Assembly (NCBI GenBank): GCA_030710605.1
Contig: CP092880.1
Location: 21,013,680 to 21,077,679, forward strand
Source: Cordylochernes scorpioides
Lineage: Eukaryota > Arthropoda > Arachnida > Pseudoscorpiones > Chernetidae
Direction of reading: 5' to 3'
DNA: 64,000 nt
Shown here: in pieces, positions 1-64,000 of the stretch
Numbering within the stretch: the stretch's first letter is position 1
Layout of the letters: every line of letters starts with the position of its first letter
Notes under the pieces: generated by a model
Databases searched by the model: none
Told to the model about the DNA's origin: nothing
The model's input: only the letters and a program-made list of their open reading frames with translations
Position numbers and translations under genes: made by a program

Positions 1-264
1 AAATAGTATTTATCATCAATGAATTATCGTGATACTCCTATTGAAGGACTGACAAGTCCGAAAGCTTGAAAATAAAAAATTGAACAAGAAACTTAACCCT
101 GGAAGCTTTATTTATTTTATAATATAAATACCTATTTATTATATTTCAATATAAGAGAATATACAAAATACGTATATTATGGCAGGGGATTGAATCAATA
201 TATATAAGATTAAATAGTTACTTCAAAATAGATTTTATTTATATTTCATATGTTCCTTAAAAAT
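1..264. other. AT-rich intergenic/intronic DNA, nothing recognised
   Basis: No ORF, repeat pair or RNA signature was recognised here. The sequence is simple A/T-rich DNA leading into a fold-back element. Confidence 0.5.
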
Positions 265-441
265 AAAGATACTTCGGCCAGTAAATATTTTTATTATCTC
301 GACGTTTCGACAAAAATAGCTTGTTCTTGTCAGGACAAATAAAAATTAAAGCATTTGGCAAGGCGTTAAAAATTAAATAATTTCTAAATATTTTTGTCGA
401 AACGTCGAGGTAATACAAAGATTTACTGGCCTAAGTATCTT
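265..441. repeat. Fold-back element, family FB1, copy 1
   Basis: The left arm carries GACGTTTCGACAAAAAT and the right arm carries its reverse complement ATTTTTGTCGAAACGTC. Both arms end in a 'cggccagtaaat'-type sequence. A tail with GGCAGCCTCTATCTTTAT follows to about 505. A second copy lies at 30200-30450 in the opposite orientation and shares the same flanking word, which identifies a dispersed family rather than a chance hairpin. Confidence 0.7.
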
Positions 442-767
442 CAATTTTAGAACTATGTATGCCGGCCAGGCAGCCTCTATCTTTATGATCCCTATGTTTC
501 AATGTCCCACTACCACCTTTGTCAAGGATAAACAATCATATTTTGCATATTTCTTATCACTTTATGAAGATACGGAGAAATATGTAAAGCGTGTCGATAT
601 TTAAAAAACAATGAAATATAAACAGGAGTTTAAAAAACTAGCAAAAAATGGTATATATATTTACAGAAAAAGTAAAATTTAAAGTGGAGGTTTTGTAAAT
701 GCCGTTTTGAAGATTTGTTAATTTCTTTAATTATGATGCATTAGCGTGCCATCTGTTATCAAAATTC

Positions 768-837
768 GAAACTATTATAGACATGTATGATTATTTTTAA
801 AAATAATCATACGCGTCTATAATAATTTCGAATTTCT
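768..837. repeat. Short inverted repeat of the GACGCGTA fold-back family (FB2)
   Basis: Two arms of about 34 bp around 'attatagacatgtatgatt' and its complement meet almost without a loop. The same words (CGAAACTATTATAGACGCGT) form the ends of the larger fold-backs at 926-1371, 2473-2658, 5567-5866 and 23797-24000. This is probably a minimal, internally deleted family member. Confidence 0.6.
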
Positions 838-925
838 TTAATGTTTTGATCTTTTATCTTATTTTCTCTATTAGGTATTTATACTCTTTTGGTGCATGAC
901 TTTTCTTATTCGATCAATTATATTA

Positions 926-1371
926 CGATGCACTAGCGCGCCATCTGTTATCAAATTACAAAACTATTTTAGACGCGTAATATTCTTTTTAAAATAAAAC
1001 AATTTCTACTGCCCTTACTGCAATGGAAAAATTAAGGGGAGGGCCTGGCTCATCAGTGGTGAACCCTCCCTGCGGTTTCGCCAGTTTAATCTACCATACC
1101 GTTTGTTATATTGTATTTCTGGAACTTCCTTTTATAGTGATACTGATGCTTTACTCTTGGAATGGGTATTTAAGAAGAACTATGGACATAAGCTTTTAGG
1201 ACAGCAGAATTACATATAATTATAAATATATAATATGCTTCGAGCAATCGCTCTTCCGCAAATATCAATTTGTGTTATTTATTCCCTTTAATTTTTCCAT
1301 TGCAGTAAGGGTAGTAGAAATTGTTTTATTTTAAAAAGAATATTACGCGTCTAAAATAGTTTTGTAATTTG
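926..1371. mobile_element. Fold-back/MITE family FB2, full-length-like copy
   Basis: Long terminal inverted repeats of about 85 bp (953-1040 against 1284-1371) include ACGCGTAATATTC, a polypurine/pyrimidine stretch and 'tttctactgcccttactg' next to 'caatggaaaaattaagggg'. The interior has the recurrent block CTCATCAGTGGTGAACCCTC. The block CACTAGCGCGCCATCTG sits just outside the left arm, as at 5567 and 23807. There is no coding capacity, so it must be a non-autonomous DNA element. The superfamily was not identified. Confidence 0.65.
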
Positions 1372-1776
1372 ATTACTTTTCTTATTTAGAAATTCCCGCT
1401 AGTTTTCTCAGACTCACAGCCTTCAAGAAATAGTCTATCACATTTATTTTTGATACCTCTATTTAATATACGTGTTCTTTCCCAGTTTTGATCCAAGGTA
1501 CCTATATTAGGATTCCTAGTAACTTTAACAGCCCTTATTTGTCTTCTTTTATTATATCCTCTAAAATGCGTTTGTGTTCCCTTGGAATATTTTGTTGACA
1601 TTCCTATCTATAACAAATGAAAACATTAAGACGCCAATGTTTCCTATACACATCAATCAAACTTCTACTATCCTTACTGCGATGAGAAAATATTGGGAGG
1701 ACTTGGCTAATCATTTATATGTAATTCTACTGTCCTAAACACCTTATATCCATAGTTTTCTTGAAAACCATTTCTT
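1372..1776. other. Intervening DNA, unidentified 71-codon ORF on the - strand
   Basis: A basic 71-residue ORF (1386-1601, - strand, beginning MSTKYSKGTQ) is present but matches no family I recognise. Further right are fragments of the FB2 interior (tttctactatccttactgcg and neighbouring words). I do not claim a gene. Confidence 0.25.
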
Positions 1777-2196
1777 AGATAATCAAATAAAGTAAAACAT
1801 GAAGGAAAATGAGTTTCTTTTTTAATAAACGCGAGCGAGTTTTCGGGCCACACGCCCTTCTACTGGCTAAAAGGCTAAGATATTCTAAAAGATACAAGCT
1901 TATTTATACTATGGTAGGCGAAATTTTAGCATATTTACATTTTTTCTTATAGACGGAGAAACAAAATACAACTAATGTTAAAATTAAGATATGCAAAATA
2001 TTCATAGTTGTATTTTGTTTCTCCGTCTATAAGAAAAAATGTAAATATGCTAAAATTTCGCCTACCATAGTATAAATAAGATTGTATCTTTTGGAATCTC
2101 TTAGCCTTTTAGCCAGTAGAAGGGCGTGTGGCCCGAAGCTCGCTCGCGTTTATTAAAAAAGAAACTCATCTTCCTTCGTGCTTTATTTGATTATCT
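1777..2196. repeat. Long, nearly perfect 190-200 bp hairpin (fold-back FB3)
   Basis: The left arm (1777-1973) and right arm (2005-2196) are reverse complements over nearly their whole length, with a loop of about 31 bp. Shared words include CGGGCCACACGCCCTTCTAC / GTAGAAGGGCGTGTGGCCCG and AGACGGAGAAACAAAATACA / TGTATTTTGTTTCTCCGTCT. A few mismatches and small indels separate the arms, so it is a recent inverted duplication or a fold-back element. It has no ORF. Confidence 0.85.
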
Positions 2197-2202
2197 AAAC
2201 AG

Positions 2203-2660
2203 GAAGAGTTCTATCGCTTACCATTTCTTAGATTCCACTCTTCAGTGTAGCATATAAAAGCAGAATGATCCAATACAGTATTAGAGTTATAAAGAAGCGG
2301 TCTGGTAGATTAAATTGGCGAAACCTCTGGAATGGTTTACCGCTGATGGACCAAGCCCTCCGAATATATTTTTTCATCGCAGTAAGGACAGTAGAAGTTT
2401 GAATTATGTTTAAAAGAAACATTCGCGTCTTATTGTTTACATTTGAAGTATTATGATACATTAGCGCGCCATCAAAATTCGAAACTATTATAGATGCGTA
2501 TGATTCTTTTTAATGGTAGATTAAACTGGCGAAACCGCTGGAAGGGTTCACCACTGATGAGTCAGGCCCTCCCATTAATTTTTCCATTGCAGTAATAACA
2601 GTAGAAATTGTTTATTTTAAAAAAGAATCATACGCGTCTATAATAGTTTCGAATTTTGAA
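2203..2660. mobile_element. FB2 fragments: interior on - strand plus short fold-back
   Basis: From 2203 to 2460 the FB2 interior is read on the - strand (complements of the 'cagtggtgaaccctcc' and 'gtttcgccaatttaatc' blocks). At 2473-2511 and 2621-2658 the words AAATTCGAAACTATTATAGA and its complement form terminal arms around a second shortened interior. This is two nested or adjacent insertions of one family. Confidence 0.55.
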
Positions 2661-2801
2661 CAATTGATGTATATAGATGTGGTGTTATTGCTTCATATTA
2701 ACATTCTATTCTGTCTACATTATTTCCATTTTCTGATATTTTGATCGTGGTTCTTTTATGATTTAGTTTCTTAACACAAAACAATAACGCGCCATCTATA
2801 C

Positions 2802-3165
2802 ATATAAAATAAAAGGATTTAAAAGCATGAATGTTTCTTTTATACATAATACAAACTTCTACTGTCTCTTACTACGATGAAAAAATATATTGGGAGGGCT
2901 TGGCTCATCAGTGGTGAACCCTCCCAGCGGTTTCGCCAATTTAATCCACCAGACCGCTTCTCATAGCTCTAATACTGTATTGGATCATTCTGCTTTTATA
3001 TGCTACACTGAAGGATGGAATCTCAGAAATGGTTTTCAAGAAAACTATGGACATAAGCTTATAGGACAGTAGAATTACATTCAAATATTTGCATCGAGCA
3101 ATGCTCTTCCGCAAACAATTATGTATAAAAGAAACATTCGTGCTTCTAAATCCTTTTATTTTATA
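2802..3165. mobile_element. Fold-back with FB2-like interior but different arms
   Basis: The left arm (about 2802-2852: 'aataaaaggatttaaaagca', then 'atgtttcttttatacataat') is inverted at about 3115-3165. The interior again has GGGAGGGCTTGGCTCATCAG. The interior is shared with FB2 while the arms differ, suggesting modular recombination among fold-backs. The partial copy at 10400-10715 has the same arm type. Confidence 0.6.
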
Positions 3166-3369
3166 TATTTATTTTCTTGATTCTATGTTTATATGAGTGC
3201 TGAAGACTTTAAACCCATTTAAATTTCTTTTGATATTTGAATCTATTGTTTTCTATTGTATCTATTGGCAGGACATGTGGTTGACTAAAGGTCTGATCTA
3301 ACTATCCAATTCTCTTTTTCTTCTTCTACTTCCACACAGATTATCCTTTAAAAATATTTCTTTAAGATG

Positions 3370-3640
3370 TATTTCTACATGGTCTATTTGGATGAGAAAT
3401 GAGACTAAAACGCGGTTGATCCCATACTCGCCTTTTTAGTGATACGTTAACCATGGCGTATGCATGTTGGAATCTGTGACGACTGGATTTTGAGGGCTGT
3501 TGTTGGGTTCTGCGCTGCCTGTAGTATAGGAGCTCTATCTATGCTTCCTTTCTTCCTGTGGTGAATCTATATAAGACCGGTGGTCTTAATAAAGCTGTAT
3601 GTGTCTGATATTATAATATATATATTAATACACCCTAAAT
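3370..3640 (+). repeat. LTR-like fragment, progenitor of the 130-bp satellite unit
   Basis: It carries CTATATAAGACC (TATA-like), the hairpin AAGACCGGTGGTCTT and then CTTAATAAAGCT (poly(A) signal), a typical U3/R layout. It is collinear with the copy at 26040-26335 (- strand) and with each unit of the 13-copy array at 26985-28700. The name LTR-like rests on the TATA and AATAAA arrangement. Terminal TG/CA and internal coding sequence were not established. Confidence 0.5.
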
Positions 3641-4534
3641 GAAATCACTCTCCTCTACCATATCCATACGTTCACACGTATATGTTAAGTTGCGAGGCGT
3701 CATCTAGCCTTTTCTGTTTGGTTTAGTGTCTAATTTTTACTCTCTCTAACTCTTCGACCTGCCCACTCTGTGGGAAGAACTCTCGCAGTTCATCGGTGGC
3801 GGAGTCTTTCCCGCGGTGGACGCCACCAATGACGACTTGTATATATATATATATATGTAATATTATAAAGAATATTGTCTAATAAATAATTATGTACCAT
3901 GTTGGATATAATGTATTCTGTATGGATTCAAATAAAGATGGCAGTCAAAGGAAGAGGAGATGGAAGAAGTAGAAGAGAAAAGAACGACAGATCCAAGTCG
4001 TGTATCTAGGTCACTTAGAACAAAGAGGCCCTCATATTCCAGAGTTGAATGTCCTGAGAGATTGGGATGTTAGGCAAAGCTTCTTCCCGACCAAATTTAC
4101 CATCATGGCCGACAGAGACAGGGACCAATCAAAGGTCAAGCAGGGTCCCACATGACCCAAGCCAGGGGGCGGGGCAACCAGAGTTCGGTCGGTAACGTGT
4201 GTGTCAAGACGTGTGTGTGCATCTTCTCAAAGTAGTGCCTCGAGGTCCAAGATGTGAGTCATCTCAATCCAATTTAACCGCGAAAATCCTTCCATCTCCT
4301 TTCCCGAGCCGCCAATGATTAATATTCCGAGGTGTTTTGTGATTCATTAATCGATATAGTGTGCCGATTTTTTTCATCCACCGCCATTGATAACGACTGC
4401 CCAAACATACAAAATCCCATCCACTCCCGAGGATTCTCAGGACAAAGCACTTTATCACAGTGAAGTCGACAAGCATTTTTTTTATATTATAGAGAGTCGA
4501 TAAGATTCTCAGGATCCTTTTCCCTTATATACCA

Positions 4535-4584
<50 letters not shown>
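3641..4584. other. Unassigned sequence interrupted by (TA)n tracts
   Basis: The block from about 3857 to 4538 lies between two (TA)n tracts and starts TGTAATATTATAAAG, as a terminal repeat would, but no matching CA end or second copy was found. It includes a relatively GC-rich stretch (4100-4210) and no convincing ORF. It may be a retroelement remnant. Confidence 0.3.
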
Positions 4585-4588
<4 letters not shown>

Positions 4589-5517
4589 ATATGATGATGC
4601 AATTGTTATTACACTATAATATTTGATGTATTACACTGTTGTAGAATCCTGTCGACTTAACCGTTCTGTGGCAATATCGTTGCGGGGTTTCTTGTTGTTG
4701 GATGCGAATGGTGAGATTTGGTTGAAGCGCAGTCGTTGAGTGGTAAGTGAAGCACACAGTTAGGAATAATCAGGACACATGATGAGGTTTGAAAATAAAA
4801 GGCAACTGGATTGGAGGGAAGAAAGCTTGAGAAGAGTTGAGCGATTTGACTTATTAATTAGTTGATCACATGGCGATGATGGGATTTAGATGAAATGAGC
4901 GGAGAGAGAGAGATCTCTAGAGTAGATGTTACCTTGTTGGAAGCGAAGGAGCAACTGTCCGAACTCGGCGAGAGTCACTGAACAACTGTGGGTGTTGTTC
5001 CTATGAGAGCGAAAACGTAACTCCATCCTTGCTTTTCGATTTAACACCAAGACTCAGTTTCTCTCTGATTGGTTGAGAGATGATCACCTGATCTTTCCCT
5101 ATTGGTTGACCTGTTTAGATGCTATCTTCTGATTGGCCGGCGGCTTCCTTTAGTGTTAGTTACGCCCGGCCTGGGTCAGGAAGTGTCGGGTAACTTGACG
5201 CTTATAACTTCGACGGATATTAGATACGTCCTGTCTTTGCCGGAAATATTGGGTGTTAGCTTTAACATTTATAACTTCTGGTCACTAGATACGTCCTGTT
5301 TTTCCAGGAAGTGTTGGTTTAAACTTAGCTCGCAGGGACCTGGGGTCAGAAGGTTAACTGCGTCGTTATTAATAAATATGCTCTCCTCTAGATCTACTTT
5401 CTATGTCTTTTGTTACTTTCTTTCCTCCAGTTACCTTATTCTTTTATTAAATCTTTGAAAATCATACATGGTACATACATAGTGGGTCGGGGTTGCATTT
5501 AATTATATACAAATTAT

Positions 5518-5521
<4 letters not shown>
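4585..5521 (-). mobile_element. Probable LTR remnant inserted in (TA)n, - strand
   Basis: The block starts TG and ends CA (…ATTATGACA) and is bounded by (TA)n on both sides. At about 4642-4656 it contains GAATCCTGTCGACTT, whose complement holds the 12-mer AGTCGACAGGAT found just inside the LTRs of both large elements at 31850-48278. The PBS-like word lies about 60 bp inside the left edge, so the likeliest reading is an LTR starting near 4668 with a stub of internal sequence. A simple solo LTR is less likely. Codons in the 118-residue + frame ORF here show no known domain. Confidence 0.45.
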
Positions 5522-5566
<45 letters not shown>

Positions 5567-5568
<2 letters not shown>

Positions 5569-5866
5569 CACTAGCGCGCCATCTGTTATCAAAATTCGAA
5601 ACTATTTTAAAAGCGTAAGATTCTTTTTGATATTAAACAATTTCTACTGCCCTTACTGCAATGAAAAATTAATGAGAGGGCCTAGCGCATCAGTGGTGAA
5701 CCCTCCCCGCGGTTTCGCCAGTTTAATCTACCATACCGATGTTATATTGCATTTTTGGAACTTCCTTTTATAGTGATAATGTTGATAGACTCTTTGAATG
5801 GGCAGTAGAAATTGTTTAATATCAAAAAGAATCTTACGGTTTTAAAATAGTTTCGAATTTTGATAT
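5567..5866. mobile_element. FB2 fold-back copy beside a (TA)n tract
   Basis: Arms contain CACTAGCGCGCCATCTGTTA, AATTCGAAACTATTTTAAAA and 'acaatttctactgccctta', inverted at about 5805-5866. The interior has GCATCAGTGGTGAACCCTCC. It directly follows a 44-bp (TA)n run. Confidence 0.65.
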
Positions 5867-6685
5867 ATACACATGTAAACATGTGTATATGTATATTTAT
5901 CAATTATTTTATATATTTATATCTATTTATTCATATATTTATCATTATATAATTTTATTTATTCATATTTATATTTATTCTGTATTTAATCTTATATAAT
6001 CTTATATGGACTTTGTAATAAATCAGTTTCAATCTTTCTCTTTCTCTAACACGTTAACTTTCTATTAATTATAAGACTCTTCAATATGCGTTTTACTTAA
6101 TTCTGAAGGACATTTTATACATATCATAGCACTATTTAATATACACCAAATTTTCTGCTAAATATAATTTACCGTGGAATTCTATATACCGTGGTACCTT
6201 CTTTCGTACCCCGGTAAATACGGAGTGTCTAAAGCTATATATCTAAATTAATTTTTAAACACAAAATATATTTTTTTTCAATATTTTGAATAAATAAACT
6301 TTTAAATTTATTTGTATTGACTATATATTAGCCTGAATTCTTGTTAAATTTGCCTTCTCTTGCAGACGTAAATAAATGATTTCTATTACTAAACGAAAAT
6401 TTTATTGTTGGTCAAATTTTATTTATTTATTATTCTCTGATATTTTCCCTCGATATTTGTTTTAAAACCAAAGTTTTATAACCGGAAGATAAATATTCCC
6501 CCCTGTAAAATATTTTTTCCTAACCCCGAGCCAAAATACCAATAGGGCTAGCGCAATTTTTTTCAGAAAGTGGAAAAAAAAATGCTTAAGAATTTTTTTT
6601 TTCTCGTTTGGATTGAAACTGGACCGCCATATTGGCATTTCTTTTATATTTATGATCCGATAACTCTGTGAAGGGGGATTTCAAA
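5867..6685. other. AT-rich DNA, no feature recognised
   Basis: Simple A/T-rich sequence with short TATTTATT-type runs. Nothing recognisable. Confidence 0.5.
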
Positions 6686-6689
6686 TTAC

Positions 6690-6850
6690 TTTAAAGTGTT
6701 AAGAAAATACAATTTGAATATCGACCAAGGACTTTCTGAATGACGTATCATCCAGGCATCTTGTTCACTTCCTGATGAATTGCTTGAAATTCTGTTGGGG
6801 AAACACGGTAGGGAGATACAGGGATGTTTAATTTCTCCAACACTTTTTAA
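6690..6850 (-). pseudogene. Decayed Ty3/gypsy reverse-transcriptase fragment
   Basis: On the - strand one frame reads PYRVSPTEFQAIHQEVNKM, the expected stretch just before the gypsy RT core (compare the 'RPYRVP' region of the intact element at 42424-45666). A stop follows at once, and the continuation ('IRHSESPWS') is in another frame, so at least one frameshift is present. Only some 50 codons are left. I infer an old gypsy insertion unrelated in age to the intact one. Confidence 0.5.
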
Positions 6851-7500
6851 CACCTTTGGAAAACTAATTCTTGGGTCATTTTCTAAGTTATGATAGCAGA
6901 TGCTCAAAAGACGGATGGATGCAATGAAAAATCACTTGTATCAAGAGGATGCCCTCATACTACATTTATAGACCAATTAGAGAGAAAAACCAAAGCACAA
7001 TTGGAAAACTGTGGATGAATCACCTTGGAAGAGAACCAATCTTGGTATTCACCAGAAATAAACCTAGATTTGAAACCTAGGCTTCAGGTAAGGTCAAGGC
7101 GGTGATGGGTGTAAAAGGTCCTTTTAAAATATAAGATAAATTCTTCTCACATAAGTATGAAATTGATGGACTCCATGATTCTAGCAGTTTTAGTCTATGC
7201 AGCTCCAATCACGGTAACACAGTAGGGCCTGTGTTTAATTGGTCGATGGTCTCCAGTTTCTATTAAATGCTTTGTTGGAGGCGTCTGTCTTACTGTATCA
7301 TTATTAGTATCAAATATATACTTTAAAAGATGAAATTTAATTGATTTGAATCTCCTGAACATTAATTAAACAATTAAAAAGGTTTCCAGAGATGTATTTC
7401 TTTGTATTCCAAAACCGTATCAAGCTTTCGGGCATCTCTGTCCTTCTGCAGGAGAACTTATACAACGAATAAAACACCGCCTGATTCCAAAAGAAGTTTA
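6851..7500. other. Unassigned; single copy as far as seen, plus one fold-back arm
   Basis: No ORF or family was recognised. From about 7380 it matches the fold-back at 11485-11725 ('gggcatctctgtccttctgc' word), so that part is repeat-derived. Confidence 0.4.
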
Positions 7501-8250
7501 TCGGCTGTTGATTTAAGATCCAGAATACTTCAACTTAATCTAATTTGACCTAACATAAGCTAACTTAAAATTAATTGAGAAGATTAGCATGGCCCCTGCG
7601 CAAGGATGACACGCAAAATCGTGAAGCGTTCCAACTTAAAATTAATTATGAAACAAGAAAGAGGAATCTCCTTATTGTGCAACTGAAAGTTGCTGATGGC
7701 CGGCGTTAATTTCATCATCATGTGTAATGTACTTTGTACAAACTGAGAATAAATAAATAAAACTCTGTAATAGATTAAGAGTTGGGCTAAAGCAGAGATC
7801 GAGATGTAGAAGTCCCACAACTTTAAGAACGAGGCCTAGAAGATGTCAGGGCGTTGCCAGTGTACAATGACACTTCTTCCGATCCACGCCCTTGTTGCAC
7901 CCAGTGAAACCGAATACTTCCTCTCGGCAAATGTATATAGCCTTCAACAGGACAAGAGAGGGCTGTTGAAGAGCAGAGAAGAGAGAAACACATCTCCGGA
8001 AACCTTTTTGATTGTTTAAGAAAGATGAATAATCAGGTAAATAAATATAGCCGAATAAGTGTTTAAATTTTTCATTTCAAACAATATAAAGACTTCCCAA
8101 TTTTCTCGTGAGATTTTTAAGAATAATTCCCACCGATAATAATGGTAATAATGAGATGTCATATTAGTGTTTGTTATCTTATCGGCTGTTGGTTTAAGAT
8201 CCAAAATACTTTAACTTAACCTAATTTAACCTAACATAAGCTACCTCAAT
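7501..8250. repeat. Direct repeat pair flanking 0.6 kb
   Basis: The segments 7501-7565 and 8178-8240 both read 'tatcggctgttg', then 'tttaagatcca', then an AACTTAA/CCTAACATAAGCTA run, with scattered mismatches. The DNA between them contains the U6 retro-copy. No LTR hallmarks are seen, so the pair may be two copies of a short dispersed repeat or a duplicated segment. Confidence 0.45.
7562..7647 (+). pseudogene. U6 snRNA retro-copy with 15-bp target duplications
   Basis: The 56 bp at 7577-7632 match the central and 3' part of spliceosomal U6: GAGAAGATTAGCATGGCCCC, the catalytic-region words, then TGACACGCAAAATCGTGAAG and GCGTTCC. The 5' half is missing and so is the terminal U-run. AACTTAAAATTAATT stands directly on both sides (7562-7576 and 7633-7647), a 15-bp target-site duplication. 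This is the mark of a LINE-type retrotransposition event acting on U6 RNA. It is not a working gene because the 5' stem-loop and promoter are absent. Confidence 0.9.
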
Positions 8251-8287
8251 GTTAGTTGTTAATGTTAACTTTGATCTAAATTGTATA

Positions 8288-9707
8288 CACTGCGTGACAT
8301 TGAAAATGGAACACCAAGAAATAGTGGCCAGAAAGTGATGAAACTCGGCAGACAGAGAGAGACAGGGACGAACAATAAGTGATCTTTATTTCAAAATGAT
8401 AGTCATAATACAGAGCGAGAACGGCGTCGGCTTAGTAGCAAATAGGACCACCGCGGACGGCGATGCACGCAGCAACACGTCTAGGTAGAGAGTCAATCAG
8501 AGTACGGATGGTGTCCTGAGGGATGGCTCTCCATTCCCTCTCAACCATTTGCCACAGTTCGTCTTCTGAACGCGGCTGTGGCAAGGCATGCAAACGGCGT
8601 CCAATGATGTCCCAGACGTGCTCGATTGGTGAGAGATCAGGAGAGTACGGTGGCCAGGGAAGCATCTGTACATCTTGCAGAGCTTGTTGGCTAATGCGAG
8701 CAGTTTGCGGTCGGGCGTTATCCTGCTGATAAAGGGCATTGGGTACCCCCCTGAAGGTAGGGGAGTGTCACCGGTCGCAGCACATCATCAACGTATCGTT
8801 GGGCCGTCATAGTGCCCTGAATACGAAGTAAAGGTGACCTGGAATCATACGCGATTGCGCCCCAAACCATGATTCCACGTTGTCGCACGGTGAGGCGTTC
8901 CACAATTGCTGCCGGATTGGACCTTTCTCCACGTCGACGCCACACGCGTACACGGCGACTATCACTGGACAAGCAGAAACGCGACTCATCTGAGAACACG
9001 ACCCTGTGCCATTCCGTCATCCACGTCGATCTAGCCCGGCACCATTCCAAACGTTGGCGCCTATTCGGTGGGGCCAATGGCAGTCTTCTTAGCGAACGGC
9101 ATGAGTGCAAGCCATTAGCAACCAATCGACGGGAAATGGTTCTGGTCGAGATGGAATGATCTAGGGTGTCTTGCACATGTTGCAGGATGGCGGTACAAGT
9201 GGCTTGTGGGGCCGCCATTGCTTGTCGAAGGATACGCCGATCCACACGTGCTGACGTCACTCTGGTTGCACCGACATTCCTATAAATTGCCACATTTCCT
9301 TGTTCCAACCATCTTCTCCACAGTCGGTGCACCGTGGACGCACCAAGGTGTGTATCAGCTGTGATTTGACGTATGGACCAACCTGCCCTTTTCAGTCCGA
9401 TCACCATGCCCCTCGTAAAAGCGTCTGTCTGCTTGAACTGCCTCCGTTTACGATGACCTGGCATTCTCTGTTATTACACGTGTCTTTTGACACAAGAACA
9501 AAATTTCTACAATGATTTTCTTTGAAGAAATAACGACACGAATACTGTCCTTTCTGCAAGTTCCTTCCCTTATATCTTACTCCATGTGCGCACGAGAGCT
9601 GCGCATTTTACATCATTTGCATAACTCGGTTAGGCGCGTCTACCCTGAAATTTGCATAATTTTCTGGCCACTATTTATTGGTGTTCCATTTTCAATGTCA
9701 CGCAGTG
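8288..9707 (-). mobile_element. Nearly intact Tc1-like DNA transposon
   Basis: Terminal inverted repeats start CACTGCGTGACATTGAAAAT and extend about 47 bp with one mismatch seen (8288-8334 against 9661-9707). TA dinucleotides flank both ends, the Tc1/mariner target. The element is 1,420 bp and carries one transposase reading frame on the - strand, broken once. TIR similarity this high, with a frame that needs a single base, implies recent insertion. Confidence 0.93.
8432..9464 (-). pseudogene. Tc1-family transposase, one frameshift
   Basis: This is a cut-and-paste transposase that binds the element's inverted repeats. It starts at the ATG at 9464 (MPGHRKRRQFKQ...), with paired helix-turn-helix DNA-binding segments in roughly the first 110 residues (IRQITADTHLGASTVHRLWR). 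The first catalytic Asp is in VFSDESRF. The frame breaks at a run of six C on the + strand (8746-8751). The following segment in the next frame carries the second Asp (QQDNARPQTA), then SPDLSPIEHVWD with the catalytic Glu, and ends at 8432. Spacing between the second Asp and the Glu is 32 residues by count, two fewer than classical DD34E. One extra base in a homopolymer is also a common sequencing error. Confidence 0.9.
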
Positions 9708-9834
9708 TATATACATTTATAGATGAGATTTGTGTAGTATTTCGATGGAGTTTAAATCTCTTTAAATTCCTAAATGCCTTTGAAGAAAATAAATAAATAA
9801 TAAATAGAGCTAACTCAACCAAAGCTAATTTAAT

Positions 9835-10065
9835 TTACACTCATAGAAAAAATGAAGTTGTATCTTTTATTATGTATATCGGTATTCAGACAATAACTCT
9901 GAAAGATACACTAATAGAAAAAAAAAACTTAAGGAGGTTGTACCTTTTAGCATGTATATCGGGATTCAGACAATAACTCTGAAAGATACACTCATTGACA
10001 AAATTTAAGGAGGTTGTACCTTTTAGCATGTATATGGGGTTAAGACAATAACTCGGTATACAATG
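9835..10065 (+). repeat. 76-bp tandem repeat family, about 2.5 units
   Basis: Units read 'cttaaggaggttgtacctt', then TTAGCATGTATATCGGGATT, then CAGACAATAACTCTGAAAGA. It is the same unit as the arrays at 11722-12338 and, inverted, at 52547-53850. Confidence 0.8.
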
Positions 10066-10399
10066 TGTAAACCTATACTACATAGGGTCAAAGGATGGCT
10101 TACACTGGTGCAATTAATGGTTATGCAAATACCGCGTACGTTGAGGATGGAAATTTGCATTTTAATTTGGGGGGAGGCTAACTCTCTATTACACAGCTTC
10201 TCTCCGTAGACATCCTCCTTCCAGTAGATAATGGACCAATCAGAGCACAGCTTGAAATCCACCAATGATAATCAGCCTGAAACATGTAAGTTATTCTTGA
10301 GAGAGGTCAAGAAATATATTTGTAATAAAATATTTTTTTGGGAGGAAAACCATTTAAGTTTTCAATTTATTTAGCCATAAAGTAAATCAGAAATGAAAT

Positions 10400-10715
10400 C
10401 ATTAAAGGGCAAATGTTTCTTTTACACATAAAACAAACTTCTACTGTCCTTACTGCGATAAAAAGATATATTGAGAAGGCTTGGATCATCAGTGGTGAAC
10501 CCTCCCAGCGTTTTCGTCAATATAATCTATCAGACCGCTTCTTAGAGCTCTCCCTCTCTCTCTTTAATACTGTGGTTCATTCTGTTTATATATGCTACAC
10601 TGAAGGATGGAATTATTGAAATGGTATTCAAGCAAACTATGAACATAAACTTTTAGGACAGTAGAATTACATTTAAATATTTGCAGCGAGCAATGCTCTT
10701 CCGCAAACAATAAGG
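10400..10715 (+). mobile_element. Partial fold-back family copy
   Basis: It contains ATCAGTGGTGAACCCTCCCA and the 'tgctacactgaaggatgga' block exactly as at 2890-3110. One terminal arm is missing or degraded, so this is a truncated copy. Confidence 0.6.
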
Positions 10716-10865
10716 ACAAATAATAAGGAATTTCTCCAAAAAGACGACATTCCTGTCAACGCTACATGTCATCCTATTAGTAAAGGACGCAATGCTACTG
10801 AGGAATAACTCTTCAGATTCATGTATTCTTTACAGAACAGAATTGGAGAATTTTATTAATTATAA

Positions 10866-11160
10866 AAAAGTGTCCAATGAAGGATTCGATCCCTGGTCGT
10901 ACCGGTCGAAACCCAACGGTTTAGACCAGGGTTCGTCAAACCTTTGAGTCGGAAGAGTCAAAAATAAAAATTTACAAAATTTTAAAGTTTTTAAAGAGCT
11001 ACAAGTTTTTTTTTCTTGCCAACAATAAATAGTACTCGCATAAATAATATTTACGTATGGAACTATATAAAGAGCTGCAGCTTCACATCCAAAGAGCCGC
11101 ATGTGGCTCGCAAGCAGAAAGTTTACCGACCCCTAGTTTAGACCATCCTTCCACCTTGCA
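10866..11160 (-). repeat. tRNA-like SINE head, split by a MITE
   Basis: Read on the - strand, the tRNA-like pattern (TGGAAGGATGGTCTAAAC, then after the insertion 'ccgttgggttt' and GGATCGAATCCTTCATTGGAC) resembles the heads of the SINEs at 55647-55946 and 58512-58820. The head is interrupted by the 209-bp element at 10927-11135. Confidence 0.6.
10927..11135. mobile_element. hAT-type MITE with 8-bp target duplication
   Basis: GTTTAGAC lies on both sides (10919-10926 and 11136-11143), the 8-bp duplication typical of hAT elements. Ends are CAGGGTTCGTCAAACC on the left and, complemented, TAGGGGTCGGTAAAC on the right. Other family members are at 28711-28915 and 49418-49615, sharing 'gagccacatg..ctctttggatgtgaa' and 'agttccatacg'. 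It is non-coding, hence non-autonomous. Confidence 0.85.
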
Positions 11161-11484
11161 AAAAGGTTGCAAACTGTAGTTCACAAGTCCTATATAGAAG
11201 CTATAAAACTCTATTTTCATCATATTGAACTTCTTGGTGTAAATTTCACCGTCAAGATTTTACAGAAATATAGATAAATAAATTGATTTGATTAAAATCG
11301 GGAATAACTCTCTTTCAAAGTGCTAACTTGTCCTCGGTCCCCCATACCTAAACATAAGTGTGTTGAGGTGAGATTGTCTTAAAAGCTAGCCCAAATTTTT
11401 AAAAGAAACATGTTGCCATATTGTAGTGGAATCTTATGGATGAATATTGCAACATATACTCTTATCAATTGTTATGAATCTCCT

Positions 11485-11725
11485 GGATATTAATTAAATA
11501 ATTAAAATGGTTTCTGGAGATGAGTTTTTTTTATTCAAGCAGTCTCAGGTTTTCAGGCATCTCTGTCCATCTACAGGGGAATATAAATAAAAGAATAAAA
11601 CGCAGCAAAATTGTTTATATGTTCTCCTGGAGAAGGACAGAGATGACCGAAAACTTGAGATTATTTGAATAAAATAAAATAAACTCACATCTCCAGAAAC
11701 CTTTTTAATTGTATTTAATATATAC
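11485..11725. repeat. Fold-back element
   Basis: The word TGGTTTCTGGAGATGAGTTT on the left is inverted as 'aaactcacatctccagaaac' on the right, and CATCTCTGTCC is paired with GGACAGAGATG. The loop is near 11590-11620. A single arm-like copy lies at 7380-7500. Confidence 0.65.
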
Positions 11726-12338
11726 TCATAGCCAAACTTAAATAAGTTGTACCTTTTAGCATGTATATCGGGATTCAGACAATATCTCTGAAAGATACAC
11801 TCATGTACAAAACTTAAGGAAGTTGTACCTTTTAGCATGTATATCGGGATTCAGACAATATCTCTGAAAGATACACTCATGTACAAAACTTAAGGAAGTT
11901 GTACCTTTTAGCATGTATATAGGGATTCTGACAATAACTCTGAAAGATACACTCAGGGACAAAACTTAAGGAAGTTGTACCTTTTAGCATGTATGTCGCG
12001 ATTCTGACAATAACTATGAAAGATACACTGATGGACAAAACTTAAGGAGGTTGTACCTTTTAGCATGTATATCGCGATTCTGACAATAACTATGAAAGAT
12101 ACACTCATGGACAAAACTTAAGTAAGTTGTACCTTTTAGCATGTATATCAAGATTCAGACAATAACTCTGAAAGATATTTGATACACAGTGACCTTTATT
12201 GAAGACACATGAGATAACCAAGTGGTAATAAAATTGCATTTGTCTCCTTCAAAGAAATATTAATAAAACGGACAAACACAAAACACGCGTCGACATTAAA
12301 AATTTTCCACTTCCTTAAGTTTTGTCCATGAATGTATA
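11722..12338 (+). repeat. 76-bp tandem array, about 6 units, with unique tail
   Basis: Units of 76 bp (for example starts at 11811 and 11887) alternate GTTGTACCTTTTAGCATGTA and 'aataactctgaaagatacac'. The array ends at about 12180 and is followed by a unique tail with CACTTGGTTATCTC-type sequence (complement of GAGATAACCAAGTG) that also borders the arrays at 31640-31850 and 52450-52560. Array plus tail therefore form one dispersed element. Confidence 0.85.
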
Positions 12339-12679
12339 TTGTGTCTCCAATATAATAATGTTTCTAATCTATTATTCAGAATATTTCTCGTTTTGCTTCT
12401 TTATCTAGTCTTCAAGGCTCAAAATAAATAGATTTCTCAGACTGTTGAGGATCAGGTAGAGGAGCTGTTTGACAAACTGGACGATGTCTCTTTCCTCTAC
12501 ATAGCTTATATGATTAGGATATTGACAGGGATTATATAAAATTCGTAGTTTTCGATCTGTTTATGCCTAGATAAAAGACATGTAAGTGAATTCCTTGACT
12601 TTGTAATTGCAAATGTGTCATAGACAAGATCTGCTATCTAGACAAGAGGTGGCAGAGGCACCATATTATGTGTATATCG

Positions 12680-12689
<10 letters not shown>
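12339..12689. other. Unassigned DNA
   Basis: No family or gene was recognised. A (TA)n tract follows at 12687-12714. Confidence 0.35.
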
Positions 12690-12713
<24 letters not shown>

Positions 12714-12718
<5 letters not shown>

Positions 12719-13060
12719 ATATAAAATTATTGTTTTATTTAAAATTATATTTCATAGATTCAAATATTCTGTTTATATCTACCACCATATGTCGCGACTT
12801 CCCTTTATATAACCTATTATTGTTGTTTCCCGATGGCCGGCTCAAACCGTTTGTGAATTATGTGAATAAGTTTTTCATTTTTTTTATTCTTACGCCTTAA
12901 ATCAGGCTATATATTCCTTAATTATGTTTCATTATCACATTTAAAGAAAATTGTGATTCAAAGTTAATTTTATTTAATTATTACCAAGACTGCAGAACAA
13001 TATCACATACTCATGGATTCCAAGATCAAGCAAATGACCAATAATTCCTCTACAAGCAAT
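12714..13060 (+). mobile_element. TGTTATA-ended element (family TT), degraded copy
   Basis: It begins TGTTATATAAAATTATTG directly after (TA)n and shares ordered words with the complete copy at 24794-25146: 'ttatatttcatagat', 'cgccttaa..caggc', 'ttattaccaagactgca'. The right end is indistinct. Confidence 0.6.
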
Positions 13061-13192
13061 TAATCTCTCAACAGCAGAAAATATATTTCCTAATATTCGC
13101 GGTATAATTTCAATTTTCGTTTTACAATCATCAGCCGCGTTATATTGTATTTTAAATGTTACTTTAAGTATTAGTTACGAACGGAAAAATAC

Positions 13193-13420
13193 GTCCAGGG
13201 TAGCCGAGTGGACAAGGCACCTGCCCGGTAAGCAGAAGGGTGTGGGTTCGATTCCCGCCCCTGGACACTTTTTATTTTTCCGTTCGCCATTACTCTTCAT
13301 GTTTCACCTTTCCATACCTCATCCTCAAAGTTAGAAATGTCGCTATTTCTCTTTGAAAATAAATTTCGATTTTTATAAAAAGAAACATTCGCGGTATAAT
13401 TTCAATTTTCGTTTTCCTAA
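13193..13420 (+). repeat. tRNA-derived SINE-like element (family B)
   Basis: The first 74 bp fold as a tRNA: 7-bp acceptor stem GTCCAGG/CCTGGAC, an A-box-like TAGCCGAGTGG and a perfect B box GGTTCGATTCC. The anticodon loop reads CCGGTAA, giving GGT (Thr), but position 33 is C instead of the required U, so it is unlikely to be a working tRNA. A body follows (CTTTTTATTTTTCCGTTCGC and on) that recurs at 31440-31600 and 54520-54665. The flanks 'gaacggaaaaat' and 'atttttccgttc' are themselves inverted. Confidence 0.7.
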
Positions 13421-14129
13421 TATATGTTTATAATTATAATTTTATAAGGTTGTTCCAAAAGTTCGTGTTTTTCTCAAAACGTTGTTTTTCTTATTACTTA
13501 TCAAATAATATTATTACGGAGAATACATAAAAATGCATGATACAATTTCTTTATACATAATACAAAGATGTGAAAAAATAATACAAATATAATATTGTAC
13601 TGGGATAAGGTGCATACATTAAGAAAAAGGCATCTACTTACAACTTAATACAAAGACATTATACATAACGGCGAATAATATTGGTATTTCAATTTTTTGC
13701 AAGTGTTTACGAACTTTTAGGACAACCTTGTAAAATAGTGCAGACTGTGCCCTTTTACATGTATTGACAAGATGTCAATAAAAATATATTAATTGTCAAA
13801 ATTATTTAGACAATAGGTTGTCCAACTTTTCAGGATGGCTTGTGGAAGCTGATTGAATTCCAGACATCCCTTTAATGAGGATATCTCAGTCTGATGTTAA
13901 TAATTTCAATATAAAATTTGTTTTTGACTTTTAATTCAAATTTAATTTTTTAATGACTGTTAACTATAGTGCAAACTAGAGATCGCCCTTTTGACTCTCT
14001 GTTCTTTTAGGTAACTATGTTGCCATTATTTTGATCAAAATGTCTTGTCACCTAACGCTTGTTTTTCTCTCTTATTAACATGACAAAATTACAACTGCTT
14101 TACTTGACTGAATCCATAGTAATACATTA
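13421..14129. other. AT-rich DNA with one short inverted pair
   Basis: 'aaggttgtccaaaagttcgtg' at about 13446 has an approximate complement at 13706-13735 ('cgaacttttaggacaacctt'), suggesting a degraded fold-back or MITE of about 290 bp. No coding content. Confidence 0.45.
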
Positions 14130-14520
14130 AGAAATTGACATATCCTTATTGTGTAACTGAAGGTTTCTGATGTCTAGCGGAATATATATCAACTATTCGT
14201 TGATTTATAATTATTCCATAATTGGCCAAATACCTATGAAGAAGGCATATCCTGACCAGGAGCACATGTACTTTTTTAGATGGCAGAGCGCCATCTGGTG
14301 AAACAGAACTCAACTAAACGTTGATTTAGTCTGTTCCCCGATATTTGGCCAACCTATTTTCTTGATAAATCAAGAAAAGATATCTACGTACGCGTTTCGG
14401 GCTGTTGGCCTTCGTCAGCGTGGTGCAAGCTGTACCTCAACGACCAAAACACTGGTCATTCAGGCATCCTGAAAAATCATAAAATGGGTAGTTAAGGCCA
14501 GAAGTGTGTGAGGACGTTAA
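14130..14520 (+). repeat. Dispersed repeat C, copy 1
   Basis: It carries CATATCCTGACCAGGAGCAC, 'atggcagagcgccatct' (a near palindrome), 'atatttggccaa', TTCTTGATAAATCAAGAAAA and the 'cgggctgttggcc' block. Further copies lie at 15575-15830, 24530-24715, 29925-30160 (inverted) and 49935-50198 (inverted). Several internal palindromes suggest a fold-back ancestry. Confidence 0.7.
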
Positions 14521-15177
14521 ACTAGGAGAAAGGAGATGCCTTTTTCTTAATTTATCCACCTAATCCAAGTACAATTTCACTTTTGTGCTATTTCTTCACA
14601 TTGTAATACATATTGAGGTCTAATTTAACAACATAATAGTCAATTATAGAAACCAGCAAAGAAGAAAATAATAGGGTAACAAATGGAAATACGAAACATA
14701 GAACCAACAAAGAACAAAAGTAATAAACAATAAAGTCAATATACAACGAAAACAATCTCTACAACACAATTCTATCACAAAATTAAATTCACTGCATCTT
14801 CCTAAAATGAAGTTTTTTTCTCACACCAATAATGAGAACACATTTTTAAGGGGGACATAAAGGTAAAATGAACACAATGTCATTTTTAAAATTTCTTTTG
14901 TGACAAAAATTTTCTCGTTTAATTTTTATTGCGTTACTCTATGATGGTAATTTTCTCTGAAAGTTTAATAATTATCTAGCAACTCTGGTATTGTTTGACC
15001 TCGTCCTTCTGGAAAAAAATGAAAAGAAAGGTTTAATTTATTTTCAGAGAGGGTGGGTTGGTTGAAATCTGATGGCATTTTTGTCCATACCTATTGTACC
15101 CATTGTTTATATCTTACGGTTGTAATTACAGCTGTGATAATGGTTATTTCTTACTATATATATATTTATATATTTAG
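14521..15177. other. Unassigned DNA
   Basis: No gene or known family was seen. Confidence 0.35.
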
Positions 15178-15517
15178 AAAAGACGCATATATTGGATTTA
15201 TAAATATTTTTATTGTTCCAATATTTCGAGGGGCAACTCGCCTCTCTTTATCGAGTATGTTTGTGTTTTTACTAGAACATATGAGAACGCGTACACCACT
15301 CTCGTTCTACAAGGCCAATGAAAGAATTGTATCTTTGAATTAAATATTACATTATCAAAGATACAATTCTTTAATTGGCCTTGTAGAACGAGAGTGGTTT
15401 ACGCGTTCTCATATGTTCTTGTAAAAATCACAAACATCCTCGATAAAGAGAGGCGAGTTGCCCCTCGAAATATTGGAACAATAAAAATATTTATAAATCC
15501 AATATATGCATCTTTTT
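15178..15517. repeat. Long fold-back hairpin, about 155-bp arms
   Basis: The left arm (15178-15338) and right arm (15355-15517) are reverse complements. Key words are AATATTTCGAGGGGCAACTC / GAGTTGCCCCTCGAAATATT and AGAACGAGAGTGG / CCACTCTCGTTCT. The loop is about 15 bp. Its ORF is only a reading of the arms. Confidence 0.85.
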
Positions 15518-15574
15518 CAATATAATTTTAATTATGGATTGCTCAATCATGCTCAATTCAATATATATTAAAAA

Positions 15575-16062
15575 TAAAGAAGGCATATCCAGACCACGAG
15601 CACATGTGCTTTTCAGATGGCAGAGCGCCATCTAGTACAACAGAAATCAAATAAACGTTGATATAACCTGTTCCCTGATATTTGGCCAACCCATTTTCTT
15701 TATAAATTTAGAAAAACCCATCCACGAACGCGTTTTGGGCTGTTGGCCCTCGTCAAAACAAAAATGTTTTGGTCCCAGAGGCTTCTTGATAAACCAAGAA
15801 ATGGGTATTTAAGGCCAAACTGATAATAATAATAAATATACATAGGTCTTTCAATAAACAATCCTGGTGAGCAGAACTGTTAGTACTGTACATTCCCATA
15901 CATAGAGAAAGCATTAAGATTTTGAAATATAGAAAACAGTTCGACTAAGTCTAAAGAATTAAGAAAAGGGCATCTTCTGATCGTGAAACTAAAGGTTACT
16001 GATGGCTAGCGCCATCTGTCGTAATAAATATCAACTATTCGTTGATTTTTAATTATTCTAAA
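15575..16062 (+). repeat. Dispersed repeat C, copy 2 and a partial third
   Basis: 15575-15830 matches copy 1 (GAGCACATGTGCTTTTCAGA, GTTGATATAACCTGTTCC). 15960-16060 carries the 'ggttactgatggctagcgcc' and CAACTATTCGTTGAT words of the other end of the family. Confidence 0.65.
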
Positions 16063-16064
16063 TA

Positions 16065-16241
16065 CAGTTAAACCTGTCTATAGCGCCCCCTCTAAATAGC
16101 GCCTCCCTCTCTATAGCGCCTGATTTTAAATACGTAGTACGATGCGATTTACATTAAAAGTGACCTGCCTATAGCACCCCCTCTCTATAGCACCCTATTT
16201 TGGTGAGTTCCAAAAGGGGGCGCTATAGACAGGTTTAACTG
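16065..16241. mobile_element. pogo/Tigger-like MITE, 177 bp
   Basis: Ends CAGTTAAACCTGTCTATAGC and its exact complement at the right, with TA on both sides. The interior is GC-rich, with repeated 'tatagcgccccctc' words that fold back. The terminal CAGTTAAACC and TA target match pogo/Tigger-type elements. It has inserted inside a repeat C copy, whose other half resumes at about 16250. Confidence 0.85.
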
Positions 16242-16444
16242 TATTTATATTCCGACAGATTTCGCGAGACATCAGCAACTTTTTGTTGCATGGTTAGGAG
16301 ATGTCTTTTTTCTTAATTTATCTACTTGTTCCCAGTACACTTTCACTTTTGTACTTTTTTTTTCTCGACTAGGTGTAAAAAGGTTTTCCATTTACGTTTT
16401 TATTTTTGTGAAGTTTCTGCAAGATTGTTGTTAGACATTTAGCC

Positions 16445-17190
16445 GTGTTGCCATGTTAGAAACAAATTTATTTAAATATATTTTTCACCTTCTAAATAAA
16501 TCCTTCGAGAAGTTTTTTAATGTGGTCAACCATTCGTGTTCCATTTTAATAATGGCTGCTCCATTAGTGAGTAATTCTGTCCAAAAATCCATAGCTCAGT
16601 ACATTATTTTGATTGTGCCGATAGTTAAATACCTTTCTGTTGGAAGCTAAGACTTTCCTATTCTAATAGCGAGCAGAGTAATCACCAACACCTCTAAGAA
16701 ATTAATAATTTTTAATTTCCTTTCATAACTAACTAACTTACATTTAATTTATTTATTTCGTCTCAATTTACAGGTGTTACATTCGAGCACAGCTCGCGAG
16801 TCACCTTGTCCTGGCTATTTACACATGGCGAGTTGGTGGAGTAGAGGTGGTCCCCCCGGATCTTGCAGGAGGGCAGCTGTTGGGCGATGAGCTCTTAACT
16901 AAGTGTCAGGGCCGGGTCGTCGGAATCGGGGATTGATAACTAATTTACACAATTTCAAAAACCAAATATATACATGCAAAGTAACTCGGTTATCTGGTCA
17001 AAAATACAAATATATTAATCTATGAAAAACAACTTATAAAAAATCTTAAAATTTCATCGTGTGGAGAAATACTCAATGGATTCAATTACCGACATCTCTC
17101 TCTTTTTATAATACAATATAATGTGGCTTATGATTGTAGAACGAAATTTGACAATTATACCGCAAATGTTTCTTTTGAACGAAAAATAGA
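16445..17190 (-). repeat. Dispersed repeat E, split copy with LTR-like insert
   Basis: 16470-16650 and 17050-17190 are inverted matches to 21130-21425 (words TTTCACCTTCTAAATAAAT, 'ttctacaatcataagccaca' complement). The intervening DNA includes the LTR-like block 16740-16940. The second copy at 21130 is uninterrupted, so it gives the empty-site structure. Confidence 0.55.
16740..16940 (-). repeat. Possible LTR remnant
   Basis: On the - strand a GC-rich stretch is followed by GAGACGAAATAAATAAATT, a poly(A)-signal run like that in the 773-bp gypsy LTR. The opposite edge reads TGACACTTAGTTAAGAG. No matching internal region or target duplication was found. Confidence 0.3.
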
Positions 17191-17539
17191 AATTTATTTT
17201 AAGGATAAATTGTTGATGGTGGATCTCAATAATTACTTCTCTTCTAAAATATAAATCTTCTTTATTGAAGTTACAAAAATAAGAACATAAATTACTAAAT
17301 ATATCTAAGTAAACATTACTGTTAACATCTCTATAACCACACATCTCTATTAACTCTCACCTATATATATATATATATATTCCTGACAACACAGACTTAA
17401 AGTCACAGATTATTACAATCATAGAATGAAAATAATATTTGACAATAACATCCAACATAATTAAAGATCATTTCTAACCTTAGGGATGAAGTATGAAAGG
17501 ATGAATTGTGAAGAGTAATGATAAACGGAAAAATAAAAC

Positions 17540-17830
17540 TGTCCAGGGATGGGAAAGGAACCCACAGTGTTCCGCCTACCGGGCAGATGCTATGTCCACC
17601 AGACAACTCTCTCTTTATCAACAACAAAAATCTTCATTAAAACAGTCCATCTTGTGTTCCTTTTTTGCTTATCCATAGTACATGTGGTACAGGCCATGAT
17701 AATCATGATGGGTAGAAGTAGACGACTGCTTTTACTGTAAGTGCACCACATGTCTACACATGTGAAAATCAGTTCGACTTTGCACTTACAAATGTGCCAG
17801 AGGTCTTGATATTGCATCTATGACCCACCT
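17540..17830 (-). repeat. Degenerate SINE B head fused to SINE A body
   Basis: 17540-17612 reads, on the - strand, as a tRNA-like head with GGTTCCTTTCCCATCCCTGG in place of a perfect B box. From about 17661 the SINE A body (complement of 'taagcaaaaa') runs to about 17820. The two are separated by unrelated DNA, so this is adjacency rather than a proven single element. Confidence 0.5.
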
Positions 17831-17863
17831 ATGACCCCAAAATTAAAATTAATTTTTAACATA

Positions 17864-18137
17864 CACCAATACCTCGCTTTGCGTCGTTTCGTTTTGCGTT
17901 TTTTTCGAAGTTGCGTTGCTGCTTAATTTTTACTGATTTTCACTGAGCGTCGTTAGATTTTCGAAGTTGCGTTGTTTTGGTTTCGAGTCTTTAAATTTTA
18001 TTTATTTATTTTTTTTTCATAAAATATGGCAACACCTTTGTTTTTGATTGCGCCTTCACATATTTTCACTTTGCGTCGTTTCAATTTGCGTCGTGTTTTT
18101 TTGGAACGTAAACCTGACGCAAAGCGAAGTATGGGTG
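17864..18137. mobile_element. pogo-like MITE, 274 bp
   Basis: CACCAATACCTCGCTTTGCG on the left pairs with the complement of CGCAAAGCGAAGTATGGGTG on the right. TA flanks both ends. The motif TTGCGTCGTTTC recurs inside. No coding capacity. Confidence 0.85.
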
Positions 18138-18879
18138 TATAAAAATGCTTTACTTTTATTATTTTATTACGACTTAGAGCGCTATGTCCCCCTAGGGACA
18201 CTTGCACTTTAAAGATAAACAAAAATTTTGAAAGAAAGAAAGATATTTGAAATATGTACAAGAATTGATATGCAATTTAGTTATATAAAAAGAAAAAAAT
18301 ATCAATACAATTGATATATGTACAAAGGGTTGCTATGCAAATCTAGTTAAATGAAATCAAATTGTAAAGTATTGTGTGTATTCGAGGAAACCAATTTACA
18401 GATTGAAGTAAGTTTAAAGGAATATTTTAGAATGGAAATATGAAAAATTTTAGAGAATTATTCACAATTAAAACTATACTAAACAGAGTTAATTTCTAAA
18501 TAAAAGCGTTCCAATGGAATTTAGTAGTTTGTTTTTGTATATAAAATACAAAATAAATCTGCAAAATGAGTTAAATTTTACAGTATTTTGTTGAAATTAG
18601 ATCAAACGGGTTTAATATATTTAGAGTCCATTGTTTATTCTATACTCTATACTAATAAATATAATTGGGAAATATATATATGTTATGAATATAATGTTTA
18701 TTTGGAAAGATAGTGAATTGAAGGTGCATTGGTGAAAATAGGAAAGATAGTTATTTACTTATCAAGTAGTTTTTTTTTTCAATTACTTGAAGCAAATTAT
18801 ACATAGTGTGATCAATAATTTCCAGAAATGCTAAATATTTAAAGAAATACAAAAGTTTAATAAAGTTTTATTTAAAATT

Positions 18880-19215
18880 TCTCAAAATAATGACAGTCAC
18901 TATTTATACACTTGTTCCATCTTTTTTTCCAGATATCAAAACACCTCTGATAATCCTAATCTTTCAGGCTTTTCAAAATATTCTTCGAATTCTCCTTTAT
19001 TTCAGGTATTGAGTCAAATCGAGGTCCTTTTAAGACTTTTTTAATTTTAGGGTAAAGGAAAAAGTAGTAGGAGCAAGGTCAGGAGAATAGAGTGGCTGGG
19101 GTAGTAAAGCAATTCCGTGTTTAGCCAAATAGAGTTGTACAGTGACGGCCGTATGTGGCCGTGCGTTGTCATGATGCAAGAGCCAATTTTTCTGATGCAT
19201 GATGTTGTACATTAA
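18880..19215 (-). pseudogene. mariner transposase C-terminal relic
   Basis: The - strand ORF reads WLLHHDNARPHTAV then LLPQPLYSPDLAP, the mariner second catalytic Asp region and the segment before the third. Where mariner has an Asp after 'DLAP', this copy reads TTF, so the third catalytic residue is lost. The remaining C-terminal part ('RFDSIPEIKENSKNIL', then 'DIWKKRWNKCI') follows after a frameshift. No inverted repeats were identified around it. Confidence 0.85.
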
Positions 19216-20909
19216 ATATTTATTACAATTATATAGAATTTATAAAATGTTTCCTATATTAGTGAATTTAAAAATAATAGGTAGGTTAACTATACATATT
19301 TACAACAATATTCAAAAAGTATTCTAAAACTATGAACAAAAAATGTAAACCAGTCAATGAATTGAAATAAAATATATATTTTTTAAAATAAAATATTTGA
19401 ATTTTAGATTGTATATAATATATATATATGTTATATTCAATTTAACATTTTATAATATATAAATATTTTATCAAATTTGACCAAAAAAAAAACAAAAAGC
19501 TTTTTTTAATTATTATTTTTGTTCTGTTTTATATATATATATATTTTTTTTTATTTTGGGTTGGTTAAATATGTTTTTTTTAATAAACTCATTTGCTAAA
19601 AATATAATATTATATAGTTAAATTTGTTTAAAATAAAATAAGCATATTTGCTAATAATTGATATTTCTTTCTTCATTTATTTTTGTAATTAAAATTTGCA
19701 TTGTACAATCTAAACATTTACTTAATAATTTATTAATTTTTTTATTCCCTCACCCCGAATATAATATATATATATATATAATTGTAGTCATAATGTCATT
19801 AATATGACCCTAATATAATGAATATAAAACAAGTAGTTATGTAAGGTTAAAAGAGATAGCTATATAAAAGGTAAAAGGCCTGTGTAATACATTCATTGAA
19901 AGGCAGACGCTAATATTCCCAGAAGATTTCTGGGAGAAGAACAATCTGGACACGCTGTCGATATGGAGTCTCTTATCTAGAAGGGGATAAGATCATGGCA
20001 AAAATAATAAGTCCCGCTAGATGGCAGCACCCTTTGTCCTCAGCTATAATGTGTCGTCTGGCCCGTAATGGACGCCTCTTTCCTATCGGATTTTTATTGA
20101 TTTTTCCACTTATCTATGAATATTTGGTCAAATATAGTTATTTTTAATTTGAAATTTCGATAAAATATTTTAATAATTTTTATTTTTATTTAAAATCTAT
20201 TTTAAAATTGTTTTTTAAATTTATTTGTAAGTTTTAATATATTTTAGTTTTTTAAATTGATTTAGATGAGAAGCTATCATAGAATTTCAATAGTTCGTAT
20301 GTTTATATTTGTATGAATATTTGACATATTAAAGAATAATTTGTAAAGCTAGATCTCCATAATTCTATGAAAGATATTTTTATTTATGCTTACACATTCT
20401 ATATTGTTTTGAAAATAGAGCAATCCATAAATAAATCTTTAATTATGCCTTTATTTAATTATGCCTGTATGCCTTTTTAATTAAACATTCTATATTGTAT
20501 ATATTTTGAAAAATATAATCTCTATTATTTTAAATATGTTAAAGTACTTCAATTTACAAAAATTGTATTATACAGTTTATATAAGATGACTCTATTATCG
20601 AAGTAAATCTATTTTAAAACTAAAGGTTTTTTAACTATTCTTCAAAATTATCATTGTGCTATTAATATATATAAGTCATATTTAACAGTCCCATATTTGC
20701 ATAGGTTTTGCAAACGATATATCAAAATATTATCATACTATATTCCATTAAAAAAACATTGAAATCTATACTCTTCATTGCCTAAATATTTGACGTTTTT
20801 TCAACTGATATAAATATTTAAAATATACTTTAAAATGTGTTCTAATCAAATTATTTAATAATTATTTCATATCAATATATTTAAAATATATTCTCTAAAG
20901 TGTTCAAAG
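19216..20909. other. Very AT-rich DNA without recognised elements
   Basis: Runs of TA, TTTATT and AAATAT dominate. A more GC-balanced 200-bp piece at 19860-20080 (including 'tccgctagatggcagcaccc'-like text) may be repeat-derived but was not matched elsewhere in the window. Confidence 0.45.
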
Positions 20910-20914
20910 ATTTT

Positions 20915-21425
20915 TTTTTTGCTTATCCCTAGTACACGTGGTACAAACCATGATGTTCATTGTGGGTAGAAGTAGGCGACTGCTTTTACTGTAAGTGCAC
21001 GACATGTCTACACATGTGAAAAGCAGTTCGACTTTGAACTTATAAATGTGTCAAAGCCTCGTTTGGTTATTTGCACTCGCTGGTGGTGTTGGACTTTTGC
21101 AAGAATAGGGGACCATTGGACCTTTTTCGTTCGAAAGAAACATTTGCGGTATAATTGTCAAATTCCATTCTACAATCATAAGCCACATTGTATTGTAAAG
21201 AGAGAAATGTCGGGAATTGAATCCATTGAGGAATTTCTCCACACGATGAAAGGTGTATTTAGCCATCAGGGAAATCACAATAATGTTCTAAGCTATGGAA
21301 TTTTGGACAGAATTGCTCACTAATGGAGCAGCCATTATCAAAATGGAACACGAATGGCTAACCGCATTAAAAAAAATCTCTCGATTTTATTTAGAAGGTG
21401 AAAATATATTTAAATCAATTAAATA
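20915..21425 (-). repeat. SINE A body (head missing) joined to dispersed repeat E
   Basis: 20920-21121 is the SINE A body on the - strand: TACACGTGGTAC, GTAGAAGTAGGCGACTGCTT, 'ctacacatgtgaaaagcag'. The tRNA head is replaced by repeat E (21130-21425), whose partner copy lies at 16470-17190. Confidence 0.7.
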
Positions 21426-21459
21426 AATTAAATTTTTTTCTTCTTTCTTATCTCCACAC

Positions 21460-21755
21460 TGGGTGAAGTAGAATACGTCTGCCTTTGTCATCAAGACTGA
21501 TAGCACTACTCAGTGGAAGGCCGATTTAGCTCTAAAAGAAATGGCCGCCTCTGACATGAGGAACAGTTGCCATGTACAGCCGCTCCTAACATGGAGTACA
21601 AACGCTGCTCATTCTGTATTCCTGGATTAGGAGCCCTTACAGGGTACTATCAGCCGGGCCAGCTGAGCCCAGGTTTTTTAGTGAGCTTGTTACTGCTCCC
21701 CCTCCTCCTTTTTCATCCGGGCTTGGGACAGGCAAAGGTGGAGTTAATAAATTAA
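21460..21755 (+). repeat. Dispersed repeat D, copy 1
   Basis: Words: AAATGGCCGCCTCTGACATG, 'aggagcccttacagggtact', CAGCCGGGCCAGCTGAGCCC, 'catccgggcttggga'. Copies: 29035-29455 (inverted), 48985-49345, 59665-59945 (inverted). Longer copies end in 'tgattgagtggagataagaa', which could be a conserved 3' tail of a LINE or SINE. It stops 60 bp before an mGluR exon. Confidence 0.8.
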
Positions 21756-21815
21756 ATCAATCATAGTACCCAGTATGTCTCACCAAGACTCTCTAAATGT
21801 CCGTGTTGTCCACAG

Positions 21816-22062
21816 GGAACTATGGCATCAGTGGGATGGACGCCTTCCTAAAGCTGGCACACCAAGAAGGCATCTGTGTCGCCACCACGGACTCCATCCT
21901 CAGTAATGCCGCGGACCAATACTTCGATGATATCATTACCAACCTGCGCAAGTACCCCAACGCCCGCGTCGTGGCGTGCTTCTGTGAGGGCATGACAGTC
22001 CGTGGCCTGATGCGGGCTGCTAAACGTCAGAACGCTACGGGGGAGTTCCTCTTCATTGGCAG
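21816..22062 (+). CDS. Metabotropic glutamate receptor, internal exon (ligand-binding domain)
   Basis: This 247-bp exon is bounded by the acceptor TGTCCACAG and the donor CAG|GTAATG. It encodes about 82 residues of the Venus-flytrap glutamate-binding domain of a class C GPCR, an extracellular module. Recognisable are GNYGISGMDAF, the segment GICVATTDSILSNA, ARVVACFCEGMTVRGLM and GEFLFIG. In mGluR1 numbering the equivalents of Tyr236 (NYG) and Glu292/Gly293 (CFCEG) are present, all ligand contacts. It starts with two bases of a split codon and ends with AG, which the next exon completes as AGC (Ser). Reading past the donor meets TAA at the second codon. Similarity is greatest to group I (mGluR1/5), though other arthropod mGluRs were not compared. 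Confidence 0.95.
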
Positions 22063-22200
22063 GTAATGGCTTCTACTTTGTTGTCAAGTATTGCTTTTTA
22101 TTTGTTGGATAATACGTTTTTTAAGATGGGTACTTCTTTGTTGACAAGTAATGGCCTCTATTTGTTGAAAGATACTGTTTGTTTTATGCTGAGAGATACT
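22063..22200 (+). repeat. Degenerate first units of the donor-derived minisatellite
   Basis: From the splice donor onward the sequence can be split into units of 18-26 bp, each ending TTGTTG or a variant and beginning with a GTA/ATA word: GTAATGGCTTCTACTTTGTTG, then 'caagtattgctttttatttgttg', and 'acaagtaatggcctctatt'. These are diverged versions of the 22-bp unit that follows. Confidence 0.7.
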
Positions 22201-22800
22201 GGTTTCTTTGTTTACAGGTTCTGGATTGTTGTTAGATACCGGTCTCATTGTTGGCAGATACCGGTTTCATTGTTGGCAGATTCTGGGATTATTTATAGAC
22301 AAGTACCGGTTCCACTGTTGGCAGGTACTGGCTTCTTTGTTGGCAGACACCGGTTTCATTGTTGGCAGACACCGGTTTCATTGTTGGTAGGTACCGGTTT
22401 TATTGTTGGTAGGTACCGGTTTCATTGTTGGCAGATACCGGTTTCATTGTTGGAAGATACCAGTTTCTTTGTTGGCAGATACCGGTTTCATTGTTGGCAG
22501 ATACCGATTTCATTGTTGGCAGATACCGGTTTCATTATTGGCAGATACCGGTTTCATTGTTGGCATATACCGATTTCATTGTTGGCAGATACCGGTTTAA
22601 TTGTTGGCAGATACCGGTTTCATTATTGGCAGATACCGGTTTCATTGTTGGCAGATACCAGTTTCATTGTTGGCAGATACCGGTTTCATTGCTCGCAGAT
22701 TCTGGATTCTTTGTTGGCAGATACCGGTTTCATTGTTGGCAGATACCGGTTTCATTGTTGGCAGATACCGGTTTCATTGTTGGCAGATACCGGTTCGGTA
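22201..22800 (+). repeat. 22-bp minisatellite, about 25 units
   Basis: The consensus is TTGGCAGATACCGGTTTCAT followed by TG. Units are highly uniform in the right half and diverged toward the exon. Because 22 is not a multiple of 3 and the unit has no stop, all three + frames stay open, each giving the same 22-residue period (LLADTGFIVGRYRFHCWQIP and on). These long ORFs are a by-product and not genes. The array ends in GGTACCGGTCGAAC. Confidence 0.95.
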
Positions 22801-23796
22801 CCGGTCGAACTTAACGTTTTCAGGCATAATAAAATTGCTAACTACTTCTATTGTATCTCTGTAACTAGTTTTACCCTGTATTCCAATATGTTGTAAATGG
22901 TCTTTTTATGGTACGCAAAGCGGCATTTGGACGTGTATTCTAACAATGGCACCGATCCTTGGAAATATTCTGTAGTAATTTTGTTATATTCTTGTTATCT
23001 ACTGTCTTAAATGATTATATTCACCTAAGTATGCCATATATATTCAGACCATTTCATCTCCACTGGCATTGTATCCATCAATTCTTCTAAATGTGTACTG
23101 GAGTTCTAGGTATAACCTAAATTTTAAAGAATGCAGAGCGCCATCTAGTGGAATAAATATCAATTAAACATTGATTTACGTTATGGGTCGGCCAAATATT
23201 ATGGAATTATATGACACTCTACCATCTAAAATTGTTCATGTGTGTAGTCAGAATATACCTATTTTATTTTAAAATATATTGATACGAAAAAAAAATATAT
23301 ATATATATATATGCTGTAAACATCTCAAAATTATTATTCTCATATTTAATTTTTCATAGAACTTTATTCCAATAATCATCATCACTTAGCATTGTTTACA
23401 TGAGGACTTTGTAAAAAAGCAGACGTTGGTTAAAAATAAAAACTAACGAGACATACATTTTTGATTTTTTATTTCCTTTACATTAAAAATAGCTATAAAA
23501 GAAAAACTTACATATATCCGCTACAATATTTTATAGTTGTATATTATAGTTTTTTTTTTATTTGAATCATTGAATATTTCGTTAAATTTTATCAGTAGTT
23601 ATCCATTTTAAGAGGCGCTATATTGTTCAATTCTATCTTTCATTTTTGTTGTAAATATATCGACAAGGGTATTGAAGGGCTATTAACTCCCGAATTAACC
23701 TGAATTAACCAAATAAATAAATATTTCATGTGAATACTCGCTCTAATTTTAAAATATTAAAAAAATATATAGAATAATTTTTTATGCGAACATTTG
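22801..23796. other. Unassigned intronic DNA
   Basis: A fragment of the repeat C vocabulary (GCAGAGCGCCATCTAGTGGA) is near 23135. The rest is AT-rich and unrecognised. Confidence 0.4.
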
Positions 23797-24000
23797 TAAT
23801 ATGATGCACTAGCGTGCCATCTGTTATCAAAATTCGAAAACTATTTTAAACGCGTAAGATTCTTTTTGAAATTAAACAATTCTCTACTGCCCTTACTGCA
23901 ATGGCCCTCCCATTAATTTTTCCATTGCAGTAAGGGAAGTAGAAATTGTTTAATTTCAAAAAAAATCTTACGCGTTTAAAATAGTTTCGAATTTTGATAA
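23797..24000. mobile_element. FB2 fold-back, minimal copy
   Basis: Left arm with CACTAGCGTGCCATCTGTTA and 'aaacgcgtaagattctttttg'; right arm the complement ending TTTCGAATTTTGATA. The interior is almost gone, leaving CTTACTGCAATGGCCCTCCC at the centre. Confidence 0.75.
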
Positions 24001-24004
24001 TATT

Positions 24005-24375
24005 TTATTTATTAATCAACCAGGCGTGATATTGAAATATTTGCGTCTATTACAGGGGAAACAAAACAAACAACAAACAAATAGAACTTAGAATTAAATA
24101 TTTACAAATTTTTACATGTATTAATCGACAGAGTTCATAAAATTTATATAGACAAAGTGGCTGAGGTAAGAGAGTTAAATGATTTAAATCAGGGAACAAA
24201 CGATGTCTCACTTCTGTAAAGTTCGGACAGTCATAGATAAGGTGAAGAGCAGTTTGTTCAGTTTCTCCGCAGGAACAATTTGGTGTTTCTGATAGACCTC
24301 TTTTATGTAAGTATTTCTGGCCGTGTAATGTGACAAATTGAGTGACTTTAAAATTTGGATGGAACTGTGTAGGAA
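24005..24375 (-). pseudogene. LINE ORF2 C-terminal fragment with zinc-knuckle-like motif
   Basis: The - strand frame reads HPNFKVTQFVTLHGQKYLHK, then LSETPNCSCGETEQTALHL and IYDCPNFTEVRHRLF. The pattern C-x-C-x8-H-x4-C followed by P is the C-terminal cysteine/histidine knuckle of I/Jockey/R1-type non-LTR retrotransposons. About 70 codons are readable. The upstream RT is absent, as expected neither of a complete copy nor of a simple 5' truncation, since the fragment ends abruptly near 24375. Confidence 0.75.
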
Positions 24376-24793
24376 TTCCGTTTTGAAAAATCTAGAATTA
24401 ATTTCGTAAATTCAATATGAAACTTTGATATAGTATTTGAATATTTTGATCCAAAATTTAATTAATATAATAAAAATAATTGATCTATAAATTTTAAAAT
24501 ATTCGTTATGTATCATTCTTCTAACAAATACCCCTTTTTTGATGAGGGTCAACAGCCCGAAATGAGTACGTGGTTAGCTTTTCTTGATTAATCAAGAATG
24601 GGTAATTGGCCAATTCTAGAATAATTAGAAATCAACGAGAATAGTCTATATTTATTCCGATAGATGGCGCAAGCCATCAGCAACTTTCAGTTGCCTGATA
24701 AGGAGATGCCTTTTTCATAAATACACCTTTATAAATAAGTATACTTTTTCGATAAAAAAAAAGAGATTAATAAAACTTCACGACATATATATA
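24376..24793. repeat. AT-rich DNA plus dispersed repeat C copy
   Basis: 24530-24715 has 'gggtcaacagcccgaaatga', TTTCTTGAT..ATCAAGAA and GATAGATGGCGCAAGCCATC, all repeat C words. The remainder is unassigned. Confidence 0.6.
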
Positions 24794-25146
24794 TGTTATA
24801 TTAAAAATATTATTCTACTTAAAAAAAAAATTATATTTCATAGATACAAATACTCTGTTAGATCGACCGCCAGAGGTCACGCTTTCCCTATAAAAACTCG
24901 TTATTGTTTTATCCCAATCGCCGGCTCAAAACTTTTGTACATTATGTAAATAATCTTTTGTTTTCCTTTTCTATTCGCCTTAAGCCAGGCATTATACTTT
25001 TATCAAATTATGTTCTTTTATATATTCCTTAGCTCAAATAAAGAAATCTCTGATCAAAATTATTTTATTATTCCCACGACTGCATCACCATAGCATAATC
25101 TCAACAATTCCAAAATCAGCAGTAAATCTCATTTGTTTTTATAACA
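24794..25146 (+). mobile_element. TGTTATA-ended element (family TT), complete copy in (TA)n
   Basis: The block is 353 bp, starts TGTTATATTAAAAATATT and ends TTTTTATAACA, giving short inverted ends TGTTATA/TATAACA. (TA)n stands on both sides. Other copies: 12714-13060, 48530-48865 (inverted) and 62054-62370 (inverted). It could be a solo LTR (TG...CA) or a MITE with TA target. The sequence alone does not decide. Confidence 0.7.
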
Positions 25147-26039
25147 TATATATATATAGTCTTCTGCCAACGATATATTGCAATACCTTAGCTATAAACC
25201 AAATATTCTATTTTCAATCTAGTTATTTTGTCACTTTATTATCAAGTAAACAGATTTATATAAACGGTATTATTTACATAGAAAAGGGCAGAAGATGACA
25301 CAAGTTTGATATTACTTTTTTTATAAATAAAAATTCCCCCCCTTTCCTTATAGTTCCTTTTTATCAAAAGGAGCTCACTCTACCAAATGTAATAGAAATT
25401 TCTCCGAGCTAGCAATATTACTCACCGAGTTGTGACGCCAACAATACTATCACATATCGTTTGGTAAATATTTTTAACCCTTACAATATAATCGTCTATC
25501 TACAAATTCGCCATGATAAGTATTTTTCGTCTGCTGAATATTTTCTTCTTCTTTTATGGTATTAATATAATTTTCTAAATTGGATTTTATGGTGAAACGA
25601 AATATTCCCCCATTTTTTATGGAATATTAAATTTTGAATTTATGCGTTATATAAAAATATTTCTGGCATACTTATTTGGAAGTTTATGATTATTTGGCAT
25701 CTGTACTATTTATCTTTATTCGAATCCGTTTAGTTTATTAGTTTAAAAAGCTACACAGTCAACTTTAAATTCATTTTTTACCTTTTTTTACTTCTTTTGC
25801 ATTTTAAATTTGATTAAGTCTCTTTAGATTGTTAAATATTCTTATAGTTAAATGCGCAAGTGTTTATTCAGTTTCAAAATATTTCGTAAATAATATGAAA
25901 AATAAATATTATCTACTTTTCTCCCATGTGGTACATGCAATGATATTCATGGTGAGTAGTTAGCTACTGCCTTTTACTATAGTAACACCAGATGACAAAG
26001 CGTTTCCCTCTACATGCGATGTTGCATTCTTAATAGATA
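25147..26039. other. AT-rich DNA with a degenerate SINE A tail
   Basis: A remote SINE A body is visible at about 25925-25990 ('catgtggtacatgcaatgat'). Otherwise nothing is recognised. Confidence 0.4.
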
Positions 26040-26335
26040 ATACAAAACCTTTCTTATTAATGGAAAAACACACACAACTTTATTAAGACCACAGGTCTTA
26101 TACAGATTCACCGCAGGAAGGAAGCATAGATAGAGCTCCTATACTCCAGGCAGCACAGAACCCAACAACAGTTTCCAGGTCCGACGCATGTCTATTGGCC
26201 ACAGAATCCACCGTGCATAAGTTAGCGTAACATTGAAAAGACGAGTATGGAATCATCCGCGTTCTAGTCTTCACTTTTCTCATCCAAATGGACCACGACA
26301 TTCGACAAATCTATTAATCTCCTCCGAACGGTGAC
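26040..26335 (-). repeat. LTR-like copy collinear with 3370-3640
   Basis: On the - strand: TGGATGAGAAAAGTGAAGAC, 'ggttctgtgctgcctgg', GTATAAGACCTGTGGTCTTA, AATAAAGTTGTGTGTG. It gives the single-copy order of sequences that are amplified in the neighbouring 130-bp array. Confidence 0.55.
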
Positions 26336-26984
26336 TGCGGCCTTGTAGAATTTATATAAACCAGAGGCCTTGATCAAACGTCATTGTATTCATCCAGTTA
26401 TATATTTGTTGACTATCGTATTGAGACAATGATAAATCACCCAAGAGTTATTTTCTATGTTTCTCAAAGCAGAAAAGCAACCAAATATTATATGCGTTAT
26501 TTCATTTGGTATTCTGTTATTATTCCGATCACAAGTTGAAGAACAATCATATTAGGGTAAAAACATCAAGTTTCCAGGGATAAGTTTATTTTAAAATTTA
26601 ATTCATATCCTTTAGATTTCGAACATGAAAGCCCTTCAACAGGAGAAAACTCACACACAGCTTTATTGTGGCCTGATGAAGCGTGACCACGTGAAAAGCT
26701 TGCCTCCCAAATTTCTGAATAAAAAGAAACTCTGCAAATATTTTTTTATATTAATGTAATTCAATTATAATAATTTCTGTTGACTAATGTTAACTTCTGT
26801 TGTTAAAGTTAACTTCTGTTGACTACTGGTGGCAAGGTGTCGTATAGTATATCAATTCGCTAGGTTAGGTTTATATAGGTTAAATTAGGTTGATTTAGAA
26901 ATGGAGATCTTTGTTGATATCGAGTAGGCCTAGCGTTGATTATAAACGCCGATGGTCAGCTGGAATGATAATCTCACATGGAAA
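26336..26984. other. Unassigned DNA between two LTR-like copies
   Basis: No ORF or family was recognised. Confidence 0.35.
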
Positions 26985-28700
26985 TATCTTTATTTACACA
27001 CAGCTTTATTGACCACCGGTCTTATACAGATTCACTACAGGAAGGAAGCATAGATAGAGCTCCTCTACTTCAGTCAGCGCAGAACCCAACAGCCTCCAGG
27101 TCCAACGTTATAACAGAATACACTCATAAAGCTTTATTAAGACCACCGGTCTTATACAGATTCACTACAGGAAGGAAGCATAGATAGAGCTCCTATAGTT
27201 CAGTCAGCGCAGAACCCAACATCCTCCAGGTCCGACGTTATAACAGAATACACTCATAAAGCTTTATTAAGACCACAGGTCTTATACAGATTCACTACAG
27301 GAAGGAAGCATAGATAGAGCTCCTATAGTTCAGTCAGCGCAGAACCCAACATCCTCCAGGTCCGACGTTATAACAGAATACACTCATAAAGCTTTATTAA
27401 GACCACAGGTCTTATACAGATTCACTACAGGAAGGAAGCATAGATAGAGCTCCTATATTTCAGTCAGCGCAGACCCCAACAGCCTCCAGGTCCGACGTTA
27501 TAACAGAATACACACATATAGCTTTATTAAGACCACAGGTCTTATGCAGATTCACTACAGGAAGGAAGCATAGATAGAGCTCCTATATTTCAGTCAGCGC
27601 AGACCCCAACAGCCTCCAGGTCCGACGTTATAACAGAATACACTCATAAAGCTTTATTAAGACCACAGGTCTTATGCAGATTCACTACAGGAAGGAAGCA
27701 TAGATAGAGCTCCTATACTTCAGGCAGCACAGAACCCAACAGCCTCCAGGTCCGACGTTATAACAGAATACACTCATAAAGCTTTATTAAGACCACAGGT
27801 CTTATGCAGATTCACTACAGGAAGGAAGCATAGATGAAGCTCCTATACTTCAGGCAGCACAGAACCCAACATCCTCCAGGTCCGACGTTATAACAGAATA
27901 CACTCATAAAGCTTTATTAAGACCACAGGTCTTATACAGATTCACTACAGGAAGGAAGCATAGATAGAGCTCCTATACTTCAGGCAGCACAGAACCCAAC
28001 ATCCTCCAGGTCCGACGTTATAACAGAATACACTCATAAAGCTTTATTAAGACCACAGGTCTTATACAGATTCACTACAGGAAGGAAGCATAGATGGAGC
28101 TCCTATATTTCAGGCAGCACAGAACACAACAACCTCCAGGTCCGACGTTATAACAGAATACACACATATAGCTTTATTAAGACCACAGGTCTTATACAGA
28201 TTCACTACAGGAAGGAAGCATAGATGGAGCTCCTATATTTCAGGCAGCACAGAACCCAACATCCTCCAGGTCCGACGTTATAACAGAATACACTCATAAA
28301 GCTTTATTAAGACCACAGGTCTTATGCAGATTCACTACAGGAAGGAAGCATAGATAGAGCTCCTATATTTCAGGCAGCACAGAACCCAACATCCTCCAGG
28401 TCTGACGTTATAACAGAATACACTCATAAAGCTTTATTAAGACCACAGGTCTTATGCAGATTCACTACAGGAAGGAAGCATAGATGGAGCTCCTATATTT
28501 CAGGCAGCACAGAACCCAACATCCTCCAGGTCCGACGTTATAACAGAATACACTCATAAAGCTTTATTAAGACCACAGGTCTTATGCAGATTCACTACAG
28601 GAAGGAAGCATAGATAGAGCTCCTATACTTCAGGCAGCACAGAACCCAACATCCTCCAGGTCCGACGCATGTCCAGTTGCCATAGACTCCACCGTGCATA
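26985..28700 (-). repeat. 13 x 130-bp satellite made from an LTR segment
   Basis: GCTTTATTAAGACCAC recurs every 130 bp from 27131 to 28561, and the first unit begins at about 27001, giving 13 units with no change of length. Each unit, read on the - strand, contains TATAAGACC (TATA-like), a 7-bp hairpin TAAGACC/GGTCTTA with a 3-nt loop, and AATAAAGC (poly(A) signal). The right edge runs on into 'gacgcatgtccagttgccat', the LTR sequence also found at 26180, so the array lies inside one LTR copy. Confidence 0.95.
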
Positions 28701-28710
28701 GGTTAGCGCA

Positions 28711-28915
28711 GGAGTCGGAAAACTGCGGCTAGCGAGCCACATGGCTCTTTGGATGTGAAGTTGCGGCTCTTTATATAGTTCCATACGCAAATATTATTTA
28801 TGCGAATGCTATTTATTGTTGGCGAAAAAATAATTTGTGGCTCTTTAAAAACTTTGAAAGTTTGTAAATTGTAATTTTTGGCTATTCCGACTCAAAAGAT
28901 CACTGAAAAACCGAG
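28711..28915. mobile_element. hAT-type MITE copy
   Basis: It begins CAGGAGTCGGAAAACTGC and shares GAGCCACATGGCTCTTTGGA and 'atagttccatacgcaaatat' with 10927-11135. It has inserted into the LTR that contains the satellite, after GGTTAGCG. The right target copy could not be seen clearly. Confidence 0.7.
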
Positions 28916-29034
28916 TGTACAGGATCAAATACACGATACAATAAATCTCCCTAGAAACCTGATGTTCTCACTATAAAATTGATACATGGAACTATTTTAG
29001 TGAACACACCCTCTTGTAAAATGGACTTCTCTCA

Positions 29035-29456
29035 GATTCTGATTGCTATAGCTGACTCCGCCTTTGCCGGTCCCAAACCCGGATGAAAAAGGAAGAGAGG
29101 GAGCAGTAACAAGCTCGCTAAAAATCCTGGGCTCAGCTGGCCTGGCTGATAGTACCCTGTAGGGGCTCCTGATCCAGGAATACATGATTAGCAGCGTTCG
29201 TACCCCATGTTAGGAGTGGCTGCACATAGCATCTGTTCCTCATGTCAGAGGCGGCCATTTATTTTGGAGCTAAGTCGGTCTGCCACTGAGTAGTGCTTCC
29301 AGTCTTAATGACAAAAGCAGGCGCATTCTACTTTACCCAATCATGACGGTTGTCCTTTTGACTAGATTGGCTAATCCATCGATGAGCTCTACTCATTCCC
29401 AGCAGATACCATCAAAATTCTCAAGCTCTACAAGCTTGATACCCTAATATGATTGA
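29035..29456 (-). repeat. Dispersed repeat D, copy 2
   Basis: Inverted relative to 21460-21755. It contains the complement of the CAGCCGGGCCAGCTGAGCCC block and runs to the conserved TATGATTGAGTGGAGATAA tail. Confidence 0.8.
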
Positions 29457-29831
29457 GTGGAGATAAAAAGAAGAAGACCGTTTATGTATAAAACCATTTC
29501 AACAGCTATCCAGTTTTCTACCTCCGTGACCCAACCCATGCAGCTTCTTCAGAAATCTCAGAAGATTCATCTCAAATATCAAGTAAAGCAAATGTTTGAA
29601 CAACTGAATGCTGAATCTTTCCTATCCCCCCTCTATAAGGAGATTAGTAGGTTTGAAGTAGTGGACGCGGTCCTATACCGCCGTGTGAGGGAGGTACTCT
29701 CCAAGACACTCTCGACAGGAAACAAGACCATTCTCTGCGAATTCCTCAACATGGCAATTGAACATGTTGGTGACAAAAACTCCATTATAACCAAAGGTCG
29801 ATCCAAATTCAGGGTGTCTTGTAACCCTTGA
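29457..29831 (+). CDS. Unidentified 124-codon ORF
   Basis: The open frame starts inside the repeat D tail and continues for 375 bp to a TGA. The product is basic and polar with a Lys/Gln-rich middle (LLQKSQKIHLKYQVKQMFEQ) and a C-terminal half (VLYRRVREVLSKTL, EFLNMAIEHVGDKNS) that looks like an amphipathic helical segment. No signal peptide or membrane segment is seen. I recognise no family. Its start within a repeat suggests that, if real, it is an exon or retroelement fragment rather than a complete gene. Confidence 0.3.
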   Translation: MEIKRRRPFMYKTISTAIQFSTSVTQPMQLLQKSQKIHLKYQVKQMFEQLNAESFLSPLYKEISRFEVVDAVLYRRVREVLSKTLSTGNKTILCEFLNMAIEHVGDKNSIITKGRSKFRVSCNP

Positions 29832-29924
29832 TTTAAACTTGACGTCCCTTCGGTGGAGGCTTCGAGTTTGATGTAAATATATTTATTTTTAAATACCCAT
29901 TTCATGATTTCTTAAGAAGCTTCT

Positions 29925-30165
29925 GGGACCAAAATTCTTTTAGGTCGTAGTGGTACAGCCTACTTTACGCTGACGAGCGCCAACAGCGCGAAACGCATTT
30001 GTGGATGGCTTTTCTTGATTTACAAAGAAATTAGGTTGGCCAAATATCAGGGAACAGGCTTAATCAATGTTTTGTTGATTTCTGTTCCACTAGATGACGC
30101 TCTGCCATCTAAAATGTACATGTGCTCCTGGTCAGGATATACTTTTTTATTTTTTATTTATATTT
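29925..30165 (-). repeat. Dispersed repeat C, inverted copy
   Basis: Words TACTTTACGCTGACGAGCGC, 'gcgcgaaacgcatttgtgga', CAGGGAACAGGCTTAATCAA, 'tgctcctggtcaggatat'. Very similar in order to 49935-50198. Confidence 0.75.
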
Positions 30166-30199
30166 TTATAAATTCTATTGTTTATAGCTATAATTTTAT

Positions 30200-30450
30200 T
30201 ATAAAGATAGAGGCTGCCTGGCCGGAATTCATAGTTCTTCAAATTAAATATATTTCGGCCAGTAAATCTTTTATATTATCTCGACGTATCGACAAAAATC
30301 TTTTATCCTTGTCTGGAGCGAACAAAAATAATTTAAACGCTTTGCCAAATGTTTTAATTTTTGTTCGCTTCTGACGAAGACAAAAGATTTTTGTCGAAAC
30401 GTCGAGACTATAAAAAAGATTTACTGGCCGAAGTATCTTTTTGATTTTTT
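30200..30450. repeat. Fold-back element FB1, copy 2
   Basis: GATAGAGGCTGCCTGGCCGG leads into an arm with CGGCCAGTAAATC and TCTCGACGTATCGACAAAAA, inverted on the right as 'tttttgtcgaaacgtcgaga' and GATTTACTGGCCGAAGTATC. Confidence 0.75.
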
Positions 30451-30884
30451 GAATTTGAAGAACTATAATTCTATTCTAACTTCTTTGTATCATTGTTGAA
30501 TAGAATTCAATAGAGTTTGTTTCATTCTCTTTCATTTCAACATCTATCCAAATGATGCCATTTTCCGGCTTCACAACACATGTCTAGAGATAAACGTCTA
30601 ATTATATGTCCCTTTTACTCCATCATGAGGAGAATCTTTATTTAATTAAACTTAATTAGAAATGCAATTATAATTGCGTTGTGTAATTTAATAAAAATTT
30701 ATCCCCCTTCAAAATGTTTGATCCAAAATTGTTGCGGTAACGAAAATTAAATTTTCATCTCCCCCCAGTTGGATAGTAGGCTGGAGTATTTCAAGTGTAG
30801 GACATTATGATTGGAATAGATCTGTAAGTTAAACAGAGCATGTAGGAAACTGGACTTCAAAATGATGTAAAATAATCTACAACA

Positions 30885-30995
30885 ACAACAAAAAGGCTTT
30901 TATTAGGGCCCATTGCCCTGTATGGATTCACCATACAACAACAAAAAGGCTTTTATTAGGGCCCATTGACCTGTATGGATTCGCCATACAACAAC
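30885..30995. repeat. Two tandem 54-bp units
   Basis: ACAACAACAAAAAGGCTTTT is followed by ATTAGGGCCCATTG and GTATGGATTC twice in a row, with single-base differences. The complement contains AATAAAAGCC, so this may be an LTR end. Confidence 0.6.
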
Positions 30996-31326
30996 AAAAT
31001 AATACAGTTTTTTTTTTCTTCCTTTCCCGATGTGCACGTGATCCTTTGTTTGAAAAGGGATTTATTTACACATCTGTTCTGAAAACTTTCCTCACTACCT
31101 CTTTTGTGTGTGAATCTATTTACAATTGATCTGTAGAAATTATAGAGTTCTATTGCTATATTTTTCTTTTCTGAAATAGTTCTCAGCGTCTTTAGTGAGT
31201 TGCTAAATCTCCAGAAGGTGTGTAAAATCATCTTTGTATCTTATTGCAAATGTATAGAGCAAGTCAGTCGGAGTTTCTGCAATGGTAGTTCTTGTGAGTG
31301 GCTCCATCGGTGAATGATTGTGGGGC

Positions 31327-31473
31327 AATATGAAGAGTAATGGCGAATGGAAAAATAAAAGTGTCCAGGGGCGGGAATCGAACCCACAACCTTCTGCTTA
31401 CCGAAGAAGGTTGTGGGTTCGATTCCCGCCCCTGGACACTTTTATTTTTCCATTCGCCATTACTCTTCATATT
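31327..31473. repeat. Perfect 69-bp palindrome made of a tRNA-like head
   Basis: The arms 31327-31395 and 31405-31473 are exact reverse complements by eye, around a 9-bp loop. Each arm holds a B box (GGTTCGATTCCC) and CAGGGGCGGGAATCGAACCC. Because of the symmetry, both strands encode the same start, MKSNGEWKNKSVQGRESNPQ. It is the SINE B head (13193) in head-to-head inverted form, and the SINE B body continues to about 31600. Confidence 0.9.
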
Positions 31474-31639
31474 TTCACCCTCTCATACTTCATTCAAAAA
31501 GTTAGAAATAGTAAATATTTCTCTTTGAAATAAATATTGATTTTTCACAAAAAAGAAACTTATGCGGTGTAACTTTAAGTATTGTTTATAATCACTCGCC
31601 GCAGTCCTTTATAATAGTATATATGTATTGATGGAGACA

Positions 31640-31849
31640 AAACTTAAAGAAATTTCATATTTTTATTTCGCTAGTTGTCTGTTCTTTTGAAGGAGACAGA
31701 AGCATTTTTGTTCACACTTGGTTATCTCGTGTGTCTTCAATAAAGGTCACTGTGTATGAAATATATTTCATTTATTTTCTGACACCCGATACACATGATA
31801 AAAAGTACAACTTCCTTAAGTGTTTTCTATGAGTATATATATATATATA
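31640..31849 (-). repeat. 76-bp family element with a single unit, then (TA)n
   Basis: The unique tail ('cacttggttatctcgtgtgt', CTTCAATAAAGGTCACTGTG) is followed by one diverged 76-bp unit. A (TA)n run then leads straight into the LTR element. The single unit is useful as the unexpanded form of the arrays at 11722 and 52547. Confidence 0.65.
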
Positions 31850-32247
31850 TGTAGTAATGTATAGTTGTTGTATCTGTTGGATGAATGTAGTGTGGCATGT
31901 TGGTTTGCAGTCGTGGTGGCCACAATGATTAGAGTGGTTTCAGGCGTGATTGGAATTACACAAAAGGACGAGGCATGTTGGATGGCACCATAGAGATGGC
32001 GAAAGAGTGAGTGTAGCCGGCGCCGGTAGGGGAGAGATCTGTCTAGAGGGGTCTGTCCATCATTGTGTCTCAAAGCCGACTAATCTGTTTGCATGAGAAG
32101 GGGGCATACCCGACTTGTTTTTCGGACCTCTTTCCTCCTTCTGGCATCGACTGTCACTCACTCGAAATTTTATTTGTCACTTTGGCAATTACATTATACA
32201 TTTATACAATACATGGAGACATAGATATATTGGAATATATTACAACA
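31850..32247 (-). repeat. LTR 1 of the three-LTR element
   Basis: Starts TGTAGTAATGTATAGTTG and ends TATTACAACA on the + strand. It differs from LTRs 2 and 3 at 'ggatgaatgtag' against 'ggattatgtag'. Confidence 0.85.
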
Positions 32248-35200
32248 GTTTATGCCCCGGTTGATGAAAATTAGCTTATGGTGATTATAGATGAAATCAT
32301 AAGATAATTATAATGGGGGGAAATAATTTGTATACAAATTGGTTTGATTATAGTATGGGGTTGTAGAATTATAACATTGGGTATGTTATCCTTAATAATA
32401 ATGATTAATAATAAAAAGAGAAATGCTAACAAATAATAATGTTAAGCCCAATGTATAAAAATATATTTAAAAAAAAAAGATTTTTTTTAAATGTAAAGAT
32501 ATAAATATAAATTTGGGTGATTATATACAGCATTGAATGTTGAAATTAATAATTGAAAGTGCATTGAATTATAGGGTGAGCTAATTTAAAAAGTCTAGAT
32601 AGGTGGACATAGAATAGATTCTGATACTGCGATGCAATGCGACGTTATGGGATCGTAGGCATTGGTCCATCTACACGATATGGGCTGTTCTATCAGACGG
32701 ATTTGGAAATAGGTGGTGGAAGCTTTGGTCGAGAAAAAGAGTGAGAGAGAGAATCGTTCTGTCGCATAAAAAAAAAAACGATTTGGCCGCGGTAAGGCAG
32801 TGAAAGTGAGGTGATCGAAAAAAAAAAAAAAAAAGAATTGCCCGAATGTGAGAAAAAAGAAAAAGGGGCGATAATGCTCGAACCGGGCCGTGAATGAAAA
32901 AAAACTCATCTAACTAGCTGCTCAAGTTCGACTGTTGGGAAGGTTACAGCGAAGAAGCGTTTGTAGTTAAGATGGAATAAATGTGAGAAATCAAAGTTCT
33001 AGCGGATAGTAACGATCTCTCTGATAAGGTATGGGCTGAGATGCCGTGAGAATTTGGTGGGTAATGGTGTCGATGCATTTTCTGAAATTTTAACTTAAAA
33101 ATCTGAAAATAGGATTTAAAAATTGAAGTTGAGAAAAAAAATAAAATTGAAAATTGTGTGTGATGAATGTTGGTACAATATTATAAAAAGTAAAAATGAT
33201 TATAAACATTGAAGATTAAAAATAAAAGTTATCATCTCGATTGTTCATATAAAAATAAAAAGACAAAAGTTGAAACAAAAAAAAAAAAAACTCGAAATAT
33301 AATTGAAATAAATAATTAATAAATATGCGAAATATTAAAAAGAGGTATAGTATTTGAAATGATTAAAGATAGAAAAGTAATATGTGATATGAAAAGAGAG
33401 TAACAATACTAATTAATTTTAAAGAAGGAAATATATAGAACAGTTGGTGTTCAAGCCAAAACAATCTTTAAGTATACAGGGATTGACATTGATGTAGTTG
33501 ATAGAACCTATGGTGATGTGTTAGTTGTGATGTGCTATATGTTTATGGCATGGGGAATTTAGTTAGCTCGGTGTTCATACGTCGATGTACTTCGACATAA
33601 GTTTGACTAGGTAAATAAATGTTTGTTCACGAAGTGTTAGGCCAGATATGCTCTATTAGATAAGACTTGCGACGTGGACACGCTTTCGAGAGAGAAAAAG
33701 GAGAAAAAAAAAGATAAAAGTGTCACAGAAAAAATGAAGGCATAATGTAGCCTGGTAAAAGTGAAAAAAAAATAGTGTTGTCGAGTCGCTGTGACACGTG
33801 CGAAAAAAAAATTGTAAATGGAAAGGCGTCACGTGAAATCGTTGTTTGGGTAAATAATCCAGCCTAATTCATCATGAACAACAAGTTTACTGAAGTCATA
33901 GGTGGTGGTTGTACGAGATTTTGTGAATGTTGGTGTTTAATTGTGAACGAGAGAGAAAAATTTCGCTAAGTGGGAAGCGAGTGTAAATTTTACGTTTGAA
34001 ATACATTGGTAGCGGGGACATGTAGAAGTTGGCTGGCGGTGACCTAGCTTTTGGGGGAATTGAACGGTCCCGCGTTATATTTAACCTTTGTTGTTGAAGG
34101 AAAGATGGTTGATTAGTGATGATTTTGAAATTTTGTTAATTTATATTGGAAAAAGGATTTTGAAAAGGAATGTTGATAAGGTAGCGAAAATCATCAATGG
34201 AATAAGGAAATGGAAATATAGCAAAACCTTTTTTTTTTTTTGAGACGTTTACACGTAATGGTGTAGATGGAATAAAAAACAATTTTGCGAAATTTAATCA
34301 TAAAATGGGTGTAGGTAAAGGTGAAAAAGATGGAGGAAAATGTGAGGGTGATATATATTGCAATTTATGTTTGAAATTCAAGAGTTTACTTTTTAAAATA
34401 GCGTTGCTATCATTAGTTGGTTTGTGGAATAGAATGTTTTTATAGAAGGAACAATGGTGAAAAGGGCATTACACTGGGTGAGGTGAGTTGGTATTTGAGA
34501 AGGCAGTTGTGATGAGGACATGGGGAAACTTTCTAAGTGTTGGCTATATATTGTTTTTAGTTGGTAGCAGGCGTACATTTTTAAAATAACAAAAACTTGA
34601 ATTTTTTCTTTAAATTAGAATTTTGAGTTATAGAAGGTTTTATTTTGAAAATGACATTATTCAAAATGAATATGTAAAAAGGGGTTTAAAGTCTAAAGGT
34701 TGGTTGAGAAGAGCTGAAAACATTAAGTATAAAATTATTTTGAAAAATGTGTAAAATGAAGTGGTTTTTTTTTTGGTCATAAAAATGGAATTATAGTTTT
34801 TATAATATGGAGATTTAAAAGTAAATGAAACTGAAATGGTTAAATTACTATAGGTTAACTGGCATATAATGAAGCAATATAGGTGATTGATAGACTTAGA
34901 ATTTTATGATGTGGATACAATCAATTTTTTTTGAAATTTAGATAAAATATGACACAAGAAAAAAAAAAAATTGCATAAATGAAATGGAGCATGGATGTCA
35001 ATTGGTAGGGGCTAAAATTATAAAAGAAATAATTGTAATAAAAATATACTTGAAACTTGAATACTCGTGAAAACAGGTTCAAAATAAGTTGTACTCACTG
35101 TACAAAAATGTTCTTTGGAGTGTAGTCCGAAAGTGATCGTTTATTGATGAGGCCATGGCCCTTGGTGATGGTTGGAGAAGGCGTGAGGGAGGAGAAGTTC

Positions 35201-35450
35201 TCGTCGTCAGGTGGATTGTGGATGTTTGCAGTGAGCACATTGGATTTGTAATGGCGAGTGGTTGAAAGGTTTGTGGCAATTGAAGGTAGGCTATCTACCT
35301 AAGGCTGGAAGCGGTGATGTCTTGGATATATTCCACGAGTTGTGTCACGATGTCCGTGACTGTGGGTGGCATGGTGGTGATCTTCGGCGTCGCTCTGTCC
35401 TCCAGGTTCCATCCTCTTTGCGTTGTCCTCGGTATATCCTGTCGACTTTC
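32248..35450 (-). other. Internal region 1, non-coding
   Basis: Purine-rich on the + strand, with many A-runs. Next to LTR 2, at 35436-35450, it reads TCCTGTCGACTTTC, whose complement contains the PBS-like AGTCGACAGGAT. A short - strand ORF just inside the PBS (MPPTVTDIVTQLVEYIQDI) might be a remnant gag start. This is a guess from position only. Confidence 0.75.
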
Positions 35451-35847
35451 TGTAGTAATGTATAGTTGTTGTATCTGTTGGATTATGTAGTGTGGCATGT
35501 TGGTTTGCAGTCGTGGTGGCCACAATGATCAGAGTGGTTTCAGGCGTGATTGGAATTACACAAAAGGACGAGGCATGTTGGATGGCACCATAGAGATGGC
35601 GAAAGAGTGAGTGTAGCCGGCGCCGGTAGGGGAGAGATCTGTCTAGAGGGGTCTGTCCATCATTGTGTCTCAAAGCCGACTAATCTGTTTGCATGAGAAG
35701 GGGGCATACCCGACTTGTTTTTCGGACCTCTTTCCTCCTTCTGGCATCGACTGTCACTCACTCGAAATTTTATTTGTCACTTTGGCAATTACATTATACA
35801 TTTATACAATACATGGAGACATAGATATATTGGAATATATTACAACA
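35451..35847 (-). repeat. LTR 2 (central, shared)
   Basis: It serves as the boundary of both internal copies and differs from LTR 3 by one base noticed ('ctcactcg' against 'ctcaatcg'). Confidence 0.85.
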
Positions 35848-38800
35848 GTTTATGCCCCGGTTGATGAAAATTAGCTTATGGTGATTATAGATGAAATCAT
35901 AAGATAATTATAATGGGGGGAAATAATTTGTATACAAATTGGTTTGATTATAGTATGGGGTTGTAGAATTATAACATTGGGTATGTTATCCTTAATAATA
36001 ATGATTAATAATAAAAAGAGAAATGCTAACAAATAATAATGTTAAGCCCAATGTATAAAAATATATTTAAAAAAAAAAAGATTTTTTTTAAATGTAAAGA
36101 TATAAATATAAATTTGGGTGATTATATACAGCATTGAATGTTGAAATTAATAATTGAAAGTGCATTGAATTATAGGGTGAGCTAATTTAAAAAGTCTAGA
36201 TAGGTGGACATAGAATAGATTCTGATACTGCGATGCAATGCGACGTTATGGGATCGTAGGCATTGGTCCATCTACACGATATGGGCTGTTCTATCAGACG
36301 GATTTGGAAATAGGTGGTGGAAGCTTTGGTCGAGAAAAAGAGTGAGAGAGAGAATCGTTCTGTCGCATAAAAAAAAAACGATTTGGCCGCGGTAAGGCAG
36401 TGAAAGTGAGGTGATCGAAAAAAAAAAAAAAAAAAGAATTGCCCGAATGTGAGAAAAAAGAAAAAGGGGCGATAATGCTCGAACCGGGCCGTGAATGAAA
36501 AAAAACTCATCTAACTAGCTGCTCAAGTTCGACTGTTGGGAAGGTTACAGCGAAGAAGCGTTTGTAGTTAAGATGGAATAAATGTGAGAAATCAAAGTTC
36601 TAGCGGATAGTAACGATCTCTCTGATAAGGTATGGGCTGAGATGCCGTGAGAATTTGGTGGGTAATGGTGTCGATGCATTTTCTGAAATTTTAACTTAAA
36701 AATCTGAAAATAGGATTTAAAAATTGAAGTTGAGAAAAAAAATAAAATTGAAAATTGTGTGTGATGAATGTTGGTACAATATTATAAAAAGTAAAAATGA
36801 TTATAAACATTGAAGATTAAAAATAAAAGTTATCATCTCGATTGTTCATATAAAAATAAAAAGACAAAAGTTGAAACAAAAAAAAAAAAAACTCGAAATA
36901 TAATTGAAATAAATAATTAATAAATATGCGAAATATTAAAAAGAGGTATAGTATTTGAAATGATTAAAGATAGAAAAGTAATATGTGATATGAAAAGAGA
37001 GTAACAATACTAATTAATTTTAAAGAAGGAAATATATAGAACAGTTGGTGTTCAAGCCAAAACAATCTTTAAGTATACAGGGATTGACATTGATGTAGTT
37101 GATAGAACCTATGGTGATGTGTTAGTTGTGATGTGCTATATGTTTATGGCATGGGGAATTTAGTTAGCTCGGTGTTCATACGTCGATGTACTTCGACATA
37201 AGTTTGACTAGGTAAATAAATGTTTGTTCACGAAGTGTTAGGCCAGATATGCTCTATTAGATAAGACTTGCGACGTGGACACGCTTTCGAGAGAGAAAAA
37301 GGAGAAAAAAAAAGATAAAAGTGTCACAGAAAAAATGAAGGCATAATGTAGCCTGGTAAAAGTGAAAAAAAATAGTGTTGTCGAGTCGCTGTGACACGTG
37401 CGAAAAAAAAAATTGTAAATGGAAAGGCGTCACGTGAAATCGTTGTTTGGGTAAATAATCCAGCCTAATTCATCATGAACAACAAGTTTACTGAAGTCAT
37501 AGGTGGTGGTTGTACGAGATTTTGTGAATGTTGGTGTTTAATTGTGAACGAGAGAGAAAAATTTCGCTAAGTGGGAAGCGAGTGTAAATTTTACGTTTGA
37601 AATACATTGGTAGCGGGGACATGTAGAAGTTGGCTGGCGGTGACCTAGCTTTTGGGGGAATTGAACGGTCCCGCGTTATATTTAACCTTTGTTGTTGAAG
37701 GAAAGATGGTTGATTAGTGATGATTTTGAAATTTTGTTAATTTATATTGGAAAAAGGATTTTGAAAAGGAATGTTGATAAGGTAGCGAAAATCATCAATG
37801 GAATAAGGAAATGGAAATATAGCAAAACCTTTTTTTTTTTTTGAGACGTTTACACGTAATGGTGTAGATGGAATAAAAAACAATTTTGCGAAATTTAATC
37901 ATAAAATGGGTGTAGGTAAAGGTGAAAAAGATGGAGGAAAATGTGAGGGTGATATATATTGCAATTTATGTTTGAAATTCAAGAGTTTACTTTTTAAAAT
38001 AGCGTTGCTATCATTAGTTGGTTTGTGGAATAGAATGTTTTTATAGAAGGAACAATGGTGAAAAGGGCATTACACTGGGTGAGGTGAGTTGGTATTTGAG
38101 AAGGCAGTTGTGATGAGGACATGGGGAAACTTTCTAAGTGTTGGCTATATATTGTTTTTAGTTGGTAGCAGGCGTACATTTTTAAAATAACAAAAACTTG
38201 AATTTTTTCTTTAAATTAGAATTTTGAGTTATAGAAGGTTTTATTTTGAAAATGACATTATTCAAAATGAATATGTAAAAAGGGGTTTAAAGTCTAAAGG
38301 TTGGTTGAGAAGAGCTGAAAACATTAAGTATAAAATTATTTTGAAAAATGTGTAAAATGAAGTGGTTTTTTTTTTGGTCATAAAAATGGAATTATAGTTT
38401 TTATAATATGGAGATTTAAAAGTAAATGAAACTGAAATGGTTAAATTACTATAGGTTAACTGGCATATAATGAAGCAATATAGGTGATTGATAGACTTAG
38501 AATTTTATGATGTGGATACAATCAATTTTTTTTGAAATTTAGATAAAATATGACACAAGAAAAAAAAAATTGCATAAATGAAATGGAGCATGGATGTCAA
38601 TTGGTAGGGGCTAAAATTATAAAAGAAATAATTGTAATAAAAATATACTTGAAACTTGAATACTCGTGAAAACAGGTTCAAAATAAGTTGTACTCACTGT
38701 ACAAAAATGTTCTTTGGAGTGTAGTCCGAAAGTGATCGTTTATTGATGAGGCCATGGCCCTTGGTGATGGTTGGAGAAGGCGTGAGGGAGGAGAAGTTCT

Positions 38801-39049
38801 CGTCGTCAGGTGGATTGTGGATGTTTGCAGTGAGCACATTGGATTTGTAATGGCGAGTGGTTGAAAGGTTTGTGGCAATTGAAGGTAGGCTATCTACCTA
38901 AGGCTGGAAGCGGTGATGTCTTGGATATATTCCACGAGTTGTGTCACGATGTCCGTGACTGTGGGTGGCATGGTGGTGATCTTCGGCGTCGCTCTGTCCT
39001 CCAGGTTCCATCCTCTTTGCGTTGTCCTCGGTATATCCTGTCGACTTTC
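35848..39049 (-). other. Internal region 2, non-coding
   Basis: A near-copy of 32248-35450 with the same PBS-like word beside LTR 3. Confidence 0.85.
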
Positions 39050-39446
39050 TGTAGTAATGTATAGTTGTTGTATCTGTTGGATTATGTAGTGTGGCATGTT
39101 GGTTTGCAGTCGTGGTGGCCACAATGATCAGAGTGGTTTCAGGCGTGATTGGAATTACACAAAAGGACGAGGCATGTTGGATGGCACCATAGAGATGGCG
39201 AAAGAGTGAGTGTAGCCGGCGCCGGTAGGGGAGAGATCTGTCTAGAGGGGTCTGTCCATCATTGTGTCTCAAAGCCGACTAATCTGTTTGCATGAGAAGG
39301 GGGCATACCCGACTTGTTTTTCGGACCTCTTTCCTCCTTCTGGCATCGACTGTCACTCAATCGAAATTTTATTTGTCACTTTGGCAATTACATTATACAT
39401 TTATACAATACATGGAGACATAGATATATTGGAATATATTACAACA
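39050..39446 (-). repeat. LTR 3, ending in (TA)n
   Basis: Ends ATTACAACA and then passes into TATATATATA, matching the (TA)n before LTR 1. Confidence 0.85.
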
Positions 39447-39690
39447 TATATATATATATATATATCATAATTTGTATAATATCATGAATAAGTATGTAAA
39501 TATGTTAATCTCGTGTTAAAATGTAAATATACACATTCATCCATCTATAAAAACTGTACAAAAATAAACGTGGCAGACATCGCGGGCGAATGCTACGGCA
39601 TGTCGCTGTTCACTTGGCTGGAACTAATTCTTGGAGATTGTAAGCATAACGGTTGCACCCTTCCATTCCATCACGACATATATATATATA
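39447..39690. other. 244-bp spacer between two large LTR insertions
   Basis: (TA)n on both sides encloses about 210 bp beginning TCATAATTTGTATAATAT and ending CATCACGACA. The start resembles the complement of the right end of the LTR-like block at 4585-5521. It may be a small third LTR remnant. Confidence 0.4.
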
Positions 39691-40463
39691 TGAAATAATG
39701 TTGAAGTCCTGGTAGCTCTTGTTGTACTGTGTTGACCCAGAGGAACAGTCAGCATGTAGAGTTTTCCAGTACCTCTCTGCACCTTGGAAGACCTTTAAAA
39801 GTTCTCACAAAATACAGGCAGTCGTGGTCGAGGCAGAGTGGAAAGCTGGGGATATCCACACAAAAAACGAAGACACAGTTGCACTAAGAAAGTTCCGTAA
39901 ACAGATAAAAGTTGAGCCAGGAGCGAAAGATGGAGACATAGAAGTTTCTTGCTCGTCTACATGATAGTTGAGATCGACATAAGGTACGACCGACGTGAGC
40001 TGACGCTAAGGGTGAACTAAACTCAACTGACTGAACTGTACTGAGCTGTCAAGCCACTGTAAGGTGATGATTTATAGGTTAAAGACGGGGTGACCTTATG
40101 TGACAGGGGCGTTTGAGAAAGGGCGCCTTTACCTGTCCAGGTGTGAGAGGGGTCTCTGCATTCCACCACATGTGACAGTGTGGGTGGCCTGTCGTGGGAA
40201 CTGTGAATCTACCTGATTTATGACTCCCATCTTTAGACTCTGTTGTTTTGGCAATTCTATGCTCGATCTCTGCTTTAGCTCAACTATTAAATCTATTACA
40301 GAATTTATTTATTTATCCACTTTGTACAAATTACATTACATAGGTGATGCAATGACACAGATTAATCATGCGCATAATTATTTATAGATGTGTCTCTATA
40401 TACAACATGACAATCTTGTTATAAGTTATCTACACAATATGAGGTTGTTGTTTTAAATTACCA
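39691..40463 (-). repeat. 3' LTR, 773 bp
   Basis: TG...CA ends (TGAAATAATG and AAATTACCA on the + strand). Near 40303-40316, AATTTATTTATTTATCC is the complement of a poly(A)-signal run. The 81-codon + strand ORF in it is an LTR reading with no known domain. Confidence 0.9.
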
Positions 40464-42423
40464 TAGATGGGCCCCGGGAGTGAAAGGGTTTATCCGGGTT
40501 TAGGCGGGTAAAGCCTCTCTAACACAGGTAAGTAATTAAAATTTCTTTTAATTAATTTAAACTGTGAGGGTTAAAAAGGGCTATAACAAGATGATATTTG
40601 TTGGATATATAAAAGTGAAATAAAAATGACATTGTGTTTGATTAACAAAAAAGATGATTAAAATAAAATGATGACATAAAAATTCACATTCTAAGAGAAT
40701 ATTGGTGGGCGTTGGACAGGGTTAGTAGTTAAAGAATAAGCAATTGTGAGATTTACACATGCAATCAAATACTTAGGTCCAGGTGCAAAGCGAGGATATG
40801 GACTTGAGCGTCTTCCTAGGCAATGTTTCACCTGTGATCCTGTATAGGGTAACAGTGCTTTGTCACAATTGTAGTGTTATTGGGTTGAAAAGTTGTTGAA
40901 GAATATGTAATTGTTAGAAGTGCCCATGTAAACCAAATACTCAGATCCAGGTGCAAAGCGAGGATATAGACTTGAGCTGTCTTCCTTGGCAATGTTTCAC
41001 TTGCGATCCTATATAAGGGTTACAGTGTTTTGTCACAATTTTAGGATTATTGGGTTAAAAGTTGTTGAAGAAAAGTTGCTTATTAATATGATTGAGAAAG
41101 GAGTGAAATAGAGCCATGCGATAAGTAGAATTGTAGCGACAGTAGGTGATCTGACTTGACTCGAAATCAAAGGTTGAATGTGGTCCGCTAGAGCTGAAAA
41201 AAAAGTTGAAAGTTGAAAAAAGTGAACGCTTTGTGTATACGTTGGTGATTTGCTCTGCGGATGAAATGAAATAAACTCTTGAAGCTTGTTCAGACCAGAA
41301 GTTTGGATTTGTAAGTCTGGGGAACTGTGTTCAAGGCGTTTGTTGAATTACGAAATCAAAAAATAAATTGTCAAGCAGTGCTGTCGTTTTTCTACATTGA
41401 TGTGACGCAATGACTGAAAAGATAGTGATGAAAAATATAGGGGATTGGTTAAAGAATATGATTGTTGAAAACGATTGTTGTAGATGCCCGATAGTGGATG
41501 ATAAACCTTGTCAGATAATAAAGGTATTTAAACAAATAAAATATAGTGAATAGAAATATAGAAATATGATTGCGGGTACAAAAAGTGTAAGTGGACAAAA
41601 TTAAACCTGTAATATATAAAATATATAATAAATAATAAAATAAAAATAATTTTTGAAACAATTAGATGTTTTACAATACTAAAATAATATCATGAAAAAT
41701 AAAAGTAAATTTGATTAAAGGTTTTTTTTTTTTTAAATGTTGGATTAAAAAATTTGTTTATATAATTGAAAGGTGAAAATAAAAATAATTATTCAAGATT
41801 TTATACAAAAATTCAAATATAATTAAAGGTTATTAATGATTGGATAAATTTTAAGTAGTGTAAAATTGAACAAAAATTGTCTCTTTTTAAGAAAAGTTAC
41901 AGTTGTGGTGTGTGACTAGATCATATCCCTTTGGTAAACATCGGTGTTTTGATGATTCTCTGAAGCGGGAATATGTGAAATGATCCCTTCGTTTGTCCAC
42001 AATGTTGGTATGCAGAGAATGATTTCTCTTTCGCGTTATAAAGTCTATATAAGACTTAACCAAATTGTTTTAATTGGTGTTATCAATTAACATGTAAAAT
42101 GTTTAATGTATGTTGTGTGTGTTGTGATATCTCGTTGGTGAGATTCTCGAGGAAATCTAAATGATTAGTATGAAACATGTGTTCAAACTGGCGTCATGAA
42201 GCTAGCGTTCAAGATGACTGCTTGAGGGGGGAGAGAAGATATTCTCAAAAGATAACAGTGACCAAGGGAGCGACGTCAAAATGGGCGTCCACTTCCCCCT
42301 TTTTTTTTTCACGGAAATTCTATTTTTGGGGTGGTCACACATGTGGGATGGCTTGCTATGTTTGAGATTTACTCGAAACTGACTTTCTCTCTCTTCTTTT
42401 GTTGAGTTTGGCATATTTCTTGC
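40464..42423 (-). other. Element 3' non-coding region
   Basis: Two kilobases without a domain-bearing ORF separate pol from the 3' LTR. Two direct repeats of about 150 bp (around 40740-40880 and 40895-41045) share CAGGTGCAAAGCGAGGATAT and 'ggcaatgtttcac'. Next to the LTR, the complement reads CACTCCCGGGGCCCATCTA in the polypurine-tract position, but it is not a classic tract. No env-like gene was recognised. Confidence 0.7.
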
Positions 42424-45400
42424 CTATTTGAAAATACTGGGGTTTAAATGCAAAAAGGGTTGTGAGCTTGTAGGCGGTATAATTCGGCCTAGTTGCGTCT
42501 CGAAGATATCTGGAGTCAAATGATTGAATTCACTGAAATATACATCTTGAGACAATCGCTGTGGGTTTTGAGCAAATCGGGTTTGTGGAGGTGTAATGTA
42601 CAGAACATTCTCTGTGTAATATTTTAATATATTGACATGTATGGTGTCACTGTCTCTATTGAGAGGCTGATTGGGGCGATCTATTCGAACGACATTGGGT
42701 GAAATTATTTCAATTATTTTGTATGGTCCAGTAAAATATGGTGCTAATTTTCCTGTGTCTGGATGTCTGTAATTTTTTACCAAAACAAGATCATTCACTT
42801 CGAAATGTGGTGTTCTGTGCTGCTTATCAAATGTTTCTTTATCTCTTTTATGCTTATTTTGAGTACGAGAGTTTGCTATCTCTCGAGCTATATTTATTTC
42901 GGGGTATGGGTTAAGATGAGTTCTTAGATCTGGGGGGATAACATTGAACATTAAGTAGGTAGGTGGAAAACTTGTGACAGAATGGGGCGTGTTATTGTAC
43001 GTCTGAGTGACGCGCTTAACTAGTTGAGTCCAGGAAGCTTTCGGATTTTCTAGATAAGCTAGTCTGAGCTTGCCTGTAATGGTCGCATTTAAGCGTTCTA
43101 TTGAACCGTTTGCCTGTGGGTTATTGCTGGTAGTTAGTAGAGGTTGTATACCATGCGTTATTAGAAATTTACGGAATTTTTCTGAGGTAAAAGCGGGCGC
43201 TCTGTCAGATAACAGACGTTTTGGAGATCCTTGCTGTAGTACCGTTTTGAGGGTTTGTATGTATGTTAGGGTACTGGTGGACTTCGATGGAAAGGTCCAA
43301 GCATATCGCGTTAAATGATCCACTATTACGTGTATATATGTCTTGGAGTGTCCATATTTCGAAAATCCAGCTATGGTATCTATAGAGATTAAGTCGAATG
43401 GTTGTTGAGGTGGTGGAATTTGTCCAAGGGCACCATAGGGTTTACCTTTGGGCCTTTTAATGATTTGGCAGGTGTGACACGACTTGACAAATTTTTCTAT
43501 AGATTTAGAGATACCTTTCCAGTAGTACTGGGCAGTAATTATGCGGGTCATCTGAGAGATGCCTGGGTGGTTATATTCTTGGTGAACTTTATTCATTAGA
43601 GTATGTTGCAGGGATTCGGGAATTATTATTTTAATTACACCTTTTCGGGTAATGGTATGTAAGCCGTTTGTATCAATGTTGAAGGGGGATGCTGTTGGTT
43701 GATGTTGTTTGATAATATCAGCACTGACAAATCCTACAAAGGGGTTTCGTGATAACAAATCTGCTTCGTACTGTTGGCTGCCTTTGAGGTAGTGGATTTC
43801 GTAATTATAGGTAGATAGTCTCAGGCTCCATCTAAAGAGTCGTCCTGACGGATTTTTTATAGTTTTAAGCCATTGTAAAGCTTGGTGATCTGTGTATATG
43901 GTGAATTTTATACCGGTGAGGTATATTCGGAATTTGTCTACACTTTCGACGATGGCGAGGCACTCGAGTTCGGAAACGGTGTAGTTTCTCTCATGTGCTC
44001 TAAGGGCGCGGCTGAAATATTGTACAGGATGTACTTGTCCGTCTGGATGTACCTGTTTGAGTATGCCTGCGATCCCTTGGGTGGATGCGTCGCAATAAAG
44101 GCGGCAGGGTAAACCGACTTGATATAAGTGTAGTACTGGTTTACTGGTTAAACTCTCTTTGAGAGTGGTGAAAGCTTGTTGACAATCTGGGTCCCAATTC
44201 CATTTCACATCTTTTTTAAGTAGTTTATTTAAAGGTGCTCGTAAGCGGGCATAATCTGGTATAAACTTATTATACACGTTCACTGCTCCTAAAAATGATT
44301 GTAATGTCTTTTGATTGGTAGGTGGTTTGATGGCACTTATGGTATCAAGGTTGCGCGTCTGTGGTGCATAAGTACCTGCGGTAACAGTGTATCCTAAGAA
44401 ATCTATATTTGTTTTAAAAAACGAACATTTGTTATAATTGAGTTTGATGTTTTCGTGTTGACATACCGTTAGAAATTGTTGTAGGTGTTGTAGATGATCC
44501 TCTAAGGTGTCAGAAAAAATAATGAAATCGTCGAAGTAATGGGTAACAAAATTTAGTTTATATTTTTGCATGACCTGGTTTATGGCACGATGGTATATCT
44601 GTGGCGAATTTTTAAATCCGTAAGGAAGTCTACAAAATTCGTACTGACTATCCAACGTCACGAAAGCTAGTAGATTACGTGAGTTAGGTTCTACTTCCAC
44701 TTGCCAATATGCGGATGCTATATCTACAGAAGAGTAGTATTTGGCTTTCGACAATTTGTCAAGAATGGTTTCTATTAAAGGTAAAGGATGTACGTCTGGA
44801 GCGATGATTTCATTGAGTTTTCTGTAATCAATACAGAAACGTTTCGTTTTGTCACGTTTTGTAACAAGAGTTATTGGACTGGCATAAGGTAAAACTGACG
44901 GGGCAATAATTCCATGTTGGAGCATTTGCTCTATTTGGGTTTGTATTTCTTGTTGGTCGTGTAGTGGCACTCTATATGGGCGTAATGCTATTATTTTATC
45001 TGTGGTGGTATTGATTTTTACCGGTGGTATGTTCAATTTGGGCACATTGTATTTATTAGTAGAGAACACATGCGAGAATTCATATAGAATTCGGTGGAGT
45101 TCGTGTGGACAATGTTCTAACTGAGGTGTCGCATTAGAAGGTATAGAAATCTCAATATCATGGGTAGGAGATATAGTGGGTGAAACAATAGTGGGGGAAC
45201 ATATAATTGGGGTAGGGTCCGCCACGTGTAAACAGGATTGGTTCGAGGGGAAGGTGGTAAAAATATCCGTTTTTCTCGGTTGAGTGGGACATAAATCCTG
45301 TTTGCACTTGGTGAACTTATAGACATTCGTTGGGAGAGCATCATTATTTTGATAAATTTGGAGATTATTAAAATCTATGATTAATTTAAATATTTTAAGG

Positions 45401-45666
45401 GTATTAATAGATAAAATACCAAAAGGTAGTGAAGCTTCTACTATAAAAAATTTTAGTTTTTGGGTGAGGTTACCTATTTTAAGTTTTAAAAATATATATC
45501 CAAGGGTATTTACATTGTGGGCTATTGCGTTTATAGTTAAACTGTACTGATGGATAATAATTTTATATGGTAACCTATTTTCTATGGTTCTTAAAATATC
45601 TAAGTTAAGTAGGTTTATAGATGCTCCCGTGTCTATTAAAAAGGGCAAATTTACATTAGGTGACAA
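42424..45666 (-). CDS. Ty3/gypsy pol polyprotein (protease, RT, RNase H, integrase)
   Basis: It makes the enzymes that copy and insert the element. Domains in order: aspartic protease with the active site DTGAS near residue 13; reverse transcriptase from about 190 to 420 with FCIDYRKLNE, SVDIASAYWQVEVEP, LPYGFKNSP and a YFDD catalytic motif; RNase H with YCDAS, SELECLAIVE and YTDHQALQWL; an HHCC zinc module (HQEYNHPG ... CHTCQ); an integrase core with Asp in SIDTIAG, Asp in LSDRAPAF and Glu in NGSIERLN; and a C-terminal GPY/F-like module (YFTGPYKIIEI). No chromodomain. The frame is open upstream of the first listed codon to a TAG, so the listed TTG start is arbitrary. It is expected to be made as a gag fusion by frameshifting. 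Confidence 0.97.
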   Translation of the reverse strand: MSPNVNLPFLIDTGASINLLNLDILRTIENRLPYKIIIHQYSLTINAIAHNVNTLGYIFLKLKIGNLTQKLKFFIVEASLPFGILSINTLKIFKLIIDFNNLQIYQNNDALPTNVYKFTKCKQDLCPTQPRKTDIFTTFPSNQSCLHVADPTPIICSPTIVSPTISPTHDIEISIPSNATPQLEHCPHELHRILYEFSHVFSTNKYNVPKLNIPPVKINTTTDKIIALRPYRVPLHDQQEIQTQIEQMLQHGIIAPSVLPYASPITLVTKRDKTKRFCIDYRKLNEIIAPDVHPLPLIETILDKLSKAKYYSSVDIASAYWQVEVEPNSRNLLAFVTLDSQYEFCRLPYGFKNSPQIYHRAINQVMQKYKLNFVTHYFDDFIIFSDTLEDHLQHLQQFLTVCQHENIKLNYNKCSFFKTNIDFLGYTVTAGTYAPQTRNLDTISAIKPPTNQKTLQSFLGAVNVYNKFIPDYARLRAPLNKLLKKDVKWNWDPDCQQAFTTLKESLTSKPVLHLYQVGLPCRLYCDASTQGIAGILKQVHPDGQVHPVQYFSRALRAHERNYTVSELECLAIVESVDKFRIYLTGIKFTIYTDHQALQWLKTIKNPSGRLFRWSLRLSTYNYEIHYLKGSQQYEADLLSRNPFVGFVSADIIKQHQPTASPFNIDTNGLHTITRKGVIKIIIPESLQHTLMNKVHQEYNHPGISQMTRIITAQYYWKGISKSIEKFVKSCHTCQIIKRPKGKPYGALGQIPPPQQPFDLISIDTIAGFSKYGHSKTYIHVIVDHLTRYAWTFPSKSTSTLTYIQTLKTVLQQGSPKRLLSDRAPAFTSEKFRKFLITHGIQPLLTTSNNPQANGSIERLNATITGKLRLAYLENPKASWTQLVKRVTQTYNNTPHSVTSFPPTYLMFNVIPPDLRTHLNPYPEINIAREIANSRTQNKHKRDKETFDKQHRTPHFEVNDLVLVKNYRHPDTGKLAPYFTGPYKIIEIISPNVVRIDRPNQPLNRDSDTIHVNILKYYTENVLYITPPQTRFAQNPQRLSQDVYFSEFNHLTPDIFETQLGRIIPPTSSQPFLHLNPSIFK

Positions 45667-45688
45667 TTCAGTCCATATTATAAGCTGT

Positions 45689-46681
45689 TCAACGAAAATA
45701 AGTTTCAGGTTTTCCTACCGTTGAGCTGCTCGCGGGGCTTGTAGAGTCGTCTCGGCTTGCAGCTTGGACTTGGGGAACAGGGCTCCGAGATTGGACCTTG
45801 GGTCGGGTACCAGATTTTGGTACAGTGGTTGTGCGTGGTCTGGCGCTGTAGACTTGGCTTGTTCGGTCCTGTTGGAACCGTTGTTCACACTGGGAGTGCC
45901 AGTGCATAGCATTGCAATACTTGCAAGGCGAGGGTGGGGGTGCAACTTGGTACGTTACACGTGATGACCGCTGGTTGTTGTGCCGCGGTGGTGGGTTGTG
46001 GTAGGTTGGATGTGGGGCCTTGTCTACTTGGCGCTGGTACACTGCACTGGTGGCACACTGAGTTCTTCTTATTCTCGACACTAGGTCGAACCATTCTTTA
46101 ATGGTGTTTGGCTGCACCGTGGCGATTAATCGCTGATCTGCGACGGGTAGTCCTTCGGTCAGAGAATCTATTAATATGTCGGCGGGTAGGTTTAATTTCA
46201 TGCCCATTACCGTTTTGTTTTGGTAGTAGTCTTCTAGGGGCATTTGGGGTGTCAATTTGATGGCTAGGAAGCGTGAAAACGACGCTTCTGTCGATGTTGG
46301 GAATAAATCGATCAAGGTTTGGCGGACATCAATATAAAATAACCTATCTAACCGTAGGTTTCGGAAATATTGTAGGGGCTTACCTTGCAGGTAGCAGGGT
46401 AACTTGCGTAGGCGGTCCGTGTAGGTCAGCTTAGCTCGGTCTGCTTGGGCATCGAAGTTGTCGAAAAAGCTCTGGGCTTCAAAGGTACCATCGTATGGAC
46501 TCACATCTATCTCCCTCGGAGATCGGGCGACCAGCAGCTTATTCAGGGCATCGGCGATCTGTGTCAGCGGGTCTGCGGAGGTCCCTTGGGGCGGCGACGT
46601 TTCCTCCTCTTCAAATGTCGTATCTTGTTGGGGAACAGATAGCCCGGTCGCATCGTTGGACTGTTCGGTTTGCTCTTCCAT
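45689..46681 (-). CDS. Ty3/gypsy gag (capsid/nucleocapsid) protein
   Basis: The 330-residue protein should assemble the cytoplasmic particle that packages the element RNA. It begins with an acidic, Gln/Thr-rich segment (MEEQTEQSND). A capsid-like helical core follows, including FDAQADRAKLTYTDRLRKLP, YYQNKTVMGMKLNLP and LTEGLPVADQRLIATV. A single zinc knuckle reads CKYCNAMHWHSQC, spaced C-x2-C-x3-H-x4-C, one residue shorter than the usual C-x2-C-x4-H-x4-C. The tail is Ser/Pro/Arg-rich. ATG at 46681 lies about 130 bp inside the PBS. The reading frame ends at a TGA that overlaps the pol frame by eight codons. Confidence 0.93.
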   Translation of the reverse strand: MEEQTEQSNDATGLSVPQQDTTFEEEETSPPQGTSADPLTQIADALNKLLVARSPREIDVSPYDGTFEAQSFFDNFDAQADRAKLTYTDRLRKLPCYLQGKPLQYFRNLRLDRLFYIDVRQTLIDLFPTSTEASFSRFLAIKLTPQMPLEDYYQNKTVMGMKLNLPADILIDSLTEGLPVADQRLIATVQPNTIKEWFDLVSRIRRTQCATSAVYQRQVDKAPHPTYHNPPPRHNNQRSSRVTYQVAPPPSPCKYCNAMHWHSQCEQRFQQDRTSQVYSARPRTTTVPKSGTRPKVQSRSPVPQVQAASRDDSTSPASSSTVGKPETYFR

Positions 46682-46794
46682 CTTTGCACTTTCTCGCTTC
46701 TATCTGGACTATCTAGCTTTCTTCGTTTGGTATCCTTCGTTTTGGTTATCCTGTCGGTTACTGTAATGAGATGAGAATTCCAGTAGCTTTTGTA

Positions 46795-46811
46795 GAGATC
46801 CTGTCGACTAC
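46795..46811 (-). promoter_or_regulatory. Primer binding site, tRNA-Ser-like
   Basis: Just inside the 5' LTR, the - strand reads GTAGTCGACAGGATCTC. This matches the complement of the tRNA-Ser 3' region (GTAGTCGGCAGGATTC) with one internal mismatch over 14 bases, but the part that would pair with the terminal CCA is missing. Priming from a trimmed or internal tRNA-Ser site is the inference. Confidence 0.65.
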
Positions 46812-47584
46812 TGAAATAATGTTGAAGTCCTGGTAGCTCTTGTTGTACTGTGTTGACCGAGAGGAACAGTCAGGATGTAGAGTTTTCCAGTACCTCTCTG
46901 CACCTTGGAAGACCTTTAAAAGTTCTCACAAAATACAGGCAGTCGTGGTCGAGGCAGAGTGGAAAGCTGGGGATATCCACACAAAAAACGAAGACACAGT
47001 TGCACTAAGAAAGTTCCGTAAACAGATAAAAGTTGAGCCAGGAGCGAAAGATGGAGACATAGAAGTTTCTTGCTCGTCTACATGATAGTTGAGATCGACA
47101 TAAGGTACGACCGACGTGAGCTGACGCTAAGGGTGAACTAAACTCAACTGACTGAACTCTACTGAGCTGTCAAGCCACTGTAAGGTGATGATTTATAGGT
47201 TAAAGACGGGGTGACCTTATGTGACAGGGGCGTTTGAGAAAGGGCGCCTTTACCTGTCCAGGTGTGAGAGGGGTCTCTGCATTCCACCACATGTGACAGT
47301 GTGGGTGGCCTGTCGTGGGAACTGTGAATCTACCTGATTTATGACTCCCATCTTTAGACTCTGTTGTTTTGGCAATTCTATGCTCGATCTCTGCTTTAGC
47401 TCAACTATTAAATCTATTACAGAATTTATTTATTTATCCACTTTGTACAAATTACATTACATAGGTGATGCAATGACACAGATTAATCATGCGCATAATT
47501 ATTTATAGATGTGTCTCTATATACAACATGACAATCTTGTTATAAGTTATCTACACAATATGAGGTTGTTGTTTTAAATTACCA
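46812..47584 (-). repeat. 5' LTR, 773 bp
   Basis: Same length and ends as 39691-40463. Noticed differences: 'gaccgagag' against 'gacccagag', 'caggatgt' against 'cagcatgt', 'aactctactg' against 'aactgtactg'. Confidence 0.9.
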
Positions 47585-48278
47585 TAGATGGGCCCCGGGA
47601 GTGAAAGGGTTTATCCGGGTTTAGGCGGGTAAAGCCTCTCTAACACAGGTAAGTAATTAAAATTTCTTTTAATTAATTTAAACTGTGAGGGTTAAAAAGG
47701 GCTATAACAAGATGATATTTGTTGGATATATAAAAGTGAAATAAAAATGACATTGTGTTTGATTAACAAAAAAGATGATTAAAATAAAATGATGACATAA
47801 AAATTCACATTCTAAGAGAATATTGGTGGGCGTTGGACAGGGTTAGTAGTTAAAGAATAAGCAATTGTGAGATTTACACATGCAATTAAATACTTAGGTC
47901 CAGGTGCAAAGCGAGGATATGGACTTGAGCGTTTTCCTAGGCAATGTTTCACCTGTGATCCTGTATAGGGTAACAGTGCTTTGTCACAATTGTAGTGTTA
48001 TTGGGTTGAAAAGTTGTTGAAGAATATGTAATTGTTAGAAGTGCCCATGTAAACCAAATACTCAGATCCAGGTGCAAAGCGAGGATATAGACTTGAGCTG
48101 TCTTCCTTGGCAATTTTTCATCCTTATTCATCCACTTTGTACAAATTACATTACATAGGTGATGCAATGACACAGATTAATCATGCGCATAATTATTTAT
48201 AGATGTGTCTCTATATACAACATGACAATCTTGTTATAAGTTATCTACACAATATGAGGTTGTTGTTTTAAATTACCA
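47585..48278 (-). repeat. Extra 3' non-coding stub plus partial third LTR
   Basis: 47585-48115 repeats 40464-41000. Near 48115-48130 it jumps into the last 150 bp of the LTR (from ATCCACTTTGTACAAATTAC) and ends AAATTACCA against (TA)n. This is the footprint of a second, internally deleted tandem copy. Confidence 0.85.
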
Positions 48279-48529
48279 TATATATATATTGCAATAAAAT
48301 TGCAAAGGCAAATTGAAAAAAGGGTCTTGGCACATCAATGATGAAAACTCTCTGCAGTTTGCTAGTTTAGCCTCCTTACCGCTTCATTATTGGATCAGGC
48401 GGAGTTTCTTATATCGTTTGGAATGGTTGAGGAATACAACATAGCGGACACTATAGATATAAGCTTCTAGAACTGTGGAATTATATATATTATATTTAAA
48501 TAAATAAAAAAACATTTATTTCTGTTGTT
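48279..48529. repeat. Fold-back interior fragment
   Basis: The words 'cacatcaatgatgaaaactctc' and 'gtttgctagtttagcctcc' are diverged forms of the FB2 interior. No arms are left. Confidence 0.45.
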
Positions 48530-48865
48530 TTGGATCATATTGGTGATTATGCTATGGTGGTGCAGTCATGGCTAAAATCTTGTGAAAGTATAATAACAAA
48601 AATGGTTTTGATCAGTTATTGTTTTAATTGAGCCACATAGGATAAACATAACTTGGTAAAATTACTGCCTGGCTTAAGGCGTAAGAATAAAAAAAAAATT
48701 AAAAGCGTATTTACATAATGTACAAATGTTTTGGGTCGGCCAACGGGGAAGAACAACGAGTTTTTATAGGGGAAGTGTGACCTCTGGCGATCGATTTAGC
48801 AGAGTATTTGAATCTATGAAATATATAATTTCAAATAAAATAATATTTTAATATAACATATATAT
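48530..48865 (-). mobile_element. TGTTATA family TT copy, inverted
   Basis: Shares 'gattatgctatggtggtgcagtc', GGCTTAAGGCGTAAGAATAA and 'ggaagtgtgacctctggcga' with the complement of 24794-25146, and ends TAATATAACA against (TA)n. Confidence 0.65.
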
Positions 48866-48984
48866 ATAAATTTTAAAAACAATTATATAGATCGAGAATT
48901 GCTCTTCTGCGTAATCAAAAAAACAACGGTCTATCTCTAAGTAAAATAGTATCCAGTTATAAAACTTAGACTTCTTCCTCTTTC

Positions 48985-49345
48985 TTATCTCCACTCAATC
49001 ATATTAGGGTATCAAGTAGTGACCCTTGATGGTGTCTGTTTGACAACCATCATGACTGGGTAAAGTATAATGCGTCTGCCTTTCTCATTAAGACTGGGAG
49101 CACTACTCAGTGGCAGGTCGACTTAGCTCCAAAAGAAATGGCCGCCTCTGACATGAGGAACAGACACCATGTGCAGCTACTCCTAACATGGAGTACAGAC
49201 ACTGCTCATCCTGTATCCCTGGATTAGGAGCCCTTACAGGGTACTATCAGCCGGGCCAGCTGAGCCCAGGTTTTTAAGTTAGCTTGTTACTGCTCCCCCT
49301 CCTACTTTTTCATCCGGGCTTGGGACCGGCAAAGGTGGAGTTAAA
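48985..49345 (+). repeat. Dispersed repeat D, copy 3
   Basis: Starts with the TTATCTCCACTCAATCATA tail complement and carries the GGGCCAGCTGAGCCCAGG block. It is the most complete + strand copy. Confidence 0.8.
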
Positions 49346-49417
49346 CTTAGACTTGAATTTTATCAATTTAGCGGGGAAAGAGCGAAGGGTATGACAGTGT
49401 GGTTTGTCTGAGGACAG

Positions 49418-49615
49418 GGCTCGGAAAACTGCGACTCGGGAGCCACATGCGTTCTTTGGATGTGAAACTGCGACTCTATATATAGTTCCATACGTAAATA
49501 TTATTTATGCGAGTACTATTTATACATAATTTGTAGCTATTTAAAAAAAACTTTGAAATTTTGTGAATTGTTATTTTTGACTCTACCTACTCAAAGGTTT
49601 ACCGACGCCTGCCTT
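49418..49615. mobile_element. hAT-type MITE copy
   Basis: CAGGGCTCGGAAAACTGCGA to GGTTTACCGACGCCTG, sharing 'atagttccatacgtaaatat' with the other two copies. The flanks TCTGAGGA and CCTTAGGA could be a decayed target duplication. Confidence 0.7.
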
Positions 49616-49934
49616 AGGATAACAACATTGTGGGAACAGGACAGGAATGACGGCGTTGATTGGATTGGGGGTGACAGCCTCTGAGACAGTTTTTTTTCTT
49701 ATCCTTTTATTAGTCTAAATTAGACAATATCTTGAAGGTCGTGCTCATAAAGAAGTTCAAGAACTCTTCTTGGTTCTCTGTACAGGGATCCTCTAAGGAC
49801 AGTGATGTGTGATACTGTGTTTGAAACCAAGGTTAACAACAAGGTTACAAAATAGTTAATATCAACAACTGACCTTTTTATTATTTTTTCTATTGTTTTT
49901 TCATGTGTTAAGCGTATTTACGCAAGTTTGGCCT

Positions 49935-50198
49935 TAAATACCCATTTCTTGGTTTTCAAGAAGCCACTGGGACCAAAAAACCTTTTTGGTTGCAGTCGTA
50001 CAGCCTACTCCATGCTGACGAGCGCCAACAGCGCGAAACACGTTCGTGAATGGCTTTTCTTGATTTATCAAGAAATTGTGCTGGCCAAATATCAGGGAAC
50101 AGGCTAAATCAATGTTTAATTGATTTCTATTCCGCCAGATGGCGCTCTTCCTTCTGAAAAGCACATGTGCTCCTGGTCAGGATATGCTTTCTTTATTT
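49935..50198 (-). repeat. Dispersed repeat C abutting the second mGluR exon
   Basis: Inverted copy with GCTGACGAGCGCCAACAGCG, TCTTGATTTATCAAGAAAT and GCTCCTGGTCAGGATATGC, ending in CTTTCTTTATTTTT. The exon starts 33 bp later. Confidence 0.75.
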
Positions 50199-50230
50199 TT
50201 AAAATAGTTAATGTGAGCCGATGTGTGCAG

Positions 50231-50463
50231 CGATGGCTGGTCCGACAGACACGACGTGGTGGAAGGACTGGAGGACGAGGCCGTGGGCGGGATCTCCATC
50301 CGCATCCACTCACCGTACGACCGCAAGTTCGACCCGTACTACTTCTCCCTCACTCCAGCCACCAACACTCGCAATCCCTGGTTCCGTGAGTTCTGGGAGT
50401 TCCGCTTCAACTGCTCGCTTGGAAGTCCGGAGTCGGACAAGCGCTACAACAGGACTTGTACAG
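50231..50463 (+). CDS. Metabotropic glutamate receptor, next internal exon
   Basis: A 233-bp exon between the acceptor ATGTGTGCAG and the donor ACAG|GTGGGT. Its first base completes the AGC codon left by the exon at 21816-22062, giving ...FLFIGSDGWSDRHDVVEG. The equivalents of mGluR1 Asp318 and Arg323 (SDGW..R), both glutamate contacts, are present. The strongly conserved NPWFREFWEFRFNCSLG and the end YNRTCTG match the group I pattern. It carries potential N-glycosylation sites (NCS, NRT), fitting an extracellular position. It ends one base into a codon. The following exon is not within the next 13.5 kb. Confidence 0.95.
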
Positions 50464-50654
50464 GTGGGTACCGTACTTGTAACTGTGGTGTAACCTCACT
50501 TGTACCGGTGAGTACTTCACATGTACTGCCACTTGTATCAATGGTGTAACTTCACTTGTACCGAACTTGTATCGTATTCTTGTATTATCTAAAGATATAA
50601 ATATAGAGATTGCTCTATTTTTTCTGAACTTCCATTTATAAGACACATTATTAT
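50464..50654 (+). repeat. Short tandem motif after the splice donor
   Basis: The words 'acttgtac' or 'cttgtatc' recur about eight times between 50454 and 50580, beginning in the exon's own last bases (GGACTTGTACAGGTGGGTAC). It is a loose repeat with a period of 18-35 bp. Confidence 0.55.
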
Positions 50655-50830
50655 CTTCTTATATATAAAAGCCAATGTCTGTTCAGCGATAAACTCAAAA
50701 ACTACTGAACCAATTGGTACAAAATTTTGCATGTGGCTTTTTATAAACCTGAGGAAAATTTTCGGCTACATTTTGATTAGTATTTTTGGCTATTTTTTTT
50801 TTTACATTTGAAGAACTTTTTTTCGCGGAG
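50655..50830 (+). mobile_element. Helitron-like 5' terminal segment
   Basis: Begins TCTTATATATAAAAGCCAAT and continues with GATAAACTCAAAAACTACTG and 'gaggaaaattttcggctaca', a stretch shared with the inverted 63230-63400 piece. Helitron 5' ends commonly carry this kind of sequence. No matching + strand 3' end was paired with it. Confidence 0.5.
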
Positions 50831-51270
50831 TAATTACGAGGCGAAGTAACATGATGAACCCTCGTATTATCATCATATTATATATCATCAGGAGTTCATC
50901 AAAATTTCCCCTCCTTCTCCAGTCGTAATTACAGAACACTTTAATCGTATTTCTTGGATGACATCATTTCAATTTAATAAACGAAATTTCCATTTTTTCA
51001 AATTTAAATATTTCCTAGTTCTCTTTCTCTTTTTTAAATCCCCTTTTCCACAATTTCTTAATTTACGTGTTGTTAACTCTTTTATTAAAATGGATTTTTT
51101 ATCCGGTCGAGTGTCCTTAACTAATTTTGGAATTTTCTTCTTCTTCAATTTTTTTTAATGTAATTCTTCTTTTATTCAAGCTTTTTCAAACATTTTATCT
51201 ATTACAAGAGCATTATACAAACCTAATTCTATTGAATGGTAAATTATGATACCATTTTTTTATTATCCTA

Positions 51271-51681
51271 CTAGCGGATGTACCCGGCTTCGCCCAGGTT
51301 TTTCTCGAGGGAATGTTTGTAGTCTGGTAATAAGAAAATATACGCACACCTAAACACTAACAGAGAAAAGAGAAACCACGGAAGGTGAACAGAAAATGCT
51401 TACAATGGATGTATATGTTTACGATATGTAAAAAAATTAACTCTGTTGATTTTTATTTTTGTATTTATATATAAATAGAATTAACTCTGTTAATTTTTTT
51501 TTGTATTTAATCGATAACAGAGAAGTTACGCATGTTAATGTTAGGAAATATATTTTGATGTTAAGCAAAACCTGCTCCATCTCGTTTTACATAAATGTTG
51601 AAAATTTGGTTGAAATTGATGCATTGTAACGAAAGTTTTTAGTGATATCCACTTATGAAATTTCCATTTTATTAATATAGA
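51271..51681 (-). mobile_element. Short Helitron, both ends visible
   Basis: Read on the - strand it starts TCTATATTAATAAAATGG after an A. It ends with the hairpin-forming CCTGGGCGAAGCCGGG (one pairing lost) followed by TACATCCGCTAG and a target T. The TC start, 3' hairpin, CTAG end and A/T target are Helitron hallmarks. At 411 bp it is non-autonomous. A sister copy lies at 62597-63075. Confidence 0.85.
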
Positions 51682-51862
51682 TTGTTTAATTATACAAGGT
51701 CATGGAGACTGAATTCATGGATTAAATTGTAGCGTGGTTGATTTGTCTGCATAATTTTTAGATTGTATAAATATACGTAAGTTTTTTTTTACGTTATATA
51801 GCTATATAAATGGGCATAGATTTTAAGGTGACAGTAAAAGATAATAAAGTGTTCAGTTGGGT

Positions 51863-52225
51863 TTACCTCTCCTCGTATCTATTTTTTCCAACGCGACAAT
51901 ATTTATAATCTTGATAGGGTTGGAATATAGGTCCTGTCTTGAGGCTGCCATACATTCCAAGAGATGGTCTGGTGAGACCTATTTGGTCCTGTAGATGGTG
52001 TATTGTAGGAAGGTCTTTACACCATCCTGGAAGAAGAGCAGTCTTGTATGTCCAGTTTTGAACCTGGAAATACAGGTTGCTGCCTGTCGGTTCATCCCAC
52101 ATTCCAGAATAGCTCCAGGCTTTTGGTTCAGATACCAATGATGGAATGTTGAATCCAGTATTTTTCGTGATTATACTTTTTTGTAGGCGTTTGAAAGAGT
52201 CTAAATCAAGGTCTGAGTTAGGCAT
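51863..52225 (-). CDS. Intact 120-codon intronless ORF of unknown family
   Basis: The ATG at 52225 leads into an uninterrupted, compositionally balanced protein with many aromatic and Pro/Gly residues (EPKAWSYSGMWDEPTG, NLYFQVQNWTYKTALLPGW, SLKTGPIFQPYQDYKY). No signal peptide, membrane segment or catalytic motif is apparent. Its codon make-up is unlike the AT-rich surroundings, supporting real coding history. It lies on the opposite strand to the mGluR, in its downstream intron. Short, Trp/Tyr/Pro-rich sequences of this look occur among ciliary microtubule inner proteins, but I cannot assign it. It could be a nested gene, a retrocopy or an exon of another gene. Confidence 0.55.
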   Translation of the reverse strand: MPNSDLDLDSFKRLQKSIITKNTGFNIPSLVSEPKAWSYSGMWDEPTGSNLYFQVQNWTYKTALLPGWCKDLPTIHHLQDQIGLTRPSLGMYGSLKTGPIFQPYQDYKYCRVGKNRYEER

Positions 52226-52429
52226 TGCTTCTGATTTTACGATCGCAATCGTAGAAGAATACCAGTAAATATTTGAAATAAATTATAGATTAAACTGGTG
52301 TTATTTGTTTTAAAGAGGGAAACGATACTGAGGCCAGAAAATAATTTATTTTTATGGATTTTAAAAACCATTTACCCATGTAATTTTAAAGAACATTTTA
52401 TAGGGACTACAATCATGGACAAAGCTTAA

Positions 52430-53850
52430 GGAAATGGAAAGTCTTTAATATCGCTGGTTGTCTGTTTTTTTTTTTTTTATTACTATTATTAAGAAGACAG
52501 ACAATTTTGGTCACACTTGGTTATCTCGTGTGTCTTCAATGAAGGCCACTGTAATATCTTTCAGAGTTGTTGTCTGAATCTCGATATACATGCTAAAAGG
52601 TACAACTTCCTTAAGTTTTGTCCATGAGTGTATCTTTCAGAGTTATTGTCTTAATCCCGATATACATGCTAAAAGGTACAACTTCCTTAAGTTTTGTCCA
52701 TGAGTGTATCTTTCAGAGTTATTGTCTCAATCCCGATATACATGCTAAAAGGTACAACTTCCTTAAGTTTTGCCAATGAATGTATCCTTCAGAGTTATTG
52801 TCAGAATCCCGATATACATGGTAAAAGGTACAACTTCCTTAAGTTTTGTCCATGAGTGTATCTTTCAGAGTTATTGTCTCAATCCCGATATACATTCTAA
52901 AAGGTACAAATTCCATAAGTTTTGTCCATGAGTGTATCTTTCAGAGTTATTGTCTCAATCCCGATATACATGGTAAAAGGTACAACTTCCTTAAGTTTTG
53001 TCTTTGAGTGTATCTTTCAGAGTTATTGTCTGAATCCCGATATACATGGTAAAAGGTACAACTTCCTTAAGTTTTGTCCATGAGTGTATCTTTCAGAGTT
53101 ATTGTCTCAATCCCGATATACATGCTAAAAGGTACAACTTCCTTAAGTTTTGGCCATGAGTGTATCTTTCAGAGTTATTGTCTCAATCCCGATATACATG
53201 GTAAAAAGTACAACTTCCTTAAGTTTTGTCTTTGAGTGTATCTTTCAGAGTTATTGTCTGAATCCCGATATACATGCTAAAAGGTACAACTTCCTTGAGT
53301 TTTGTCAATGAGTGTATCCTTCAGAGTTATTGTCAGAATCCCGATATACAAGGTAAAAGGTACAACTTCCTTAAGTTTTGCCCATGAGTGTATCTTTCAG
53401 AGTTATTGTGTGAATCCCGATATACATGGTAAAAGGTACAACTTCCTTAAGTTTTGTCCATGAGTGTATCTCTCAGAGTTATTGTCTGAATCCCGATATA
53501 CATGGTAAAAGGTAGAACTTCCTTAAGTTATGTCCATGAGCGTATCTTTCAGAGTTATTGTCTGAATCCCGATATACATGGTAAAAGGTACAACTTCCTT
53601 AAGTTTTGTCCATGAGTGTATCTTTCAGAGTTATTTTCTGAATTCCGATATACATGGTAAAAGGTACAACTTCCTTAAGTTTTGTCCATGAGTGTATCTT
53701 TCAGAGTTATTTTCTGAATTCCGATATACATGGTAAAAGGTACAACTTCCTTAAGTTTTGTCCATGAGTGTATCTTTCAGAGTTATTGTCTGATAATCCC
53801 AATCAACATGCTAAAAGGTACAACTTCCTTAAGTTTTGTCTTTGACTGTA
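52430..53850 (-). repeat. 76-bp tandem array, about 17 units, with unique tail
   Basis: Unit: TATCTTTCAGAGTTATTGTC, then 'tcaatcccgatatacatg', then GGTACAACTTCCTTAAGTTT. Spacing is 76 bp (for example 52631 to 52707). The tail with CACTTGGTTATCTCGTGTG lies at 52517-52560. It is the same element as at 11722-12338 in the other orientation. Confidence 0.92.
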
Positions 53851-53954
53851 AAGCAAATAGAATCTCTTTATTTACCTTTATCTACATATGGAGTTTATAC
53901 ACCAGTTTTTTTAATTTTTAATTGTATAATTAATATTGATTTTATAGAAAAAAA

Positions 53955-54030
53955 GTCGGTGGACGAGTGGGTAACACCCTCGGTTCCCGACAGTCATGAA
54001 CCGGGATTGAATCCCACGTTAACATTTTGT
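53955..54030 (+). repeat. Degenerate tRNA-like sequence
   Basis: GTCGGTGGACGAGTGGGTAA resembles an A box, and GGGATTGAATCCC a B box with one change. The stems are poor. Probably the head of an old SINE. Confidence 0.5.
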
Positions 54031-54372
54031 TTAATATATGAATAACCATCACATATTATTCATTGTTTCAATTATCATAAACCTTTTGAGTGGTATCTAA
54101 TAAAGTGATTTTGGAACCGAGTATTGATTTTTAAAATAATTATTAGGCCTGACTCATCAGTGATGAACCCTCCCAGCGGTTTCACCAGTTCAATCTACAA
54201 GACCGTTGCTGCTATTGTGTTGACTTGTAGAGATTAGAGACAGAGAGAATATGGGCTTACGGGCTAGTAACCAAAGTGTATTATTTTCGATCCCAAAAAT
54301 GAATGTAGCAAGTAGACAAACCGCAATACACTATATCAATGTAATATAATACACTGCGGCTTGTGATTGTAA

Positions 54373-54665
54373 AACAACACTTGAAGTTACACCGCATGAG
54401 TTTCTTTTCAACGAAAAATCAAAATATATTTCAAGGTGAAATATTGACTATTTCTAAACTTTTTGGATGAGGTATGAAAGGGTGAATTATGTGTCCATCC
54501 CTGGACACTTTTATTTTTCCGTTCATCATTAATCTTCATAATTCACCCTTTCATACCTCATCCAAAAAGGTTAGAAATAGTCAATATTTCACCTTGAAAT
54601 AAATTTTGATTTTTTGTTGAAAAGAAACTCATGCGGTGTAACTTCAAGTGTTGTTTTACTATATC
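54373..54665. repeat. Fold-back built from SINE B body
   Basis: The left arm (54373-54490) and right arm (54539-54662) are reverse complements through GCATGAGTTTCTTTTCAACG-type text. The centre keeps GTCCATCCCTGGACAC and TTTTATTTTTCCGTTC of the SINE B family. Confidence 0.8.
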
Positions 54666-54843
54666 AAAGTACCAAGGTCCTGCACGCCACCAAGGTTGTT
54701 AAAAAAAAAAGTTAAAATTCCCCAGGCCAGGGAAGATAAGACAGGTGTTGATTAGATATGAAGATAAATTAAACGGGAATAATTCAACAAGTTATGAAAA
54801 ATCGAAACTATTATAGACGCGTATCAAAATTGAATAATTTATA

Positions 54844-55100
54844 CTGTAGCGATTTAACAAAATGAAAGAAGACAAGTTTCTTTAATTATTCGACGACGCA
54901 AGCTTTCGGGCAAAAACCCTTCAACAGGCAAACTAAAGTATAAATACGACATTATGAACGATACTAATGGCTAATCAGCCAGTTCATAGTGTCGTAATTA
55001 TTCCTTTGTTTGCCTGTCGAAAGGTTTTTGCCCGAAAGCTTGCGTCGTCGAATAATTAAAGAAACTTGTCTTCTTTCATTTTATTAAATCGCTACATATC
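54844..55100. repeat. Fold-back, about 110-bp arms
   Basis: GTAGCGATTTAACAAAATGA pairs with TCATTTTATTAAATCGCTAC, and CGACGACGCAAGCTTTCGGG pairs with CCCGAAAGCTTGCGTCGTCG. Loop near 54955-54985. FB2 fragments follow to 55210. Confidence 0.85.
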
Positions 55101-55210
55101 TTTCTAAGAAGAATCTTCTATATCTAATTTCTACTGTTTTCACTGCAATGGAAAAATTAAGGGCAGTAGGAATTGTTTCATTTTGATACGCGTCTATAAT
55201 AGTTTCGAAT

Positions 55211-55646
55211 TTTCATAACAGATCGCGCGTAAATGTATTATAATATAATCCAACAAGTGTACTGGGAAAATATAGATTTAATATATTTATAGATTCTCGA
55301 TTTAATTTTATATTTAATTTAATAGATTAATAAATATATATATGTGGCAATATAATAATGTGGTAAGAGAAATAATCACACCACAAGTTGGAGAACGAAC
55401 CCAGACAACCAGAGAGAGAGGGAGAGAGAGCCGGGCGTCCGTTCGTGTCGCACACAATCCCCAACTGTCTTCAAAGTCCCGAGGTTCCAAGTAACGGGCC
55501 CCAGTGGTCGCTCCTTGGAATGTCGCTGATGTCTAAAGTGACCGGACTCACCCTCCCGTCTCTCTCTGGGTTGTCTGTAGGCTTGCTTTATTATTCCTGG
55601 AAGAGTATATATTATGAAATATATATATATATATATATATATATAT
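55211..55646. other. Unassigned DNA with CT-rich stretch and (TA)n
   Basis: 55390-55570 is GC-balanced with AGAGAGAGGGAGAGAGAG and 'tcaaagtcccgaggttcc'. Its ORFs on the two strands overlap, and no domain was seen. Confidence 0.35.
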
Positions 55647-55946
55647 TGCTTATCTCTAGTACACGTGATACAGGCCATGACAATCATGGTGGGTAGAAGT
55701 AGGCGACTGCTTTTACTGTAAGTGCACCACATGTCTACACATGTGAAAAGAAGCTCAACTTTGCATTTACAGATGTGCCAGAGTTCCGGTTGATTACTTA
55801 TACTCGCTGGTGGGATTGGACTTTTGCAAGAATCGGGGGCCATTGGAACATTATTTTATTTAGAAAAAAAGTGCCCAATGCGGGAATCGAACCCGGTTCG
55901 TAGCGGTTGAAAACCAACGGTTTAGACCATTCTTCCACCGACCCCC
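55647..55946 (-). mobile_element. tRNA-derived SINE A, full copy
   Basis: Read on the - strand, a tRNA-like head (TCGGTGGAAGAATGGTCTAA as A box region, GGGTTCGATTCCC as perfect B box, ending ATTGGGCAC) is followed by an unrelated body: GATTCTTGCAAAAGTCC, 'acatgtgtagacatgtgg', GCAGTCGCCTACTTCTACCC and TAGAGATAAGC. It ends in a (TA)n tail. Transcription would be by RNA polymerase III from the internal boxes. Confidence 0.88.
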
Positions 55947-56140
55947 TTAGATTAATATATATAGATTAATATATATAGATTGAATAGTTTATAGACCTGT
56001 AGTCATTCATTTATATATATATATAGTGAGTTATAGAGATTGGCGCATGCACATAGTCTATATAGATAATACCGTAACAGAGTTTTCCATTGTAAAGTCC
56101 TGAGCTATCTCCTCCGAAGATTCTGAACTACACATAACGA
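55947..56140. other. AT-rich spacer
   Basis: Repeated 'attaatatatatag' words only. Confidence 0.5.
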
Positions 56141-57391
56141 TCTATATACCAAAATTTTCGTTATTTTTTTCTTCGTATGATAGGCCTGTTTTTATTTTCC
56201 TAATGTTAACAGTTATTTTTATTTTTTAATTTAATTTATTTTACAATCGTAGATTTTTTGCATTTATCATCATCAATTTTTTTGTTTTGAAATGCGTTCT
56301 TTTGTCTTATTACTACAACCAATCGTGATGAAACTTTGGGAAGATGTTTAGTATACTACCGGGATGGTTTCTGGCTAATTACTCTTTAGAAATAACCTTT
56401 CGTTGCATTTTTATTTACGATAAAACGTAGATTCACTCGCAATCAGCGCCCCCTCGCGGTAGAAGTATGGCCTTAAATAGCCTCGCATGAGCTTATTTGT
56501 AACGTCAAGTTTAGCCTATAGGTTAGGTACACAGCTTCGTACCCCCGCAACCTAGGTTCGAGGCTCAGCGTGGGTGTTTTATTTTTTCATTTCTTTTATA
56601 TTATTGTAGCAAATTATTAAAAATATTATTTTATTTAAAATGTAGACTTTTTAAAATAAAAATTAACATACACAATTTTTTAATAATTATTGTAACAAAC
56701 CTAGGTTCGAGGCTCAGCGTGGGTGTCTTTTTTTATTTTCGTTTCTTTTATATTATTGTAGAAAGGTCTGTTTTTACAGCATTATTATATTTTGATTGGT
56801 TTATTTTAAATATGTTTGTTATGAAGGCTCTATGTAATACTATTTGGAGCACATTTTACATTTTAAACACCTAAGCCCCCCTCTTTTTAATATTGTAGCA
56901 AAGTATTAAAAGTATTATTTTATTTTAGATGTTTGCCATGAAACTTTGGGAAGTTGTTTAGTATACTATCAGGACGATTTCTGGCGAATTATTTTAGAAT
57001 AATATTTATAACAATAATTATAGCGAAATTACGACATAGTGATTATATTCTGTGTTTGTGCATATATTAATATTTAACAGAAAATGTTAGAACGTTCTAT
57101 TAGAATATCTCGAAAACAAAAAACAATACATATAAACGAGTTCACTGACATTTATTAATGCAGTGATTATAATCAATGATTACAATGAAGGGCTATATTA
57201 TCGATATATATAAAAAATCACTTTCAAATTTTAACGTAACGTTCCATTCTCAATCCCGTAGGGCTTTAGATCGGCTAAAACATTTTTATCTTTATAAGTG
57301 AATATTAACTTTACTGTACTGAATAGTTTAGTATAATGTTAATTTAACATATTACAATTTAGCCACAGCAACGCGTGGCCGGGTTCGCTAT
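56141..57391 (+). mobile_element. Helitron-like element, degenerate
   Basis: Starts TCTATATACCAAAATTTTCG after an A. Contains 'tgatgaaactttgggaagatg' twice (56330 and 56937) and CCTAGGTTCGAGGCTCAGCG twice (56549 and 56700). Near 57362 it has a hairpin-forming GCCACAGCAACGCGTGGC followed by CGGGTTCGCTA, where an intact end would read CTAG. A TE of this class with internal duplication is the best reading. Confidence 0.55.
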
Positions 57392-58511
57392 TTATAATAT
57401 ATATTTCTGATTCATTTGGTTATGATTATAATTTGTAAGTACTTTGTTATAGTTTTTCATTTAAATAGAGCTCAATTTTTGTGTATGTTTTCTATTTGCA
57501 GTATCTTTCCTAATGTCTTTGGCAACGTTTTTTTTTTCTCATAAATAGGCTGAGGTTATATTATTTTTCGAATTGTAGATTGAATTATTACTTTTATTCT
57601 ATAATAATTATCTTTTATAAGTGTTTGTTATAGTTTTTCATTTGAATTTAGCACAATTTTTGTATCTGGTTATCTTTTTTGGCATCTTTTCATCTCTCTT
57701 TGGCATCTTTTTTTTTTCTCATTAATAAGACCTAATCCAAATAATTTAATAGTGTGTGACGTTTCAGCAACAGCATCAGACAAAAGAATAAATGAACTAA
57801 AGAATAAAATCTCATTTTTTCTTTTGTCTGATGATGGTGACATTTGGATTAGGTCTTTTTTTTTTTATTAATTTGTTATAGTTTTTCATTTGAATTTAGC
57901 TCCATTTTTGTGTCTTATTTAATAACTGAACTAAAGAATAAAATCTCATTTATTCTTTTGTCTGATTTTTGTGTCTGATTTTCTTTTTTACAGTATATTT
58001 CATAATGCCTGATTTGATTACTTGATCTGTTATAGTTTTTCATTTAAATTTAGCTCCATTTTTGTGTCTGTCGTTTTTTTTTCTTCTCATAAAAAGGCTG
58101 ATGCTGTATTTGTGTACTCAATTTTTGCTTTTTGTGTCTGGTTTCTTTTTTGCAGTATTTTTTTGGAATCCTTTTTTTTTTCATCAATTGTTTCCTCACA
58201 TGCTTGGAATTTTCTCTTTATGCCTGTCCTGGCTTTCAGTTTTATAGTTTTCCTCTGCTTGGTTCTTATTTTACCTTTTTTTTTTCAGCGTCTTCTGTCA
58301 TGCCTCGAAAAGGCCGTGGAAGACTCACTCCACTAACAGCTAGGCGTGCTAATATGACTCGCCGCAGACACAAAACCCCAATTGCTATTTCTCTTGTTTA
58401 CTTTTTTACCAATGCCTATAATTTTTCACCTGAAAGATTTTTTATTTTATTTGTTATTCAATAAATTATTATCACTTATTTTTGGTCTTCTTTTTACTTA
58501 CTTATTTTACT
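57392..58511 (+). repeat. Degenerate tandem Helitron interior with coding remnant
   Basis: TTTGTTATAGTTTTTCATTT with 'gaatttagctc' and 'ttttgtgtctg' recurs at about 57445, 57635, 57885 and 58035. The last block runs through a pyrimidine tract and CAG (58289) into an ATG frame. Confidence 0.6.
58300..58395 (+). pseudogene. N-terminal stretch resembling Helitron Rep/helicase
   Basis: MPRKGRGRLTPLTARRANMT, then RRRHKTP, begins 12 bp after a splice-acceptor-like TTTTTTTTTCAG. Basic openings of the form 'MPRK.R...L....RRA' are usual in Helitron-encoded proteins. After about 32 residues the frame runs into non-coding text. The identification rests on this short stretch and on the Helitron-like context. 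Confidence 0.45.
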
Positions 58512-58820
58512 GGGGGTTGGTGGAAGGATGGTCTAAGCCGTTGGTTTTCGACCGCTACGACCCGGGTTCGATTCCCGCATTGGGCACTTTTTTCTGAAAA
58601 ATTAAAAAAAAAATGCTTCAATGGCTTCCGATTCTTGCAAAAGTCCAACCCCACCAGCAAGCGCAAGTAATCAAACGGGGCTCTGGCACATTTGTAAATG
58701 CAAAGTCGAACTGCTTTTCACATGTTTAGACATGTGGTGTACTTACAGTTAAAGCAGTCGCCTACTCTACCCACCATGATTATCAAGGCCTGTACCACGT
58801 GTACTAGGGATAAGCAAAAA
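58512..58820 (+). mobile_element. tRNA-derived SINE A, full copy
   Basis: Head with GGTGGAAGGATGGTCTAAGC and GGGTTCGATTCCCGC, ending GCATTGGGCAC. The anticodon-loop-like TTTTCGA would give TTC (Glu). Body and tail match 55647-55946, ending AGGGATAAGCAAAAAATATA. It has inserted within the Helitron-like DNA. Confidence 0.88.
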
Positions 58821-60706
58821 ATATATATATATTTTACTCATTGATCTATACATACAATTATTTGCATACAATTATTTACATACAAATATATGCATACAAT
58901 TATATACATACACTTTTCTACATTTTTGCACTCTGCAGTCTAATATGTTGTCAATAATAGGGGTTTTAGACAAATATCAACTGTTGAAATTTGATTTTCC
59001 AAAATAGTTGAATTATCGAAAGTGTCGAATTAGTTTGTCATATGATAGGCCGTAGGTCGAGACATCCAAAAAATGGTCGAATTATCGTGTGTTGAATTAA
59101 TTAGATTATATTGTATATATAAAAATATAGAATTGTTGTTTTTAATGAGGTCTTTTAAATGAATTTATTCCTTTAATATGTTGTCATATCTGCAATTTTT
59201 TTTCCATTTCCAAAATATTTATTTACACTTTCACCAATGCCTATAGGATCTTTGCGATGGAACAGGTATGGTGTTCTAGCGCATGTGCTCTCATGTCCTT
59301 GAAGCACATATACTGACAGTACCCAAAGTTGAACACACTGTATAATGTCTGAAATATATGACTATAAAGAGGGCTCAAGGCCAAACCTTTGCTACAAGAG
59401 CCCGTGTTTACGCACAGACGACTTTATGTGACTTTTTCAAGTGTGCGAACTTTGGATAGCATACATGTAAAGTTGAACCCAAGTATATATAAAATGTAGT
59501 TTTTAATGAGGTCATTTAAATGAATTCCTATTATAAATTGTCTCCTCTGAAATATAGTTTGTAAATTTATATTCTGATTTATTTTATCCTTTTTTTTTCA
59601 TTTCCAGAATATATATTTACACTTTTCACCAATGCCTAAAGTTTCTCACCTGAAAGAAAAAAAAAACTCCGCCTTTGCCGGTCCCAAGCCAGGATGAAAA
59701 AGGAGGAGGGGGAGCAGTAACAAGCTCACTAAAAAAACCTGGGCTCAGCTGGCCCGGCTGATAGTACCTTGTAAGGGCTCCTAATCCAGGGATACATTCT
59801 TTTGGAGCTAAGTCAGTGGCCCACCACTGAGTAGTGCTCCCAGTCTTGATGACAAAGGCAGACGCATTCTACTTCACCCAATCGTGATGGTTGTTAATTT
59901 CAAGCTTTACAAGCTTGACACTCTAATATGATTGAGTGAAGATAAGAAAGGAGAAAAAAATATTTTTTGTATTTTTTTTGGCAATAATCTATTTATTATC
60001 AATTAATTTGATTTTGGTCTTTATTTATTATTCCCCTGCTCTATACATACATTTTGTACATTTACAATGTCAGCCATTTTCTCTGTAATACCTTTTTAGC
60101 AGTGAAGTTATATTTGAGCAACAAACAATTGTTGAAATTTAAAATGGTCGAATTATCGATAGTGTTGAATTACACTTTGTTATATGATAGGCTGTAGGTC
60201 AAGACAACAAAACATGGTCGAATTATCGAGGTTATATTGTATATATAAAACTAGAAATGTAGTTTTAATGAGGTCCTTGAAATATTTTCATTCCTTTTAT
60301 ATGTTGTCTTATCTGCGATATAGTAGCATTTTTTGCAATTTTATTTGCTGATTTGTGTCATTTTTTCACTCTAAATATATTTATTTAAACTCTTCAACTA
60401 ATGCCTATAGTTTCTTTCCTGAAATTGCTTAGCAAACATGAGTTGGTTGTATTGTTATGCTTCGGAGATATTTTAATCCTAAGCAGGGTCTTTACGAATG
60501 GTACACGTATGGTTACACAGTGCATGTGCTCTCATGTTCTTGAAGTAGTGTAGATGTGTTGTTTGCACTTTTATTTTCTGATTTGTTAGTATTTTTCTTC
60601 TTTTTTCATTTTAAATAATTTTTTAGGCATAGGAACCAATGCCTATAGTTTCTCACCTGCGGGCCCTTCGAGTAAACCCGGGGCGTTGCCCGGGTCACTC
60701 GGCTAG
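58821..60706 (+). mobile_element. Helitron-like DNA with duplicated block and clear 3' end
   Basis: Two long diverged copies (about 58980-59560 and 60115-60570) share GGTCGAATTATCG, 'tttttaatgaggtc' and CGCATGTGCTCTCATGTCCT. The phrase ACCAATGCCTATAGTTTCT recurs at 59236, 59628, 60398 and 60634. The 3' end at 60675-60706 has the perfect-arm hairpin CCCGGGGCGTTGCCCGGG, then TCACTCGGCTAG and a target T. The 5' end was not located with confidence. Confidence 0.65.
59665..59945 (-). repeat. Dispersed repeat D, copy 4
   Basis: Inverted copy with CTCCGCCTTTGCCGGTCCCA and GGGCTCAGCTGGCCCGGCTG, ending ATGATTGAGTGAAGATAAGA. It interrupts the Helitron-like DNA between two of its duplicated blocks. Confidence 0.8.
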
Positions 60707-60984
60707 TTATTAGAATAAGCTAGATAATTTCCTAGATCAGTAAATTATCAAAAGAACGAAATCATAGGACAAAGAGTTTCTTGAAAGGTTTTATTTTTAT
60801 TTATTTAACAAAGCTTTCTATCATTTATGCTCTTCTACAAGAATAAAAATGAACAAAGTAATTGCTCGAAAGCTCGACTAAATTTGGAAAAAAGCCTTAC
60901 AAGAACTTCTTCGTTTCATGAATTTGTATTTTTGATTGTTATTAGAATTCTTTCCTCTGCTTTTATACTTTGACCAATTCAATA

Positions 60985-61205
60985 AGGAATCAAAGTTTTG
61001 GTTTCGTTTTAAAATTCTTTTATTTCTCGAGATTTCAGGCTAACATACCCTTCAATACGGAGATCCAGAACTACTATTTCTAGCCAATTATCACATACCG
61101 AATTGGATAGAGGTAGTTCTACTGGGTGTTGAAGGGCATGTTTGCCCAGAAATCTCGAGAAATAAAAGAATTTTAAAAAGAAACCAAAACCCTTGATTTT
61201 TTATT
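60985..61205. repeat. Fold-back element
   Basis: TTTTATTTCTCGAGATTTC pairs with GAAATCTCGAGAAATAAAA, and 'cccttcaata' with 'gttgaaggg'. The loop is near 61085-61110. Confidence 0.8.
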
Positions 61206-61229
61206 GAATTTGTCAAAGTTATTAGAATA

Positions 61230-61509
61230 CACCTATCCCCCGATTTACACGGTAGATACGTTCCTGAGAAAAACGTGTAAATCGAAAATTAATTTTTTTT
61301 TTAAGTTAGAAATACAGACACAGTGTGCGTGTGCAGCAAGTCAGCACATAAGTTCGGGATTCCTCGTGAGATGTGTACACAGCGCATGTGTTCAATCACA
61401 GTAGGATTTAGTATAGTGCGATAAAAACAAACAAAAAAACTTATTTGGAAAACCGTGTAAAAGCGAAAACGTGTAAAACAAGTACCGTGTAAATCGGGGG
61501 ATATAGGTG
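61230..61509. mobile_element. pogo-like MITE, 280 bp
   Basis: CACCTATCCCCCGATTTACA on the left, complemented on the right as TGTAAATCGGGGGATATAGG then TG. TA flanks both ends. Interior words CGTGTAAATCG and CGTGTAAAAGCG repeat the terminal motif. Confidence 0.88.
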
Positions 61510-62053
61510 TACTTGCAGAAGTTCTTCGTGATTCATTGCCTTATTTGAAATACGTAACAACCATTTAGATATTTGGTGACATCTCCGAGGAAATCATTGT
61601 TTACAAACATTTGGATGTAGAAACCTGGATAGAAATATCTTTATTTACGGGGCTGCTAAGCAAAATAGATGATATTTGAGCCCCCAATGGCCGCATAAAG
61701 CGGAATATATACAAAGCACTATGACCAGGCTGGAAAAAAAAAGATAGTAGGAAGCAATTCTAGAAACCTGGATTCAAAATTCGGTTATCTTGAAAAGATA
61801 GAGGTTGTCTATTTGAACGGCATTCAAAGTTATTGAAATAAAAAACTCATCTCTTTGAAAAAATATTTGTGAAAAAATAGCACAAAATTGCACTGAGATC
61901 AGGTTTTATCCATTTAAGAAAAGGGCGTCTACTGATCGTGCAAATAAAGGCTTACGCCATCTATCGCAATAAATATAAACTATTTGTTGATTTTATTATT
62001 CCAGAATTGGTCAAATATATATATGTTTATATATTACGCCATCAGAAAATTTT
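61510..62053. other. Unassigned DNA with repeat C remnants
   Basis: At 61925-62010, 'gcgtctactgatcgtgcaaa' and ACTATTTGTTGATT are diverged repeat C ends. Nothing else is recognised. Confidence 0.4.
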
Positions 62054-62370
62054 ACATATATATATGTTATATAAAAAATGAATATAGAGATTTTCTGCTT
62101 GATTTTGGAATTGTTGAGATTATCTTGATTTTGGTTATCTTGAGGATTAAGCTATGGTGGGGCAGTCGTGGTTGAATAATAATCTTGAAAATATAAAGTC
62201 TTGTTGATGCTATTGTAGATGAATATTGTTGATTGTATAGACTATGATTGAGGTAGGCTATTCTTGATTGGAGAGGATTATGTGTGATTCAAGAAGAATT
62301 TGAATATTAGAAAATGAGCTATTTTTGGGTGAAGGATTTGCATAATTGAATTGAATATTTTTATATAACA
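62054..62370 (-). mobile_element. TGTTATA family TT copy, inverted
   Basis: (TA)n, then TGTTATATAAAAAATGAATA; 'gattttggaattgttgagat' and GCTATGGTGGGGCAGTCGTG complement the end of 24794-25146; ends TTTTTATATAACA at a TA. Confidence 0.65.
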
Positions 62371-62372
62371 TA

Positions 62373-62430
62373 CTAGGCGAATGACCCGGCTTCGCCCGAG
62401 AAATCCCTTGGGTGCAATTTCCTTCATACT
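62373..62430 (-). mobile_element. Helitron 3' end fragment
   Basis: The complement reads TTCTCGGGCGAAGCCGGGTC then ATTCGCCTAG and a target T. The rest of this element is cut off by or merged into the following Helitron. Confidence 0.6.
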
Positions 62431-62596
62431 AAAAGTATATCAATAATAAATATTAGAAGTGCCATAGAATAGCAATACAGAAGTAACACATAAACTACAG
62501 GAAAAAAGTGTGTGTGATGGCAAAAATTGTATTATATTAGTGTTTAGGTATTTGATTTAATTAATATAGTTGATATAATAATATATATTTATATTA

Positions 62597-63075
62597 TCTA
62601 TATTAATAAAATGCAAATTTCATAAGTGGTGTTCGCTAAACACTTTCGTTACAATGCATCAATTTCGACCAAATTTTCAACATTTATGTAAAACGAGATG
62701 GAGCAGGTTTTGCTTAACATCAAAATATTTTTTCTAACTTTAACATGCGTAACTTCGCTGTTATCGATTAAATACAAAAAAAATCAACAGAGTTAATTTA
62801 ATTTATATATAAATACAAAAAAAAATTCAGCAATTCATTCAACTCAATCTAAAAAAATATTCAGAACAAGCAATTTTAAGATAACACCATATGTAAAACA
62901 GTCGGCCAAGAAAACAACAACGATATTACATCTTTCTCACATATTCACACACAATCTTGATTAATAATTAAAACTAATCTTTAACATTGTTTATTATACT
63001 TCATAATATATAATATTCGTTAGGCAAACTTTCACTCGGATAAAACCCGGGCGAAGCCGGGTACACATCCGCTAG
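62597..63075 (+). mobile_element. Short Helitron, complete copy
   Basis: TCTATATTAATAAAATGCAA at the 5' end after an A. The 3' end has CCCGGGCGAAGCCGGG (perfect 5-6 bp stem), TACACATCCGCTAG and a target T. It matches 51271-51681 through AACACTTTCGTTACAATGCA-type text and GAGATGGAGCAGGTTTTGCT. 479 bp, no ORF. Confidence 0.88.
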
Positions 63076-63114
63076 TATATAATATAAATGAGTTTTAAAA
63101 ATTGTAAAAAAAAA

Positions 63115-63185
63115 TGCATCGGCCGGGAATCGAACCCGGACCGCCCGCGTGGCAGGCGAGCATTCTACCACTGAACCACCGATGC
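63115..63185 (-). tRNA. tRNA-Gly (GCC)
   Basis: The complement of this 71-bp block reads as a canonical animal tRNA-Gly: acceptor GCATCGG/CCGATGC, D arm with TGGTTCAGTGG (A box), anticodon loop CTGCCAC with GCC and U33 present, and T arm with perfect B box GGTTCGATTCC. Every stem pairs. The - strand downstream has TTTTTTTTT, a Pol III terminator. It lies between a Helitron 3' end and a Helitron 5' terminal segment, so it may have been captured or simply be a neighbour. Confidence 0.93.
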
Positions 63186-63229
63186 TTAAAAAAATGGCCA
63201 TATTTAGGTATTCATTCCATTCCGGATTA

Positions 63230-63377
63230 GTTCTTCAAATGAAAAAAAGAAATAGCCAAAAATACTAATCAAAATGCAGCCGAAAATTTTCCTCAGGTTT
63301 ATAAAAAGCGACATGCAAAATTTGGTACCAATTGGTTCAGTAGTTTTTGAGTTTATCGCGAAACAGACAGACATTGA

Positions 63378-63400
<23 letters not shown>
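63230..63400 (-). mobile_element. Helitron-like 5' terminal segment, inverted
   Basis: The complement starts TATATATAAAAGTCAATGTC and runs on through GATAAACTCAAAAACTACTG, matching 50655-50830 to GGCTATTT. It leads on the - strand directly towards the tRNA-Gly gene. Confidence 0.55.
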
Positions 63401-63427
<27 letters not shown>

Positions 63428-64000
63428 TTTGAAAATAGAGCAATCCATAAATAAATATTTAAATAAAAAGGCATATATTGGATCAAAATATCATTTATTT
63501 TACCAACATTTCAGTTGGCTGAACGCCAACCTTTATCAAGGTATTATAACATTTTAAAGTGTGTCAACAACAAACAAATTATTCATAACATATATATGTA
63601 GTATTTGGTACAACCCATCAACAACCTTTTACTTTCCCGATCAGAAGATGCTATTTTCCTAAAATTTATTGTGTTTTCTAACACAAGATAGCAGTAAAAA
63701 ACAGCGTCCATGTTTAAAACCCAACGAATACTTACATATTCGGAGGTGTAGCACTTAATATAGGAGGCCATAAACGTAGTATATCATCTACAAGTACCGA
63801 GCAAATACCCCCTATAACTGCCCCAGTTTGCATCCTAGATAAACCTTCCAAAGCAATAATTTCCACAATAAATAAATTTTCTTTAAAAGCCTCCCATTAC
63901 TTTATCTAAATTTTCCTTTTTCCCCTTCTCTCTTTAACCTTCTTATCAAGTTTTTCTTCCGAAGTCGTATTTATTTTTTTTAAAACCTTTTTAAGGCTTC
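63401..64000. other. Unassigned DNA with (TA)n and a T-run
   Basis: A 20-bp-plus T-run follows (TA)n at 63380-63430. 'gaaaatagagcaatccataaa' is shared with 20413, so part is a dispersed repeat. No gene recognised. Confidence 0.4.

Follow-up and report, generated by a model that had tools for sequence, protein, structure and literature searches.

The window, a 64,000-nucleotide stretch (C18:21013680-21077679) of the 2.62-Gb assembly of the pseudoscorpion Cordylochernes scorpioides (24 contigs), contains part of a metabotropic glutamate receptor (mGluR) gene. Two exons of the gene lie in the window. When joined, they matched mGluR5 at 5.8e-57 and mGluR3 at 2.3e-31. An intron of about 28 kb (intron 1) lies between them. 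Five more exons, located 3' of the window, were identified by reading translations, and a 7tm_3 match was found at two of these. Comparison of the exon protein with viral contigs yielded five pattern-matching stretches and no relatives. The codon at donor 1 is split AG|C; the exon ends at 22062 and the donor GT occupies 22063-22064. The features described below are listed in Table 1.

Table 1. Exons, repeat arrays and donor sites of the mGluR gene within the window
Feature	Positions	Strand	Evidence
mGluR ligand-binding-domain exon, ending TTC ATT GGC AG| (Phe-Ile-Gly-Ser)	21816-22062	+	joined-exon mGluR5 match; acceptor position
Junction unit GGCAG|GTAATGGCTTCTACTTTGTT: final 5 bases of the exon, donor, first 20 intron bases; unit 1 of array 1	22058-22082	+	cyclic alignment, unit tree
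Diverged proximal units of 15-24 bp; 22083-22166 nearer the junction unit than the distal consensus	22083-22230	+	cyclic alignment, scores
Main 22-bp array, consensus GGCAGATACCGGTTTCATTGTT, abrupt end	22231-22800	+	TRF, pattern search, cyclic alignment
Two units GGTAGGTACCGG... with a new GT (TTG|GTAGGT at 22387 and 22409); U1 pairing as good as at the real donor	22386-22429	+	U1 pairing
Next mGluR exon, ending ACT TGT ACA G|	50231-50463	+	joined-exon mGluR5 match; acceptor position
Array 2, headed by donor 2: 7 degenerate units starting ACTTGTA or ACATGTA (far end approximate); unit 1 spans the final 10 bases of the exon and donor 2 (GT at 50464)	50454-50590	+	motif positions, TRF, scores
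Copied donor in unit 3 of array 2, CCG|GTGAGT, 8/9 consensus matches, U1 pairing -8.9; predicted use adds 44 nt (hand count) and shifts the frame	50508-50509	+	donor scoring

Cyclic alignment divided 22058-22781 into 33 tandem units (array 1), that is, the junction unit and 32 others, followed by a partial unit at 22782. With head-to-tail units in the range of roughly 10-100 bp, array 1 is a minisatellite in this one assembly. TRF reported a period of 22 with 25.9 copies at 22225-22795, in agreement with the preliminary description of a uniform 22-bp array beyond diverged units. Allowing at most three mismatches, the 22-bp unit had 21 matches in the window, all of them inside 22231-22781. TRF run at a low threshold (score 30) detected no repeat in 21800-22260, and our description of the diverged stretch therefore depends on the cyclic alignment. 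The 108 bp past the array (beyond 22800) had no likeness to the units, and their scores were no better than those of shuffles. No match to a 24-base unit was obtained in viral contigs. One reading frame stays open through the 22-bp array for 290 codons (22024-22896), even though the unit length is not divisible by 3.

The junction string recurs at 22320-22342 with one substitution and a 3-nt gap, exactly as had been described. In a unit tree (FastTree), the junction was placed within the array units and not outside them: it was sister to unit 22143 (support 0.85), and the pair then joined unit 22320 (0.87), these supports being weak because the units have only 22 bases. The junction is 84% identical to each of these two units. 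The exon-adjacent stretch 22083-22166 aligned with the junction unit at a score of 60, which was reached by none of 500 dinucleotide shuffles (maximum 45; maximum 36 in 200), and with the distal consensus at 31 (none of 500, maximum 29). On the longer stretch 22083-22224, the junction scored 92 and the consensus 73. The junction unit alone scored 19 against the consensus, a value equalled by 5 of 200 shuffles; this modest fit indicates that the link between the junction and the array is carried by the intermediate units. The 40-base junction scored 37 against the following 700 bp (0/2000 shuffles). Of 5000 window positions drawn at random outside the listed arrays, however, 102 reached this score, because the window abounds in local duplications. 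The exon tail, placed in the register of the consensus, scored 14, as did 11 of 3000 window positions and none of 437 other exon positions. Null tests using 8-14 exon bases are uninformative, and those for the junction string include positions within arrays. Based on the string comparison, the shuffles and the unit scores, we rejected a chance likeness between the junction and the array.

The preliminary description placed the greatest divergence next to the exon. The trend holds, as identity to the consensus increased with distance (Spearman 0.73, p 1e-6), but the gradient is not strict: the junction-like unit 22320 lies beyond the consensus unit 22253, and the diverged unit 22694 is found close to the distal end. 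At the donor position, most copies have lost GT, with some outliers retaining it, as had been noted. By hand count, 8 of the 32 post-junction units have it: 6 among the 12 nearest the exon and 2 among the remaining 20.

Donor sites were scored against the consensus MAG|GTRAGT (nine positions) and for pairing with the 5' end of U1. Donor 1 had 7/9 consensus matches and a U1 pairing of -8.1. Array 1 had no site with at least 7 matches (the window mean is 2.17 per kb) and four sites with 6, among them 22387 and 22409, each at -8.3, and 22325 at -7.1. Reading from the exon into intron 1 yields FIGR and then a stop, so that any later GT in intron 1, if used as a donor, would truncate the receptor. 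The earlier suggestion that the spread copies had been "disarmed" as donors fares poorly: the AT state may be a single founder change copied by homogenisation, and the TTG|GTAGGT sites at 22387 and 22409 rival the real donor in U1 pairing.

A second array, overlooked in the preliminary description, is headed by the next donor of the gene. ACTTGTA occurs at 50454, 50475, 50498, 50531, 50554 and 50565, and ACATGTA at 50519; TRF reported 3.4 copies from 50454. The exon bases at donor 2, ACTTGTACAG, encode Thr-Cys-Thr plus one base, and the Cys is kept in mGluR5. When ACTTGTACAG was compared with the six downstream units, 48 of 60 places matched, a result equalled at 1 of 63,801 other positions. 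Outside the 15 listed arrays, ACTTGTA was the sole 7-mer with at least three different letters to have at least five copies in 130 bp. Scored in the same manner as donor 1, donor 2 gave 27, equalled at 100 of 5000 random positions (150 bp) and at 281 of 5000 (700 bp). Array 2 was found by looking, and its tests are therefore post hoc, though TRF had listed it. A whole-genome search with array 2 returned only itself, which need not mean that such arrays are rare. Donor 2 itself had 8/9 consensus matches and a U1 pairing of -10.9.

Two other donors of the gene have repeats nearby. Beyond the window, an array of 11.2 copies of 38 bp, likewise overlooked before, begins 15 bp past donor 7; when compared with its units, the exon tail and donor were absent from it. 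At donor 4, a two-copy duplication was read by eye downstream, and the exon is not clearly part of the copies. Thus, closeness to a donor need not imply descent from it. Local self-similarity was at least 39 at four of the seven donors (1, 2, 4 and 7), each score being equalled by 6.2-7.4% of 6000 random positions in 264 kb, a null that includes positions within arrays; donors 3, 5 and 6 scored 14-16. The six acceptors tested (A1, A2, A3, A4, A6 and A7, with A5 left out) scored 14-22, and nothing comparable was seen at them. By hand estimate, four of seven donors at 7.4% corresponds to a probability of ~0.001, and three of six without donor 1 to ~0.007, values that are generous because the cut of 39 is the lowest of the four scores and was chosen after they had been seen.

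We applied the same measure to other 7tm_3 loci, for which 14 exon ends were obtained and 12 donors could be placed (L032 and L038 were dropped as having no placeable donor). They scored 12-25 and none of the 12 had a comparable array; several of these donors are guesses, and L031 and L036 resemble copies of one gene. The pattern thus marks the mGluR gene and is unsupported as a genome-wide rule. Several 7tm_3 matches on C15, C21 and C2 form equal-score sets 9 to 78 kb apart, some of them inverted, and are likely recent receptor-gene duplications. Minisatellites are common in the 264 kb (9 kb masked), where we counted 23 non-overlapping arrays with a period of 12-60 and at least three copies. 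This makes an array in an intron less surprising; an array in register with an exon end is still surprising.

The preliminary description considered that the same array found elsewhere in the genome would speak against an origin from the donor. The outcome was divided: related units were found at other places, but they are not identical to those of array 1. A genome search with 22055-22800 returned 45 matches, the query itself among them; by our own grouping the others lie at 16 places (best 2.7e-33), and all of these non-self matches fell in query positions 258-745, i.e., 22312 onward. A reversed-array control gave no genome matches, and a column-permuted control, which was shorter (462 bases), gave five matches at three places (best 4.4e-18). 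The likeness to remote arrays exceeds both controls, yet is partly chance. The units of L002, L003, L004, L005 and L007 have 19-24 bp and have ATTGTTG, and most of them also GTTTC, in common with array 1; of the remote loci examined, L002, L007 and L034 contain the exact core TTCATTGTTGG. The remote units deviate from array 1 in length and in the middle. In cyclic comparison, five remote units scored 24-31 against the consensus and the junction unit scored 26. The junction unit scored 10-14 against the remote units, which is the level of shuffles, except that L003 reached 22 in cyclic comparison. Against 22083-22166, six remote array units scored 21-33 (their shuffle maxima were 24-40). Against 22083-22224, the scores were L004 59, L007 47, L005 47, L002 36, L003 23 and L034 21, and the numbers of shuffles (of 200) reaching them were 0 for L004 and L007, 1 for L002, 6 for L003 and L005 and 194 for L034. 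The fits of L004 and L007 indicate that the remote kinship extends to the outer proximal units. Translation of the flanks of L002, L003, L004 and L007 revealed no recognisable adjoining exon and no carrying element; at L003 there is, by our own reading, one exon-like frame ~1.1 kb off. Another 7tm_3 gene has an intronic 32-bp array (L034:646-1301), ~500 bp inside the intron, with 17 exact copies of TTCATTGTTGG on the minus strand.

Array 1 most likely grew by slippage from copies of the exon/intron junction, its distal part being homogenised, a reading that we hold with moderate confidence. The exonic bases common to the exon end and array 1 are only 5-7; GGCAG, which is among them, comprises the codon for Gly and the initial two bases of that for Ser in GSDGW, a motif also present in mGluR5. 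As GGCAG and ACTTGTACAG are coding bases that predate the arrays, descent from exon to array is likelier than the reverse, although the step itself is inferred. Capture of a donor from an older array was rejected, because the exon bases in common encode conserved residues. The earlier claim that array 1 arose from the gene's own donor thus gains from the unit tree, the fit of the proximal units and the conserved exon codons, and loses from the related arrays elsewhere. Short direct repeats could have led, through slipped replication or unequal exchange, to a joint duplication of the donor and the exon's final bases; TTG at 22056-22058 and 22081-22083, 25 bp apart, would permit such slipped pairing. 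Copies lying 3' of the working donor would leave with the spliced intron, and the array could lengthen intronward. Changes on the exon side would damage conserved codons and the donor and would be removed. With exon-side change removed and intronward growth tolerated, the exon-adjacent units would have aged in place, and exchange among distal units may have produced their uniformity and spread the variant with AT for GT. The same kind of event appears to have occurred independently at donor 2. The arrays probably have no useful role, and most copies are poor donors.

Alternatively, array 1 may be a member of a dispersed minisatellite class with a TTCATTGTTGG-like core, its place at the intron start and its donor likeness (GGCAG, TTGTTG) being coincidental. 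The distal unit has such a core in common with arrays at 16 other places, so kinship with these, or conversion from them, is possible. The excess of genome matches over both controls is consistent with such a class, as are the five remote units whose fit to the consensus is about equal to that of the junction unit, the core-bearing 32-bp array in the other 7tm_3 gene, and the L004 and L007 units, which beat all 200 shuffles on 22083-22224. However, the junction unit meets the remote units at shuffle level, the cyclic L003 score apart, and 22083-22166 follow the junction; the remote units are unlike array 1 in middle and length, the permuted control ascribes some of the likeness to chance, and no exon was recognised adjoining the four translated remote arrays. 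We regard a dispersed class as a serious but distinctly less probable explanation. An intermediate course, in which an array of donor copies afterwards had its distal part replaced, through conversion from the TTCATTGTTGG type or convergence on it, would account for the cline from junction-like to core-bearing units and for a junction unit without the core, but no conversion tract or donor array was identified, and the units in between are too short for dating. We consider this course improbable.

It is very unlikely that selection has maintained the copies as spare donors or U1-binding aids for the 28-kb intron. The copied donor at 50508 (8/9) would suit such a role, and in U1 pairing the sites 22387 and 22409 are no worse than donor 1; against this, array 1 lacks sites with at least 7 matches, a later GT in intron 1 would truncate the receptor, and GT has been lost in the distal units. 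Intron gain by duplication of an AGGT segment was rejected: elsewhere in the window, acceptor included, the best plus-strand match of the 40-base junction scored 22, versus 37 in the array, in a search that could miss an old, decayed acceptor-side copy.

Growth of array 1 from its junction may be compared with known systems. The human IFI6 (6-16, G1P3) minisatellite, studied by Turri, Cuin and Porter in 1995, reportedly supplies multiple splice donors, and its array is said to adjoin the exon. Downstream repeat units of IFI6 are stated to serve as donors (PMC4526556). As in IFI6, arrays 1 and 2 both start from the exon end, and unit 1 of each holds a donor that, judging by the gene model, is working. 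IFI6 units function as donors and its downstream units are used, whereas most array 1 units have lost GT and are not known to be used; sites with at least 7/9 matches number zero in array 1 and one in array 2, so the further units do not keep the donor consensus in the IFI6 manner. Unlike in IFI6, more than one donor of the mGluR gene is affected. De Grassi and Ciccarelli (2009) reported human minisatellites with a mean unit of 30 bp, some located at exon-intron boundaries and able to alter splicing (PMC2812944). The human repeats were detected through differing copy numbers in recent paralogs, with transcript support, whereas the mGluR arrays are seen in the sequence of one genome. A C. elegans minisatellite is linked to regions of alternative splicing (PMC4039745). 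Duplication of a segment with AG|GT was described by Hellsten (2011), as cited in PMC4974935, together with a 24-bp AGGT segment multiplied in fission yeasts. Array 1 likewise involves a duplicated segment holding AG|GT, but differs from intron gain as presented there by its 28-kb intron and by the lack of a like copy at the acceptor side. These two features suggest that the repeat grew within an existing intron.

The origin of a repeat from a splice junction is uncommon, but the kind is already known from IFI6, and the new part is its apparent recurrence within a single gene. Limited searches of the open literature, which covers few subscription papers, turned up no title reporting arrays at more than one donor of the same gene. 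Tentatively, the donors of this gene may repeatedly seed arrays that extend its introns at their 5' end, growth being kept one-sided by exon-side selection, with stages of two copies (donor 4), seven (donor 2) and 33 (donor 1); we doubt that this wider reading will hold. The seed of the array is readable here since coding constraint fixed the founding copy. Should splice donors prove more prone than other sites to seed arrays, large genomes would have in them a testable source of both intron growth and cryptic donors. Should this gene instead be a chance cluster, the case would be instructive but represent ordinary slippage.

The window has several other repeats. Within intron 1, 1.3-kb direct repeats (99.5% identical) at 39691-48120 surround long minus-strand frames read as gag and pol; we read this as an LTR retrotransposon and a young insertion. 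At 31850-39446, ~4.0 kb self-aligns with a shift of 3.6 kb at 99.7% identity, which is either an assembly artefact or a tandem duplication that happened very recently. A 130-bp unit is repeated in 12.8 copies with 97% matches at 27002-28667, and the same 76-bp tandem unit, ~91% identical, occurs on opposite strands at 11720-12177 and 52555-53840. Matches to tRNA families, one per strand, at 13194-13266 and 63115-63185 could represent tRNA-derived SINEs. Finally, a full-length U6 snRNA match (69 bits, plus strand), gene or pseudogene, is present upstream of the exons at 7535-7640.
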